A DNA stretch of 64,000 nt from Asparagopsis taxiformis (Eukaryota; Rhodophyta; Florideophyceae; Bonnemaisoniales; Bonnemaisoniaceae), in assembly GCA_030407315.1 (NCBI GenBank), contig JALQPE010001715.1, positions 25,559 through 89,558 on the forward strand. Reading direction: 5' to 3'. Under the pieces are notes generated by a model. That model was given only the letters and a program-made list of their open reading frames with translations, did not search any database and was not told the DNA's origin. A program made the position numbers and the translations under genes. Shown here in pieces: positions 1 to 64,000 of this stretch (positions are counted from its first letter, which is position 1; each line of letters begins with the position of its first letter).

Positions 1-1805
1 ATATTTTGCACCGTGGCTCCGAGCTCCAGGCCGCATACGACCGCCTTCAATTCAGATTACCTGGTGCTGCGCATCGGGGTTTGACAGGTGTCGGAACAAG
101 ACAAATCCTCCCACTTTGTGTTTGTTTGATTTCTGCCACAAACGAGAGGCAATCAGGGTCTCTGTTCACATAGAGAAGGATTTAATATATGCGCTCATTG
201 CCGTCGTAGATGCTTTTAACAATGGCCAGTACGTTACTCTCGGCCGCCGCCGGGTACGGTCGGACTGAAAGATCGGGGAGATGTGTGGAGAGTGGTGTTT
301 GGATAGAGACGCACGTTGCGATGGATGGAAGGTGATGATTTCATGCTGAAGCGATGGGAGATGGATGGATATGGTTGGATGAAATCTAGTACTCCGAAGG
401 AGGCCTTTTCTCGAGGAAGAGGCATTATATTCTCACAAAGCATGTAGATACTGGTTTCCAGTTTGGTATGCTATTGTAGCTCAATTCACATCTTATCTAC
501 ACGTACGTATGGAGAGAGATCCAAGTGTGCGTGGCACAAGTCCAATGGTGAAACAACGCAGTATGAAACTACCACAGATAAGGCGGCGTACAAAAGCCTC
601 GACTCAAGGCAGCTCTCAGGCTTTCGTGAGCACCGACTTCGTTCCACCAAGATGTTGCGGAAATATGTGCTGGTCTAACTTGATACGACCATTGGACAGT
701 TTTGCTCTCTAAGCAATGAGCGAAAAATCAATGATTGCGCGTGTCGTCGGTACGGTCTTGTAATGTTGGCTCAACCAATAACATCTAACGTTGAGTTATC
801 CACCCTCTGCCGTGTCGCGTCGTAAATTTGCACAGAAAATTTGTTTCAAATCTTTGCTCCAATTATCAGCTCAAATACGGCATTGATCTCCAGCTTCATC
901 TGGACAGAAACACCGATCGCGCGATGTCTGTCTCAGATAAACCGCCGTCAAACGCCATGCGGAAAGTTTCATCGCTTCCCGTTGCGACTGAATCTGCAAA
1001 CGCCACACAACAATTTGCCCTTTCCGCGTCCGGAACGAACGCCGAGTACATGTCGCCAGGTTCCTGATCAACTGGATCGATGGAGCTTGCTCTGCAGGAG
1101 AGCAGGACAGGCGGTTTGTTATGCCTGGACAATTTCCATACCGATCTCCCTTCTTGAGTGCAAAATTATGAGTCTAGAAATTGACCTGCATCGGCTGCTG
1201 TATCACATCTGTGCTAAGGATTGATGATACCCGTACCGCTGAGAAATTGCAGCTCTGGTAACGTGGGGATGATGTGCTGAACACGCAGAACGCTGATCCA
1301 TAACGGGACTGCTTCATAGGCATAGTACGGAATGTATTGAGACAGCCCAAGCGAATTCAGGAGGGAGCACCAGGGCAGTGCGCGGTGACTCAGCAGATAC
1401 CAGTGGTGAGTGGTCTAAATGGGGCTACACACGAGTTTGTCAATGAACAGTCTATTTTAGTTTGGAAATGTGTCGGATGGATGGTATGTTGTAAATGTCG
1501 ACAGATTTGAGGAAGCGATAGAAGCAATCAGCACCGTGTAGTTGCATCAAGGCTTTAGTGGCCATTGCTAGAGAACTTTCTCCAATGCCATTATTGCAGG
1601 ATAGGCAGAAAACCCGGCCGGCTTCGAGATTGAAGAATTCATTGCGCAGATTGAATGAATGCAATTGACGGAGAATGCAGAAGTATACAATGGTATCGTT
1701 TTGGAGGGTGACGTAGGGGAAACATGTTGGGCTTGTTGGAAATGCTGAGAGCGATGATGAGATCCAGTCGTTTCCGTCGTAGATGGCGGTGCTTATTTTC
1801 TGCAC
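1..1805 (-). pseudogene. Decayed or multi-exon gene shared by elements 1 and 2
   Basis: I do not recognise this gene. On the minus strand three protein-like stretches follow one another: 1805-1452 (117 codons without an in-frame ATG at the start, containing IYDGNDWISSSLS), about 1132-870 (DPVDQEPGDMYSAFVPDAER) and about 230-120 (IYDGNERIY then DPDCLSFVAE). The motif IYDGN[DE] occurs in the first and third, which suggests an internal duplication or two related exons. The same blocks occur in element 2 at 40594-42288 on the plus strand, with scattered substitutions and at least one new stop, so the gene is ancestral to both copies and is not under strong constraint now. Homology between the copies ends near position 112. 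Whether it was spliced cannot be decided here. Confidence 0.35.
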
Positions 1806-2045
1806 GGCTAGCTTGTCTGCTGGGCGACTGGGCGGTATTGGCGTACGATGAAGCGGAACTGGTGGTGTTTAAATGACATTTTTTGTTTGGAGATGGATGT
1901 ATGTGTGCGACTAGAATGTAGTAAGAGGATGAAATTGTTTATGTTTGATGGGCGTCGCATGTTAGGGGACTTTATGTCGTGTGGGGCAATAATGTCTCAA
2001 GTATTTGAAGCAGACAGCAATCGCTTGAGCACATATAGACGTCCG

Positions 2046-4262
2046 ATGAATGACCAGCGCAATTGCATTGCTGGCGAGCCCAGAAATTCTAAAATTTCAG
2101 TCAGAAAAAAATGCAAAAATACATCGATTTGGGCGGTCAAAAGTGCCGTACGGCACACCCCCATCTCAAAAACATGTTCACATGTGCATGTTTTTGAGAA
2201 TAGCCCAAAAAATAAAGCAATTCAGGACGTCCGCCGGACATAGGCTTGATTCTAATTTGGCCACAACGGCCCCAGAGGCTACCAAGCGCCCCGAGCGGCC
2301 CCTCCCCGCTCACTTACCCACTCACGCCCATCTTGCAGAAACGTTCCTGCTGGCCTCATCCATGCCTTCACATCCACATCATAATCCTCTGCTGAGCTGT
2401 TCACCTTGGACGCTCACTGGAAGTACTCGTCTTCGACGTCCGCCAATGCAGGACAACACCATGAATACTAAACACACCGTGGATCTCAGTCATCAACGGT
2501 GGGCGTCCTTTAAATGACTGCTATAGAACCATTGCCCAAAGCCCTCTAGTTTGGACGCTCAGCCAACAGCGATTGCTGCTCTACCTCCTTGGTCGTTCTC
2601 CGATGCATGTAAATGCGTCAAAGTACGACCGATGGGGCAGTCCAAACTTTTTGCACCAGTGCACGCCTAGGGATACCACAAGGTTCGTCATACACACACA
2701 AACACACAAACAACCACGCACTGCAGCACCCAACTTTCGCATGCGTCAGTGATGTGCTGCTGCAGTGTGTATGCGCCGTGCGGTAGCAAGATTTCCATGC
2801 TTGCAGCCATTCACATCCAGACATCCAGCCGCCGACCAGGGAAGCCGTTTGCAGCCGATTCCCTCTTGTCTGCATGGCATCTCGGTGCTCTCAACACTTG
2901 CTTAGTTGCTGCGATGCGAGCAAATGTGCAGCACTCGCCTAGCTTGAAATGGACGTCCAGTGGAAGTCCGGCTCGGTTACATTGCTGGTCAGCCCTGAAA
3001 TTCTAAAATGTTGGGCTGAGAAATAGCTGCAAAACTGTATCCATGTGCAATACTCGACCAACCTGAAATGGACGTCCGGTGAATGTCCAGCTCAATTGCA
3101 TTGCTGGCGAGCCCAGAAATTCTAAAATTTCAGTCAGAAAAAAAATGCAAAAATACATCGATTTGGGCGGTCGAAAGTGCCGTACGGCACACCCCCATCT
3201 CAAAAACATGTTCACATGTGCATGTTTTTGAGAATGGCTCAAAATTCAACTCAAATCAAGGTGTCTAATCTGGCCACAACGGCCCCAGAAGAAGCCATCC
3301 GACGCCCCGAGCGGGGCCATCGCTGGCTTCTGTAAGCATCAACTGTAAGCAAAGCCACATCTCACGAAGGATCGATTCCAGGCTCAGGCTCAATACGCCA
3401 GGGCAAAGTTTTGGTCCTTGTTTCGACATGCTCCCACCCCACTTTCTCACGACAAACACTACTCATCCATCGTGCTGCACATACTACGTGCACTTCGTAT
3501 GAGCAGTGGGCCCGCCTGCGTGGTTGCTGTAATGCGTGGATGTGAGCAGCACACGAACAACCCAGAATGGACGTCTGGTGGATGTCCGGCTTAATTACAT
3601 TGCTGGCTAGCCCAGAAATTCTAAAATTTCGGGCAGAAAAAATTGTGAAAAATCAACGATTTGGGCGGGTCGATTGTGCCGTACGGCACACCCCCATCTC
3701 AAAAACATGTTCACATGTGCATGTTTTTGAGAATAGCCCAAATTTTAATTCAAATCAGGGTGTCTAATTTGGCCACAACGGCCCCAGGAACCGGCCGCCG
3801 CCCCGAGTGGGGCCATCACTGGCTTCTGTAAGCACTAACTGTGAGGCTAAATGGCGCCGAAAGATGGGTCGATTCCAGGCTTTAAGCCTAAGTTATGCTA
3901 GGGAGAAATCTTCTTCCGTGTTTCATAATGGTCCCGCCTTACTCCCTCAACACAAACACTACTCACCCATCACGTTACTCATATTCCGTGCACTTTGTAT
4001 TAGTAGTGAGCCCGCTGGCTTAGTTTCTGCAATGCGTCGATGTAGGCAGCACACGATCAACCTGAAATGGACGTCCGGTGGATGTCCAGCTCGATTGCAC
4101 TGCTGGCCAGCCCAGAAATTCTAAAATTTCGGGCACAAAAAATCTTGCAAAAATCAACGATTTGGGCGGGTCGATTGTGCCGTACGGCACACCCCCATCT
4201 CAAAAACATGTTCACATGTGCATGTTTTTGAGAATAGCCCAAATTTTAACTCAAATCAGGGT
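2046..4262 (+). repeat. Cluster of palindrome-rich units in element 1 (left of cargo)
   Basis: Units lie at about 2046-2275, 3062-3288, 3561-3787 and 4062-4262; a partial unit is at 2943-3022. A full unit contains, in order, GGACGTCC, the near-palindrome GAAATTCTAAAATTTC, the perfect 14-bp palindrome GTGCCGTACGGCAC, a hairpin with 14-bp arms (TTCTCAAAAACATG and its complement) around a 10-nt loop, GGCC-ACAAC-GGCC, and a GCCCCG/CGGGGC hairpin. The last unit breaks off at GTGTT just before the cargo gene. Spacer 2280-2940 matches element 2 but I see no gene in it. Confidence 0.85.
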
Positions 4263-4607
4263 GTTCCCCGGATAAAGGGGTGCTCGCAGCCGCCCCAAAA
4301 GCCGCCTAGCTTGACAGCTGTAATTTTAACACATTACACATCAAGGACACTGCCTGCTTCACGCCACCTCGTCAGGTTTCGAGAGCCCGACTCGGGCCCG
4401 TTCCGAACGGACACTCACATCTCGATTGCCTGTCTTGCATTCCAGCGGTCACGATAGGTGTGTACCTAACAAAATTTCGGTTGTATTGTGTTATTATTTC
4501 CAGCGATTGGCGTTCACGACCATTCTTCAAGCAACGTGAAACCTACCATCCACATCACTCGAATACGTCAACGTCAACCATCTCTTTTACTTTCCAACTC
4601 AACAACC
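4263..4607 (+). promoter_or_regulatory. Upstream region of the cargo gene
   Basis: This non-repeat stretch begins where the fourth palindrome unit is cut off and ends at the ATG of the ParB-dioxygenase gene. It presumably holds its promoter and 5' leader. The start context AACAACCATGG fits a good eukaryotic initiation site. I see no clear TATA box. Confidence 0.3.
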
Positions 4608-7600
4608 ATGGCGGATACGCATTTCAGCAGTTTGTTTTCAACGGTTTGCGGCGATCAAGTGAGCGCGTCAGCGGAGTCGCGCGGACTCAAGCGCGGTGTC
4701 GATGTCGACTTGTTTGCGGACGTGGACGGTGCGGCTGTGCATATTGGGACGGCTTCGGTGAGCACTGCTGGTGGCGATGTTGGCCTTCCGCGCACGCTGC
4801 ACAACCACAAGCTGCCGGAAACCGACGAGGCCGACTACATCGTCGTGCGCAACATTGCGACTAAGGACAAGTTCAAGGACCTCCCGTTCCCGTACATGTT
4901 TGATGGCGCCGAGGGACCGCCGGAGACGATGGGTGGAGCATACGCCGCGGCGTTTTACCCTTGGGATACTCGGATGATGCGCCCCGCTGCGGAGGATGGC
5001 CCTAGCGACATTCGTACCCCTGCTGCAGCGTCAAACTTCAACGCAGCGACGAACCAGGCCAGCTCGGGACGGATGCCCAGTACCGGTCCGGCAGGCGAAA
5101 TCACTGGTTCGGGGGGTACGAAGCATCCAGCACGCTCCGTCCCGGTTTCGGGAGGCACGAAGCGCCCTGCTCGCTCTGCAAGACCCTCCAGTGGAGGCAC
5201 GAAGCACCCTGCTCGCTCCAACGTCACCGAAGCTACTACGCAGGACGTAACCGAAGTGGACGACGAACCGGAGGTGGCGGAAAGCATTCGTGAGCAGCAG
5301 GGGACGCAAATTACGGTGCCCAAGTTTGTGACGTCGGATTACGTCGGAGAAGGAGCGACTGTGTTGGTGAGGCAGCTAGTGGAACCGGCCGTGACCCTTC
5401 GGGATGTGAAAGAAGACCACGTGGAGGACCTGCGCAACAATATGTTGGCTGTGGGGTATGTGAGCTCTTCGCGTATCACTGTGACGGTGCTGAGGTCGCA
5501 GAACACGCATCTGTCCGCCGACACGCGTCTGTTCCAGAATGGCAAATTCCATGCCAATGCGAACGTGACCGTGATCGACGGACTGCATCGTCTCAATGCT
5601 ATGCATAGCATTGCCGATGACTTCACGCGCCTCACCCGTATGCACAGAACCAAGCTGCCACAGGACGCAAACCGCTTGCGCTGGGTTACTCAGCCTCTGG
5701 ATGTGTACTACCTTCGCCGCAAGGACGACAGTGATCTTCAGCCTCATGAGATCATCCACAAGAGTGCAGAGTCGAACCATACGACTGGGACGCAACTGAC
5801 GGAGCGCTCCCTGGTTCGAATCTTGTCGTCCATCCAGCAGTTCATCCGTACGATTGCTGTTGCAAATAACGTGGAAAACGCTGGCGACTTGCGTGAGTCT
5901 GATGTCATCCGAACATTGTTCGAGGCGCAGTTCATGGGGATGATGAATTCAACGAACACGGCCCGGCGGTGGACGCGTTTGGCTATAGCAACGCTGAAGC
6001 ATCCTGTTCTCGACGAAGTGTTGCGTGAGCTGAACAATTCCGAGCGCCGCAACGAGATTGGGATAACGCACCTGGACCACAAGATAGTGCGCGAGTTGCT
6101 GGAAGAAAACTTTGTCTTCGTCTTGCGTGGTCTTTCGGAGTACTTGAACCCTGCTCATGGTGGACGTCCGGATGGACGCTTTGACGTGAACGACTTCTAT
6201 ACATACGTCCGTCGCGTGACTGCAATAGCAAATTCTCTGTACGCTGCGTATGGGCGCCCAAAGAGTATTATGCGCAAGTCATTTCTGAGCACAGAGATGG
6301 CAATTGGGTCGGTTAAGCAGCCGAAGGAGTTGCAATGGCATCTCACCAATGCCATTGCAATGTATAGAGGGGACGACCGGAGCAGTGAGGTTCGAATGCG
6401 ACGGAGAACCACGCGTTTACAGGATTTGGAAACCAACTTGAAAGAGTTTTTCAATCCGACATTGAAGAAGAAGACTAAGGCTCGACGCAAACGCCGCCCT
6501 TCTGCTGCCAATGTGAGACTCACTCACAAGAAGCAGCGGAATGTCGAACATGAGCCTGCTTCGCATGGCATCCGCCGCCGTTCACAGCGACTTCGCTCGA
6601 CGGGGAGCACACGCCTCGAGGAAGAAGAGCCGGTTGTGGTACAACAATCCGCCGGGGAAGAAGAGCAGGCCGTTGTTGATAAACCCACCGATCAACAACA
6701 AGCCACTGCTTCCGGTGATGAGGTTGACGAAGACTCCGCCCGTTCCCCCGATTCTGCCGTTGAGATTGTCCCCCAAGATAACCAACGTGCTGGTGCGACT
6801 CCCTCCAACCAAGAATCTGTCCATACCGCTTCGGACGAGGAAGACAAACAGGGTGCAGACGTGGGCCAAGTCGAAAGCAAGGGGGTCCGCGAAGTGACAA
6901 TTACATTCACTGTTCCGGAAGGAGTGGAAGTCGATGAAGACGGTTACATCGTTCGTGACTCTCCTTCTGAACACGACCTCCTGTTCGACGACCGGATGCC
7001 ATCTCTTCCCGACGATTTCGAAGTCAAAGACCGAGCTGAAGGGCATCATCTGGCGCAGCGTCCCGCGGACGTCATCGCATCGGTGAGGGTTGGCTGTCTG
7101 CCCCCGATTGAGCTCAGGTTGTTATTGGAGAGTGTGGAAATCGATGAGGAGGGCAGAGAGGTGAGGTATTTGAAACAAGTGGCGATGGACCCTGTGTTTG
7201 AGGGGCTGCATATTCCGGAACAACATCGGGCTCGTCATCTTGTTTTCGAGATCGACACCATCTATCCGATGTTTTTCGCAGCGTGGAAGATGGCTGCCAA
7301 GGCGATGTGTGAGCCTACATCGACGTTTCTACCCTCGAGGCTGGACTTCGCCCAGGTTGCGCGAATGTCTACAAGCTGGAAGGATTCGTATGAGGCCGGC
7401 ACTGGTATGGCGTACTTCCACAATTGCCGAACGGAAATCAACGAGCGAGGGTATACGGTGATGCACAATTTCGCGGATGTAAGCTACCTCGATGCGTCGG
7501 ACAAGTTCCCATTTGACTTGGGTCTCATGGAAGAAATTCCTAACCAGGAATTGTTTCGGTACTTTTTGGGAACGTGGGAGGGGGAGGAGGTGCACAAGGA

Positions 7601-8570
7601 CCCTGGGAACCGGCAGCTGTGGAGTCCCATTGTCAATACTGGGGACGATGAAACAGATGAGAAGAACCGGAATGAGGGGAGGGCTCGCTTCACGTCTACG
7701 CGCCACTGCCTGGTTGACTATGCCGAGAACGATGAGACGCATATCGACCGGTTCAAGTTTGTGACGCGGCGAGCCCTGCTGGATGTGTGGTTGGGAATCC
7801 TTGTCCGGCTGATAGGGCTGGAGGAGTGCGGTTTACCGGGAGAAAAACTTGTCATGCCGGCATCTGGGGGACGGTTTTTGATAACGGGAAAGGGGTGTCC
7901 TCGGCAGGTCCCACACAATGATTTCCCTGTTCCTCCTCGCGACCGCAAAGATCAACTTCCGGGTTACTTTGTTATTGCCAACGGAGATGACCCATTCCCT
8001 ATCTGGGTGTGTCCAGGGTCCCACAAGTACGTCTTTTCCAAAGCGCTGGAATTAGATATGTACGCCAAGACGATGAAGCTGAAGAAGGTAATCGTTCCGC
8101 CACGTTCAGTCTTCATCGGTCACGGCCATGTACAACATGCCGGGGCAGGGCATGTCGACAGAGTTGTGTCACACACGACAACGAGGTATCACACGTATTT
8201 CAGGAATGCGTCGTATCCGATTCCCGACAATGTTTCGTTTGGTTTCATCAGGCGGTTGGGATTCGAAGAAGAAGTAATCGCCAATGCTCCGCGCCGGTCT
8301 GCCAGGCAAAGTCAACCGGCACCTGTCAATGTTCGCCACAAGACAGTTGTTCCCATCCCGGTCAAGAAAGATCGTAGGCCGAAGACAGGGCAACTCGGAA
8401 TCATGCGGATGAAGACGACAGAAGCTCCCAAGAAGAGAACCCTCACACCGGGTCAAAAATTCTTCTTGAGCTATTCAACTCCACAGTTGCCGATAACGCC
8501 TAACGCTATTCTGCCGGGAGATCCTGAATATAGTGAGGACGAAGAGGAAGAACAATTTTCCGACGGCTAG
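4608..8570 (+). CDS. ParB-like / 2-oxoglutarate-Fe(II) dioxygenase-like fusion protein (1320 aa)
   Basis: Single uninterrupted frame; start chosen at 4608 because of its strong context and because the reading upstream lacks protein character. Visible order: three copies of SGGTK[HR]PARS (about residues 168-204); a ParB/sulfiredoxin-like region (about 255-410) with VIDGLHRLNA at 322-331, matching the IDGxHR motif of that fold; a helical region; a lysine/arginine-rich putative nuclear signal (about 620-645); an acidic linker; and a C-terminal double-stranded beta-helix candidate with H1103-x-D1105, PGSHK, H1177 and R1193, the spacing expected for Fe(II) and 2-oxoglutarate ligands in phytanoyl-dioxygenase-like enzymes. 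The last 15 residues are strongly acidic. Flanked by palindrome units on both sides and absent from element 2. Inference: a nuclear DNA- or protein-modifying cargo. Substrate unknown; a TET/JBP-like base oxidase is possible but not shown. Confidence 0.7.
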   Translation: MADTHFSSLFSTVCGDQVSASAESRGLKRGVDVDLFADVDGAAVHIGTASVSTAGGDVGLPRTLHNHKLPETDEADYIVVRNIATKDKFKDLPFPYMFDGAEGPPETMGGAYAAAFYPWDTRMMRPAAEDGPSDIRTPAAASNFNAATNQASSGRMPSTGPAGEITGSGGTKHPARSVPVSGGTKRPARSARPSSGGTKHPARSNVTEATTQDVTEVDDEPEVAESIREQQGTQITVPKFVTSDYVGEGATVLVRQLVEPAVTLRDVKEDHVEDLRNNMLAVGYVSSSRITVTVLRSQNTHLSADTRLFQNGKFHANANVTVIDGLHRLNAMHSIADDFTRLTRMHRTKLPQDANRLRWVTQPLDVYYLRRKDDSDLQPHEIIHKSAESNHTTGTQLTERSLVRILSSIQQFIRTIAVANNVENAGDLRESDVIRTLFEAQFMGMMNSTNTARRWTRLAIATLKHPVLDEVLRELNNSERRNEIGITHLDHKIVRELLEENFVFVLRGLSEYLNPAHGGRPDGRFDVNDFYTYVRRVTAIANSLYAAYGRPKSIMRKSFLSTEMAIGSVKQPKELQWHLTNAIAMYRGDDRSSEVRMRRRTTRLQDLETNLKEFFNPTLKKKTKARRKRRPSAANVRLTHKKQRNVEHEPASHGIRRRSQRLRSTGSTRLEEEEPVVVQQSAGEEEQAVVDKPTDQQQATASGDEVDEDSARSPDSAVEIVPQDNQRAGATPSNQESVHTASDEEDKQGADVGQVESKGVREVTITFTVPEGVEVDEDGYIVRDSPSEHDLLFDDRMPSLPDDFEVKDRAEGHHLAQRPADVIASVRVGCLPPIELRLLLESVEIDEEGREVRYLKQVAMDPVFEGLHIPEQHRARHLVFEIDTIYPMFFAAWKMAAKAMCEPTSTFLPSRLDFAQVARMSTSWKDSYEAGTGMAYFHNCRTEINERGYTVMHNFADVSYLDASDKFPFDLGLMEEIPNQELFRYFLGTWEGEEVHKDPGNRQLWSPIVNTGDDETDEKNRNEGRARFTSTRHCLVDYAENDETHIDRFKFVTRRALLDVWLGILVRLIGLEECGLPGEKLVMPASGGRFLITGKGCPRQVPHNDFPVPPRDRKDQLPGYFVIANGDDPFPIWVCPGSHKYVFSKALELDMYAKTMKLKKVIVPPRSVFIGHGHVQHAGAGHVDRVVSHTTTRYHTYFRNASYPIPDNVSFGFIRRLGFEEEVIANAPRRSARQSQPAPVNVRHKTVVPIPVKKDRRPKTGQLGIMRMKTTEAPKKRTLTPGQKFFLSYSTPQLPITPNAILPGDPEYSEDEEEEQFSDG

Positions 8571-8849
8571 ATAGCTTAACAACTACTACTTTGGTAAACA
8601 ATTATCGAGAATATAATCATCTCCTTTATCACTTCCAATCTATGAACCTAGTATAATGTACTTCCGTTCCATGCTTTCAAACTAGATTGTCCATTCCCTC
8701 GTGGGTTGGAGCATGATTTCCAGGACGATTCCCTCACATCTCTAGACTCGATGGTCTATGGTAGAAATAGCAGAACAATTGGGTTTGTACGTGCTTCATC
8801 GCCTACTTGCTTCCGGTAATGGGTGGACGTGCACGATACACGATCAACC
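8571..8849. other. 3' flank of the cargo gene
   Basis: No gene seen. Presumed 3' untranslated and termination region; AT-rich stretches near 8610-8660 could hold polyadenylation signals, but no canonical AATAAA is visible. Confidence 0.3.
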
Positions 8850-9868
8850 TGAAATGGACGTCCGGTGGATGTCCAGCTCAGATGCATTGCTGGCCAGCCC
8901 AGAAACTCTACAATTCAGGGCAGAAAAAAATATTGCAAAAAACATCGATTTGGGCGGTCGATTGTGCCGTACGGCACACCCCCATCTCAAAAACATGTTC
9001 ACATGTGCATGTTTTTGAGAATAGCCCAAATTTTAATTCAAATCAGGGTGTCTAATTTGGCCACAACGGCCCCAGGAACCGGCCGCCGCCCCGAGCGGGG
9101 CCATCACTGGCTTCTGTAAGCACTAACTGTAAGCCAAAATCGCGTCTTACGAAGGTTCGATTCCAGGCTTGAAGCCTAAGTTATGCTTGGGTGACATCTT
9201 TTTCCCTGTTTCATCATGGTCCCGCCTTACTCCCTCAACACAAACACTACTCACCTATCACGTTACTCATATTCCGTGTACTTTGTATTAGTAGTGAACC
9301 CGCTGGCTTAGTTTCTGCAATGCGTGGATGTAGGCAGCACACGACCAACCTGAAATGGACGTCCGGTGGATGTCCAGCTCAGATGCACTGCTGGCCAGCC
9401 CAGAAATTCTAAAATTTCGGGCACAAAAAATCTTGCAAAAATCAACGATTTGGGCGGTCGATTGTGCCGTACGGCACACCCCCATCTCAAAAACATGTTC
9501 ACATGTGCATGTTTTTGAGAATAGCCCAAATTTTAATTCAAATCAGGGTGTCTAATTTGGCCACAACGGCCCCAGGAACCGACCGCCGGCCCCGATCGGG
9601 GGCTATCACTGGCGTCTGTAAGCACCAACTGTAAGCCGGAGCCGGCTGCCGCCCCGATCGGGGCTATCACTGGCTTCTATTAGCACCAACTGTAAGCCAA
9701 AATCGCGTCTCACGAAGGGTCGATTTCAGGCTCAACACGTCAGGGAAAGGTCTTGGTCCTTGTTTCATCATGGTCCCGCCCCACCCTCTCGCGACCAACC
9801 TGAAATGGACGTCCGGTGGATGTCCAGCTCGATTGCATTGCTGGCCAGCCCAGAAATTCTAAAATTTC
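8850..9868 (+). repeat. Cluster of palindrome-rich units in element 1 (right of cargo)
   Basis: Units at about 8850-9074 and 9351-9574, and a truncated one at 9801-9868 that keeps only the GGACGTCC and GAAATTCTAAAATTTC parts. Between 9580 and 9700 the GC hairpin is present twice in the form CCCCGATCGGGG. The truncated unit and everything to its right up to 11515 align with the L side of element 2. Confidence 0.85.
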
Positions 9869-10219
9869 CGAAAAATCAATTTGGTGGCCCAGCATCTCCT
9901 GTGCCGAAAATTCCCGCACTCACTTCTGATATACGTCTAGACTTGTTTCCCACTTGTACGCATCAGGGAAGGCGTCACGGAAGGTTGACACTACGCTACT
10001 TGTGTACCGCGTCGTCTGAAATAGCGAGTAGTGTTTGTTGTATAGTTGTGGAGTATGCGTCTAGTGGTTTGTAAAGCTTGCAGAACGGGATAGGGATGTG
10101 GGTGGCCCTATTTTATGAATACATGAGTACCAATATTCAGGGTTGACAAAGCGGAAAGGCATAGGCTCATACATGTTTGAGATTGCATAGTAGAGAAAAT
10201 ATTTTCATCGAAATTTACA

Positions 10220-10660
10220 TGGAGCTGATGGAGGTTTTAAGGATGAGGTATGAGAGGAAGAAAATTCTTCTGTGGTATGAGGATGTGTTCTGTGGGGGGA
10301 TGGAATCTTGGGATGGTACAGGGGGAGGTGGAAATGTACGGAGTGCGGGTTTAGAATGGATTGTGATTCGGAGAGGAGTGCCGACAAGCATATTATGGGG
10401 ATTGGGGAGACGCTGCGGGGTGTTGGGGTAGTGAGGGCGGAGGAGGTGTTTAGGTGGGACCGTAGGAGGGTGCGGTTGAAGGCGCCGAGAGGAGGGGTTT
10501 TTAGGAAAGTGAGGAGAAAGAAGGGGAGGGGGTGGCGTCTGTTCTGGCTGTGGTGAGTGGGGATGTGATGGAGAAGAAGGGGTTTATTGTATTTGGGGAG
10601 GGAGGGGAGTGGGAGGAAGGGTGCGAAGTGGGGGGTTGATATGTGTTTCAGAGCGGGGAG
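10220..10660 (+). pseudogene. Decayed L-end gene with zinc-finger-like motif (element 1 copy)
   Basis: The strand is strongly purine-rich. Joining plus-strand frames gives a protein-like series: MELMEVLRMRYERKKILLWY, then WKCTECGFRMDCDSERSADK followed by H, then VVRAEEVFRWDRRRVRL, then GVASVLAVVSGDVMEKKGFI. CTEC plus CDSERSADKH resembles a C2H2/C2HC zinc finger. The copy in element 2 (minus strand 38090-37650) keeps these motifs with few changes but needs the same frame changes and has an extra stop, so the gene is dead or interrupted in both. It is read toward the L terminus. Function unknown; an end-binding accessory protein is a guess. Confidence 0.35.
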
Positions 10661-11199
10661 GTTTCTGGGGATACGGCGGGGGAGCCACCCCGCAGTGCGG
10701 GAGCGTGGGCCGGTGGTGGTGGTGTATACGGTATCGAAGATGCGGATGGCGTGGGGGCATGGAGCAGCTGAGGGAGGGAGGGGTGGAGCAGGTCGGGTAC
10801 GGGATGGGGAGTGAGAGGTTTTGGAAGAGTAAGCTGCAGGGGAAGTTTGTGTAGAGGGCGAAGGAGAGGGGTTGAGGGTAGAGGAGAGAGGGTACTGAAG
10901 AACAATACGTTTCAAAGGTGATGGGGGAGAGCATGGTCGAGGAGATAGGGGGTGTTTTGCTCTATTCTGAGGTAGTATGAGGACTGGTTATACGAAATCT
11001 GTACGGTAGAGCAGAAAAGTAGGTATGGAATGGAGGTGTGCACCGTGGAAGCGGGGATAGGTATCTGAAAATGCGTGCTAGAGTGGTATTGGGGGTGTTT
11101 GAGGTACAGTACGGGGGAGGTGAGCACCAACAGGAAGGGGGTGTGAGCGAGAGGATGAAAAAATTAAAGACGAAATTGGAGTCGACCGACAAGGAAAAA

Positions 11200-11515
11200 T
11201 AGAGTGGTCGCCGTGATGGATGCGGACATCCATGTCGAGCACGGCGGCAGAAATTTCTGGGGTCGAAATTTTTGAATTTCTGAACCGGCGCCCGTCCTAG
11301 GTGGACATAGACATGGCGGAAGTCCATCCCGAGGGGGACATCCGTGGTACTAGAAACATTGAATGTCGCCCTAGTAATACTAGACGTACTAGACCGCATG
11401 GACGTCCAGTTCTAGGCGGACATCCAAAAATACTGGAGAACATGGACGTCCGCCTAGTAATACTAGGTGTACTAGAGGTTGTGGACGTCCGCGTCCATTT
11501 CCGAGAACACAGACG
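11200..11515 (-). repeat. L terminus of element 1 (inverted repeats and GGACGTCC array)
   Basis: Outermost bases, read inward, are CGTCTGTGTTCTCGGAAATG, then repeated GGACGTCC/GGATGTCC palindromes interleaved with CTAGTATTACTAG-type palindromes. The L end of element 2 (36796-37110) is nearly the same. The flanking Gypsy sequence starts at 11516 with GT; a 2-bp target duplication would be AC on the minus strand, but the partner flank is outside the window. Confidence 0.85.
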
Positions 11516-14500
11516 GTGATGAAGGGTAAAGGGGGGTGGTGGTCGACTTAGTATCAAGTCAAATGGAGTAGTTCCCGTTGTGCGGTGCACATGCGTGTTA
11601 TACGCGTAAGTTAGCGCCGATGCGTAGACGTCCCAATCAGTTTGGTTTTCGTTGACATAATTCCTCAGCATATTGAGTAAGGTTCGATTGTATCGTTCCA
11701 CTTGACCGTTCGTCTGAGGGTGGTACGCTGTGGTGAACAGGTTTCTCGTACCGAGTTGTAGGCAAACCGCCTGGAAGAGTTTAGATGCGAACTGAGGACC
11801 ATTATCGGACAATATCGTCTTGGGTGGTCCATACTTGAACACCCAGTGGGTACAGAAAGCTACCGACACATGGTATGCAGTTATGCTCCGCAACGGGACG
11901 ACTTGAGTCAGCTTTGTGAAACGGCAGGTCATCACCAACAAATGCAGGTTGCCTTTCCTAGTCCTTGGCAGAGGACCTAGCAAGTCTATTGCTACCTCTT
12001 CCAATGGCGCCTTGGCTGGGAACAACTTCAAGTAGTTGGTATGCCTGCGTAACTGCAGACGATTTCGAGCGCAAGCTCTACAACGTTCGATTGTTGCGTT
12101 GATGTCAGCTGCCATAGCCGGCCAGTAGTACGTGAGACGCATGGTCTCGTACATCCGGTTTTGTCCGGGGTGTCCGGCTAGTAGGCCTTCGTGACACATA
12201 GTCAATAGTCTTTGACGAAGAGTCTTTGGGACTACGATCTGGGATGCACCATCCAACTTCGACTTACGTCGTAGTACTCCGTCCTCGTCCTCGCTGAAGC
12301 TAGTCTTCCTCTTCTGGGTAGCGTGTACCCTCTGACATAATTCATCAAGTGCTTGTTCCTCAAGCCATTCACTTAGTGTGATAGGGTCAAGGGTGTCGAC
12401 CCGAGGATGTGTTGTCAGTATGACATTTTCTCTTCGTTTGAGTATGCTATCCTCTTCCGACCGCGCGACATAAAAGTCGAAGAACCACGGTTCGTCCTGT
12501 CCCTCTGGTAAGGGTGGTGATGCTTCATCGACGACCAACAGTGTTGGTATCTCATCATCCACCGGTCGGGGGTCTCCACCTTGCGTCGGTATTCTTGACA
12601 TAGCGTCAGGGAGCTGGTGTACCCGCCCGGGTCTGTACACAATCGTGTAGTCGAACTCTGATAGGCGTAAGCGCCATCTGCATAACCTCCCAGAAGGGTC
12701 GTTGATGTTCATCAACCATCGGAGTGCGTTATGGTCGGAGCGGACCACGAACCTTGTTTGTTCCAAGTAAGGTCGAAGGGTCGTAACGGCCCAGACCACT
12801 GCGAGGCATTCGCGTTCGGTTGGGGAGTACCCTCTTTCAGCCTTGTTCAAGGTGCGGGACCAATACCCAACAGGAAGGTATTCCTTATCTTCCTGCTCTT
12901 GCAGTAATGCGCACCCAATCTGGTATGCCGATGCGTCAGTGTCGACGATGTAGGGTTTACCTAGCTTGGGTAGTACTAGGACTGGTGGGTTCACCAACAC
13001 TGCTTTGAGTGATTCAAAGGCACGACGTTGCTCATCATTGGGAGGTACCTTACCGAAGTCTGTAAGGCTTTCCTTCGTCAACATCGCGTTGAGTGGGTGT
13101 GCTATCTGCGCATAGCCCTTCACAAACTTTCGGAATACTCCGCAGCTTCCTAGGAAGGAACGCATTTGCGTTGGGGTAGTAGGGAACGATGCCTTTGATA
13201 TTGCTTCAGTTGCATTTTGAGCAATGGCGAGTTTGCCAGGCATGACGACATGCCCAAGGTAACCAACCTTCGACTGGAAGAACTGGCATTTAGCCAACTT
13301 GAGGGTCACCCCTGCTTCTTTGAGAAGCTTAAGGACATGGTCCACTTGCTGGACGTGCTCCTTCTCTGATCTAGAGAACACAATGACATCATCGAGATAG
13401 ATTAGACATGACTGCCATCTGACACTGCTCAGTATTATATCAACTGCTCGTTGAAACGTGGCGGGGGCGTTCTTGAGCCCAAACGGTAATCGTTTGAATC
13501 GGTAAGTCCCGAGATGTGACGTGAATGCCGTCTTATCCCTATCTTCAGGGGCAACTGGGATTTGCCAGTATCCGGAATTGCAATCTAGTGTCGTGAATAC
13601 ACGAGCATCACCCAAGGAGTCGATGCAGTCATCCATCCTTGGGAGCGGATAAGCATCCGAGACAGTTATGTCATTTAGACGTCGGTAGTCTACGCAAAAA
13701 CGCAACTTTCCATCCTTTTTGGGTACTAGGACAACGGGGCTCGCCCATTCTGAATTCGAGGGTTCTATCACCCCTTTCTCCAGCATGGAGTGGATTTCCT
13801 GGCTAGCCAGTTCTCTCCGTGCGGGACCCATCCTGTACGGTTGCTTTCGTGCAGGCCGACTGCCTTCCTTAACATCAATCCGATGTTCAGTGGCTTTGAT
13901 GTCCCCTAGGGATCCATCCCACATTTTTTCATGTTCTATGAGCATCCGAAGTATATCTTGCTTAAAGTTAGGATCCTTGAGATGATCAAGTGACACCTGG
14001 TCACGCCAGTCCGTCTTTGCGACTTCGGAGTTCTTTCCTACAGCTGACGTACCAAGCTTTTTGGTATTGAGGTGGCCCCCATCTAGAGGAATTTGTTCTT
14101 CTTCCACATTCGTGTGTGTTACTCCTGGGTGATGTTCACCTTGTATTTTGTGTACAACATTGACTTGTTGTCTGTCATCGTTACGTTGATTTCGTTGCTT
14201 AATAAAACTATCCTTGGTCAAGGATATGGTTCGACTATTGAGGGTCGAAGCTCGTTGGGCATAACCAAGAACTGCTCCCTTTGGGAGATATCGTGGTTCA
14301 TGACCGAAATTGGTAAGTATAACTGGGAAAACCCGTTTCGGAATAACTTCCGTTAAGCCGTTGGGCATAAGCAATTTATGCTTGATGAACAACCGTTCCT
14401 TTGGTTCGATCAAGCTCAACCCGCCGCCAAGGCAAACGACTTCTGCCATACCCTGGCTCATCGCGGGGATGTTGACTCCCTTTGCTAAGCGCAATCGATG

Positions 14501-15139
14501 ATCGACTTGATCAAGACAAATATCAGGCGACGTTTTGCTCTCGTGAGTGTAAGACACAACAGACGAACGGTCTTTATTATCATTACTGATTACCAGTATG
14601 GCAATAGAGCCACCCTTATTGATATCTATTCTCTGGGCACGGCATCTAATTGCATCCACGTGATTGTTCATCACTCCTGTTCCCAGGATAACTGGCACTG
14701 CCAGCTTAGGCGCAACGAAGAAGTCTTCGCAAAGGAACTTGCTTCCGAGTTGTACAGTCAACGAAACCCTTCCGGTAATCCTTAGGGAGTTACCATTGGC
14801 GTCTGCTAACTGCGGGGCATCCCCATGTGACACGGCAAGCTGTCTCCACCCTTCTGGCAAGTAAGCCTCATGGATGACCGACGGGCCTGAGCCTGTATCC
14901 ATAACCATGCGGATGGGTGTTAGAGACGAACTGTCGAGACCGAGCGAGCCTATGATCACATAGTGTGCGGCCTTTAACAGGAACGAAGCTTGATGCTTCT
15001 TGGTGTTCCTGGTTCTAGAACCTTTTTGATCCCTGATCCGGGATGGTGTCTGGGAGATAGAATCTCCCTCTGGAGGTGGCTCCGGTGGAATATCCACTTG
15101 GCACGCACGTTGCCGAACCTCCTGGCGGGAATGCGACAC
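11516..15139 (-). CDS. pol: Gypsy pol polyprotein, C-terminally truncated by insertion
   Basis: About 1208 codons remain. Order: aspartic protease with DTGSG at residues 81-85; reverse transcriptase with VPKKDGKLRFCVDYRRLN near 472-489 and active-site YLDD at 581-584; RNase H beginning near VDTDAS; integrase with an HHCC zinc domain (HPGQNRMYETM, then CRAC), and ILSDNGPQF of the catalytic core. The open frame continues past 11516 into element 1, but those about 73 codons belong to the transposon end and not to pol. No ATG starts the frame: it follows gag in the +1 frame, so translation probably depends on frameshifting near the gag stop. The protease, RT and integrase motifs are intact, so the insertion into the element may be recent. 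Confidence 0.9.
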
Positions 15140-15153
15140 CTCATTCCCCCCCT

Positions 15154-17118
15154 CTAGTTTTCCGACGAACTGTCGGTGGATTCGTCCGAAGTATCCAAGG
15201 CTGCTTGAGCCAATTCTTCTGCCATCGAAGAACCTACATCGGGATGATGCATAGACATCGGGGCCTTGCCCGTAGTTTGCCGAGAAAGGATTGGAACGCC
15301 GCCCTCGTTGGCGAATGCAACAACTTTATCGTTGCGACGGTTACGATGCAAAATTGCCTTCGGGGCGTTCTGCTTACTGGTGAAGCGGTTCGTTCGTCTC
15401 TCTTGACGGCGCATAACCTGTTCAGGTTCTTGTTGATACGCGTAATTTGCAAAGCCAAAATACAATCCCACTTTGCGTGGTAGGTATGGGCATGTGTACA
15501 GGATGTGACCTAGTTGCCGACATCCGGAACATCGCCAGTTCACGGCACCAGATGGTATCATTGACTCCGCAAGCCGGATATGCTCCTGCGTCAAGGATGG
15601 TATGTCTAAGGGTGTGCTCCACTCCTCCTTTATGAAAGGTTTAGCGGGCGGCTGTTCGTTTCCACTTGCTGGAGGTAACGCAAGTAATGACGGGGTACTG
15701 CCCCACCCCACTTGGAGGGATTCTGTCGCTGGGACAGTTGCAAGTAATGCTTTGCGTTTGCGATCAGCAATCTCCCGAGTTGGGTATACCTTCGGCTTTT
15801 GTGCCCTTGGGTTTATTGCTCTAAGAGAGTCACCAAGACCCTTCGCAAGGTTACGTACTGTGAGGAAGTCATCTCCCCCTGAACGGGTAAACGTGACACG
15901 AACTGTGTCCTTTACCCCAGGCTGTAGCCCTTTGAGGTAATAGTTTACCAGATCCCGCTCGGAGAAGACATTGGCACACAAGAGTGCTGCGTCTTGTAGG
16001 CGGTCGGCATACTCTGCCTCGTCCTCATAAGGCTCTTGCTTGATGCGCGTCACTGCGTCATAAGCATCGGACAAGACGTTGTCAGTTGCGTATCGCAACA
16101 ATAAAGCATGGACTGCTTGAGGCCAAGTCATCTCGCGATTAAGCTGGTTCAGCAGTTTCCTCTTCCTGCTCTCTGCAGCAATGAACTTCTGCGGTTCGCC
16201 CTCAAGGAAGTACTTGAGCAGTTTGGTAGCATGACCTTCGGAAACTCCGCACGAGTTACATGCGTCCTGAAATTCCGCGAGGAACCTCAGGATATCGATG
16301 GGTTGCGTCCCATCGAACGATGTCAGAGAGACATTAAAGTTCCGGATTTTCTCCGCCAGCTTATACAAGCTTTTGGACTTAGCATCCGGTCCAGTTGTCG
16401 ATATTGACATATCTCTTAATCGGTAGTACCGGTACGATACCACCCGATCGAAAGCTGGTTCACGAGCCGTAAGTGGCTCTAAGCCTGGCTCGGGCGGTCC
16501 TTCACCATCATCCTCAAACGGTTTGTCGGGTAATAATCCCATGCCGGAAGATGGCTGGATCCTTACTGGATTTCTGTCCGAGCCGGAATGAGAAGCATTC
16601 TCAACCAAGGCGTCTATTCGTTGAGACAAGCGCCGAGTGTTTTCGGCCATTTCCTCGAGCTGAATTGCTCTTTCGGCTGTCCTGCTTTCAGGATGAAGGG
16701 AAAAAGGTGTGGAGCTTGGTACTCCTGAGACATTACGCTGTTGCAACTCATGTACCTGAGTCTCTAGGTAGGAAACCCGCTGGTGGAAATCACTCTTGAT
16801 CTTCTTCCATGCTTCGGAGAGAAAGTCAACTTGGATTTCATCCATGATGTCACGGCATAACGCCTCTAGCTTGGGCTCCAGCTGTTCGATGGTGGACGAT
16901 ACTGTCGACTGGACAATGTCCGTTTTACGATTTCGTATCGTCTCTTCTACGACTGAGCTAAACTCAGTTTTAAATGTGGTCATCTTCTCGGTGAATATTT
17001 GGTCGGCACTTTCGTGCAGCGCTCTCAAGGCGGCTCCGCCTTCCGCGAATAACTCCGCATCGGAAGTGTCGCTTCCAGACTCTGCACCAGAGTGACCAGG
17101 AGAATTTCTCTGCGGCAT
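15154..17118 (-). CDS. gag: Gypsy Gag protein
   Basis: 654 codons from the ATG at 17118 (MPQRNSPGHSGAES). The frame is open further upstream to 17271 but that part looks like leader. An acidic N-terminus is followed by a coiled-coil-like helical region, a retrotransposon capsid-type domain (around FNVSLTSFDGTQPIDILRF), and a single CCHC zinc knuckle CSGCRQLGHILYTC near the C-terminus. The frame ends SSSEN-stop and pol continues in the +1 frame, which favours programmed frameshifting over a separate pol start. Gag packages element RNA into cytoplasmic particles. Confidence 0.85.
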   Translation of the reverse strand: MPQRNSPGHSGAESGSDTSDAELFAEGGAALRALHESADQIFTEKMTTFKTEFSSVVEETIRNRKTDIVQSTVSSTIEQLEPKLEALCRDIMDEIQVDFLSEAWKKIKSDFHQRVSYLETQVHELQQRNVSGVPSSTPFSLHPESRTAERAIQLEEMAENTRRLSQRIDALVENASHSGSDRNPVRIQPSSGMGLLPDKPFEDDGEGPPEPGLEPLTAREPAFDRVVSYRYYRLRDMSISTTGPDAKSKSLYKLAEKIRNFNVSLTSFDGTQPIDILRFLAEFQDACNSCGVSEGHATKLLKYFLEGEPQKFIAAESRKRKLLNQLNREMTWPQAVHALLLRYATDNVLSDAYDAVTRIKQEPYEDEAEYADRLQDAALLCANVFSERDLVNYYLKGLQPGVKDTVRVTFTRSGGDDFLTVRNLAKGLGDSLRAINPRAQKPKVYPTREIADRKRKALLATVPATESLQVGWGSTPSLLALPPASGNEQPPAKPFIKEEWSTPLDIPSLTQEHIRLAESMIPSGAVNWRCSGCRQLGHILYTCPYLPRKVGLYFGFANYAYQQEPEQVMRRQERRTNRFTSKQNAPKAILHRNRRNDKVVAFANEGGVPILSRQTTGKAPMSMHHPDVGSSMAEELAQAALDTSDESTDSSSEN

Positions 17119-17279
17119 AATGCCAATGCTGTCGACCAGCTTTATGGAAGACACGCAGATTGTTATGCGAAAGTGCGATATGAATCTCAGGTTTCTAGGT
17201 CGAGAGACCAATGTAGTAGCTAGATGCCTACAGGGTCCCCAGCCTCGGTAGCGGGGTGAGCGGTAGAGCAAACGGATCC

Positions 17280-17943
17280 AAAAGATTCACGCTGCTTTCG
17301 CGTTGGCGGTAAGCCAGTAATCCACGTTAAGTGGGAGGGTGCTCACGCGCTGGGCGTATCGATGGAGCGAGGGACGTAAAATATAGAGCCACGAAGCTGG
17401 TGAGAGCGTTGTCTCAAGAGGAGGGAATCTCGAACTGAGATAAACGGCAAGCCCGCGAAGTGCTGTGTCAATGGGGTCGTAAGTCCCAATAACTTTACGT
17501 TACCTTTTCAGGCTAGGCGCCCTCCGCTAGTCGGAGGGGCTTAAGTACTAGTAGTTAGTCTAAATAAAGCTACACTATTGGCTATTGATTAGGGTATGCA
17601 TGCGAGCGGCATGAACCCAAGTGGTTGCCCAATAGTATTGGTTGTAGCCGGATCGGCAGGTGCAAGATCATTGCATAGAATACAGGTAGTGTAATACATG
17701 TTACTAGTTTACAGTATAAAGGCGCTCGGCCGAAATAAATTACCCCGTGTGGGTCAGTCGTAGTGGACCCGAGGTCCGGTAAGCACTCAGCTTACCTGTA
17801 AGGTAGTTACAGTGAGGGAGGGTCCTACACGTGTGCCTCGTGGGCAGTTGGACAGCTTACCTGAATGGCGAGTCCCGGGCTGGGACTTGGCCAATCATGT
17901 GGCAGTACGTGCCTATTCGGGGTAAGCCAAAAATACTTACTAC
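17280..17943 (-). other. Probable 5' LTR and leader of the Gypsy element
   Basis: No coding potential. Position between gag and the Copia fragment, in an element read on the minus strand, makes this the 5' LTR plus primer-binding region. The 3' LTR is outside the window, so LTR limits cannot be set by comparison. Confidence 0.5.
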
Positions 17944-17949
17944 AGTATA

Positions 17950-18475
17950 CACTATAGCAGCCTCTTGACCTCCACTCTATCTGCGTATTCCGACTCTGAC
18001 TTCGCAGCATGCCCCTCTACTCGTCGCTCCACCACTGGTTCCGTCATTTTCTACAACGGCTCGCCGGTGGCCTGGCAATCTAAACGACAGCGGCACGTAT
18101 CATCTTCTACGTTTGCAGCCGAATACACTGCTGCCTTTCACACAACACAGCTAATTCAAACAATCGTAGGCTTCTTAGCCTCCCTTCCGGGCCATGACAA
18201 CACACCTGTCGACCTTTTCATCGACAACACAGCAGCGATCACATCTGCAACGGCCAAACACCCCACGCCTAGATCGCGCCATGTCGATGTTAAGTATCAC
18301 TGGCTCCGGGAGCAGGTTCAGAACGGCCTCATATCACCAACACACATATCCACAACACAAAACCCCGCTGACCTACTCACGAAGTCACTCAAACCTGCCC
18401 AGTTCACACACAAACTCCCATTACTTCGCCTCGCAGCACACACGGTGCGCGGCGACTGACAAATAATTCTCATAT
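17950..18475 (+). mobile_element. Copia-type retrotransposon tail (RNase H and start of 3' LTR)
   Basis: The plus frame 17965-18459 encodes the Copia RNase H end: AYSDSDFAACPSTRRSTTG, then DNTAAI, DVKYHWLREQ and ADLLTKSL. It is followed by GGTGCGCGGCGAC and TGACAAATAATTCT, the probable polypurine tract and LTR start, the same arrangement as in the second Copia at 53700-53720. TGACAAATAATTCT recurs at about 18508. Everything upstream in pol was lost where the Gypsy LTR abuts. Confidence 0.8.
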
Positions 18476-18478
18476 TAT

Positions 18479-18991
18479 CTACGCACCGTGTCTACTGCTA
18501 CCACCTGACAAATAATTCTCTAATACTTTAATTAATTTAATTACATTCACAGTAGACTCAAGCGTGAACATATACATGGCCGACGACGCGCCATCAAGTA
18601 AACGTCCGGCAGGACGAATCTCTTTCTCAACACGCATCCCACATCTCGCCGCGCATCCCTCTTCTACTTCAGCCGTGTTCCTTAGCACAGTCACAAGCGC
18701 CCGTTTGTACGAGGCCAGCGAAAGTTCCAGAAGCAACACTCTGTCGCAATTGTTGCCCTCCCGGCTCGCTAGCCTCTTCAGCCGCGCAAAGTCTGCATGG
18801 CAGATTTTGAGCTCCTCACTCCATTCCGAAAACGAAAACTGTTTGGCGAGCAGTTGTTTCGTGACGAGTCGGGTCGCTCGATTCTCTGCTTTCCTGGCAG
18901 CTTTCCTCACACGCTTGCTGTGTGGAGAGAGTGACGCTTCCCTTGCCGCTATCCGGGCTTTTTGGATGGCTTTGTTGAGGCGTGGCGACAT
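18479..18991 (-). CDS. Small basic helical protein, paralogue 1
   Basis: 170 codons from the ATG at 18991, chosen because it aligns with the start of the paralogue at 23643: both have [RK]L.NAIQKA..AAREAS near the N-terminus. Shared blocks include KRVRKAA.KAE.RATRL, SEEL/SKEL..CHAD[FY]ARLK, LSLASYKR.LVT.LRNTAEVEEGCAA. The N-terminal half is lysine/arginine-rich and predicted helical. I recognise no domain. The C-terminal 30 or so residues run into sequence next to the Copia LTR and are not matched in the paralogue, so the stop is probably acquired. It lies about 1.1 kb downstream of a WD40 gene on the same strand, an arrangement repeated in the second block. Confidence 0.6.
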   Translation of the reverse strand: MSPRLNKAIQKARIAAREASLSPHSKRVRKAARKAENRATRLVTKQLLAKQFSFSEWSEELKICHADFARLKRLASREGNNCDRVLLLELSLASYKRALVTVLRNTAEVEEGCAARCGMRVEKEIRPAGRLLDGASSAMYMFTLESTVNVIKLIKVLENYLSGGSSRHGA

Positions 18992-18999
18992 TGTGTGGT

Positions 19000-20116
19000 A
19001 GTTTTGAAGTTTGGGTGCGGATGAGTGTGAAGAGTGCTTTGACAGTGGGGGTGGGGGTGCGACTTTCGGATCTTGGGCAGTCTTGGGCGGTGGGTATAAG
19101 TACCGTTTCGTTGCCGAGGCGGTCGCGCGGAAGGGATATTTTGAGAATGCGTAATGCAATAGGGAAGGGGAAAGAATGGGAGAGGGATTGCGTGTAGGGC
19201 TGTGAATTATCAGCCGTAATATTGACGCTGTGTTTCACATTCTGTGAATATGTCGATTCCATTCGATAGAGTAAAGACAGTTTGTGTATTGTCAATGACG
19301 GAACAAAGTGAAATGTGGTGTTCCCCTGAAACCAAGCTGCATGTTGTGCTTGCACTTACTACTTGCATTTTTAGTGTTCAAGAAAGGAACGAGTTAGTGT
19401 CGATTGTAGTGGATGGTGTGTAGGACTGACGTGAAATGTTAAGAAAATGGGATACTGATCCCCTGCGACAAGCAATATGGCTCAACTGCTCACAACTGGT
19501 ATCCGGAAAAGACTGTGTAGACAAAAACGTTTTACAACACATTTCCTCCCGCTTTCTTCAATCTATTCATTTAACAGAGGTTCCAAATTCTTCATGCAAA
19601 CGATCACAGGGTTTTCATTCCTTCCCCTGCACATCAACTCATTCGTTCAGACTGAGGGTGGAAATGAAGGTAGGACGTAGTTGCCTGGGATTCCAGGTTT
19701 GTATTCTGCCCATAGAATGACTTGGGCCACGCACGGAACAATTCCGAACTGCATTGCTCCTCTGCCATAGATAGAAATGCTCTACGCTATACACAAATCA
19801 TCCACGGCTTTATGCTCGGGGAAGCCCATTCTCCATTTGCCAATTTGCAGCTGTTCTCCGCGGGAGTTCAAATTCTTTACCTCGAAGTTGAACATGACTG
19901 TTGCAAACATTCCAGACATCTCAATTCTTTTTCACTCGTCTCAATTGTTCATTTCTAATTACATCTCCATTCATGCCACCTCCATTCCCTACACACTTGC
20001 CACGCTCCCCTTCGCTGTTTCTCACTTTCCTACCTCCCTATTCGACCGTCTATACCCTCCAGAAACGTCCCAAAATTTACTTTTCCTCTCTACTACTCAG
20101 CTATCCACCACCACCC
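19000..20116. other. Intergenic stretch in the host island
   Basis: No credible gene. Short open frames show no conserved motif and no counterpart in the duplicated block (23650-24680). Confidence 0.4.
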
Positions 20117-21284
20117 TCAGGCCACCATCCATTCATAACGCGCCACTTCCCCTCCCCCGCCGCCACTACAACGACAGGCCCGCCACACAAACAAATCTGA
20201 TGCCAACGCGATCAGCTCGCTCCCGTCGGCGCTCATCCGCAGCGAGCACACATTCCTCATCCGCTCATCCCGCATTTCCCCGATGAATATAACCTCGTTA
20301 TCCAACCTGCTCACGTCCCACATGCAGATTCTTTCGCTGTCTCCAGAGTACAGCAACTTGCCATCCGCGCTGAATGTGACCGACAAAGCGCTGCCGTGAT
20401 GGCCTCTGAGCGGTGCAAACACCTGCGTGCACGTTTGCAGGTCCCAGATACAGACGCTGCCATCGTCTGCCGCTGAGGCCACTCGTTGTCCGCACTCGCT
20501 CACTGCCAAGTCATTCAGTGGCTTGGTGTGTCCGACAAGCGCGTTTCCGACTGGCTGCAAAGTGTGGGCATTCCAGACTCGCGCACAGCAATCTGCCGAG
20601 GCAGAGACGACCACGGATCCGTCGGCGGCGACAACAAGCGAGCGCACCGTTTTGGCGTGTGCTCTGACCGCGCTCAGGATGCCGCCGTTGGAAAGGTCGA
20701 TGAGGAGGAGTATGCCGGATGTGGTGCCGACCACTGCTCGGTGTGATGATACGAGTTGCATGCACTCGACACACTCGTCGCAGCCTGTTCCAGGGATGTG
20801 GTACCAATGAGTGGGATCCTCGTCGGACCAGAAGATGAAATTCCCTGTTGAATCGCAAGAAACAATGCGACCCGACTGACCGACGCAAATGGCAGCGATG
20901 GCGTTATGCTCATGGCCGCGGAGGGTGTGAGTCTCGCGGTGGTTGTGGAGCGAAACGACTCGCAGTTCGCCATTGCAGCCGCCGAGGATAATGGAGCCGG
21001 ATGTGTGGGCGCGCTCCATACGCCAGGGCGAGTAGTCGACGGAGAAGGCATTGGTGTTGACCAATCAACATGGGTATCATGGGCATGGAGCGGATAATGG
21101 AAGCGAGTGCCCTTGGTGAGTGTGGGAGGATGTTGTCGCAGAGAGTGTGTTGTGATCTGCTGGCGATGTCATCGTGACTGGGAGAGGATGGTGGGTGTGT
21201 CGAATTGGGTGGGGACAAGTTGGGAGCCTGCACGACAGATAAGAGGGTGTGTACAAGTCGTGTGAGGAAGGAGAATCCGAACAT
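20117..21284 (-). pseudogene. WD40-repeat protein with a 1-base frameshift, paralogue 1
   Basis: Homologous over its length to the intact paralogue at 24681-25862. Start at the ATG at 21284 (MFGFSFLTRLVHTLLSVVQ, a hydrophobic N-terminus that also starts the paralogue). Near 21062-21066 the frame shifts by one base: the N-terminal frame reads SMPMIPML and the rest resumes at LVNTNAFSVDYSPW. After that about five WD40 repeats follow (GHEHNAIAAICVG, VSASADCCARVWNAHT, SAADDGSVCIWDL, YSGDSERICMWDV). WD40 propellers are protein-interaction scaffolds. The shift could be a sequencing error, a tiny intron or real inactivation. Confidence 0.75.
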
Positions 21285-22283
21285 GGTTGCGAAGGCCTTG
21301 ACTTGTTCGGAATTGGAAGATAGAAGTGGTGAGAGTGATGAAGGGTGTTGGTTGTGGTGATTGTGGTTGTTGGACAACTTAAGTAGGGGAAAGTGGTGTG
21401 TGAGGCAGGGCCTGGGAGTGTTTAGAGTTGTTTGGGAGTCGATGAGGAGGAGCGAAGCGCGAGAGAGCATGGTGCGAGATAATTTCATTTTGGTAAAGTT
21501 TTCGAGAGTCAATGGACATGGAGGGCAAGAAGTTTTAGTAGATTGGGACACATGACTACAGAAATGTGAAGGAAATGAGGGAGGGAAGCATCGTAAGCTC
21601 ATAGGGAAGAGAATGTGAGAGTGAAATTGTTGCATGTCTCGCGGAGGGAATCGGAGAAGTCATGGCGGGATGCAGACACCGTGTCGTGGTTGACAAAATT
21701 GCGCGCGCACGAAGCTACAGTGGCCTGGGGTGGACAATTTTTTAGTGAAGGGAGTTGATGGGAGACAAAATCATGCGCCGACGGACTAGAACAGTTTTCA
21801 TTGGCATTTTTGGCCGAATTGTAGAGCATCGCGCAGGTGAAAGTTTCGAGAGTGTGGCTGCAGAACCAGCTCGCACATATCGATGTAACATGTACCGGCG
21901 TATGTGGCATGACAGATCTCTCTACGCATCAGAGTTTCATGTTTTGTTTAATTGAATGAACGGGGGAAGCGGGAAGATCAATTAGTTATCAATGCTATCA
22001 ATTAGAAAATTGGAGATTTGACGAGGAAACACTGTTGTCGAAGAAGCAGTGCTGGGGCAACAAACGACTATCAACACGTGCTGTATTATGGTTTGCTGTT
22101 CCTTGTAATCCTGTCGCTCTATTCGCTGGAAGGGTGTGTTGGAAGAAAAGTAATGATTATAACATCCGACCATCACTCACGGCCGCCGCCCAGCAGAAAA
22201 ATTTTCTTAATCTTGAACTCATATCTGCCCCACTCCCACTCTGTCCGTGTCCATTTCCCTCCAGACAACAACACCCAACGTCA
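21285..22283. other. Duplicated 5' flank of the WD40 gene
   Basis: From 21285 to about 21900 the sequence aligns with 25863-26480, upstream of the second WD40 gene, showing that the duplication included the promoter side. Open frames there lack constraint. From 21900 to 22283 I see no gene. Confidence 0.5.
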
Positions 22284-22430
22284 ATGATGTGCGCTCATTG
22301 TTGGTCTCAGAAAGCGAAAGGGAGCAATTATTGTGAGTCATGTGGGATGATCATTCGACTGCCCTATCAGCCTATCTTCACATTTCACGATGACTACGCG
22401 CGATTTCCTCGATCACAGCATGGCACTTAG
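22284..22430 (+). CDS. Short zinc-ribbon protein or fragment
   Basis: 48 codons beginning MMCAHCWSQKAKGSNYCESC. The CxxC-x9-CxxC spacing is that of a zinc ribbon. The rest (PYQPIFTFHDDYARF) has no motif I know. The frame is open upstream to 22035, but that part is not protein-like. It could be a micro-protein or a remnant of a larger gene. Confidence 0.35.
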   Translation: MMCAHCWSQKAKGSNYCESCGMIIRLPYQPIFTFHDDYARFPRSQHGT

Positions 22431-23250
22431 TCTTCTGCGCTCGAGTCCTGGCTCACAAATCTGCAAGGTAGCCCATGCCACAAGTTGCGTCAGCTGAGAC
22501 CACCACCCAGTCGATCCCACGCATTGATCGCCATGGCATTGAGCGGTGACTGGAATGCTAGACACGCGTTACTTACGGGCTGGAGGATGTGTGGATCCAC
22601 GTTTCTAGCAAACAGTGCGTCGAGCTGGATATCGCAATGGCCAGCTTTGTTAACCACAAATAGCTGCACTGTTTTCGAGCGCCCTGAGGATCCAGGCGAT
22701 TTGTGCTCAGTCAGTATTGATGTGCTCCAGCAAGCCGGACTGCATGTGAGCAACAGCTTTGCCACGCAGAACGAATTGCACGCCGTCTCTGTATTCACGA
22801 TTGTTACCTCAGTACATTAGCAGAGCTCCATGAATGGTGATTTCTCACCAGGTTACCTTCCTGAAATGCGTAGATTCCACACCTCTGCTACTACTGGTGA
22901 TTCTACGATCATCTCTTTGTACATATCAGTTACAGGTAGACAGTAGCATTGGAAATCCAGTCTACCTCTAGAACGTCATCTATATTCCATCCAGTGTGTC
23001 CCGATGATCGCCGTAAGTAATCAACTTTTTCAGATTTAATGGAGATACAAAACGCAAGATTGGAAGAACCCAACACTACCTACTACTCATCCAAACTCCA
23101 GCGTCACATGCGTTTCCCCGCCGTTCGGACTCTGAACTCCCTTGCTATTCTAAAACCACACTCAACTAGTCCAATCTAATAAAGAACAACAGCACATGGC
23201 ACAGAAAAGTTGGAGTTCGATTGTTCCTTTTATTATTTATAAACACCAAG
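22431..23250. other. Intergenic stretch
   Basis: Overlapping opposite-strand frames of about 100 codons at 22485-22820 show no recognisable motif, and neither strand is preferred. Nothing supportable. Confidence 0.3.
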
Positions 23251-23643
23251 CTATTCAACGGAAGCTGATTGCATAGCTGAGCACAATCCACCTAGTGCAG
23301 CACACCCTTCTTCCACCTCTGCTGTATTCCTAAGCAAGGTCACCAGCACTCTTTTGTAGGAGGCAAGCGAAAGGTCAAACTCTAGGACCATGTCACTTTT
23401 GTTGCATTCCTTGCCGGCTTGTTGCTTTAGCCTGGCATAGTCTGCATGGCAGACCTCGAGTTCCTTGCTCCACTCCGCAAACGACAACTGCATGGATTGC
23501 AGATGTTTTGTGAGGAGCCTAGTGGCTCTTTTCTCGGCTTTGCCAGCAGCCTTTCTCACCCGTTTGGTGCGCTGGAAGCGAGAAGCTTCCCTGGCCGCTG
23601 AGTGGGCCTTCTGGATCGCATTTTCCAGGCGCATGGACTTCAT
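23251..23643 (-). CDS. Small basic helical protein, paralogue 2
   Basis: 130 codons from ATG 23643. About 60 percent of residues match the protein at 18479-18991 by eye across the shared 115 residues, including KRVRKAAGKAEKRATRL and ASYKRVLVTLLRNTAEVEEG. It ends CSAMQSASVE, which is probably the original length of this family. A lysine/arginine-rich helical N-terminal half suggests nucleic-acid or nuclear association, but this is only composition. It lies 1.0 kb downstream of the intact WD40 gene on the same strand. Confidence 0.65.
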   Translation of the reverse strand: MKSMRLENAIQKAHSAAREASRFQRTKRVRKAAGKAEKRATRLLTKHLQSMQLSFAEWSKELEVCHADYARLKQQAGKECNKSDMVLEFDLSLASYKRVLVTLLRNTAEVEEGCAALGGLCSAMQSASVE

Positions 23644-24680
23644 GATGGAGTATTTTGGAGAGTCTGGAATGGAGTTTGGAAAGAGGGTTTGGAAGTGTTG
23701 AAGGTGGATGAGGGTGGACTGGGAGGCTATTGGAATGAGGATATTGAATATGTACTGGAAAGGATTGCAAAGCGACTCTGACTCTCTGTAATGGAAATAT
23801 TTAGGTGGGTGCTGAATGTCATGGGGAGGGAGAGGGTTGCGTCACGAATCAGGGGCGCATGAATGGGAAATGTGGGGCAATGAGATTGATGCTGAGTGAA
23901 TGAATGGTTTGATAATTTGTGCGAAAGGGGATACAGGTTGTTCAACATGCACGAAATGAGGCGAGAGGAGACTATGGGATGAATATTTTGAGCAGGATGA
24001 ATTGCATTGGGAATGGTGTGTGGTGAAATGAGAGGAATTGATAGGGATCAGTATCAGCCTTACTGTTTCACATGATGGAGCTGACAAGAAAGTCATTGAG
24101 TCTGGAGTACTTGAGCGGAATTGGAGAGCGGGTGAAATTACTCCATTCGGCAAAATGCAACATCACCCAGGACAATCTAAACGTGAATCCCCACGCTAAG
24201 CTATTAGATAGGCTCTGGTGCTGACCACGATTGATTATGTTTGATTCCTCAACTTTTCTGAAGATGAGTCTCGTCTGTCGAGAGGAAGCAGTAGGACAAG
24301 TATGATAGGAAATCTTGAAACTGTCGGGCGCGTTCTCGTGTCTGGGAATTTATTTGATCAAACGCTGTACACGTTTACACTTGGCATTGGCTGTTGTATC
24401 CTATAATGGAATATATTTTCAGCCTCACTACCTCTTTCCATTCCACAGTGCCCGCCATGTTTCTAATTGATCGATCTCCCACACTAAATTTAATTCGTTT
24501 CCACGCCCCTCAATTGGTAATTCAACTCCATCCACACCCATTACAGCCCACATTCCCACCCGCAGACTAAACACGTGCCATATCCTCCTTCGCTGTTTCT
24601 TCTACTCCTCCACTCCTATTCGACAGTTCCCAAACCCTTGTGCAAATAATAAATATTTTCATTTCCATTCTTCTACTCTC
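23644..24680. other. Intergenic stretch between the small gene and WD40 gene
   Basis: AT-rich, no gene seen. A thymine/cytosine-rich stretch at 24480-24700 precedes the WD40 stop codon and may be its 3' untranslated region. Confidence 0.3.
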
Positions 24681-25862
24681 TCATGCTACATTCAGTCGTT
24701 CAAACCTCACCACCCTCCCCTCTTCCGCTCTACCACCCACGCCCTCCTTTCCACTCACACTCCACACAAACACACCCGTGGCCAGTGCGATCAGCGATTT
24801 CCCGTCCGCACTCATTCGCAGGGAGCACACATTTCGCATACGCTCGTGCTGCAATTCACCGACGAATTTCACTCCGTCATCTAGGTTGCTAACGTCCCAC
24901 ACGCAGATTCGCTCACTGCCGCCGGAGTACAACAGCTTGCTGTCCGTGCTGAAAACAACTGACAACGCACTGCCATAATGTCCTCTGAGCGGGGCGAATA
25001 CCTGCTTGCGCGTGCGCACGTCCCAGATACGCACACTGCCATCGTATGAAGCTGAAGCGACCAGCTGTCCGCACTCGCTGGCGGCTAAACCATATAGCGA
25101 CATGGTGTGTCCGACAAGCGCCTCACCCACTGACTGCAACGTCTGGGCATCCCAAATTCGTGCAGAGCAATCGGCCGATGCAGACACAACAACGGATCCG
25201 TTGGCGGCCACGACGAGCGAGCGTACCGTTTTCGCGTGTGCCCTGACCGCGCTGACGATGCTGACCGTGTTGAAGATGTCGTCGCTGGAAAGGTCGATAA
25301 GCAGGAGCAGGCCAGATGTGGTGCCAACCACTGCTCGGTCTGACGAGACGATCTGCATGCACTCAACATAGTCGTCGCGACCAGTTCCGGGGATGTGGAA
25401 CCAGCGAGTGAGCTTGTAGTTGTTCCAGATGATGAAGATTCCAGAAGAATCGCAGGAAACAATGTGGCCTGGCTGACGGACACAAATGGCAACAATGGCG
25501 TTGTCCTCGTGGCCATGGAGGGCCTGAGTCTGGCGACCAGTGCAGAGCGAAACGACTCGCATCTCGCCCCTGCAGGCTCCGAGGATAATCGAGTCGGCAG
25601 TATTGGCGAGCTCTATGTGTCGGGGCCAGTAGTCGACCGAAAAGACGTTTGTCAACTCTGGTAACATGGGCTTGTAGCGAACGATGGGCGTAGGAAGCTT
25701 GGATCGTGGCGGATGATTGGCATTGGAGCTGGTGTTTTCCAAGCTCTGAAGTATGCCATCTTGATTAACGGAAGATCGCGGTGGTGTGGAAGACACTCTG
25801 GAACCTCGCGCAATGGACAGTATGGCTTGTACAAGACCGACCAGGATAGAAAAGCCAAACAT
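24681..25862 (-). CDS. WD40-repeat protein, intact paralogue 2
   Basis: 393 codons from the ATG at 25862 (MFGFSILVGLVQAILSIARG). The frame extends 12 codons further up without an ATG. The hydrophobic first 20 residues could be a signal or membrane anchor. About six WD40 repeats follow a low-complexity linker: SIILGACRGEMRVVSL, GHEDNAIVAICVRQPGHIVS, GTTSGLLLLIDL, VSASADCSARIWDAQTLQSV, SASYDGSVRIWDVRT, YSGGSERICVWDV. The propeller resembles those at the C-terminus of NB-ARC/NACHT-type proteins, and a decayed NB-ARC/WD40 gene lies 4 kb away, so it may be a detached propeller. Substrate or partner unknown. Confidence 0.8.
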   Translation of the reverse strand: MFGFSILVGLVQAILSIARGSRVSSTPPRSSVNQDGILQSLENTSSNANHPPRSKLPTPIVRYKPMLPELTNVFSVDYWPRHIELANTADSIILGACRGEMRVVSLCTGRQTQALHGHEDNAIVAICVRQPGHIVSCDSSGIFIIWNNYKLTRWFHIPGTGRDDYVECMQIVSSDRAVVGTTSGLLLLIDLSSDDIFNTVSIVSAVRAHAKTVRSLVVAANGSVVVSASADCSARIWDAQTLQSVGEALVGHTMSLYGLAASECGQLVASASYDGSVRIWDVRTRKQVFAPLRGHYGSALSVVFSTDSKLLYSGGSERICVWDVSNLDDGVKFVGELQHERMRNVCSLRMSADGKSLIALATGVFVWSVSGKEGVGGRAEEGRVVRFERLNVA

Positions 25863-26480
25863 AGCTGTGATGCTTTGGTGTGCAGAAAGCTGGAACAATG
25901 AAGTGGCGAGAGTGATAAAGAGTGCTGCTGGTGGCGGTTACTGGCGTTTTAGGGAAACTTGAGCAGAGTGAAGAGGTGAGTGTGGAAGGGTTTGGGCGCC
26001 TTTGGTATAGCTTGTAGGTTGCTGAGCATCAGGCAGAGGAGGGATATGAGTGGGCATGGTTTGTGGTGATTTCAATGTGGTAAAGTATTTGAGAATCAGT
26101 GGACATGGAGGGATGGAACTCGCAGTAGACTGAGACACATAACCACAAAACGATGGAGGAGATGAGGAAGGGGAGCATCGTAAGTTCACACGAAAGAGAA
26201 CATGCGGATGAAACTGCTGCATGTTCCGGAATGACAATCGGAGGAGCCATGATGGGAGAGTGTGACGGTGTCGGGTCTGCCGGAATTGGGCGTACCAGGA
26301 ACTGTGGTGACCTGGGGTGGAAAATTTTTGAGTGAAGCGAGAGTTGATGGGAGACAAAATCACGCGCTGATGGACAACAACTGTTTGCATTGGAATTTGT
26401 TCACCGAATGACAGAGAATCGCGGAGGTGAACAGCATTGGAGTCTGGATCTGGGCTCGCACAGATCTCGATAGGGCTAAT
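25863..26480. other. 5' flank of WD40 paralogue 2
   Basis: Aligns with 21285-21900. Frames are broken differently in the two copies, so this is untranslated or promoter sequence. Confidence 0.5.
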
Positions 26481-26648
26481 CCGATCAACTTAATCATTGT
26501 CGGCACTGCAGTTACACGAGCTATTTCGCATCATCGGCATATTGATGCAGTTTGATTACTGAAAAGTAAACGGCGAAGGGACAATAGTTGTTCAATTCCA
26601 ACGGTATAACGAAGTACATTGCCAGATAGAGGAAACAAAGACCCGCAG

Positions 26649-27041
26649 CTACGCAGCATTTTGTGATGTATATTGGCGCACAGCCTTTATGAAAACATCT
26701 TTCGACCCAAAACAAGATTGGAGGACGATTGCAAGGCCCAGTTGCGAGCCGGTGATGAATGCTACATTGTCCGCCTCTGGCAGTTCGAAGCCGGAGGCTA
26801 ATTTGAAGAAGTGGGGGGACAAACGCGAAAGCAGCTCTGGTGAGGACTGGTTGACGGTGACTGGGCGATGGGTAGAGGCAAGATGGACAAAACTGCGAGG
26901 ACGGTGTACGTGGATTTTGGGAGGGCCAAAGACGATTGTAATTGGGATGCTTGCGTGTGCCAGTTGCTTGTGAATGTCTAGATGGTGAGGGTGTTTGGTG
27001 ATCGGAAAGACATTGAGGAGTGCTAGTATCGGTGAAGACAT
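26649..27041 (-). CDS. Hypothetical protein, 130 aa
   Basis: ATG at 27041, one uninterrupted frame to 26649, MSSPILALLNVFPITKHPHH at the start and GFELPEADNVAFITGSQLGL near the end. No domain recognised. Base composition is closer to the neighbouring coding genes than to the AT-rich spacers. It lies 270 bp from the tRNA gene. It may equally be a chance frame. Confidence 0.35.
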   Translation of the reverse strand: MSSPILALLNVFPITKHPHHLDIHKQLAHASIPITIVFGPPKIHVHRPRSFVHLASTHRPVTVNQSSPELLSRLSPHFFKLASGFELPEADNVAFITGSQLGLAIVLQSCFGSKDVFIKAVRQYTSQNAA

Positions 27042-27308
27042 AAATGCTAAGATGGACGCTCTTTAGATCGTCTCCTTATCTTATCATTGCGCGCGCGGAG
27101 GAATGAGGTAGTGTGCGAAAGATGGAACACAGGCGGCATAGAATTACAAGTGGAGGACGAGGAGAACTGGACTGGTTACGGTCATTGGTGTGATGTTACG
27201 TGGAGCGCTTACCTGTCGGAGTGATTCGCCAATGGGCCCACTCCATGGAGGTTGAAATGGGCAAAAAGACTCTCGCACTCTGCCATCGGAGGAGATGAGC
27301 GGGAAGTA

Positions 27309-27399
27309 GGGTCCGGCGTGAGTCGAACACGCGACCTATCGATCTGCAGTCGATTGCTCTCTCGTGCTTCCGTTCTCCGTACCACTGAGCTACGAACCC
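27309..27399 (-). tRNA. tRNA-Cys(GCA) with a 20-nt insert in the D arm
   Basis: Minus-strand cloverleaf: acceptor GGGTTCG (27399-27393) pairs with CGGACCC (27315-27309); D stem GCTC/GAGC; anticodon stem ATCGA/TCGAT around loop CTGCAGA (anticodon GCA); variable AGGTC; T stem GCGTG/CACGC around TTCGACT. The D loop AGTGGTA is followed by 20 extra bases (27379-27360) before the 3' D strand. Removing them leaves a 71-nt canonical tRNA. D-arm ectopic introns are known from red algae such as Cyanidioschyzon merolae; that this insert is excised is inferred. Confidence 0.9.
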
Positions 27400-28112
27400 C
27401 TTCACTGCGACGCACGTACTGCAACAGTCGGAAGCTCTGAGTATTGAGTCGTGAGTTCTCTCTTCACACTGATACGTTCATCTCCTGCTAATGAAAGCCC
27501 CGCTACCATTCTTCCAGGCGGACACATCTTGAGCTTTACAATTCCTATCATTCTATGCGCTCTCAACTTAACTTTCGACTCCCCAGTACAGCGCTGGCGT
27601 ATCATGATTATTTATTTTCACCACAATACCTTGCTCCTCTTCGAAAATTCCATACCGCTGCATCTCCAACTCATAACATGATCCTTTTTGTTTCTAGCAG
27701 CCAAAAGCTCGCAAAAGAACAAGCGGCTCATATGTAAACTAGAGAAAAACCTATGTGCCATCCAATGTAGCACTCTAGGCAGCGTGAGCATTTGAACTCC
27801 TAGATGTTCTATGTTAATTTAAAGCTCAATTACTGCAGAATGGACTCCACCAAGTGCTCATCTGCAGTCGAAAGTTCTCGCTCTCGACATTGACGTGGAC
27901 AAGACACCACATCATTGCCTTTCTCTGCTACGACACTAAAAGAAGGATTTTTAAGCCGTTCGTGACTCGAAAGAGTTGATGAAACTAGCGATCGCTGCGG
28001 GAAAATGCTTCTCTACGAACTGTACCAGATCCGATCCGATCTGGTCAGTCTAAAACTAAATCCAAAGAGAAACAACGCAAAACAATTTGGATACAAGTTT
28101 CCGTTTATTCAT
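27400..28112. other. Intergenic stretch
   Basis: No gene supported. A run of plus-strand open frame at 27451-27681 lacks motifs. Confidence 0.3.
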
Positions 28113-28472
28113 TCATTCGTCACTCATTACATGACTACAAAAACGATTCTGGCCACAATCAATGCAACCTTCACCATCATATGTAGGGATGCTACGCATC
28201 CGCGACAAGAAGGATTCGATATCCAAGACGTGCTCCCAAAGCGCATACCACGCTTCGCGACCGCGCGACATGAGCTGGAAGATGAAGTGATGCATTCTTC
28301 TCAGACTCTCTGCCGTGGGAGCACCTTCCTGTCCTACGTCGTCATTGACTCGCGAAAGATTTCTCAGAAACCACTGTATTTCTTCGAGATCTTCGCGGAG
28401 TCGCTGCTCGTTGGGTAGGACAGGGGAGGGGAAGTCTTCACGAGCTTGTGTTTGTCCACTGTTCCTAGCCAT
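28113..28472 (-). CDS. Hypothetical protein, 119 aa
   Basis: ATG at 28472 (MARNSGQTQAREDF) selected over upstream open frame because the longer part is thymine/cytosine-rich leader. The protein is charged and helical (LREDLEEIQWFLRNLSRV) and ends with CIDCGQNRFCSHVMSDE, where CxxC plus C-x-H could bind a metal. No family recognised and no paralogue in the window. Confidence 0.5.
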   Translation of the reverse strand: MARNSGQTQAREDFPSPVLPNEQRLREDLEEIQWFLRNLSRVNDDVGQEGAPTAESLRRMHHFIFQLMSRGREAWYALWEHVLDIESFLSRMRSIPTYDGEGCIDCGQNRFCSHVMSDE

Positions 28473-29639
28473 TTTGATAGTATGGACTTTTTTCTGGCAG
28501 TTGTGGAGAGAATTAACAGCAAGCTTGAGAAGTTTTGGGGAGAAGGGAGGGCAAGGGGATGGATTGTTGGATTGGTATTTATTTATACGGGAGAAGGGGA
28601 GGCATTGGGGGATCAGTCGTGTGGTCGTTGTGTGAGTGGCAGGCACACAGGTTGACTGAAAATGTAACCTTTCTTTGTTCAATGCAATGTAGCGCGCTTG
28701 ATTGTATGGGTGAATGTGTAATTATTTTGCACTATAGCTTGTGGAGGCAGGTGAGAGGTGCGATTGCTAGCGGGAGTGAGGAGTGGGTGAGTTACAATAT
28801 TCACAATGTGGAAGCATAGAAGAGAGGGGAGGGATGGAAAAACACAATCGTATTGCATTGCATTGTTGACAAGTAGAAGGAGAAGTGAATGATGATATGG
28901 ATGGATGTGAAGATTAGTAAATGGTGGAGTGAATAGATGAGATTTCCTGTCTACTGTTGTTTGAATTAGATGCTGTAGGTCTGCGTCCATGTTGGCGGGG
29001 AGGAAATATCAGAGTGGGAAAGAGCTTTGCATTATGTGTTGGTAGTACAAACTGTGTCACCTATCATTATGCTATAGCAGATTAAGAGAGAGCACAGTAC
29101 CGTTGGGCGGGGGTGGAGGCATGGTGCGGACAGGGGCGGTGCTGTTTCACTAATTTGACATTACAGCACACCAGAGGGCGGGTGGGCGTGCAGTCATCAG
29201 GGAAGAAATGTCGCGACATCAGCAAACAACTGATCAGATTGGTCTAGCTAGATGAAATGATAATCTGTGAACGGGATAGTATCGGAAGGTTATTGAAGTG
29301 GAGAGGTGAATCGCGAAACTATGACAGGGTGTAGGAGAAGGATTGGTAGAAACATCAATGTGCATGATGCTAGAGGATGATGTGTGGTAGCAGCGTTGGC
29401 TGTGAAGTTGGGAGAGAAACGGGCTACCAGTCCGTCGTACCAACGTGTGTGGATTTTGATGTATGGGGAAATCTCAATTTCAAGCGGTGGCCACTTAATG
29501 TCAGCTGACACCGCATTCGCGTATTCCAAAGGCATTTTAGAGCTGCCTCGCATCAATGTCTTCCGCAATCGAGGATGAGCCACTCCGTTGAGCGTCCAAC
29601 ATGCATCACTTTCAGTCAACCTCACATATCAACCAAACG
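28473..29639. other. Intergenic stretch
   Basis: AT-rich, with low-complexity GGGAG/GGAGG tracts near 28530-28620. No gene supported. Confidence 0.3.
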
Positions 29640-29815
29640 TTCAAACCTCTCTACCTTCTCCATTTCCGAGCTATCCGCGCCCTTCCCACCCACACTCCAC
29701 ACAAACACATCCGTGGCCAATGCGATCAGCGATCTCCCGTCGGCGCTCATCCATAACGAGCGCACATTCCTCATCCGCTCATCCCTTAATTCCACGACGC
29801 ATATGACCCCGCGGC
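29640..29815 (-). pseudogene. Fragment of a WD40 gene (3' end only)
   Basis: The minus strand matches the last about 55 codons of the two WD40 paralogues (24700-24880 and 20160-20300): it reads RMRNVRSLWMSADGRSLIAL and then LATDVFVWSVGG. No propeller remains upstream, so this is a relic of a third copy placed beside the NB-ARC/WD40 pseudogene. Confidence 0.65.
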
Positions 29816-29987
29816 CAAGCCATTAAATCTTCTCAGAAGCCATAGCAATTGCTTCATCGCAACTTGAAAGTTGAGGTGATCATGGGACAGCAGCAATGGG
29901 CGCTCAATCCATTGCCTGGGCCATCCTTCGTGGTGCATTGTATGGTGATTGCAGTTGTTCCCTGTCGAAGAATACTTGGTATCCCAG

Positions 29988-32900
29988 TTACGCAAGCTTT
30001 TCATACACTTCCCGAGCCATGGTATCGCTGTCCGGACCGGCAAGGCCGACGGATACGCTACCCTTGTTCGGTTGATGAGATTGTATGGCAGCGTGTGGTG
30101 TGTTGGATAGAGCTGGTAGTTGCGGCTGAGGCCACTGTTCTAGCTCCGTTTCCGCTGTCACCAGCTGTACATGCTGCAGACCGCCGTCATCCTTTGACGC
30201 CCAGAAGCTTTGTGTAAGCGGAGAGTAGCCCACCTCAAAAGGTGGGTGATCCAGAGTAGCAACAGTGACGGTGCTATTATCGTAGTTGATCTGAATGGCA
30301 TCCGAAAACAGATCTACACTGTCAGCGAGATCGGCGAACAAGCGCAAAGGTCTGTCACGGTGGCCACTCGGCGAAGTGGCAATTTTTTCCAACGCTGGTG
30401 GCGCTTGTGTTGGAGATGAGTCGATATTCCATTGAAACCATCTGGTCAATTTCTCTCCAGTCAAATCTCGTTGGGCGAATACGTCAGCACTGAGAACAGT
30501 TCCTTCTGCATTGAATTGCAGAGTACACATACGGTTGGAGGTACATTTGATGTCGATTGTGCAGCGATTTGGCGCAATGCTCCGCATCTGAAAACGTGTG
30601 CAGCGTGTCGTCACTCGAGACATCGAGAACAAACACAGCGAGGTCTGGAAAAGCGCAGTAAGCGATCAGGTGTGCAGCGTTGGAGATCGCAACTCGACAA
30701 ACGTGCAAATCAAGCTGCAAGGTGTTGATCACGCGATCAATACCATCCACGACATGTTGCACACGTCGGAGCTCTATCAGCTTGGACCTCTGGTTGAAGA
30801 CGACCATGAACGCGCCATCGCACGAAATTGCAAACACTATGACGTCTGGAAGGAACGAAACTTGATCCGAGGACGTGTCGGACACTCGCAAGCGCTGTGT
30901 ATCCCACACCAACCAATTTCCATCGTTGAAAATACCCGCAAATAACCGCGATTCATCATCGCTCAATACGAGCGAAAAACTGACACCAATGCGAGTATCA
31001 AACCACCGACGTATCATACAAACGGTTTTCACGTCGCACACAATCACCTCCTGCCCGCCCGCAGAATACAACACAACCGAAAAAACAGAAAACTTACGTC
31101 CAATCATCGTCCGACAAATCAGCTCCCGTTGTACACTGCACAGACGTACACTTCTGTCCGCAGACGCCGACGCGATCCTCCTTCGTCACCGCTCAGCGCG
31201 ACGCAAGTGGCCAGCGCCGTGTGGCCTGTCAGCCGTCTCCAATCGCTGTGCACGTGTCCAAGTTCCAAACCCGTATCGTTTGATCGGCCAATCCTGACAC
31301 CAGCACTTTCTCGCTCCGTCCAACCGCCAGACAACTCACCGCGTCGCTATGCCCGTCCGCAAACTTGTCCCGACGACCCGTAGATGAACACTCCGCATAT
31401 CGGCAGCAACACCGCGCTTCGCAATTCCTCGCCGAGATGTAGATTCGGTCTGAAAGCACGATGCACACATTTCTTCCTCACGTTCACGACGCCGTTCGCG
31501 AAACAGGAATAGATTTCGCCGTCTATGCAAAGCGCTCTTACAACCTTTTCTCGCCCGTCTAGAACGCATCGCACTTCTCCATCTGTGCTTCCGATGACAC
31601 AAACTTCACCCTTGTAGCCACCGACCACCAGCTCGTCTTTCTTCAGTCCCTTTTTCAGACACATGATGTTCACTGCCGTTACTATCAACCGCTTCAGCTC
31701 GTTGTCGACGCCGCGCAGCACCCCAGCACCAGCCCGGATCCATGGCCGAGCACTGTGTTTTTCGATGCCCCACATCACTCGTCGACCGACACCAGAGTCA
31801 CTGCGCAGCGAGGCAAGCCGTCCGTAGAGCTGGAAGGAACACTCTCGACGGTTTTTCATACAGATTGGCACGAGACATCTCTCCATCGTGTCTATCAGTA
31901 TCCTGATGTCTTCCGAAACCAGGCGTGCGGTTTCGCCGCACTCATTCTCGTCCACGTAATCACGCAGCATGGCGAGGTCGGTCATGATCTTCCGGAATGG
32001 CAGTCTGGTCTCGTCGTTGTTGACATTTTGCATCCACCCATAGTCGGTGAGCAGTTCCAGCGCTTCTGCCCCTCTTCCAGCGCCGAGCATATGCCGCACG
32101 ATATTTTCCGTCATGTAGGTGTCTCCGGCCAGTTTTTGCCATCGCGTAATGGACGTGGACGACTCGGCTGTCGTGTAGTCCTTGTCAACGAGGTTGGCGT
32201 GGTAATCTGTGACTTCGTCTCTTGCCAGGTGCACAGCATAGTCATGAACTAAATCATGGATGCTTAGGACTGCGCTGTTGCTCTTATCAACAGCTGCGTT
32301 GGTAGATGCAATGTTGCTTTCGATCAGAAGGTCTATGCCTTGTTTGGCGTCGTTCTGGTCCAGGTCCCACAGGTTTTGCAGCACGGTGAACGGTACGAAC
32401 GACTTTTTCTGAATTACGCTCAGTGACTGGAAGATTTTCATCAGAGAAATCTTTTCGACGTTCCAATTCTTTCCAGTGGCATCCAAGCTGGATTGCAACG
32501 AGGCGTACAGTCCTGAGAGTTCATCACTCTCGGTGTCACCTAGACGCTGCACGTTTAGTCGCAATGTGTCCCAACACCGAACCCACGCGTCTTCTTTGTG
32601 ACTCTCGCCGAGTTGATCCATTTCACGAAGGACGGATGCCCCTGCGAGACTGAGAATGAGCGGAAGACCGGCGCAGGTCCTGACAATATTTTCCATCGCC
32701 TCCTTGTTTTCACCCAAGAGAGACTGCAGGTTCGACCGTTCTACATCGGCATAGTGGCATAGAATGCTGATTGAACAATTTTTCTATCAGCACGGTGGGT
32801 GGTTTTTGGGAAGCAGACAGACGCTGAAACTCTTTGACAAACTGCGGACAAGTTTCTCGAGCAAACTTCTCCAGTTGGTCTATCAATTTCGAGATGTCGG

Positions 32901-33165
32901 AGTGATGACCGAGAGAAATGAACCATATGCCGTTGCGATATCTGTACCAAATGTCTTGGTCATGGCAGATTTGCTTGAGTATTGTTGTTTTCCAGAACCA
33001 CCCATTCCGACAAGGGCAACCGAGTTGCGTTCAATTGCACGCGATAGCAATTCATATTTCACTTTGCTCTCCGCGGTACCGGATTGATAGGAAAAGTCGA
33101 GGACGGCGGGGAGATTCGGCGGAACATGAAAAGGTTTAGGCTCACTAACTGGTTGGTTAGAATGA
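29988..33165 (-). pseudogene. Decayed NB-ARC (STAND ATPase) / WD40 gene
   Basis: Read from 33165 down, at least five frame changes are needed. Pieces in order: LPAVLDFSYQSGTAESKVKY leading to P-loop GMGGSGK at about 33030, where one A is missing and the frame shifts before TTILKQICHD; a shift near 32745; NB-ARC end with GLPLILSLAGASVLR (the GLPL motif, about 32665); a winged-helix-like section with SIHDLVHDYAVHLARDEV; then WD40 repeats (GLADQTIRVWNLDT, NWLVWDTQRLRVS) down to 29988. P-loop to GLPL is only about 120 codons and no kinase-2 LDD-type motif is visible, so part of the nucleotide-binding core is deleted. Intact relatives (APAF1-like NB-ARC/WD40 proteins) are signalling switches. Introns could explain some shifts but not the missing core. 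Confidence 0.7.
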
Positions 33166-34036
33166 GAAAAAACAGCACCCCATTTTACAATATGTTTCAG
33201 TCGGCAGCAGCACGCGAATTTGGCTCGAGCTGATGAGGGGATTTGGCGAGCGCTGAACGATGTAGCTGTTGGCGGCCTGCGTGAGAGGGGTATGCAGTTG
33301 TGAGTGGCAGACTGAAACGCTGCGTTTTCAGGAGCAAGTGGCGGGAATAGAACTGCGCGGTTTCGACTCGACTGTGAGGGCAGTGGATCAACAACGGCGG
33401 GGCAGTGTCCGAGATATGAATAGTACGTCGTAGAACGGCAAACTACACACGGATTTCTGGCGACCTAGACGCTCATGCAACCGAATCGAATGGCAGCAAT
33501 GCGCATGAAGTGGATGCTTGACCAGGTGCATCTTGTCTCATACGCTCAAGAGCCCGCCATATTCACATGATTGTTTCCGGATATTCTGAATTCACGATTA
33601 GTCCTCTTCCTCCTGCTAGCAATGAATAAGTGTAGTCCAAGCTGGATGCTTCGCGTGCGCCAACAACAAAACTGCCTGTTGGACCAGGTTACAATGGTTT
33701 CAAGGCTATGATGAGAAGCATGTGTCCTTACATTATTCAGACAGTCTTGTGACCAAGACTGCCGGGTTTTGAATGGTTCAAGTCGCACTTACTTTTGAGG
33801 ATGGGTCGTTCCATGCATGCGAACCCGGCAAACCCGGGGAGTGGATTTTCTTCCACTGGAACAGAGGCTGACCAATCAGAGCGACTCGTCCTCCGCCAGC
33901 TAGACCTGTGCATGGTCTGAGTGGACCGTGGTCTGGACCAGTCTGTTTGCAAAAAGGCTGATTCCAAGTGATGTCGTCCCGTGATATTCGCGCCAATTCA
34001 AGGACCTTTACGTACCGTGTCCACTTCATACTGTAG
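33166..34036. other. No gene; may include a split Copia LTR at its right end
   Basis: Short frames without motif. The last about 30 bases (TACGTACCGTGTCCACTT) resemble the Copia LTR at 18480-18497 (TACGCACCGTGTCTACTG) and directly precede the piggyBac-like element. Confidence 0.35.
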
Positions 34037-34040
34037 CTAG

Positions 34041-34075
34041 TGTCTATCGGACAAGTGGCCTCATATGAGGCCACT
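34041..34075 (+). repeat. Left inverted repeat of the piggyBac-like element
   Basis: TGTCTATCGGACA followed by GGCCTCATATGAGGCC, a perfect 16-bp palindrome. The mirror is at 49195-49249, where CCTCATATGAGG occurs once and a CCTCATATGAGG with GG flank occurs a second time. Confidence 0.8.
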
Positions 34076-34244
34076 TTTTACCACCCTAGTTTAAATTGAA
34101 AAAAATAAACGATTACCTCCAATTTTGCCACAAGAAGACTTGCCGGCGAGATTGATGGTGTGGCAGGGCAGAGTAAATGTTTGAATTTTAATTCTCACGT
34201 CAGCAAACCACGACATCTCCATTGCAATCCCGAAATCACAAAAA

Positions 34245-34790
34245 ATGGTGAAACCACTTGATTGTCGCCAAGTTGTCGGAAACAGGGTCCTCGCCCCTGC
34301 CAGACACCTGACATCTATCTCCAAGTGTCGCAGGATGTATGGCGCCGGATGGAAGACAAAGATGATATCCGGAACTGTCATTCGAGCCATTAAAGAGAGA
34401 GGCAACAAGCCATTGATGACATCAATCGAGGTTGAGTGGGAGCTGGCTGATGGTAACAAGGTGACAGCCCTGCGTCTCTGCAGTGTCATGGAACCTGCAG
34501 ATGATACAGAGGAACAAGTAACAGAAGGAGGAGATCAGGCTTAAGAGACTGGGAGTGAAGAGAATGAGCCCGAAAAACCAGATGCAGTCACGCCGCAAGA
34601 ACGTGACATGAGTACGAGTGTTAATACTCTGCCATGTGACACTGAGTCAACTGGTGAGCCAATTGTCATCTGCAATGACGTGGAATGGAATGTGTCTGGT
34701 GTATCAATGCAAATGAATGGATGGCGCCCCACACGGCCGTGGAAGGTGATTGGTGTAGTGCAATGCTCGAGCTGTCGATTCGACTTAGGA
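34245..34790 (+). pseudogene. N-terminal module of the piggyBac-like transposase
   Basis: One frame, with a TAA at 34542-34544. It contains CRRMYGAGWKTKMISGTVI and further on VEWNVSG and MNGWRPTRPWKVIG. A block with RRMYGxGW and a later WKV occurs at the start of piggyBac-type proteins of oomycete and algal elements, from memory. The frame breaks at about 34790, where foreign sequence begins. Confidence 0.5.
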
Positions 34791-35760
34791 TAGTGAGCCG
34801 ATTCGGCTAAGCACTGCGAGGTGTTCGAGCCCTCCTGTCTCAGAAGTCAGGATCAGGGTAGAGGTGGTAGAGCTAAGGCGGTTCGCCTGCTTGACGGTGG
34901 GTTGTAAGGCCACACAGAAGAGACTTCGAGAATCTTGGTTCAAGTGATACTGCTATGCAGGTCAGAGGTTGGATTGTCAGGCCAGCCCTAAAGGAGTAGA
35001 GGTGATAGCGCAAACACTGGATCAATAGTACACTGAAGGAGTAGTGTGTGACGGTGATACACCGGGTGTCAACGGACACTTAGTGTGTGAGGGGAATGAC
35101 CAACGGTCGAGAAGGAAATGAAGGGGAGCTGATACAGCGTGAATGGTGGTAAAACAAGCAGATGAGGGTACCTGATAGGTGGAGGAGGGTGAGTGGGTAC
35201 GTGCGCCACGGGTGGCACGGTCAGGGAAGAGACCGTGAAAGGGCAGAGGAGAAGCTGATACAGCGAGACGGCGACACCGGAGGCGCTGGTACAGCGGCAA
35301 GAGTAAGGCCAGACTTGTGACACACACTATAGACAAAGGCGGAGTAGGCAAACAGTTACTGCGATCCGCAGGATGGGAGCGAAGCGACACGATCAGGTCC
35401 GGTGGTGCACCAAGAGGCCGAAGACTCCTGATAGAAGGGCACGCGCGCCACAGGCTGCGCGCGGAAAGGGATAATGCTGATACAGCGGGTGGAGTGCCAA
35501 CGGAAAACGCTGGATCAGCGACGAACGGGTACCGGAAGGGTGCCAAGCACTATAGCCAAGGGAGAAGCAGGCTGTGGATGAGACGGCGAAACGCACCTCG
35601 GGAGCAAAATGACAACCGAACTTCCGGTCGCTTTACAATCGAAGAACTGGGCGATCCGCCGTAAAATAAATACTATGTTACAGCACGGTGGCTAGCCCTA
35701 AGTGAACTTCTACGGTTGTCAGTGGATAGGCTAAATACTGGTACAGTAGGGCGGTCGGAA
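34791..35760. other. Apparent insertion inside the piggyBac-like transposase gene
   Basis: About 970 bp, GC-richer, separating the N-terminal module from the catalytic core. No gene. Variants of GCTG-ATA-CAGCG, a small hairpin motif, recur near 35131, 35251, 35287, 35477 and 35510. Element type unknown and ends not resolved. Confidence 0.35.
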
Positions 35761-35948
35761 AAACCCTAAGTGGCCGTTATGGCCGGCGTGGTAAACTCAC
35801 TGTTAGTGTACTGTAAAACAGCTAGTGCTGGTGTACAACTTCAGTGTACCACAGAGTCCAAGTGTACTGCGTTCAGTGTTTCACTGTGGACAGGTAAAGT
35901 ATCAAAAATACGATGTGAATTAAAGTTCCGAAAAGATATGCAAAATAT

Positions 35949-36795
35949 TTGGTGTTTCACCACACAAGGCGGTCCGCCACGTGGCATTGCGCCACAATTG
36001 GTCCATTGGATGAGATAATATCTGAAGGACACGGCCCATCAGATATGACACCGTATGACTATTTCCAGTGGATGTTTCCAATGGGATTTTTGAGCGCTAT
36101 CGCCTCATACTCCAATTACGAGCTGGAAAAGCGGAATCTCAAACCTACCTCGCTGGGAGAGATTTTGAAGTATTTTGGAGTCATTGTACTCGTGTCACGA
36201 TTTGAGTTCAGTGGGAGGCGCTCACTCTGGAGTAGTCAGTCTGGGACTAAATACATCCCCACACCGATGTTTGGACAAATTATGTCACGCAAACGGTTTG
36301 AAGAGCTGAGACAGTACGTGACTTACTCCATGGTTCGTGACGAAACTGACCGATGGGCTGTCATATCTAAGTTTATCACCGCCAGCAATGACCACAGAAG
36401 CTCTCAGGTATTCCCTTCCGATTCGATATGTGTCGATGACAGTATGTCAATGTGGTATGGTCTTGGAGGTGACTGGATCGACATCGGACTCCCACATTAC
36501 GTTGCAATGGACCGTAAGCCCGAGAATGGACGTGAGCTTAAAACTGCATCATGTGGCAATAGTGGCATCATTCTAAGGATGGATGTGGTGGTGTCAGCCG
36601 AGGAGACACGTGGAAAAGCATTCGAGTCCGAAACGACTCATGGTGCTGCCATCACATTAAGGCTCGTCGAGCCATGGTTTTATACACACCACCTCGTGTG
36701 TGCTGATTCATACTTTTCCTCAGTTGAAACGGCAGAAATACTCTTCAAGCATGGACTACGTTTCACTGGTGTCGTCAAGAATGCCACAAAGGGAT
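35949..36795 (+). pseudogene. piggyBac-like transposase, catalytic core up to the insertion
   Basis: The frame holds LKPTSLGEILKYFGVIVLVS and RFEFSGRRSLWSS, then first catalytic Asp region ICVDDSMSMWYGLGGDW, HYVAMDRKPENG, and second catalytic Asp region VCADSYFSSVETAEILF. It is the DDE_Tnp_1_7 fold. The protein is cut in the codons after NATKG at 36795 by element 2, and the third catalytic Asp lies in the other half at 48035-48060. The open frame continues 14 codons into element 2 by chance. Confidence 0.85.
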
Positions 36796-37110
36796 CGTCT
36801 GTGTTCTCGGAAATGGACGCGGACGTCCACAACCTCTAGTACACCTAGTATTACTAGGCGGACGTCCATGTTCTCCAGTATTTTTGGATGTCCGCCTAGA
36901 ACCGGACGTCCATGCGGTCTAGTACGTCTAGTATTACTAGGACGACATTCATTGTTTCTAGTACCACGGATGTCCCCCTCGGGATGGACTTCCGCCATGT
37001 CTATGTCAACCTAGGACGGGCGCCGGTTCAGAAATTCAAAAATTTCGACCCCGGAAATTTCTGCCGCCTTGCTCGACATGGATGTCCGCATCCATCACGG
37101 CGACCACTCT
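36796..37110 (+). repeat. L terminus of element 2
   Basis: Same arrangement as the L terminus of element 1: GGACGCGGACGTCC, CTAGTATTACTAG, then further GGACGTCC and GGATGTCC copies, with GAAATTCAAAAATTTC at about 37031. Only scattered substitutions separate the two copies. Confidence 0.85.
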
Positions 37111-37649
37111 ATTTTTCCTTGTCGGTCGACTCCAATTTCGTCTTTAATTTTTTCATCCTCTCGCTCACACCCCCTTCCATTTGGTGCTCACCTCCCCCGT
37201 ACTGTACCTCAAACACCCCCAATACCACTCTAGAACGCATTTTCAGCTACCTATCCCCGCTTCCACGGTGCACACCTCCATTCCATACCTACTTTTCTGC
37301 TCTACCGTACAGATTTCTTATAACCAGTCCTCATACTACCTCAGAATAGGGAAAACATCCCCTATCCCCTCGACCATGCTCTCCCCCATCACCTTTGCAA
37401 CGTATTGTTCTTCAATACCCTCTCTCCTCTTCCTTCAACCCCTCTCCTTCGCCCTCTCCACAAACTTCCCCTGTAGCTTACTCTTCGAAAACCTCTCACT
37501 CCTCATCCCGTACCCGACCTGCTCCACTCCTCCCTCCCTCACCTGCTACATGCCCCCACGCCATCCGCATCTTCGATACCGTATACACCACCACCACCAC
37601 CACCGGCCCACGCTCCCGCTCCGACGCCGTCTCCCCAGAAACCTCCCCG

Positions 37650-38090
37650 CTCTGAACCACATATCAACCCCCCACTTCGCACCCATCCTCCCACTCTCGT
37701 CCCTCCCCAAATACAATAACCCCCTTCTTCTCCATCACATCCCCACTCACCAAAGCCAGAACAGACGCCACCCCCTTCCCGCCTCTTTCTCCTCACTTTC
37801 CTAAAAAACCCCTCCTCTCGGCGCCTTCAACCGCACCCTCCTACGGTCCCACCTAAACACCTCCTCCGCCCTCACTACCCCAACACCCCGCAGTGTCTCC
37901 CCAATCCCCATCATATGCTCGTCGGCACTCCTCTCCGAATCACAATCCAATCTAAACCCGCACTCCGTACATTTCCACCTCCCCCTGTACTATTCCAAGA
38001 TTGCATCCCTCCAGAGAACACATCCTCATACCACAGAAGAATTTTCTTCCTCTCATACCTCATCCTTAAAACCTCCATCAGCTCCATCTA
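37650..38090 (-). pseudogene. Decayed L-end gene with zinc-finger-like motif (element 2 copy)
   Basis: Minus strand, read toward the L terminus. Keeps WKCTECGFRLDCDSERSADE followed by HMMGIGE, VRAEEVFRWDRRRVRL, and, in another frame, GVASVLALVSGDVMEKKGVI. Differences from the element 1 copy include M to L, K to E and I to M, but an in-frame TAG precedes the zinc-finger block. The opposite strand gives long Pro/Ser-rich frames that are artefacts of the purine skew. Confidence 0.35.
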
Positions 38091-38427
38091 AATTTCGATG
38101 TAAATATTTTCTCCACTATGCAATCTCAAACATGTATGAACGTATGCCTTTCCGCTTTGTCAACCCTGAATATTGGTACTCATGTATTCATAAAATAGGG
38201 CCACCCACATCCCTATCCCGTTCTGCAAGCTTTACAAACCACTAGACGCATACTCCAGAACTATACAACAAACACTACTCGCTATTTCAGACGACGCGGT
38301 ACACAAATAGCGTAGTCTCAACCTTCCGTGAGGCCTTCTCTGATGCGCACAAGTGCGAAACACGTCTAGACGTACATCAGAAGTGAGCGCGGGATTTTTC
38401 GGCACAGGAGATGCTGGGCCACCAAAT

Positions 38428-40365
38428 TGGTTTTGCGGAAATTTTAGAATTTCTGGGCTGGCCAGCAATGCAATCGAGCTGGACATCCACCGGACGTCCA
38501 TTTCAGGTTGATCGTGAGAGAGTAGGGCGGGACCATGATGAAACAAGGACCAAGACCTGTCCCTGACGTGTTGAGCCTGAAATCGACCCTTCGTAAGACG
38601 CGATTTTGGCTTACAGTTGGTGCTTACAGAAGCCAGTGATGACCCCGGTCGGGGCGGCAGCCGGTTCCTGGGGCCGTTGTGGCCAAATTAGACACCTTGA
38701 TTTGAATTGAAATTTGGGCTATTCTCAAAAACATGCACATGTGAACATGTTTTTGAGATGGGGGTCTGCCGTACGGCACAATCGACCCGCCCAAATCGAT
38801 GATTTTTCACAATTTTTTTCTGCCCGAAATTTTAGAATTTCTGGGCTGGCCAGCAGTGCAATCAAGCTGGACATCCACCGGACGTCCATTTCAGGTTGGT
38901 CGTGTGCTGCCCACATCCATGCATTGCAGCAACTAAGCAGGCGGGCTCACTACTCATACAAAGTGCACGTAGCATGGGCAGCATGATGGATGAGCAGTGT
39001 TTGTCGTGAGAAAGTGGGGTGGGAGCATGTCGAAACAAGGACCAAAACTTCGCCCTGGCGTATTGAGCCTGAGCCTGGAATCGATCCTTCGTGAGATGTG
39101 GCTTTGCTTACAGTTGGTGCTTACAGAAGCCAGCGATGGCCCCGCTCGGGGCGTCGGATGGCTTCTTCTGGGGCCGTTGTGGCCAGATTAGACACCTTGA
39201 TTTGAATTGAAATTTGGGCTATTCTCAAAAACATGCACATGTGAACATGTTTTTGAGATGGGGGTGTGCCGTACGGCACTTTCGACCTCCCAAATCGATA
39301 TAATTTTGCAATTTTTTTTCTGACTGAAATTTTAGAATTTCTGGGCTCGCCAGCAATGCAATTGAGATGGACATTCACCGGACGTCCATTTCAGGTTGGT
39401 CGAGTATTGCACATGGATACAGTTTTGCAGCTATTTCTCAGCCCAACATTTTAGAATTTCAGGGCTGACCAGCAATGTAACCGAGGCGGACTTCCACTGG
39501 ACGTCCATTTCAAGTTAGGCTAGTGCTGCACATTTGCTCGCATCGCAGCAACTAAGCAAGTGTTGAGAGCACCGAGATGCCATGCAGACAAGAGGGAACC
39601 GGCTGCAAACGGCTTCCCTGGTCGGCAGCTGGATGTCTGGATGTCAATGGCTGCAAGCATGGAAATCTTGCTACCGCACGGCGCATACACACTGCAGCAG
39701 CACATCACTGACGCATGCGAAAGTTGGGTGCTGCAGTGCGTGGTTGTTTGTGTGTTTGTGTGTGCACGACGAACCTTGTGGTATCCCTAGGCGTGCACTG
39801 GTGCAAAACATTTGGACTGCCCCATCGGTCGTACTTTGACGCATTTACATGCATCGGAGAACGACCAAGGAGGTAGAGCAGCAATCGCTGTTGGCTGAGC
39901 GTCCAAATTGGAGGGCTTGGGACAATGGTTCTATAGCAGTCATTTATAGGACGCCCACCGTTGATGACTGAGATCCACGGTGGGTTTAGTATTCATGGTG
40001 TTGTCCTGCATTGGCGGATGTCGAAGACGAGTACTTCCAGTGAGCGTCCAAGCTGAACAGCGTGAGTGGGTAAGTGAGCGGGGAGGGGCCGCTCGGGGCG
40101 CTTGGTAGCTTCTGGGGCCGTTGTGGCCAAATTAGAATCGATTCTTGATCAAGCCTATGTCCGGCGGACGTCCTGAATTGCTTTATTTTTTGGGCTATTC
40201 TCAAAAACATGCACATGTGAACATGTTTTTGAGATGGGGGTGTGCCGTACGGCACTTTCGACCGCCCAAATCGATGTATTTTTGCATTTTTTTTCTGACT
40301 GAAATTTTAGAATTTCTGGGCTCGCCAGCAATGCAATTGCGCTGGTCATTCACCGGACGTCTATA
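38428..40365 (-). repeat. Left inverted arm of element 2 (palindrome units)
   Basis: Units on the minus strand at about 38428-38510 (truncated), 38670-38899, 39171-39400 and 40113-40365, with a partial one at 39440-39515. The stretch 39520-40110 between units matches 43520-44... of the right arm and 2280-2940 of element 1. This arm is nearly identical to 42976-44925 in inverted orientation. Confidence 0.85.
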
Positions 40366-40593
40366 TGCGCTCAAGCGATTGCTGTCTGCTTCAAATACCT
40401 GAGACATTATTGCCCCACACGACATAAAGTCCCCCAACATGCGACGCCCATCAAACATAAACATTTTCATGCTCTTACTACATTCTAGTCGCACACATAC
40501 ATCCATCTTCAAACAAAAAATGTCATTTAAACACCACCAGTCCCGCTTCATCGTACGCCAATACCGTCCAGTCGCCCAGCAGACAAGCTAGCC

Positions 40594-42288
40594 GTGCAGA
40601 AAACAAGCACTGCCATCTACGACGGAAACGACTGGATCTCATCATCGCTCTCAGCATTTCCAACAAGCCCAACATGTTTCCCCTACGTCACCCTGCAAAA
40701 CGATACCATTGTATACTTCTGCATTCTCCGTCAATTGCATTCATTCAATCTGCGCAATGAATTCTTCAATCTCGAAGCCGGCCGGGTTTTCTGCCCATCC
40801 TGCAATAAGGGCATTGGAGAAAGTTCTCTAACAATGGCCACTAAAGCCTTGATGCAACTACACGGTGCTGATTGCTTCTATCGCTTCCTCAAATCTGTCG
40901 ACATTTACAACATACCATCCATCCGAAACATTTCCAAACTAAACTAGACTGTTCATTGACAAACTCGTGTGTAGCCCCATTTAGACCACTCACCACTGGT
41001 ATCTGCTGAGTCACCGCGCACTGCCCTGGTGCTCCCTCCTGAATTCGCTTGGGCTGTCTCAATACATTCCGTACTATGCCTATGAAGCAGTCCCATTATG
41101 GATCAGCGTTCTGCGTGTTCAGCACATCATCCCCACGTTACCAGAGCTGCAATTTCTCAGCGGTACGGGTATCATCAATCCTTAGCACAGATGTGATACA
41201 GCAGCCGATGCAGGTCAATTTCTAGACTCGTAATTTTGCACTCAAGAAGGGAGATCGGTATGGAAATTGTCCAGGCATAACAAACCGCCTGTCCTGCTCT
41301 CCTGCAGAGCAAGCTCCATCGATCCAGTCGATCAGGAACCTGACGACATGTAGTCGGCGTTCGTTCCGGACGCGGAAAGGGCAAATTTTTGTGTGGCGTT
41401 TGCAGATTCAGTCGCAACGGGAAGCGATGAAACTTTCCGCATGGCGTTTGACTGCGGTTTATTTGAGACAGACATCGAGCGATCGGTGTTTCTGTCCAGA
41501 TGAAGCTGGAGATCAATGCCGTATTTGAGCTGATAATTGGAGCAAAGATTTGAAACAAATTTTCTGTGCAAATTTACGACGCGACACGGCGGAGGGTGGA
41601 TAACTCAACGTTAGATGTTATTGGTTGAGCCAACATTACAAGACCGTACCGACGACACGCGCAATCATTGATTTTTCGCTCATTGCTTAGGGAGCAAAAC
41701 TGTCCTATGGTCGTATCAAGTTAGACCAGCACATATTTCCGAAACATCTTGGTGGAACGAAGTCGGTGCTCACGAAAGCCTGAGAGCTGCCTTGAGTCGA
41801 GGATTTTGTACGCCGCCTTATCTGTGGTAGTTTCATACTGCGTTGTTTCACCGTTGGACCTGTGCCACGCACACTTGGATCTCTCTCCATACGTACGTGT
41901 AGATATGATGTGAATTGAGCTACAATAGCATACCAAACTGGAAACCAGTATCTACATGCTTTGTGAGAATATAATGCCTCTTCCTCGAGAAAAGGCCTCC
42001 TTCGGAATACTAGATTTCATTCAACCATATCCATCCATCTCCCATCGCTTCAGCATGAAATCATCACCATTCCATCCATCGCAACGTTCGTCTCTATCGA
42101 AACACTACTCTCCACACATCTCCCCGATCTTTCAGTCCGACCGTACCCGGCGGCGGCCGAGAGAAACGTACTGGCCATTGTTAAAAGTATCTACGACGGC
42201 AATGAGCGCATATATTAAATCATTCTCTATGTGAACACAGACCCTGATTGCCTCTCGTTTGTGGCAGAAATGAAACAAACACAAAGAC
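40594..42288 (+). pseudogene. Decayed or multi-exon gene, element 2 copy
   Basis: Counterpart of the minus-strand gene at 1-1805. The block 40594-40947 lacks an ATG and is preceded by GCCGTGCAG, which could be a splice acceptor. It carries IYDGNDWISSSLS and FNLEAGRVFCPSCNKGIGES. The block at about 41297-41520 (minus-strand mirror of the coding direction in element 1 must be read on the complementary frame) has acquired a stop where element 1 has Tyr. The block from 42190 has IYDGNERIY and DPDCLSFVAEMKQ. Function unknown. Confidence 0.3.
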
Positions 42289-42975
42289 TGCAACTCGTCC
42301 ATGCGAAAAGCAAAAGCTACAGATTTTTAGCAAGTATCGATAGCTACAAAGAACCACTGCAACGTTTATTCTAGACTTGTATACATTTTCATTAGCACTT
42401 ACATTACCATACACGAATAGTATTGCATTAAAGATGTTTATGAGAATGACAGGGGTCAGCGGCCGGGTTCCCTCCAGCTCAGCTTGGCTCAGCTCCGGAT
42501 GCAGATGTGGTGAAGGGAAGAGAGAAAAGTCAGATATTCTACCATGATCTGATTTGATTTGCAATCCGAGAACTTCTTGACTCCCAAAAGGTGTAAACAG
42601 TATCCCTGCATATTGGCATCGCCCAAAAGAACTGCAGCACTAACTCAATTTTCATTGCAGAGATCAGCACAACGTATTCGTCTTGAGTGTCACAAGTTGC
42701 AATTAGATGGCGCTGACTCGAAGCTAGGAGAGTTGGTAGTTGTGCCGAGTCGGCGTCTTCGGTTTGATCGCTCGTGTAAATATCCAAGCAAAATGGCAGG
42801 CAAGGAGATACAAAGCCACGCAACAATCAAGCTTACCACATTCCCCAGCCAGAATCACCATAGAAATCCTTGCAGTCTGCATCACACAGATCATCTTACG
42901 CAGTGCGTGCTGCCCAGGTCGTTATTCGGCCCTATCCAGAAACACTTTCAGGCCTAGTGCAACCAGTAGATCTGA
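42289..42975. other. Unique centre of element 2
   Basis: Not found elsewhere in the window. Opposing frames of 85-130 codons occur at 42539-42957; the minus-strand one (ending RIANQIRSW) looks slightly more protein-like, but nothing is recognisable. Confidence 0.3.
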
Positions 42976-44915
42976 AATGGAAATGGACGTCCGGTGAATG
43001 ACCAGCGCAATTGCATTGCTGGCGAGCCCAGAAATTCTAAAATTTCAGTCAGAAAAAAAATGCAAAAATACATCGATTTGGGCGGTCGAAAGTGCCGTAC
43101 GGCACACCCCCATCTCAAAAACATGTTCACATGTGCATGTTTTTGAGAATAGCCCAAAAAATAAAGCAATTCAGGACGTCCGCCGGACATAGGCTTGATC
43201 AAGAATCGATTCTAATTTGGCCACAACGGCCCCAGAAGCTACCAAGCGCCCCGAGCGGCCCCTCCCCGCTCACTTACCCACTCACGCTGTTCAGCTTGGA
43301 CGCTCACTGGAAGTACTCGTCTTCGACATCCGCCAATGCAGGACAACACCATGAATACTAAACCCACCGTGGATCTCAGTCATCAACGGTGGGCGTCCTA
43401 TAAATGACTGCTATAGAACCATTGTCCCAAGCCCTCCAATTTGGACGCTCAGCCAACAGCGATTGCTGCTCTACCTCCTTGGTCGTTCTCCGATGCATGT
43501 AAATGCGTCAAAGTACGACCGATGGGGCAGTCCAAATGTTTTGCACCAGTGCACGCCTAGGGATACCACAAGGTTCGTCGTGCACACACAAACACACAAA
43601 CAACCACGCACTGCAGCACCCAACTTTCGCATGCGTCAGTGATGTGCTGCTGCAGTGTGTATGCGCCGTGCGGTAGCAAGATTTCCATGCTTGCAGCCAT
43701 TGACATCCAGACATCCAGCTGCCGACCAGGGAAGCCGTTTGCAGCCGATTCCCTCTTGTCTGCATGGCATCTCGGTGCTCTCAACACTTGCTTAGTTGCT
43801 GCGATGCGAGCAAATGTGCAGCACTAGCCTAACTTGAAATGGACGTCCAGTGGAAGTCCGCCTCGGTTACATTGCTGGTCAGCCCTGAAATTCTAAAATG
43901 TTGGGCTGAGAAATAGCTGCAAAACTGTATCCATGTGCAATACTCGACCAACCTGAAATGGACGTCCGGTGAATGTCCATCTCAATTGCATTGCTGGCGA
44001 GCCCAGAAATTCTAAAATTTCAGTCAGAAAAAAAATTGCAAAATTATATCGATTTGGGAGGTCGAAAGTGCCGTACGGCACACCCCCATCTCAAAAACAT
44101 GTTCACATGTGCATGTTTTTGAGAATAGCCCAAATTTCAATTCAAATCAAGGTGTCTAATCTGGCCACAACGGCCCCAGAAGAAGCCATCCGACGCCCCG
44201 AGCGGGGCCATCGCTGGCTTCTGTAAGCACCAACTGTAAGCAAAGCCACATCTCACGAAGGATCGATTCCAGGCTCAGGCTCAATACGCCAGGGCGAAGT
44301 TTTGGTCCTTGTTTCGACATGCTCCCACCCCACTTTCTCACGACAAACACTGCTCATCCATCATGCTGCCCATGCTACGTGCACTTTGTATGAGTAGTGA
44401 GCCCGCCTGCTTAGTTGCTGCAATGCATGGATGTGGGCAGCACACGACCAACCTGAAATGGACGTCCGGTGGATGTCCAGCTTGATTGCACTGCTGGCCA
44501 GCCCAGAAATTCTAAAATTTCGGGCAGAAAAAAATTGTGAAAAATCATCGATTTGGGCGGGTCGATTGTGCCGTACGGCAGACCCCCATCTCAAAAACAT
44601 GTTCACATGTGCATGTTTTTGAGAATAGCCCAAATTTCAATTCAAATCAAGGTGTCTAATTTGGCCACAACGGCCCCAGGAACCGGCTGCCGCCCCGACC
44701 GGGGTCATCACTGGCTTCTGTAAGCACCAACTGTAAGCCAAAATCGCGTCTTACGAAGGGTCGATTTCAGGCTCAACACGTCAGGGACAGGTCTTGGTCC
44801 TTGTTTCATCATGGTCCCGCCCTACTCTCTCACGATCAACCTGAAATGGACGTCCGGTGGATGTCCAGCTCGATTGCATTGCTGGCCAGCCCAGAAATTC
44901 TAAAATTTCCGCAAA
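42976..44915 (+). repeat. Right inverted arm of element 2 (palindrome units)
   Basis: Units on the plus strand at about 42976-43235, 43951-44179 and 44451-44680, a truncated one at 44841-44915 and a partial one at 43835-43910. Translations of the two arms in any frame differ at almost no position (for example one Gly/Asp change), so they were duplicated or homogenised recently. Beyond 44925 the similarity to the left arm falls sharply but persists to about 45090. Confidence 0.85.
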
Positions 44916-45099
44916 ACCAATTTGGTGGCTCAGCATCTCCTGTGCAGAAAACTCTCGCACTCATTTCTGATATACGTTTTGACGTGTTTTTTACTTTTAA
45001 GCATCAGGAAAGGCGTTACGGAAAATTGGGACTACGCCACTTGTGAGCCGCGTCGTCTGAGATAGCGAGTAGAGTTTGTTGTATAGTATTTATATTGTA

Positions 45100-47077
45100 T
45101 TCCAAATGTGCGTTCGAGACCTCGTTTGTAATGTTCTCGTGGTTTTGTGGGTATCAGTTTTGTGCTCACTTCTGGCAGCCCAATGGTGGAATGTGCCTGA
45201 GCGATCAATCATCACCGCTAGGTCACACATTTTGCTGGCAACGTGCGCTTGGAAGGACGAATGACCGCCGTGGGAGATGGATTTTCAATTAATTCATTTG
45301 AAATAATAAAATTATATTAACTGCGAACTTCATGGAATAAGTTTGTGCTTTACAGTGGATATTACAGGGATCATTTAAGGGAAGCAAATGGATTGTGATA
45401 TATATGATTATACCATTCCGATGTTCTCGATCCGGATCTCATCATTCGGGAGTTCAGAGACCATGGCTTGGGCCATTATTAATCTCAATACCGGCGATGA
45501 TATGGAGTATGCACAGCAGGACTTAAGCTGACGTTGAAAGCTGTCCAGTCGACGCCGCAGGTTAATCTGTGGAGTTCCACTTCTCCGCCGTCACTGGCTG
45601 AGGTTCTTTGGTCGTGTTTCCTTTGTTTGGTGTAGAGGATAGAACGACGGTGAGTATGCCAGTTTGGAGAGTATGCAGCGAGGGAAGCGTGTGTTTTGAG
45701 TCGTACTGTTGTCGTTGATGCGATATTGATTCATTAGACGCTTCGTGAGTCGTGGTTTGCATGTTGTGAACCATGGGAGGCAGGTAAGTAAGTTAGTCTC
45801 GCGGGTGTGCAATAAGGGATGCATGGGTTTTTAGTCTGACTGTTCTGGTTCATTTTGATGTTGTATAGGTGGTGCAGGAATAGTGATGAAGTAAGGTAAG
45901 TTTCATTGAGCTGAAAGACGGGTTTCGCGATGAAATGGAATGCTGACTACATTTTTTCGTTGCACGATTTGTGAATTATTGGTTGTATTGTTTGTATGAT
46001 GCAACGAGATGAAGAGGTTAAGTGCGTCCTGAGGGTATGAAGCGAGGGAAGTGTTTGTTTTAAATTTGACTGTCGTCTTTTATGCAATATTTATTTATTG
46101 GGAGCTTAGTGAGTCATGGTGCATATTTGCTGAAGGGTGGAAGGAAGGTAGGCGAGCATTTGAGGGGTGCAGTGAGTGGAATGTGGGTTTTGAGTCTGAC
46201 TGCTGTGGTTGATGTTGATTTTGTGTAGGTGATTCTGGAATGGTGATGACGGAAGGTAAGTTACATTGAGCGCCTAGTTAAGTTGCGCGAAGATATGGAA
46301 TGCTGACTACATTTTTTTGTACAATTTTTGACTTATGGTTTCTATTGTGTGCAGGATACAACGAGGGTAAGTAAGTTCTGAGGGTATGCAGCGAGGGAAG
46401 CATGGGTTTTCAGTCCGACTGTTGTTGTTGATTTCGATTTTTTGTAGGTGATGCAGGAATGGTGATGACGGAAGGTAAGTTGCATTTAGCGCGCAGTCCG
46501 GTGGTGCGAAGATGCGGAATGTTGACTTCATTTGTTGGTTGTGAGATTTTCGACTTTTGGTCTGTATTGTGTGTAGAATGAAACGAGAGTAAGTGAGTTC
46601 TGAGGGTATGCATCGAGAGAAGTGTTTGTTTCGAATCTGACTATTGCAGTTAATGCGATATTTATTCATTGGAAGCTTATCCAGTCATGGTGCGTATTGT
46701 GTCGAGCGAAGGAAAGTGCGGAAGTTTTGAGAGTATGCTGAGAGGGACATGTGGGTTTTGAGTCCGACTGTTGTTGTTGATTTCGATTTTATGCAGGTGA
46801 TGCTGGAATGGTGATGACAGAAGGTAAGTTTCATTGAGCGCCAAGACTTGTTTTGCGAAGATATGGACTGCTGACTTTGATTATTCATTGCAAGGTTTTT
46901 GCATCATGGTTTGTATTGTGTGTAGGATGGATGAGAGGTAAGTAAGGGATTTTCTAAGATATCTGGCGTGGTAAGCGTTGCTTTTGAATCTGACTGTTGG
47001 GGTTGATGTTGTGTATGTGATGCAGGAGTGGTGAAGCAGGAACGGCAGGACTCAGGGAGAGTGAAGAAGGGATCTAG
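45100..47077 (+). pseudogene. R-end micro-exon gene, element 2 copy (mutated)
   Basis: Plus strand, read toward the R terminus. A hydrophobic start region (CVRDLVCNVLVVLWVSVLCS, about 45105-45165) and an exon with MAWAIINL (ATG 45473, ending CGCCGCAG at 45560, with two in-frame TGA) precede a series of tiny exon-like blocks with consensus splice sites. 12-nt blocks: 45638-45649, 46355-46366, 46577-46588, 46926-46937. 18-nt blocks: 45878-45895, 46238-46255, 46457-46474, 46806-46823. Nearly every block is followed by GTAAGT or GTGAGT. The last exon starts at 47026 and stops at 47077 (SGEAGTAGLRESEEGI). Degenerate blocks lie near 45775, 46000, 46130 and 46700, and two 18-nt blocks have CTG instead of CAG at the acceptor. 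Confidence 0.45.
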
Positions 47078-47387
47078 GAAGATGGGGAATGAAGCTGTGA
47101 GGTGTTTCTGGTATGTGTATATTTTCGGGCATACGATAGAAGTAAGAGTGGGTTTCAAGTCGTGTAAGATTTTGCTGACCATGTTCGTGTTTCATGTCTT
47201 GATGATTTAATGGGCTGGGGTGGTGTCGAGGAAAGCGGGGATGGAATTGGGAAGGAGCAGATTTTTTGTAATCTAGGTCGTGAGGGTTCTTGAAGTATGT
47301 GCGGATGGTGGTGCATGGCGTTCGGATGGTAGGGAGAACGCGATAGTGAGGGAGATGGGTGATCGACGGTATGCTGACAGGTATTTT

Positions 47388-47520
47388 GTATTCTGGCTGG
47401 ATACGTATTCCATATTCTAGCTGGATACATATTCCGTATCCTGGCTGGATACGTATTTCCTATTCTAACCGGGTATTTATTTCCTATTCTGATCAGATAT
47501 GTATTTCCTATTCTAGAGAG
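47388..47520 (+). repeat. 24-bp tandem repeat near the R end of element 2
   Basis: About five copies of a unit like CTGGCTGGATACGTATTCC, which would translate as repeats of SGWIRIPY. The frame has no other sign of being a gene. The mirror array in element 3 is at 54325-54437. Confidence 0.7.
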
Positions 47521-47639
47521 ACTTATTGTATACCAGCAGTTTCGTAAATGAGAGAATAAAATACGGTCCGATATGGGCCCTCAATTTACCATCCGCTGTA
47601 ATTTCTTCCCTCCCGGTTTTTGCTGATATATTGTATACT

Positions 47640-47943
47640 GAATGTCGGGTCCTAGGATCCCGCCAAACGTACTAGAGAAACTGGATGTCGGGTCCTAGTA
47701 CTCCGCCGAACGTACTAGAGAAACTGGATGTCGGGTCCTAGTATTCCGCCGAACGTACTAGAGAAAGTGGATGTCGGGTCCTAGTATTCCGCCGAACGTA
47801 CTAGAGAAAGTGGACGTCCGCATCCAAAAAATTTTAATTTTTTTTCGGACGCGGACGTTCATTTGTTCTAGTAAATCTCGGGGCCGACTAGGACCCGTAC
47901 TAGAGAGACTGGACGTCCGCGTCCACTTCCGAAAACACAGACG
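47640..47943 (+). repeat. R terminus of element 2 with 43-bp minisatellite
   Basis: Four 43-bp units (core GGATGTCGGGTCCTAGTA, CTCCGCCGAACGTACTAGAG) lead into GGACGTCCGCATCC, an A/T run, a CTAGTA-rich stretch and the terminal GGACGTCCGCGTCC followed by AACACAGACG. Confidence 0.85.
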
Positions 47944-47945
47944 AT

Positions 47946-48642
47946 ACCCGCTTCAACATCTGTCACACTTGGAGATCTCGGGAAAGGGTGAACATGTGTC
48001 TATGGTTGCCAAAGATAGGGATGGTCTTGATCTGATGGCAGTAATGTGGATTGACCGTCACAGAAGGTACTTTATTAGTACAGCTGGTACTACTCAGCCT
48101 GGGACGCCAATATTCCGAGAGCGTTATCGAAGCAGGAATGGCAGGACATGGAAGGAGGAAATTGATATTCCGATCCCACAAGTATGTGAGACCTATTATG
48201 GGACTTGCTCCCAGCTTGACCGTCACTACCGATGTCACCAAGACGACCTTATGCTGGAGAAGAAATTTGAAGTCAAGGAATGGTCGGCACGTGTCAACAC
48301 GTCACTTTTGGCCATATTCGTCATGGATGCCTGGAAGCTGTACTGTGGAGCCATGCATAACAGGGGCAGGATGACACCTCATAAGTTCTATACCAATTAG
48401 CTGAAGGACTGATTGACAACTCCATGGATGCAATTGGATTACGTCAGCGAGAATCAGATGCACCTGATATGGAAGAGATGGAGAGCGGTAGTGGCATTGG
48501 AATTCATTTGACACAGAATACCCGAACTCGCAGGACTTCCAATGGTAGGCATAGCAATGCTATCTATCAAGGTCGCTGTGATATTTGCAAGGGAACAAAG
48601 AAGTCGAAGTTCGTATGCTCTACTTGCAAACGACTATACTAA
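47946..48642 (+). pseudogene. piggyBac-like transposase, C-terminal half
   Basis: Continues the core interrupted at 36795: PLQHLSHLEISGKGEHVSM, then DGLDLMAVMWIDRHRRYFIS with the third catalytic Asp, then the helical insertion and MTPHKFYTN-stop at 48400. One T is missing there: in the next frame LAEGLIDNSMDAIGLR follows, leading to the cysteine-rich domain CDICKGTKKSKFVCSTC and, after another stop at 48640, the rest of the finger. Frame damage shows that the host transposon is dead apart from the insertion. Confidence 0.85.
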
Positions 48643-49004
48643 AAGGATGTCTTTATCTGTCATCATCAGACTGGTCGTGATTGCTTCAAAAAGCATGTCG
48701 AGATGTGTCACGATCTTTCCTGCGAAGGTCCTTTTTACTAGGTTTGATCTCTCTATGGGTGCTTTAAACGCGTTTTAGTCACGCATTGATGTCCAAAATA
48801 GAAAAATGAGGTACTCCTTTAGCCCCCTCCGATTCTGACTGGCGTTCTCGACTTAATCAGTAAACTTCTGCTTATGGCGGATTTCCCTTTATGAAATGTC
48901 ACCTTATACTGTCTCATGTTCAAGTGGGCGCGTAAGCATCCTAAAGCAGAAGTTGCAACTAAGAATCGGCGAGTTCTCTGAAGAGAATTTTCGAGCTGCC
49001 TAAG

Positions 49005-49080
49005 CATTTCAGCGAGGAGTCCAACCTCCGCCCTCTGGCTTTCCCGAGAGGCGTTAACCACTCAGCCATGCGAGGACATG
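49005..49080 (-). other. tRNA-Ser-like sequence with pol III boxes (possible SINE head)
   Basis: On the minus strand TGGCTGAGTGG (49068-49058) fits an A box and GGTTGGACTCC (49026-49016) fits a B box with one mismatch. D stem GGC/GCC forms, and CCTCT/AGAGG can pair around a 10-nt loop. No acceptor stem closes the structure, so it is not a normal tRNA. Confidence 0.35.
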
Positions 49081-49606
49081 TGTCCGACTGGGATGAAATG
49101 CCTTATAGAATGCAATGCTCACGTCAGAAGTTTTTAAAAAGCGATATAAAGCCGGAATGCTAAATTCTAATAATTTCTAGTAATTTTTTTCTGCCTCATA
49201 TGAGGCCAGGGTTGACCTCATATGAGGAAATTTCAGTGTCCGATAGACACTAGTCCAGTCTCCGTCTTTTTCTTGACGAACAACACACTACTTACAGTGC
49301 TTACAGCTATATCTTGCTCCCTTTATAGCTTGACCGTCGTCGACAACAACTGTCAATAAACGAGATGACCGATTATCTTCAGAGGTTATGGTGATGTGCC
49401 CAAACCTACCACAGCGCTTCCTCCCATTCCTCACCCATCCTAATCTCGCGCGAATCCCTTCACATCCCTCCGCTCACTGCTCGAAAAGTACAGCACCCTC
49501 TTTTTTTCCGCTCCAACCACTGTGTCGAAAACACAGTCCTACGTCTCAATTGCACAACTTGCAACAGCTCACACATTCTCAAACACGGCGACCAGTTTAT
49601 CTCACC

Positions 49607-50320
49607 ATGTCCACTGAACCACCGTTACCCATTCAGCACAACCTCGAAATCCCATTACTTACTGACGACAACTATGTACCATGGCGTATCACCGTAGAGC
49701 ACTTTGCCCGAACCCAAGGAGTTTATGACTATCTCATTCAACCGCCACCCACATCAGAAGACCCCGTTACAACAAACACTCACCACACGAAACAGACTCA
49801 AGCACAACTCCTAGTTTTATCGTCTATCTCCCCACACTTACTGCTACACTTCACACATAAAGAACAAAGCTGCCCAGTCTCCGTCATCTACAAGAAACTC
49901 GAAACCCTTCTCACACGCATTCCACCGGAACACTCACCTGAAAATCTCAGTCGGCGTGCACTAGAGATCACATGGAACCAAACCATGCCCATCTCCGAAT
50001 ACATTGGCGCACATCTCAAGCTACGCACAGCGATGATTCGATCTGCCTACCCGGACATCCAAAATGAAGAGACCACCATTCTTTTCCTATTTGAGGGCAT
50101 CGAAGCTTACCCCTCCTGGACTGTGCTCCTGCAATCGATATCAGTACACGGAGAGCTCAACCCTCACAAATCACTGACGCTTGATCGCATCATATCCATG
50201 ATGATCCGACACGATTCATTGCACAAAACATCCGTACCATCAAACCCCAAATTCAATCTGAGACCACCAACACACCACATACCCCATCATCCTCGCTACG
50301 CCACACATCCGCAAAAGTAG
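49607..50320 (+). CDS. gag: Copia Gag protein
   Basis: 237 codons from ATG 49607 (MSTEPPLPIQHNLEIPLLTD). The frame is open upstream to 49388 but that is leader. Features are those of Copia gag (UBN2-type): DDNYVPWRITVEHFARTQG near the N-terminus, and an alpha-helical capsid-like core with ISEYIGAHLKLRTAMIR. No zinc knuckle is seen before the stop at 50320, so the nucleocapsid part is probably lost by a frameshift. The downstream region 50330-51180 has Copia-like fragments only. Confidence 0.7.
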   Translation: MSTEPPLPIQHNLEIPLLTDDNYVPWRITVEHFARTQGVYDYLIQPPPTSEDPVTTNTHHTKQTQAQLLVLSSISPHLLLHFTHKEQSCPVSVIYKKLETLLTRIPPEHSPENLSRRALEITWNQTMPISEYIGAHLKLRTAMIRSAYPDIQNEETTILFLFEGIEAYPSWTVLLQSISVHGELNPHKSLTLDRIISMMIRHDSLHKTSVPSNPKFNLRPPTHHIPHHPRYATHPQK

Positions 50321-51179
50321 AAACCCAAGAAAACACAACAACGTATCCACGAATTTCACCCCAACAATAACATCCCGCGCCCGCTGGGCTATGCTGGACC
50401 CTGGTGTAAATAACATGGTCTACGTTCGCACTCCACTTCTGAATGCCGTCTACACAAAAGTTTTCAAGATTTCATGAGTTCCAACACAAAATCAGCCCAT
50501 AAAAAACTATGGCATGATACATAAAACGAACCTTCCATCCCAGAGGACCTCCAGGATTAGAAACCAACAGAACATGTTTCAGACTCCGGAGCAAACCAAC
50601 ACACCTAACCCAACTAACCCAGGCCTTCCAGTGAACGTATCTTCAACTCAATGTGCAGATGGCCGTACACGTTCTACAACACACCGCGGCAATGCATTTA
50701 TACCCCTTTTACCATCAACTACGCTCCCACCTCACTATGTGGTTGTAGCTCCACACCTTCGCAACAACCTCTTATCGGTTCCTCAAATCAGCAAAACCCA
50801 CGATGTTCTCTTTCAGGCAGATTTCGCTTACATCACCAAACCATCACCAACTCCCAAGGATGATAAAATTGTTGCCAAATTCCCCAAAAAATGATAACCT
50901 ATTTCGCTTCACCACATCCCGACCACCCATCCCAATTGTCAACACAGCACGTGCCTACCCATCTCGCATCACATGTCCTCCTAACAAATTGTCAACCTCC
51001 TGACAACATCCATCCATCCACCCACCATCACAACCATCAAAGTACGCAAAACTAACCACGCAAAACCATCTACAGCGGCCACATTCATCAAGAAAGCCAC
51101 AAGCCGCAAAAGATCTACCGCAAAAGACAAATTTCTACTCGTCCAAACCAGCGCATTAAAACCGACCTCCCTTCTACGA

Positions 51180-53712
51180 TACGAGACTACTATTCATGGC
51201 ATCTGAAACTCAACCACACACACACCTCTAAGATACACTACATGACCAAAAATAGCCTTGTTCCGCACATACCCAAGAGCTTGCTACGAACCCCTCCAAA
51301 AGACTTCTCCTGCTCTGGCTGTTCCCTAGGAAAATCTCATGCCACACCATTTCGACGGCGTGACCGTACTGCCGCAGTCGGTACACATCTCCCACCGACA
51401 TTTGCTTCCCATTACCCGTTGACTCCATCACTGGAAACCGATTTTTTGCCACTTTCCTCGATGAAGGTAGCCGATATTTGGTAGTGAAATGCGCTCCAAC
51501 CAAGACAGAGGCTGCCAATTTATCAAACAACACATTACAGATGTTCACACCCACACACCTCACCGTATCCGCCACATTACATCAGATAATGATCTCGAAT
51601 ACTACTCTCATGACCTATGCGCATTTTACGCCGCCCACAATATACAAACCCACCCAAGCACACCGCATACCCTGCAGGAAAATTCTCTCGCTGAAGGCGT
51701 CAATCGCTCCATCATGGACACAGCCAGATCCACGCTCCTCACTTCCTATTTACCAGTCTCACTTCGGGACTACGCAGTATATACCGCCACAGACACCATC
51801 ACCCATATTCCACACACGGCACATGGCAAATTTCTCACCAATTCTGGTTCCAATCAACCCTGAGGTACACACCTTACTTTCATTTGGAACCCCGGGTACG
51901 CAGACGATCCATCCCCTCACACCAAGCTTGAACCCCGTGCCAAACTCCTACAATTCATTGGCAGAGCCGACTATAGACATTACTTCACTTTCGACACAGT
52001 CTCTCAACGCATCACACGCTGCCGCATCGCGGACTTCTTGGTGTACAACTCAGTCAATGAACCCGTTTGCACTTCCGCCCCACTGATCATGCCCTAGCAA
52101 CATCCACCGCACTACTACCTTTACTGAACCACGCAACATTCAAAAAGCCCGAAATGCCCCTGACGCTCGCGAATGGGAACATGCTTGGAACGCTGAACTT
52201 GACAGTCTCAAAAATCGTAGCGTCATCACTTACATCCCTAAACAAGACATACCCAGCGATATAAAGCCCCTTCCTCTAACCACAGTTCTACGAGTCAAGA
52301 AAGACAGCAATGGACAACCTTTACTACGTAAAGTGCGATGTACCATTCGCGGCGACAGACAAAAATCCGGAATTCACTATGACCCTGCAGATCTTTCAAG
52401 CCCAGTTGCTAGCAGAGATGCCATACGAACATTATTGGCCATAGCTGCAGCTCACAATTACCATACATTCCACTGGGATTTGGAATCCGCTTTCCTGAAT
52501 GAAACGTTCTCGGAAGACCGAGAAATATACCTACACCAACCACGCAGATTTGATGGAACTCTGAAACACCCCGGCCATGTAGCTAAACTCACAGGGAACA
52601 TGTACGGAAGCCGACAAGCCTGTAAGATCTTCACCGAAGGTCTTGCCGACTTCCTCACCATCTCCGACCTAACACGTCTCTCCTCCGATACCTGCTATTT
52701 CATTATGCGAGACAGAACTGCCCCACACAAATTCATCCTTCTAGTCATAACTGAGGATGACTTCCTGGTCATATCAAATCATCTCCTACTTGTTGTTAAA
52801 GTCAAAACAAATCTTCAGTCCAAATACACACTCAAAGACCTCGGTCGCGTCAACCACATCCTAGGCTGGAAAATATCGCACCATTCCGATGTAATCTCAC
52901 TTTCTCAACCTAGCCACATACAATCCCTCCTTTCCCACTTTGAACAACTGATGCTTATCCCGCTCTATCCCCGATTGCCACCGAACTACTGCCCACAGAC
53001 AAAGTACAAAGAGACCCATTAGACACCTCGAAATATGATTAAAAGAGCTTAATTGGATCTCGTCGTTACTTATGTGACTCAACACGCCCTAACATAGCCT
53101 TCATTGTTGGACTACTTGGCCGCTACGCACAGTCTCCGACTAAACATCACTGGAAAGCTGGCATCCGCGTACTCCGATACCTAAAGGTACAATCAATCAA
53201 CGTATCAAATACTCTTGCACACTCCAAACCGAGCTGGAAGCATATTCAGACTCGGACTTCGCGGGATGCCAGATACTCGCCGATCAACCACCAGAACAAT
53301 AATTTTCTATAATGGTTCACCGGTTGCATTGCAGTCAAGACGCCAGCATCAAGTGGTAACATATACCCATCATGCTGAATACGCTGCCGGTTTCCATACC
53401 GGGCAACACTTACAAATCATCTCAAACTTTATATCTAAAATTGGCCATCCCAGCCCACCCTATTCCATTATTCATCGATAATGCTGCAGCTATCAGCACA
53501 GCGACCGCCAAATACCCTACTCCGAAATTAAGACACATTGATGTTAAACATCACTGGCTTCGCGAACAAACCCGCCTCAAGCTGCTCAAACCTATCATAT
53601 AGCATCAAAGAACAACTCCGCCGACTTACTCACGAAAGCTCTCAAGCATGCGCAATTCTCTCACAAATTACCACTCCTCAACCTGACGATAGCCACGGTG
53701 CGCGGCGACTGA
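51180..53712 (+). pseudogene. pol: Copia pol polyprotein, multiply frameshifted
   Basis: Pieces in Copia order, in different frames: pre-integrase zinc region DFSCSGCSLGKSHATPF (51300); integrase core with HITSDNDLEYYS and ENSLAEGVNRSI (51570-51720); reverse transcriptase from 52333 with WDLESAFLNETFSEDREIYL and a degraded active site ITEDDFLV where YVDD is expected; then RNase H with DNAAAI, DVKHHWLRE and ADLLTKAL broken by shifts up to 53712. Not functional. Confidence 0.8.
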
Positions 53713-53812
53713 CGAACAACTTTCTTTTCCGCCCCGTGTCCACGGTCATGTCTCGTCCTCTTCTCGAACATCTTAACGAACAACTCACTACTTACAATGC
53801 TTACAGCTGTAT

Positions 53813-54200
53813 CGTCTGTGTTTTCGAAGTGGACGCGGACGTCCAGTCTCTCTAGTACGGTCCTAGTCGGCCCCGAGATTTACTAGAACAAATGAACGTC
53901 CGCGTCCAAAAAAAAATAAAAATTTTTTGGATGCGGACGTCCACTTTCTCTAGTACATATGGCGGAATACTAGGGCCCGACATCCACTTTCTCTAGTACA
54001 TATGGCGGAATACTAGGACCCGACATCCACTTTCTCTAGTACATATGGCGGAATACTAGGACCCGACATCCACTTTCTCTAGTACGTTTGGCGGAATACT
54101 AGGGCCCGACATCCACTTTCTCTAGTACGTTTGGCGGAATACTAGGACCCGACATCCACTTTCTCTAGTACATATGGCGGAATACTAGGACCCGACATCC
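53813..54200 (-). repeat. R terminus of element 3 with 43-bp minisatellite
   Basis: Terminal repeat, GGACGCGGACGTCC, CTAGTA-rich stretch, A/T run, GGATGCGGACGTCC and then six 43-bp units (53941-54199), against four in element 2. Units differ at a few sites, for example GTACATATGG or GTACGTTTGG. Confidence 0.85.
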
Positions 54201-54324
54201 AGTATACAATATATCAGCGAAAACCGGGAGGGAAGAAATTACAGCGGATGGTAAATTGAGGGCCCATATCGGACCGTATTTTATTCTCTCATTTAGGAAA
54301 CTGCTCGTATACAATACGTCTCTC

Positions 54325-54437
54325 TAGAATAGGGAATACATATCTGGTCAGAATAGGAAATAAATACCCGGTTAGAATAGGAAATAAATACCCGGTTAGA
54401 ATAGGAAATACGTATCCAGCCAGAATACAAAATACCT
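54325..54437 (-). repeat. 24-bp tandem repeat near the R end of element 3
   Basis: Inverted counterpart of the array at 47388-47520, with about four to five copies and unit boundaries blurred by substitutions. Confidence 0.65.
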
Positions 54438-54738
54438 GTCAGCATATCGTCGATCACCCATCTCCCTCACTATCGCGTTCTCCCTACCATCCGAACGCCA
54501 TGCACCACCATCCGCACATACTGCAAGAACCCTCACGACCTAGATTACAAAAAATACGCTCCTTCCCAATACCATCCCCGCTTTCCTCGACACCACCCCA
54601 GCCCATTAAATCATCAAGACATCAAACACGAACATGGTCAGCAAAATCTTACACCACTTGAAACGCACTCTCACTTCTATCGTATGCCCCAAAATATACA
54701 CATACCAGAAACACCTCACAGCTTCATTCCCCATCTTC

Positions 54739-56419
54739 CTACATCCCTTCTTCACTCTCCTTCAGTCCTGCCGTTCCTGCTTCACCACTCCTGCATCACA
54801 TACACAACATCAGAATCAACCACAACAGTCAGACTCAAAAGCAACGCTTACCACGACAGATATCCTAGAAACTCCCTTACTTACCTCTCCGAGAGGATGA
54901 CTGAATCATCCATCCTACACAAAATACAAACCATGATCCAAAACCTTGCAATGAATAATCAAAGTCAGCAGTCCATATCTTCGCAAAACAAGTCTTGGTG
55001 CTCAGTAAAACTTACCTTCTGTCATCAACATTCCTGCATCATCTACACAACATCGGAATCAACCACAACAGTCAGACTCAAAACCAACCTTCCATCACAG
55101 CATACTTTCAAAACTCGCACACTTACCTTCGCTCCACACAATACACACCATGACTCAATAGGCTTCCAATGAAAAATATCGCATCAACGGAAATAGTCAG
55201 ACTCAAAACCAACCTTCCCTCGCTGCTTACTTTCAAAACTCGCACACTTACTTTACCTGTTCCATCCTGCACACAATAAAAACCATAAATCACGTAATCG
55301 TGTAGCCAAGAAAAGTAGTCAGCATTCCGCATCTTCGCACAACCGGTCTGGGCGCCCAATGTGACTTACCTTCCGTCATCACTATTCCTCCATCACCTAC
55401 GCAACATCGGATTCAATCGCAACAGTCAGATTGAAAACCAACGTTTCCCTCGCTACATACCCTGAGAACTCGCAAATGTACCTCTCATCCATCCTACACA
55501 CAATACAAACCATGATCCAAAAACCTTGCAACTAACAATAATCATAGTCAGCAGTCCATATCTTCGCAAAGCACATCTTGGCACTCAATGAAACTTACCT
55601 TCCGTCATCAACATTCCTGCATCATCTACACAACATCGGAATCAACCACAACAGTCAGACTCAAAATCAACCTTCCCTCACAGCATACTTTCAAAACTTC
55701 ACGTACCTCTCTTCCATCCTCCGCTCAATACACACCATCAGTCAACAGGCTTCCCATGAAAAATATCGCATCAACGGAAATAGTCAGACTCAAAACCCAC
55801 GCTTCCCTCAACGCATACCCTCGAGGGTAGAGGATGGAACGAAGGTACGTGCGCGAATCTTGATCAAGATTCGCGCACGTACAAAGCAAAGTCGGTCAAA
55901 GAAGATCAGTCGGTGATGAGGGCGGAGTGGAGCCTGCGGCGTCGACCGGACAGCTTTCTGCGTCCGCTTAAGTCTTGCTGTGCATACTCGAAATCATCGC
56001 CGGCAGTGAGATTGAGTATGGCCCAAGCCATGGTCTCTGATTCCCCGAACAAAGAGATCCGGATCGAGAACAACGAATATAAACATATAATCATATATAT
56101 GAGAATCCATTTGCTTTCCTTACATGATCTGTGGCATATCCGCTGTAAAGCACATTCAGATTCCACGAAGTTTGGAAATAAAAAAGTTTATTATTACAAA
56201 TGAATTAATTGAAAATTCATCTCCCAGGGCAGTCGTTCGTCCTTCCATGCACACGTTGCCAGCACGCAATGTGATGTAACAGTTGGAAATGATTGAACTC
56301 TCGGTTAAATTCCACCGTTGGGATGTCAGCTGGAGTGAGCACAAAACTACTACCCAAAAAACTACGAACACGTTACATTCCAAGTCTCGAAAGCACCACA
56401 AAAATAAAATTGGTCGCAT
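54739..56419 (-). CDS. R-end micro-exon gene (element 3 copy)
   Basis: Minus strand, read toward the R terminus. Opening frame from ATG 56419 (MRPILFLWCFRDLECNVFVV, hydrophobic, possibly a signal or anchor). Exon with MAWAILNLTAGDDFEYAQQD from 56031, usable to CGCCGCAG at 55934. Then small blocks alternate: 12-nt at 55718-55707 and 55493-55482, 15-nt at 55266-55252, 30-nt at 54914-54885; 18-nt at 55616-55599, 55387-55370 and 55033-55016. Each is followed by GTAAGT, GTACGT or GTACAT and usually preceded by TAG, CAG or GAG. All lengths are multiples of three and share one phase, so joining gives repeats like RMDER-NVDDR. Final exon 54790-54739 (SGEAGTAGLKESEEGM, stop). No family recognised. The first 12-nt block is inverted at the palindrome, so this copy may also be damaged. 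Confidence 0.45.
55845..55882. repeat. 38-bp perfect palindrome at an inverted micro-exon
   Basis: Half-site GTACGTGCGCGAATCTTGA followed directly by its exact complement. The left side continues as GATGGAACGAAG (55833-55844), a 12-nt micro-exon in plus orientation, opposite to all others in this gene. The palindrome thus begins with that exon's donor GTACGT. Confidence 0.95.
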
Positions 56420-56479
56420 CTGGACGGCACAGTCTCCCCTGTTCAGCTCGCAATCCTCCCTTTTGCGTCAAAACTCGAC
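56420..56479. promoter_or_regulatory. Putative divergent promoter of the micro-exon and transposase genes
   Basis: Only 60 bp separate the opposing ATGs at 56419 (minus) and 56480 (plus). If both starts are right, the two genes share a compact bidirectional promoter or have longer overlapping leaders. No TATA box seen. Confidence 0.35.
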
Positions 56480-59400
56480 ATGGAATGCAAGTATGAAGGG
56501 TGCTTCTACTACTGCGTAGATGCTTATGCGCTCGCGCTGCATGAGCGAACGTGTCGCTACCGTTTCAACCCCTCTCCCCAACATTTCAACAACGCTCGTG
56601 TCCCTGCCGTCACCCATGAGCCTGCTCGAAACGGCGACCATGATTCCCCGCAACCCAGCTCCCCAGACCCAGAATCTGGTCGTGCTTCCTCCAGCGACTC
56701 ACCCTGTGACGCTTCACTGCCACCAACCTCAACCCCCTCCCGCGCAGACCTCCTCGTGCAATCCCTCGCCGCCAGTCTCACAACCCTCGAGTACAAGGCC
56801 GGCGCTGGCCGCGTGAGCGAAGTCATCACCATCCTACAAGACCCCGCATTCTCCCTAGAAAAGTTCAACAGCGCCGTTCGCACCGTAGAAGAATGTCGCC
56901 ACGTTACCGCTTCCATGGTCGAAACACATTTCCGCACCGAAGGTTACAAGAGCCACATCATTCCAGACAAAACTGGTAAGTACTCGGCACAGCTGTACCT
57001 CCGCGACCCAGTCGACATGCTCCGCAGGCAGTTAGCACTGGCTAACGACCAAAATACTCTCTTCCACCCCTCCCCACAGACCGCCCCAGACGGCACCGCA
57101 ATATTTTCTCATCCCCTACACACAGAATTCGCGAAAACGCTGCACCAGGTTACTAGACAGCGCGTGCAGCTCTCGGAAGATCCACAGGTCGTATGGGCAG
57201 AGGAAAATGATCCCACCGCTTCCTCCTTTGCCGGCCTCCTCCAAGTGTACTCCGACAAGAGCAGCACAAGCCTCAAGAGCTCCGCAATCGTCGCATACCC
57301 CATACACGTCACACTGCTCAACTTCTCCGCCCCCCTCCGTCGCCACTGCATCCGTACCGGCCTCACCATCGTCGGGTATCTTCCGTACATTGTTAACCCT
57401 TCGTCCAACGCCTTGTTCGGTGATGAAATGCCGACAACCTCTAGTTCTGCTAGTCGCGCTCGCAAAATTGATATTCTTCATAAAGCACTCGAAAAAGTGT
57501 TTTCGTCCCTATCCACCGCGTTCTCTTCCGGGTTCCCCTGCACAGACTCCACTGCAACTGCCCGCCAATGCTTTCCCATCCTAGCCAATTATTGCTGCGA
57601 CTTTCCAGAGGCCAAAGAGCTCTCATGCACTCGCAACAGCACTACCACCACACATCCCTGCCACCGCTGCTACATCCCCGCCACTCAACTTGAATCCAGC
57701 GCGCCACACCAGCCCCGCTCCCTCGATGATACACGCTCTGCACGCCAAGAGAGCGCTCAGGAGCATACAACTGCTCCGCTCGAAGCTCTCTCCCTCCTCG
57801 AACAACACTCTGTCCTCGAATCGACCGCTCTTTTACCCACCAACAGTCCCCTAGACCCCTACAACATTTTCTCCTTCGAGCCTCTGCACAATCTCCACCT
57901 CGGCATCTCAAAGCTCATCAAACAGTGCATTGTCCACCGCCTCAGCTCCCCAGACCTCACCACCACTGCCTCCCATTCCGGGACACCTCGCACCTTCAAG
58001 AAGGTGAAAAAATCCATCCTCGCCGGCTCAAACAGCATTCTGTCCGCTATCGAACGCGACTACTACATCACCGGTCTTCATGTCGACTTCTCCAAGGGTG
58101 AGAAGGGCACCAATTTGAACGGCCTCTTCACGGAGGACGGCATACGCGGCATGCTCGCAGCCAAAGACTATCACCATGTCGACATGGTGTTCCCTTTCAT
58201 CGCAGCATTCATTGACACATGCTGTGACGAAGTAGATACAGCCCCCCTCACTTCCATCTGCACGCAATACTCTGACCTCGTCGCATGGGTCATGAAACGC
58301 GGTCGCATCAAGCACTGGACTGCCGCCGAACTAGAAAGCCTCCAGAACTCCATTTCCTATTTCAAACAATCAATGCTCTCCACCCTCGGCCCATTCCACA
58401 CCACAGGTCTCAAAACTTTCAAGTTCCATCTTCTAGACCATCTTCCCGGTGACTTGCAGAGATATGGCGCCCTGGAACACATTGATGCAGGCCCCTACGA
58501 ACACTCGCATCTTCTGTTCAAACAGAGTTATAGGAAAACCTCTCGAAGGCGCTCCACAGCCATGGAAGAGACTATTCGCCACATGGAATTCTCCTTGGCC
58601 ACTCCAACTGGTCATACCCCATCGAACACATTGGGAAACGCACGCATGATATCGCCCACAGACGGTGCAGTACTCGTTCGCGACGGATTCACCGTTGCAC
58701 TGCACGACTTTGCCTCCCTGCTGCCCGATGCAACCCTCCTCGTTGCAGATATCGACGGACAGCCCGATCCTGCCACTCTTTTGCCGCTGCACAACTCCTC
58801 GTTCCCGTCTGGCACCATAACGCTATTCCAGCAACTCGGTGACACAGCTGCACAAGCGTTCCTCACCCTCGCTAGACTGCGCGCCACGGCAGAAGGCCCT
58901 CCAATACATGACATGGACATTTCCGTCACCGTGGTAAAGTCCGCCTACGTCATGGGAGGGTACGTCCCAGATGCCGACGACTTTGACCCGCACAGTGGCA
59001 TGCTTCGCCCCACAAACGTGTCGAGGCACAAGCAGCAGCGCGTCTTTGCAACTTCATCGTTCGGCCCCGCAAAGAGATCGCAGTACTCCTTTGTCGTCAT
59101 CTCCGGAACTGCCGATGACTACAGAACCATATGGGTAGGGCGCGTCCTGGCACTGGTACGCCTGCAGTCTCCAAACCTGTTTCAACCTGTAGAACTCGCT
59201 TTCGTTCAGTATATGACCTGCTTTGCCCCAAAAACCGCTGTGGAAAAATCACTTGGGTGCATTTGTTTAAAGTGGTCCACATGGGACCCGGACAACGGAT
59301 CCGTTGACAGCAATGACACTGCATCCCACAGTGCAGGTGGTCCTTGGTTTGACCTCATTCCTGCATCTACTATATCTGGCACCGTGCACATCGTACGAAG

Positions 59401-59518
59401 TAACTTTCCAGTCAAGCCATTTACGAAACAAATGCACTGGTCGGACCACCGTTTCTATCTCAACCGCTTCTACACCAACACTGATTACCAATTCACAGAT
59501 GATAATGAAGAAGAATAA
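56480..59518 (+). CDS. Plavaka-like (CACTA/CMC) transposase, 1012 aa
   Basis: Intact frame. N-terminal C2H2/C2HC-like finger (C3, C8, H21, C25). Then DDE core: YSDK (257-260, first Asp D259) followed by AYPIHVTLLNFSAPLRRH and VGYLP, the block typical of Plavaka proteins (YSDK...YPVY.TIGN...RR...GYLP); CCDFPEAKELSCTR (D374) with PCHRCYIP at 393-400; SFEPLHNLHLGISKLI (acidic residue at 467); KFHLLDHLPGDLQRYG near 648-663 with a YRKTSRRR basic stretch. This order is that of the TNP2-type transposases of CACTA elements, which cut at both ends and leave 2-3 bp duplications. Family assignment is from remembered motifs. Divergent from the micro-exon gene, convergent with the next gene. Plavaka is best known from mushroom-forming fungi, so its presence here is notable. 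Confidence 0.75.
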   Translation: MECKYEGCFYYCVDAYALALHERTCRYRFNPSPQHFNNARVPAVTHEPARNGDHDSPQPSSPDPESGRASSSDSPCDASLPPTSTPSRADLLVQSLAASLTTLEYKAGAGRVSEVITILQDPAFSLEKFNSAVRTVEECRHVTASMVETHFRTEGYKSHIIPDKTGKYSAQLYLRDPVDMLRRQLALANDQNTLFHPSPQTAPDGTAIFSHPLHTEFAKTLHQVTRQRVQLSEDPQVVWAEENDPTASSFAGLLQVYSDKSSTSLKSSAIVAYPIHVTLLNFSAPLRRHCIRTGLTIVGYLPYIVNPSSNALFGDEMPTTSSSASRARKIDILHKALEKVFSSLSTAFSSGFPCTDSTATARQCFPILANYCCDFPEAKELSCTRNSTTTTHPCHRCYIPATQLESSAPHQPRSLDDTRSARQESAQEHTTAPLEALSLLEQHSVLESTALLPTNSPLDPYNIFSFEPLHNLHLGISKLIKQCIVHRLSSPDLTTTASHSGTPRTFKKVKKSILAGSNSILSAIERDYYITGLHVDFSKGEKGTNLNGLFTEDGIRGMLAAKDYHHVDMVFPFIAAFIDTCCDEVDTAPLTSICTQYSDLVAWVMKRGRIKHWTAAELESLQNSISYFKQSMLSTLGPFHTTGLKTFKFHLLDHLPGDLQRYGALEHIDAGPYEHSHLLFKQSYRKTSRRRSTAMEETIRHMEFSLATPTGHTPSNTLGNARMISPTDGAVLVRDGFTVALHDFASLLPDATLLVADIDGQPDPATLLPLHNSSFPSGTITLFQQLGDTAAQAFLTLARLRATAEGPPIHDMDISVTVVKSAYVMGGYVPDADDFDPHSGMLRPTNVSRHKQQRVFATSSFGPAKRSQYSFVVISGTADDYRTIWVGRVLALVRLQSPNLFQPVELAFVQYMTCFAPKTAVEKSLGCICLKWSTWDPDNGSVDSNDTASHSAGGPWFDLIPASTISGTVHIVRSNFPVKPFTKQMHWSDHRFYLNRFYTNTDYQFTDDNEEE

Positions 59519-59595
59519 ATCTAAATCGCAGCACTCTATTGATAATGTACTACATGATAAACCTTCTAGTCAACGTCACATTTACTGCACTAATT

Positions 59596-61665
59596 TCAAC
59601 CATCCTCCATTACGCCAAAACCGTTATCAGCAGTGGCTGCATGGCGCCGCTCCATGCCCCCATACTGTGGGGCATTGATTTCGACATTCAGGTTTGCAGT
59701 CAGGTGTCCAGCATATGGGTCAACGACGAAAAGTTCTGCGCCAATTAGTCCTTGCGCAATCACACAATCCATTACAGCACCGAGGTTTGACGTAATATGC
59801 GATTGAATCCAATCCTCGGACACTAGAACAAGTGATGAGCAGCGGTTTACATCATCAACGACATGAACAATTCCAGACCCCTCTCCGCTTTGCCACACTT
59901 CAACAGCCTCTCTCGTCACAGTACGGCTTGCAAACACATGCCGTGACTGTGCACTAGTCCGCTGTTCGCTCTCGACAACGTCCGTTTCTTCCCTTGCTTG
60001 CGAGCCTTGGAGACAAGACATGCAGTACACCACCATACCAACTAATTGCTGAAAAGCTACCCCCACATATTGACTGTACCGCCTTGTAAACTCCTTCTGC
60101 CGTGCACCTCCTTTCCCCTTCGGTTCATCCAAACACTCCACAGTAGTCACTAGCCAAGCATCCAGGCGCGCCAGCGTTAGTATGCTCGTCTCTATGTCCA
60201 TTACTTGTTCTGGTCGTATCGAATAACCCCTGAAGATGTCCAGCACATTCACAGCTACTCGGTTGTTAAACCATGCATCACCATTCACTTCCATTTCGAA
60301 GCTGTCAGGAACCAAGCCTTTGCTGTATCGCAGCTCTGAGAACGGTGCCGTTCGCCACCTCCCCATATCCAAATCACCGTTACTTTCCCGTTTCAAAAGC
60401 TTCTCAGACGCTTCGCGCTTTTGTTCCTCTCGCTCGTCCATCTCAGCTCGCGTCGTCAGCATCGTGCATCTAGACATTAATTTTGTGTACCCCAGCGAAC
60501 CGAACAATCTGTCCCTCGCATTACGCTTCCGTGCACTCATCACGTCGGACAGTTTCTGCGTCACCTTCACTTTCAATTCCTTGCTCCCCGCCACAGCCTC
60601 TTGACAGCACACACGCTGCTCCTCATCGGAAAACACATCACACCACGGACTTTGACGCAGTACGTGTCGCACCAAGTCATTCAGCAGATCACTCTCGTCC
60701 CTGTACGAAGGTGTATACCACTGCAGATTCTTGATGATATAGCCCGGAGGGGTAGCAATATATCCTACACCGTTTTCGCTCCAAAGTGCCCCTTCTACCG
60801 GCTCTACCTCGATGGTACGTCCAGTCCAACGTCTCTGCGTTTGTTCCGCTATAGGGTCCAGCTCCATAGTCTCGTTCTTGCACCACTTTGTCAGGTTTTC
60901 CTCAACCGCCCTAAGAACTCCAAGGTATTTCACAGGAATGGCTTTCTGTATTTTCGACTTACCGCCACCGTGATCACTGATTCTACCTGTTCTCGCAATT
61001 GCAGTAAGGCTGGCATTTTCCGCCTGCAGAGTCTTCACCTTAGCCTCCAACGCAACAATCTCCGTGGTGAGCGCCTTGTTTGCTATGTCCTGGCTAAACA
61101 CTTTTTTTTCCAGCTCCGCGATCTTCTTCTTCTGCGCATTGATGCGACTCGCCATTAAATCGATGGATTCCGGCGGATGCAACCTCTCTGCCCTCACCGT
61201 CCCCCCATCTCGCACGCTATCGGGAATATGATGTCCTCCATCGCCAATAGCCTGACGTCGCGGGGGCGTTACGCGCATATTTGGCACCAATGACACTCTG
61301 TTGTGACGAGGCCCGCACTCCGGCTGCTCTCTCCCCTCAGTACCACCTGACCGCCGATGATAGTTGGCATCCTGTGAACGTTGCTCAGAAACAACATCCC
61401 TTGCCGCTATCCTCGGGTCCCTGACTGCATTACCTGCTGGGGCTGATGTACTCGGCATAGTTGGCGCAGTGGGGGTCACAGCCTCCAGTGTGTCGGAAGC
61501 CCCCGGCTGGGACTCCGTCTGCAGCACCTCCGCATCTGCCAACCCGGGAGGAACTACCTTTGCCATAGCACTCTGCCGCAATTCCAACATGTTTTGAGCC
61601 ACTATCATGTCATCATCATGATGTTCACTGTCCCTGCGAGCACGCTTGCCTCGGTCAAGCCCCAT
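59596..61665 (-). CDS. Coiled-coil protein, partner of the transposase (at least 689 aa)
   Basis: Minus strand, tail to tail with the transposase with 77 bp between stops. The first ATG in frame is at 61665; the frame is open to 61962 without an ATG, and another frame has MPPRIAKKAPKPPGLQ at 61882, so the true N-terminus may need a splice or shift near 61660. Contents: basic patch GKRARRDSEHHDDD, disordered linker, coiled coil with heptads (INAQKKKIAELEKKVFSQDI onward to about 50 residues), then a folded C-terminal 400 residues with KYLGVLRAVEENLTKWCKNE, DVMSARKRNARDRLFGSLGY. No family recognised. By position it corresponds to the second gene of CACTA elements (TNPA-type subterminal-repeat binder); this is inference. 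Confidence 0.6.
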   Translation of the reverse strand: MGLDRGKRARRDSEHHDDDMIVAQNMLELRQSAMAKVVPPGLADAEVLQTESQPGASDTLEAVTPTAPTMPSTSAPAGNAVRDPRIAARDVVSEQRSQDANYHRRSGGTEGREQPECGPRHNRVSLVPNMRVTPPRRQAIGDGGHHIPDSVRDGGTVRAERLHPPESIDLMASRINAQKKKIAELEKKVFSQDIANKALTTEIVALEAKVKTLQAENASLTAIARTGRISDHGGGKSKIQKAIPVKYLGVLRAVEENLTKWCKNETMELDPIAEQTQRRWTGRTIEVEPVEGALWSENGVGYIATPPGYIIKNLQWYTPSYRDESDLLNDLVRHVLRQSPWCDVFSDEEQRVCCQEAVAGSKELKVKVTQKLSDVMSARKRNARDRLFGSLGYTKLMSRCTMLTTRAEMDEREEQKREASEKLLKRESNGDLDMGRWRTAPFSELRYSKGLVPDSFEMEVNGDAWFNNRVAVNVLDIFRGYSIRPEQVMDIETSILTLARLDAWLVTTVECLDEPKGKGGARQKEFTRRYSQYVGVAFQQLVGMVVYCMSCLQGSQAREETDVVESEQRTSAQSRHVFASRTVTREAVEVWQSGEGSGIVHVVDDVNRCSSLVLVSEDWIQSHITSNLGAVMDCVIAQGLIGAELFVVDPYAGHLTANLNVEINAPQYGGMERRHAATADNGFGVMEDG

Positions 61666-62679
61666 CTCTCTCCGCGCCGTTCTCCCCTTCCTCACTTTCT
61701 CGCTGCGGATCCCCAGATCTGCGCCGGTCCGTCTTGCGACTACCGGACCGCGGTTCAATGCTGCCGGTAGGCCCAGACCGCTTCTTCGCACGGGATTGTC
61801 GGGCACTCGATACAGCAGCTGCTGACCGGGTTTTCTGGAGGCCCGGAGGCTTTGGAGCTTTCTTCGCAATACGCGGCGGCATAATGAAGCTTTCCCGGAA
61901 GCGATGGAACGATTGAGTTGCACGAGATACAAAAAAGATTGCTGTATAGTGTCGGTAACCACAACGGTCTGCGATGAACGTTCAGGTCAGGTCAAGTACC
62001 GGATAATACGCCAACAGCCCAGATTGTATACGGTAGGCAGTCATCAACAGTATTTAATGAGGTACAATTACAGCTGTCGAGCTAGGCCGCGAGCACCCCT
62101 ATGTCCGGAAGACGTCCTGATTTGAATTAAAATTTGGGCTATTCTCAAAAACATGCACATGTGAACATGTTTTTGAGATGGGGGTGTGCCGTACGGCACA
62201 ATCGACCGCCCAAATCGATGTTTTTTGCAATATTTTTTTTGTGCCCGAAATTTTAGAATTTCTGGGCTGGCCAGCAATGCAATCGAGCTGGACATCCACC
62301 GGACGTCCATTTCAGGTTGGTCGTGAGAGAGCGGGGCGGGACCATGATGGAACAAGGACCAAGACCTGTCCCTGGCGTATTGAGCCTGAAATTGACCCTT
62401 CGTCAGACGCCATTTAGCCTTACAGTTGGTGCTTACAGAAGCCAGTGATGACCCCGCTCGGGGCGGCGGTCGGTTCCTGGGGCCGTTGTGGCCAAATTAG
62501 ACACCCTGATTTGAATTAAAATTTGGGCTATTCTCAAAAACATGCACATGTGAACATGTTTTTGAAATGGGGGTGTGCCGTACGGCACAATCGGCCGCCC
62601 AAATCAAGGTTTTTTACAATATTTTTGCTGCCCGAAATTCTACAATTTCTGGGCTGGCCAGTAATGCATTAGCTATGTG

Positions 62680-63130
62680 CTCTAAACCGATTCTAACAAG
62701 CAGAAAGAATCCTCTCCTTCATGACGATGCTCTCGAATTGAGTGCAATGCAACGGACTCCCTCCAGGAGAACGACAAAGCATCGTCTTTTGCAAGACATT
62801 TTCGTACGAAAAATAATCGAAACACATATTTGACTTTAACCTAACAGCTATCGCGAGCACCGTACTCAGCTAAATTTCCTCTGTAATTTCCTTCCTCCAA
62901 CCAATCAATAGCCGCTTGGTCACAGGCTTAAAAGCCTTCCACTATTTGTCCTATCCATCGAAGAGGGTTCGATCCAGGCCTTGATGGGTGTGGAACCCGA
63001 GAACTTGAAAATGGAACATATTGCGACAGAGATGAGATGTCATTCTCTTTCGTTTACTTTTTTTCTAACAAGATTCTAAACGTCTACGCAGCGGAACGAA
63101 CCCAATGTCGTCCGTCCGTTTTCAGCCCGG
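62680..63130. other. Spacer in element 3
   Basis: Between palindrome units; no gene seen. Confidence 0.3.
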
Positions 63131-63140
63131 TGAGATGTTT

Positions 63141-63475
63141 TTGCCATTAACGGAGGTGGAGGCGGCTATGGAGGAAGCCTGCGGTTCGGGTATTCTTTCC
63201 ATTAACGGAGGTGGAGGTGGCGGCTTTGGAGGAAGCCTGGAGAACATGTGAGATGTCAGTACCCATGGATCACAAGAAAAACATGTAGAGGTCCAGTTTG
63301 GATATTGTTGCCATTAACGGAGGCGGAGGAGGCGGCTACGGTGGAAGCCTGGAGAGCATGTGAGATGTCAGTACCCATGGATCACATGAAGAACATGTTG
63401 AGGTGCGGTTCGGATATTCTTTCCATTAACGGAGGCGGAGGAGGCGGCTACGGTGGAAGCCTGGAGAAGAATAGA
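63141..63475 (+). repeat. Glycine-codon-rich tandem repeat
   Basis: Four copies of a block with CCATTAACGGAGG and GGCTACGGTGGAAGCCTGG, at about 63148, 63200, 63311 and 63422, the last three about 111 bp apart. Each block would read SINGGGGGGYGGSLE, but stops (TGA after GAACATG) separate them, so a continuous protein is not encoded in one exon. Confidence 0.75.
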
Positions 63476-64000
63476 ATAGTCCTATACCCATGGATCACAA
63501 GTAGACGTAGTTGGGCTCCTTTTCGAAGCCCATTCGTCTCTTGAATAAATTTAGCACCCAAATCATATACGATTGCCGAGTTGACACCCCGTATGTCTCG
63601 TTGGTAGAAATAGCAGGGGTTCCACCACTCAGCTGGCGGGAAGTAGTTACTGATTATATGAGTATGGCTTAGCTCCCGCCAAAACCGATAGCTCTGGGCT
63701 CAGGTTCTCCAAATGTGGTTATACGAATGTGTTCTGACAATGGTAGAAAGACGAATATCTGCATCCTGCTTTGAATTAAATTTGGGCTATTCTCAAAAAC
63801 ATGCACATGTGAACATGTTTTTGAGATGGGGGTGTGCCGTACGCACAATCGACCGCCGAAATCGATGTTTTTTTGCAATATTTTTTCCTGCCCGAAATTG
63901 TAGAATTTCTGGGCTGGCCAGCAATGCATCTGAGTCGGACATCCCACGTCCAGTGGCCGTCCGGGATTTCGCTCACCTGGTAAGCGTGAGGCACCTGTTT

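Follow-up and report, generated by a model that had tools for sequence, protein, structure and literature searches.

The window analysed here is the whole 64,000-nucleotide stretch of the Asparagopsis taxiformis contig. It contains two large DNA transposons, elements 2 and 3, each with an array of very short, exon-like blocks. A first-pass annotation had described these blocks as a micro-exon gene carried by a transposon in a genome of mostly uninterrupted genes. The setting agrees with what we found: both arrays lie inside large DNA transposons, as indicated by transposase, inverted ends, and target duplications, and in the available portion of the report on the A. taxiformis L6 assembly, 6,737 of 10,474 genes are single-exon (PMC12115072). 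The same portion gives 142.47 Mb in 3,308 contigs for that assembly, with DNA transposons making up 33.5% (PMC12115072). The red-algal genome that we searched comprises 141.5 Mb in 3,156 contigs; its thirteen phycobilisome matches, 11 on a single contig (C469), indicate a red alga.

Element 2 (36796..47943, plus strand) is bounded by the inverted ends CGTCTGTG and CACAGACG and flanked by AT on both sides. It has terminal inverted repeats, CGTCTGTGTT on the left and CACAGACG on the right, as expected of a Plavaka-type element. A 2-bp target duplication flanks each of the five element-2 copies studied (AT, AT, TA, TG, and TC); one of the five shares its flanks with the window copy, so the insertion sites number at least four. 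The copy at G000:C1595 (approximately 9331-20478) has host flanks identical to those of the window copy, and represents either a duplicated segment or the other allele. No transposase was found within element 2 among ORFs of at least 200 aa, so the element would be non-autonomous; an ORF matching DDE_Tnp_1_7 (35949-36839) overlaps its left end by 44 bases. The inverted arms of element 2 (38260-40364 and 42983-45087) are 2.1 kb long and 98.6% alike, and end just before two outward stretches, A and B.

Element 3 (53813..64000, minus strand) has its right end at 53813 and continues beyond the end of the window; its left end lies outside, and the target duplication result applies to element 2 only. 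The right end, CACAGACG, is the same as that of element 2 and is present in 26 of 30 element-3 copies; by eye, the sequence beyond it differs among copies. A 1012-aa ORF (56480..59518, plus strand), divergent from stretch B, belongs to the Plavaka transposases by its match to PF18759 (E 1.6e-24; 87.2 bits against a cut-off of 26.3). The 788-aa ORF at 59596..61962 (minus strand) looks coiled-coil-like by eye and is a candidate second transposition protein; a Pfam search returned only a NET2A match below the cut-off. A genome search for more distant Plavaka families yielded 46 scored matches, each with 39-40% identity to its query. Fungal Plavaka elements, in the part of the source that we draw on, are related to EnSpm, generate target duplications of 2 or 3 bp, and in some cases encode TET/JBP dioxygenases; the ends published there for PlavakaA and PlavakaB are TGT..ACA or CATCA..TGATG (PMC12730594). 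The ends found here, CGTCTGTG..CACAGACG, differ from these, so the element was assigned to neither PlavakaA nor PlavakaB.

Other genes and elements surround the two transposons or occur in their relatives. An element-3-type copy contains a 1,151-aa ORF (L059:106-3561, minus strand) that joins an N6/N4 DNA methylase (PF01555, E 4e-15) to a SET domain (PF00856, E 1e-6), which makes it a transposon-encoded modifier fusion. The 1,360-aa ORF of element 1 (4488-8570, plus strand) has no Pfam match, and its DNA is 97% identical in another element-3-type copy, L062; by eye, it has stretches that may be ParB-like and dioxygenase-like. A Ty3/gypsy-like element lies at 11297-17271, and Copia-type remains (47944-53812, with an RVT_2 match at 52333-53022) fill the space between elements 2 and 3. 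WD40-repeat ORFs at 20117-25898 (minus strand) show 76% similarity across 0.9 kb; the portion of the genome report cited above describes WD40 genes as numerous in Asparagopsis (PMC12115072).

Micro-exons and splice signals of unit B

Stretch B, which we call unit B, is a predicted transcription unit at 54280..56396 (minus strand) in element 3 and at 45108..47560 (plus strand) in element 2. In self-comparison, 55933-56396 of element 3 matches 45108-45561 of element 2. The homology of the two elements starts at 56396 and 45108, the latter just past the end of the element 2 arm at 45087, a position that suggests a cassette, unit B, set behind a different promoter in each element. Transcription would probably begin inside the element, run outward, and stop at an AATAAA (54280-54285 in element 3, 47555 in element 2). 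In both copies, this signal is located between 24-nt repeats and 43-nt subterminal tandem repeats, which in element 3 occupy 54326..54435 and 53936..54201 (both minus strand). Stretch A, at the opposite end of element 2 (36796..38260, minus strand), is G-rich and faces outward; it served as an internal comparison, together with stretch A of element 1 (10046..11515, plus strand). Its two copies, 1,465-1,470 nt long, contain neither GTAAGT nor CTGAC, against 6-10 GTAAGT and 10-13 CTGAC in unit B.

The alternating short blocks noted in the first-pass annotation are present at 54739-55718 (minus strand) and 45638-47077 (plus strand), with donors and, for the most part, YAG acceptors. In element 3, the predicted order begins with a 12-nt exon at 55707..55718 (weak acceptor GAG, donor GTACGT), followed by a 27-nt exon at 55599..55625 (27 nt counted from TAG, 18 from a second AG; donor GTAAGT) and a 12-nt exon at 55482..55493 (donor GTACAT). 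Further exons of 27 nt (55370..55396; 18 from the second AG), 15 nt (55252..55266), 27 nt (55016..55042; again 18 from the second AG), and 30 nt (54885..54914, with an internal palindromic insert by eye) all have the donor GTAAGT. The last exon, 52 nt up to the TAG of the frame proposed earlier, lies at 54739..54790. Element 2 has 12-nt exons at 45638..45649 (acceptor GAG, donor GTGAGT), 46355..46366, 46577..46588, and 46926..46937, and 27-nt exons at 45869..45895, 46229..46255, 46448..46474, and 46797..46823; its 52-nt last exon is at 47026..47077. More degenerate modules also occur: near 45784 and 55126 there is a donor with no clear exon, and in blocks near 46005-46018 and 46136-46148 the acceptor is lost or the donor altered. 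By eye, micro-exons of element 3 and its relatives are replaced or made longer by palindromic inversions or inserts at 55800-55880 and 54885-54914, all of them perhaps scars of template switching.

Donors resembling GTAAGT follow nearly all blocks, as had been claimed, and they are confined to the sense strand. GTAAGT itself occurs six times at 54739-55718 and ten times at 45638-47077, never on the antisense strand, and 0.3-0.6 times in shuffled sequences. The motif AGGTAAGT occurs five and six times on the sense strand of the two arrays, compared to 0.02-0.03 times in dinucleotide shuffles. A CTGAC-like branch motif stands upstream of the YAG acceptors, and donors and branch motifs together are far above shuffles on one strand only. 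When seven modules of elements 2 and 3 were aligned, no variation was seen in the branch motif's GAC or in the first AG ahead of the long exon; the GTAAG donor was invariant too, by construction, GGTAAG having been part of the search pattern. A simple splicing rule takes a branch motif, then the first AG no closer than 22 nt (a minimum that we chose), then the next donor. It recovers 7/7 long exons of the two elements as 27 nt, with a spacing of 33 between branch and acceptor, and places most short exons at a spacing of 52-57. It misses the 12-nt exon at 55482..55493, where an AAG further up comes first, and at weaker modules some of its calls are misplaced.

The acceptors proposed earlier need one correction. 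TAG or CAG does precede most blocks as YAG, except that for GAATG blocks it stands 9 nt further upstream. Among the 75 GAATG blocks in 25 sequences, the first AG is kept in 74 and the second in 64. With the first AG in use, the exon has 27 nt and a TGA falls in the frame proposed earlier. The blocks had also been said to be multiples of three in every case, a rule that copies with other lengths contradict: 3 of 76 long exons have 26 nt, and 11 of 98 short exons have 11 or 14 nt (a count that omits 17 false 13-nt matches inside the last intron, two of which were inspected). One such change, an 11-nt first exon, is common to 6 of the 25 sequences. The rule rests on few independent events, because two exon types, of 27 (or 18) and 12 nt, have been copied; later length changes gave 15 and 30 nt, and also 11, 14, 26, and 29 nt. 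The multiples of three thus mostly reflect tandem copying of two exon types.

Genome-wide, the arrangement AGGTAAGT-CTGAC-YAGG gave 0 matches with shorter spacings against 14 for the reversed control, and 12 against 32 with longer spacings, nine of the 12 being, by eye, variants of the same array. Outside the array, the genome thus shows no enrichment of this intron grammar, and support for the branch motif is confined to the array. A genome-wide search for a spliced retrocopy with one exon-exon junction pattern had 0 matches.

These observations bear on the possibility that nothing is spliced and that the tandem repeats act as DNA, for instance as protein-binding sites near the transposon end, an explanation to which we give a minor share of probability. 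The tandem modules lie near two other repeat arrays, they resemble one another in their exon cores and over much of their introns, and the grammar is not visibly common to host introns. CACTA elements are also described, in the part of the source consulted, as having repeated subterminal binding sites (PMC2613891). However, DNA-binding sites do not predict a GT donor, a branch motif, and an AG acceptor in fixed order and spacing on a single strand, and the 43-nt array, being closer to the end, is the likelier binding site.

Copy number and conservation of the splice signals

A 28-base pattern covering the beginning of the last exon has 1,175 matches in the 141-Mb genome, and its reversed control none; a pattern of long exon and donor has 2,520 matches, with none for its control. 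Across 30 element-3 copies, the window copy included, only 2 of 1,476 positions of unit B vary, which points to a very recent spread of element 3. The number of modules differs among copies: L054 and L057 have one long exon, element 3 has three, and element 2 has four. Extrapolating from about seven introns per copy, with the caveat that module number varies, 1,175 copies would hold approximately 8,200 predicted introns.

To measure which parts of unit B are kept, 25 sequences were assembled: elements 2 and 3 themselves, plus 23 fetched loci. Of these loci, 22 were picked from the first approximately 100 of the 2,520 long-exon-pattern matches, and one came from another pattern. Tests within the element-3 group used 17 of the 25, omitting element 2, its near relatives L034 and L050-L053, and L054 and L057. 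In these 17 sequences, branch and acceptor positions vary less (3/56; branch 1/35, acceptor 2/21) than inner intron positions (138/674; Fisher p 0.004, block permutation p 0.0036). Variation was found at 21/150 micro-exon, 3/52 last-exon, and 4/42 donor positions; the long exons and their donors are biased in these counts by the way the copies were chosen. The donor variation, and the loss of a donor or an acceptor in a small number of modules, count against preserved splicing. An MK-like test comparing shared to single-copy changes gave p 0.19, in the direction opposite to that expected under selection, and singletons are depleted at functional positions too. Part of the signal may therefore stem from alignment, sampling, or mutation.

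Between elements 2 and 3, changes affect 7/66 branch, 5/36 donor, and 3/18 acceptor positions, against 165/792 in the remainder. The exons are uneven: 3/54 positions changed in long exons, 11/36 in short exons, and 3/52 in the last exon. The stretch after the last exon is as conserved as the last exon itself, with 1/59 changed, and the 3' part of unit B may have been exchanged between elements. A third family was represented by L075 and L076, which are 99% alike and, over long pieces, show a similarity of approximately 72-83% to elements 2 and 3. Compared to element 2, its splice signals are changed at 15/116 positions and its introns at 229/904 (p 0.0025, or p = 0.02 without the approximately 14 splice positions fixed by the search pattern). 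Its exons, at 28/129, are changed no less than the introns (p 0.45). The last exon of the third family did not align and was compared by eye.

Together, the donor, branch motif, and acceptor occur in order and vary less than the rest of the array, as spliceosomal introns would. The sequence gives good support for a spliced-looking micro-exon array on a transposon. On the same counts one might suppose that this transposon family rivals host genes as a source of spliceosomal introns (approximately 8,200 against approximately 3,700 multi-exon genes), its introns being kept for splicing itself, e.g., as a means of being taken for an ordinary gene and avoiding silencing, or of loading the spliceosome; we offer this as a tentative idea that is rather unlikely to be right as a whole.

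Reading frames in the three families

The first-pass annotation had joined the blocks into a protein gene, in which symmetric exons in one phase encode an acidic/arginine repeat. On this reading the protein would have approximately 57 aa and end in SGEAGTAGLKESEEGM, perhaps with some exons skipped. In its favor, frame 1 of element 3 is fully open with the second AG, for 57 codons up to that ending. By eye, the joined frame begins with a charged stretch. The claim does not carry over to element 2: its nine listed exons have no open frame with either AG, because two long exons (46229..46255 and 46797..46823) have lost the second AG to CTG, which in the first of them puts a TGA in the proposed frame. 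In the third family the frame is also closed without skipping; its last exon has TGG in place of the expected stop TAG, and it contains one 29-nt and one 11-nt exon. Without skipping, the splice forms open in the proposed frame are 1/8 in element 3, 0/4 in element 2, and 0/4 in the third family. Skipping leaves 128/432, 96/576, and 40/288 forms open, respectively, which favors the protein.

The pattern of substitutions is divided in the same way. Variable micro-exon columns fall on codon positions 1, 2, and 3 in the numbers 8, 5, and 5, with no concentration at third positions. Last-exon differences had been called silent or conservative. There are four variable sites among elements 2, 3, and relatives (from a tree and change count that included the deleted copy L054); three are at third positions, as a protein would predict, yet only one is wholly silent. 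A K/R change at codon position 2 marks element 2 and its relatives, and within the element-3 group all three variable last-exon columns are at third positions. Exon columns have fewer indels (9/108 against 161/835, p 0.005), in copies mostly picked by the long-exon pattern and to that extent biased. The low divergence of the long exons between elements 2 and 3 also favors a protein, whereas the changes in the short exons, the 11-nt first exons, and the exons of the third family, no better conserved than introns, speak against it. The joined 52-residue peptide had no homologue in one search. A conserved 5' coding region (the MAWAIL... frame) was rejected as well, being interrupted in element 2 and several copies and varying like introns (94/347 against 199/835 columns).

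We rejected protein coding as the main reading on exon lengths, codon positions, and frames closed across families, and regard a micro-exon protein gene as improbable. The splicing signals look preserved and the reading frame does not, so the product of unit B is probably a spliced RNA. The conservation of the long exons and the last exon is not needed by a purely non-coding product; the stretch that follows the last exon is equally conserved.

Two other products were considered. A TnpA-like second protein for transposition, encoded in numerous exons like that of maize Spm/En, is very unlikely: Plavaka transposases do resemble EnSpm in the section of the survey used (PMC12730594), and the abundant Spm transcript holds 11 exons of tnpA in the text available (PMC2613891), but the joined frame here is short and not common to the families, and the 788-aa ORF at 59596-61962 would be the better candidate. 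Tandem box C/D small RNA genes would account for TGATGA and CTGA boxes approximately 60 nt apart and in order in most of the seven modules, but were dismissed as highly improbable, since no Rfam snoRNA scored above threshold (the best, snR76 at 56173-56247, reached 18.3 bits against a cut-off of 55 and lies outside the modules) and no terminal stem was seen by eye.

Proposed RNA product and known systems

With moderate confidence, we favor a reading in which a large Plavaka-type (CACTA-related) DNA transposon has in unit B a transcription unit built as a tandem micro-intron array, and in which this unit most likely yields a spliced RNA with essentially no coding function. Each module would comprise an intron of approximately 80-105 nt, a 27-nt exon, a second intron, and a 12-nt exon. 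Host spliceosomes most likely would remove the introns by way of GTAAGT, CTGAC, and the first YAG. Recombination between introns would have multiplied the modules, so that their number differs among copies. The feature best kept would be the splicing grammar, and not the amino-acid sequence; alternatively, the RNA might encode only a short peptide from the last exons. As for use to the element, splicing itself may boost the expression of the transcript or its export, or may label it as the product of an ordinary gene.

Should the array be spliced, a mobile element may be among the main sources of introns in a lineage that has few of them, and splice signals kept with no protein to justify them would allow a direct test of what a transposon gets from splicing by itself. 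More than 1,000 closely related natural micro-intron arrays would then also be at hand for the study of exon definition. For gene annotation, we advise caution, as such arrays could yield many false multi-exon models. Titles and abstracts of open-licence literature on micro-exons, transposons, Plavaka, and red algae did not describe such an array, and no paper on Plavaka in Asparagopsis was among them.

The element resembles fungal Plavaka (CACTA/EnSpm-related) elements in its transposase family, in the 2-bp target duplications and inverted ends (demonstrated for element 2), and in the presence of extra DNA or chromatin modification genes. It differs in its red-algal host, in the ends CGTCTGTG..CACAGACG, and in the micro-intron array. 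Like tnpA of maize Spm/En, unit B is a multi-exon transcription unit (here predicted) in a CACTA-type element; unlike tnpA, the array has no long common frame across families, and its exons of 12-30 nt are arranged in tandem modules.

The micro-exon genes of flatworms consist of very small, symmetrical exons, give signal-peptide products, and are apparently restricted to platyhelminths, as far as the cited text goes (PMC4350168). The array shares with those of schistosomes the runs of very small, mostly symmetric exons. In contrast to them, it is borne by a transposon, has no family-wide frame, and owes its exon lengths to the copying of two exon types; most of the coding sequence lies in very small symmetric exons in element 3 alone, and there with the second AG. 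Spliced non-coding RNAs with repeated exons also exist, in which splice signals are kept better than exon sequence. Unit B is similar to these in that its splice signals outlast its exon sequence, and differs from them in its micro-exon size, its location on a transposon, and its very high copy number.
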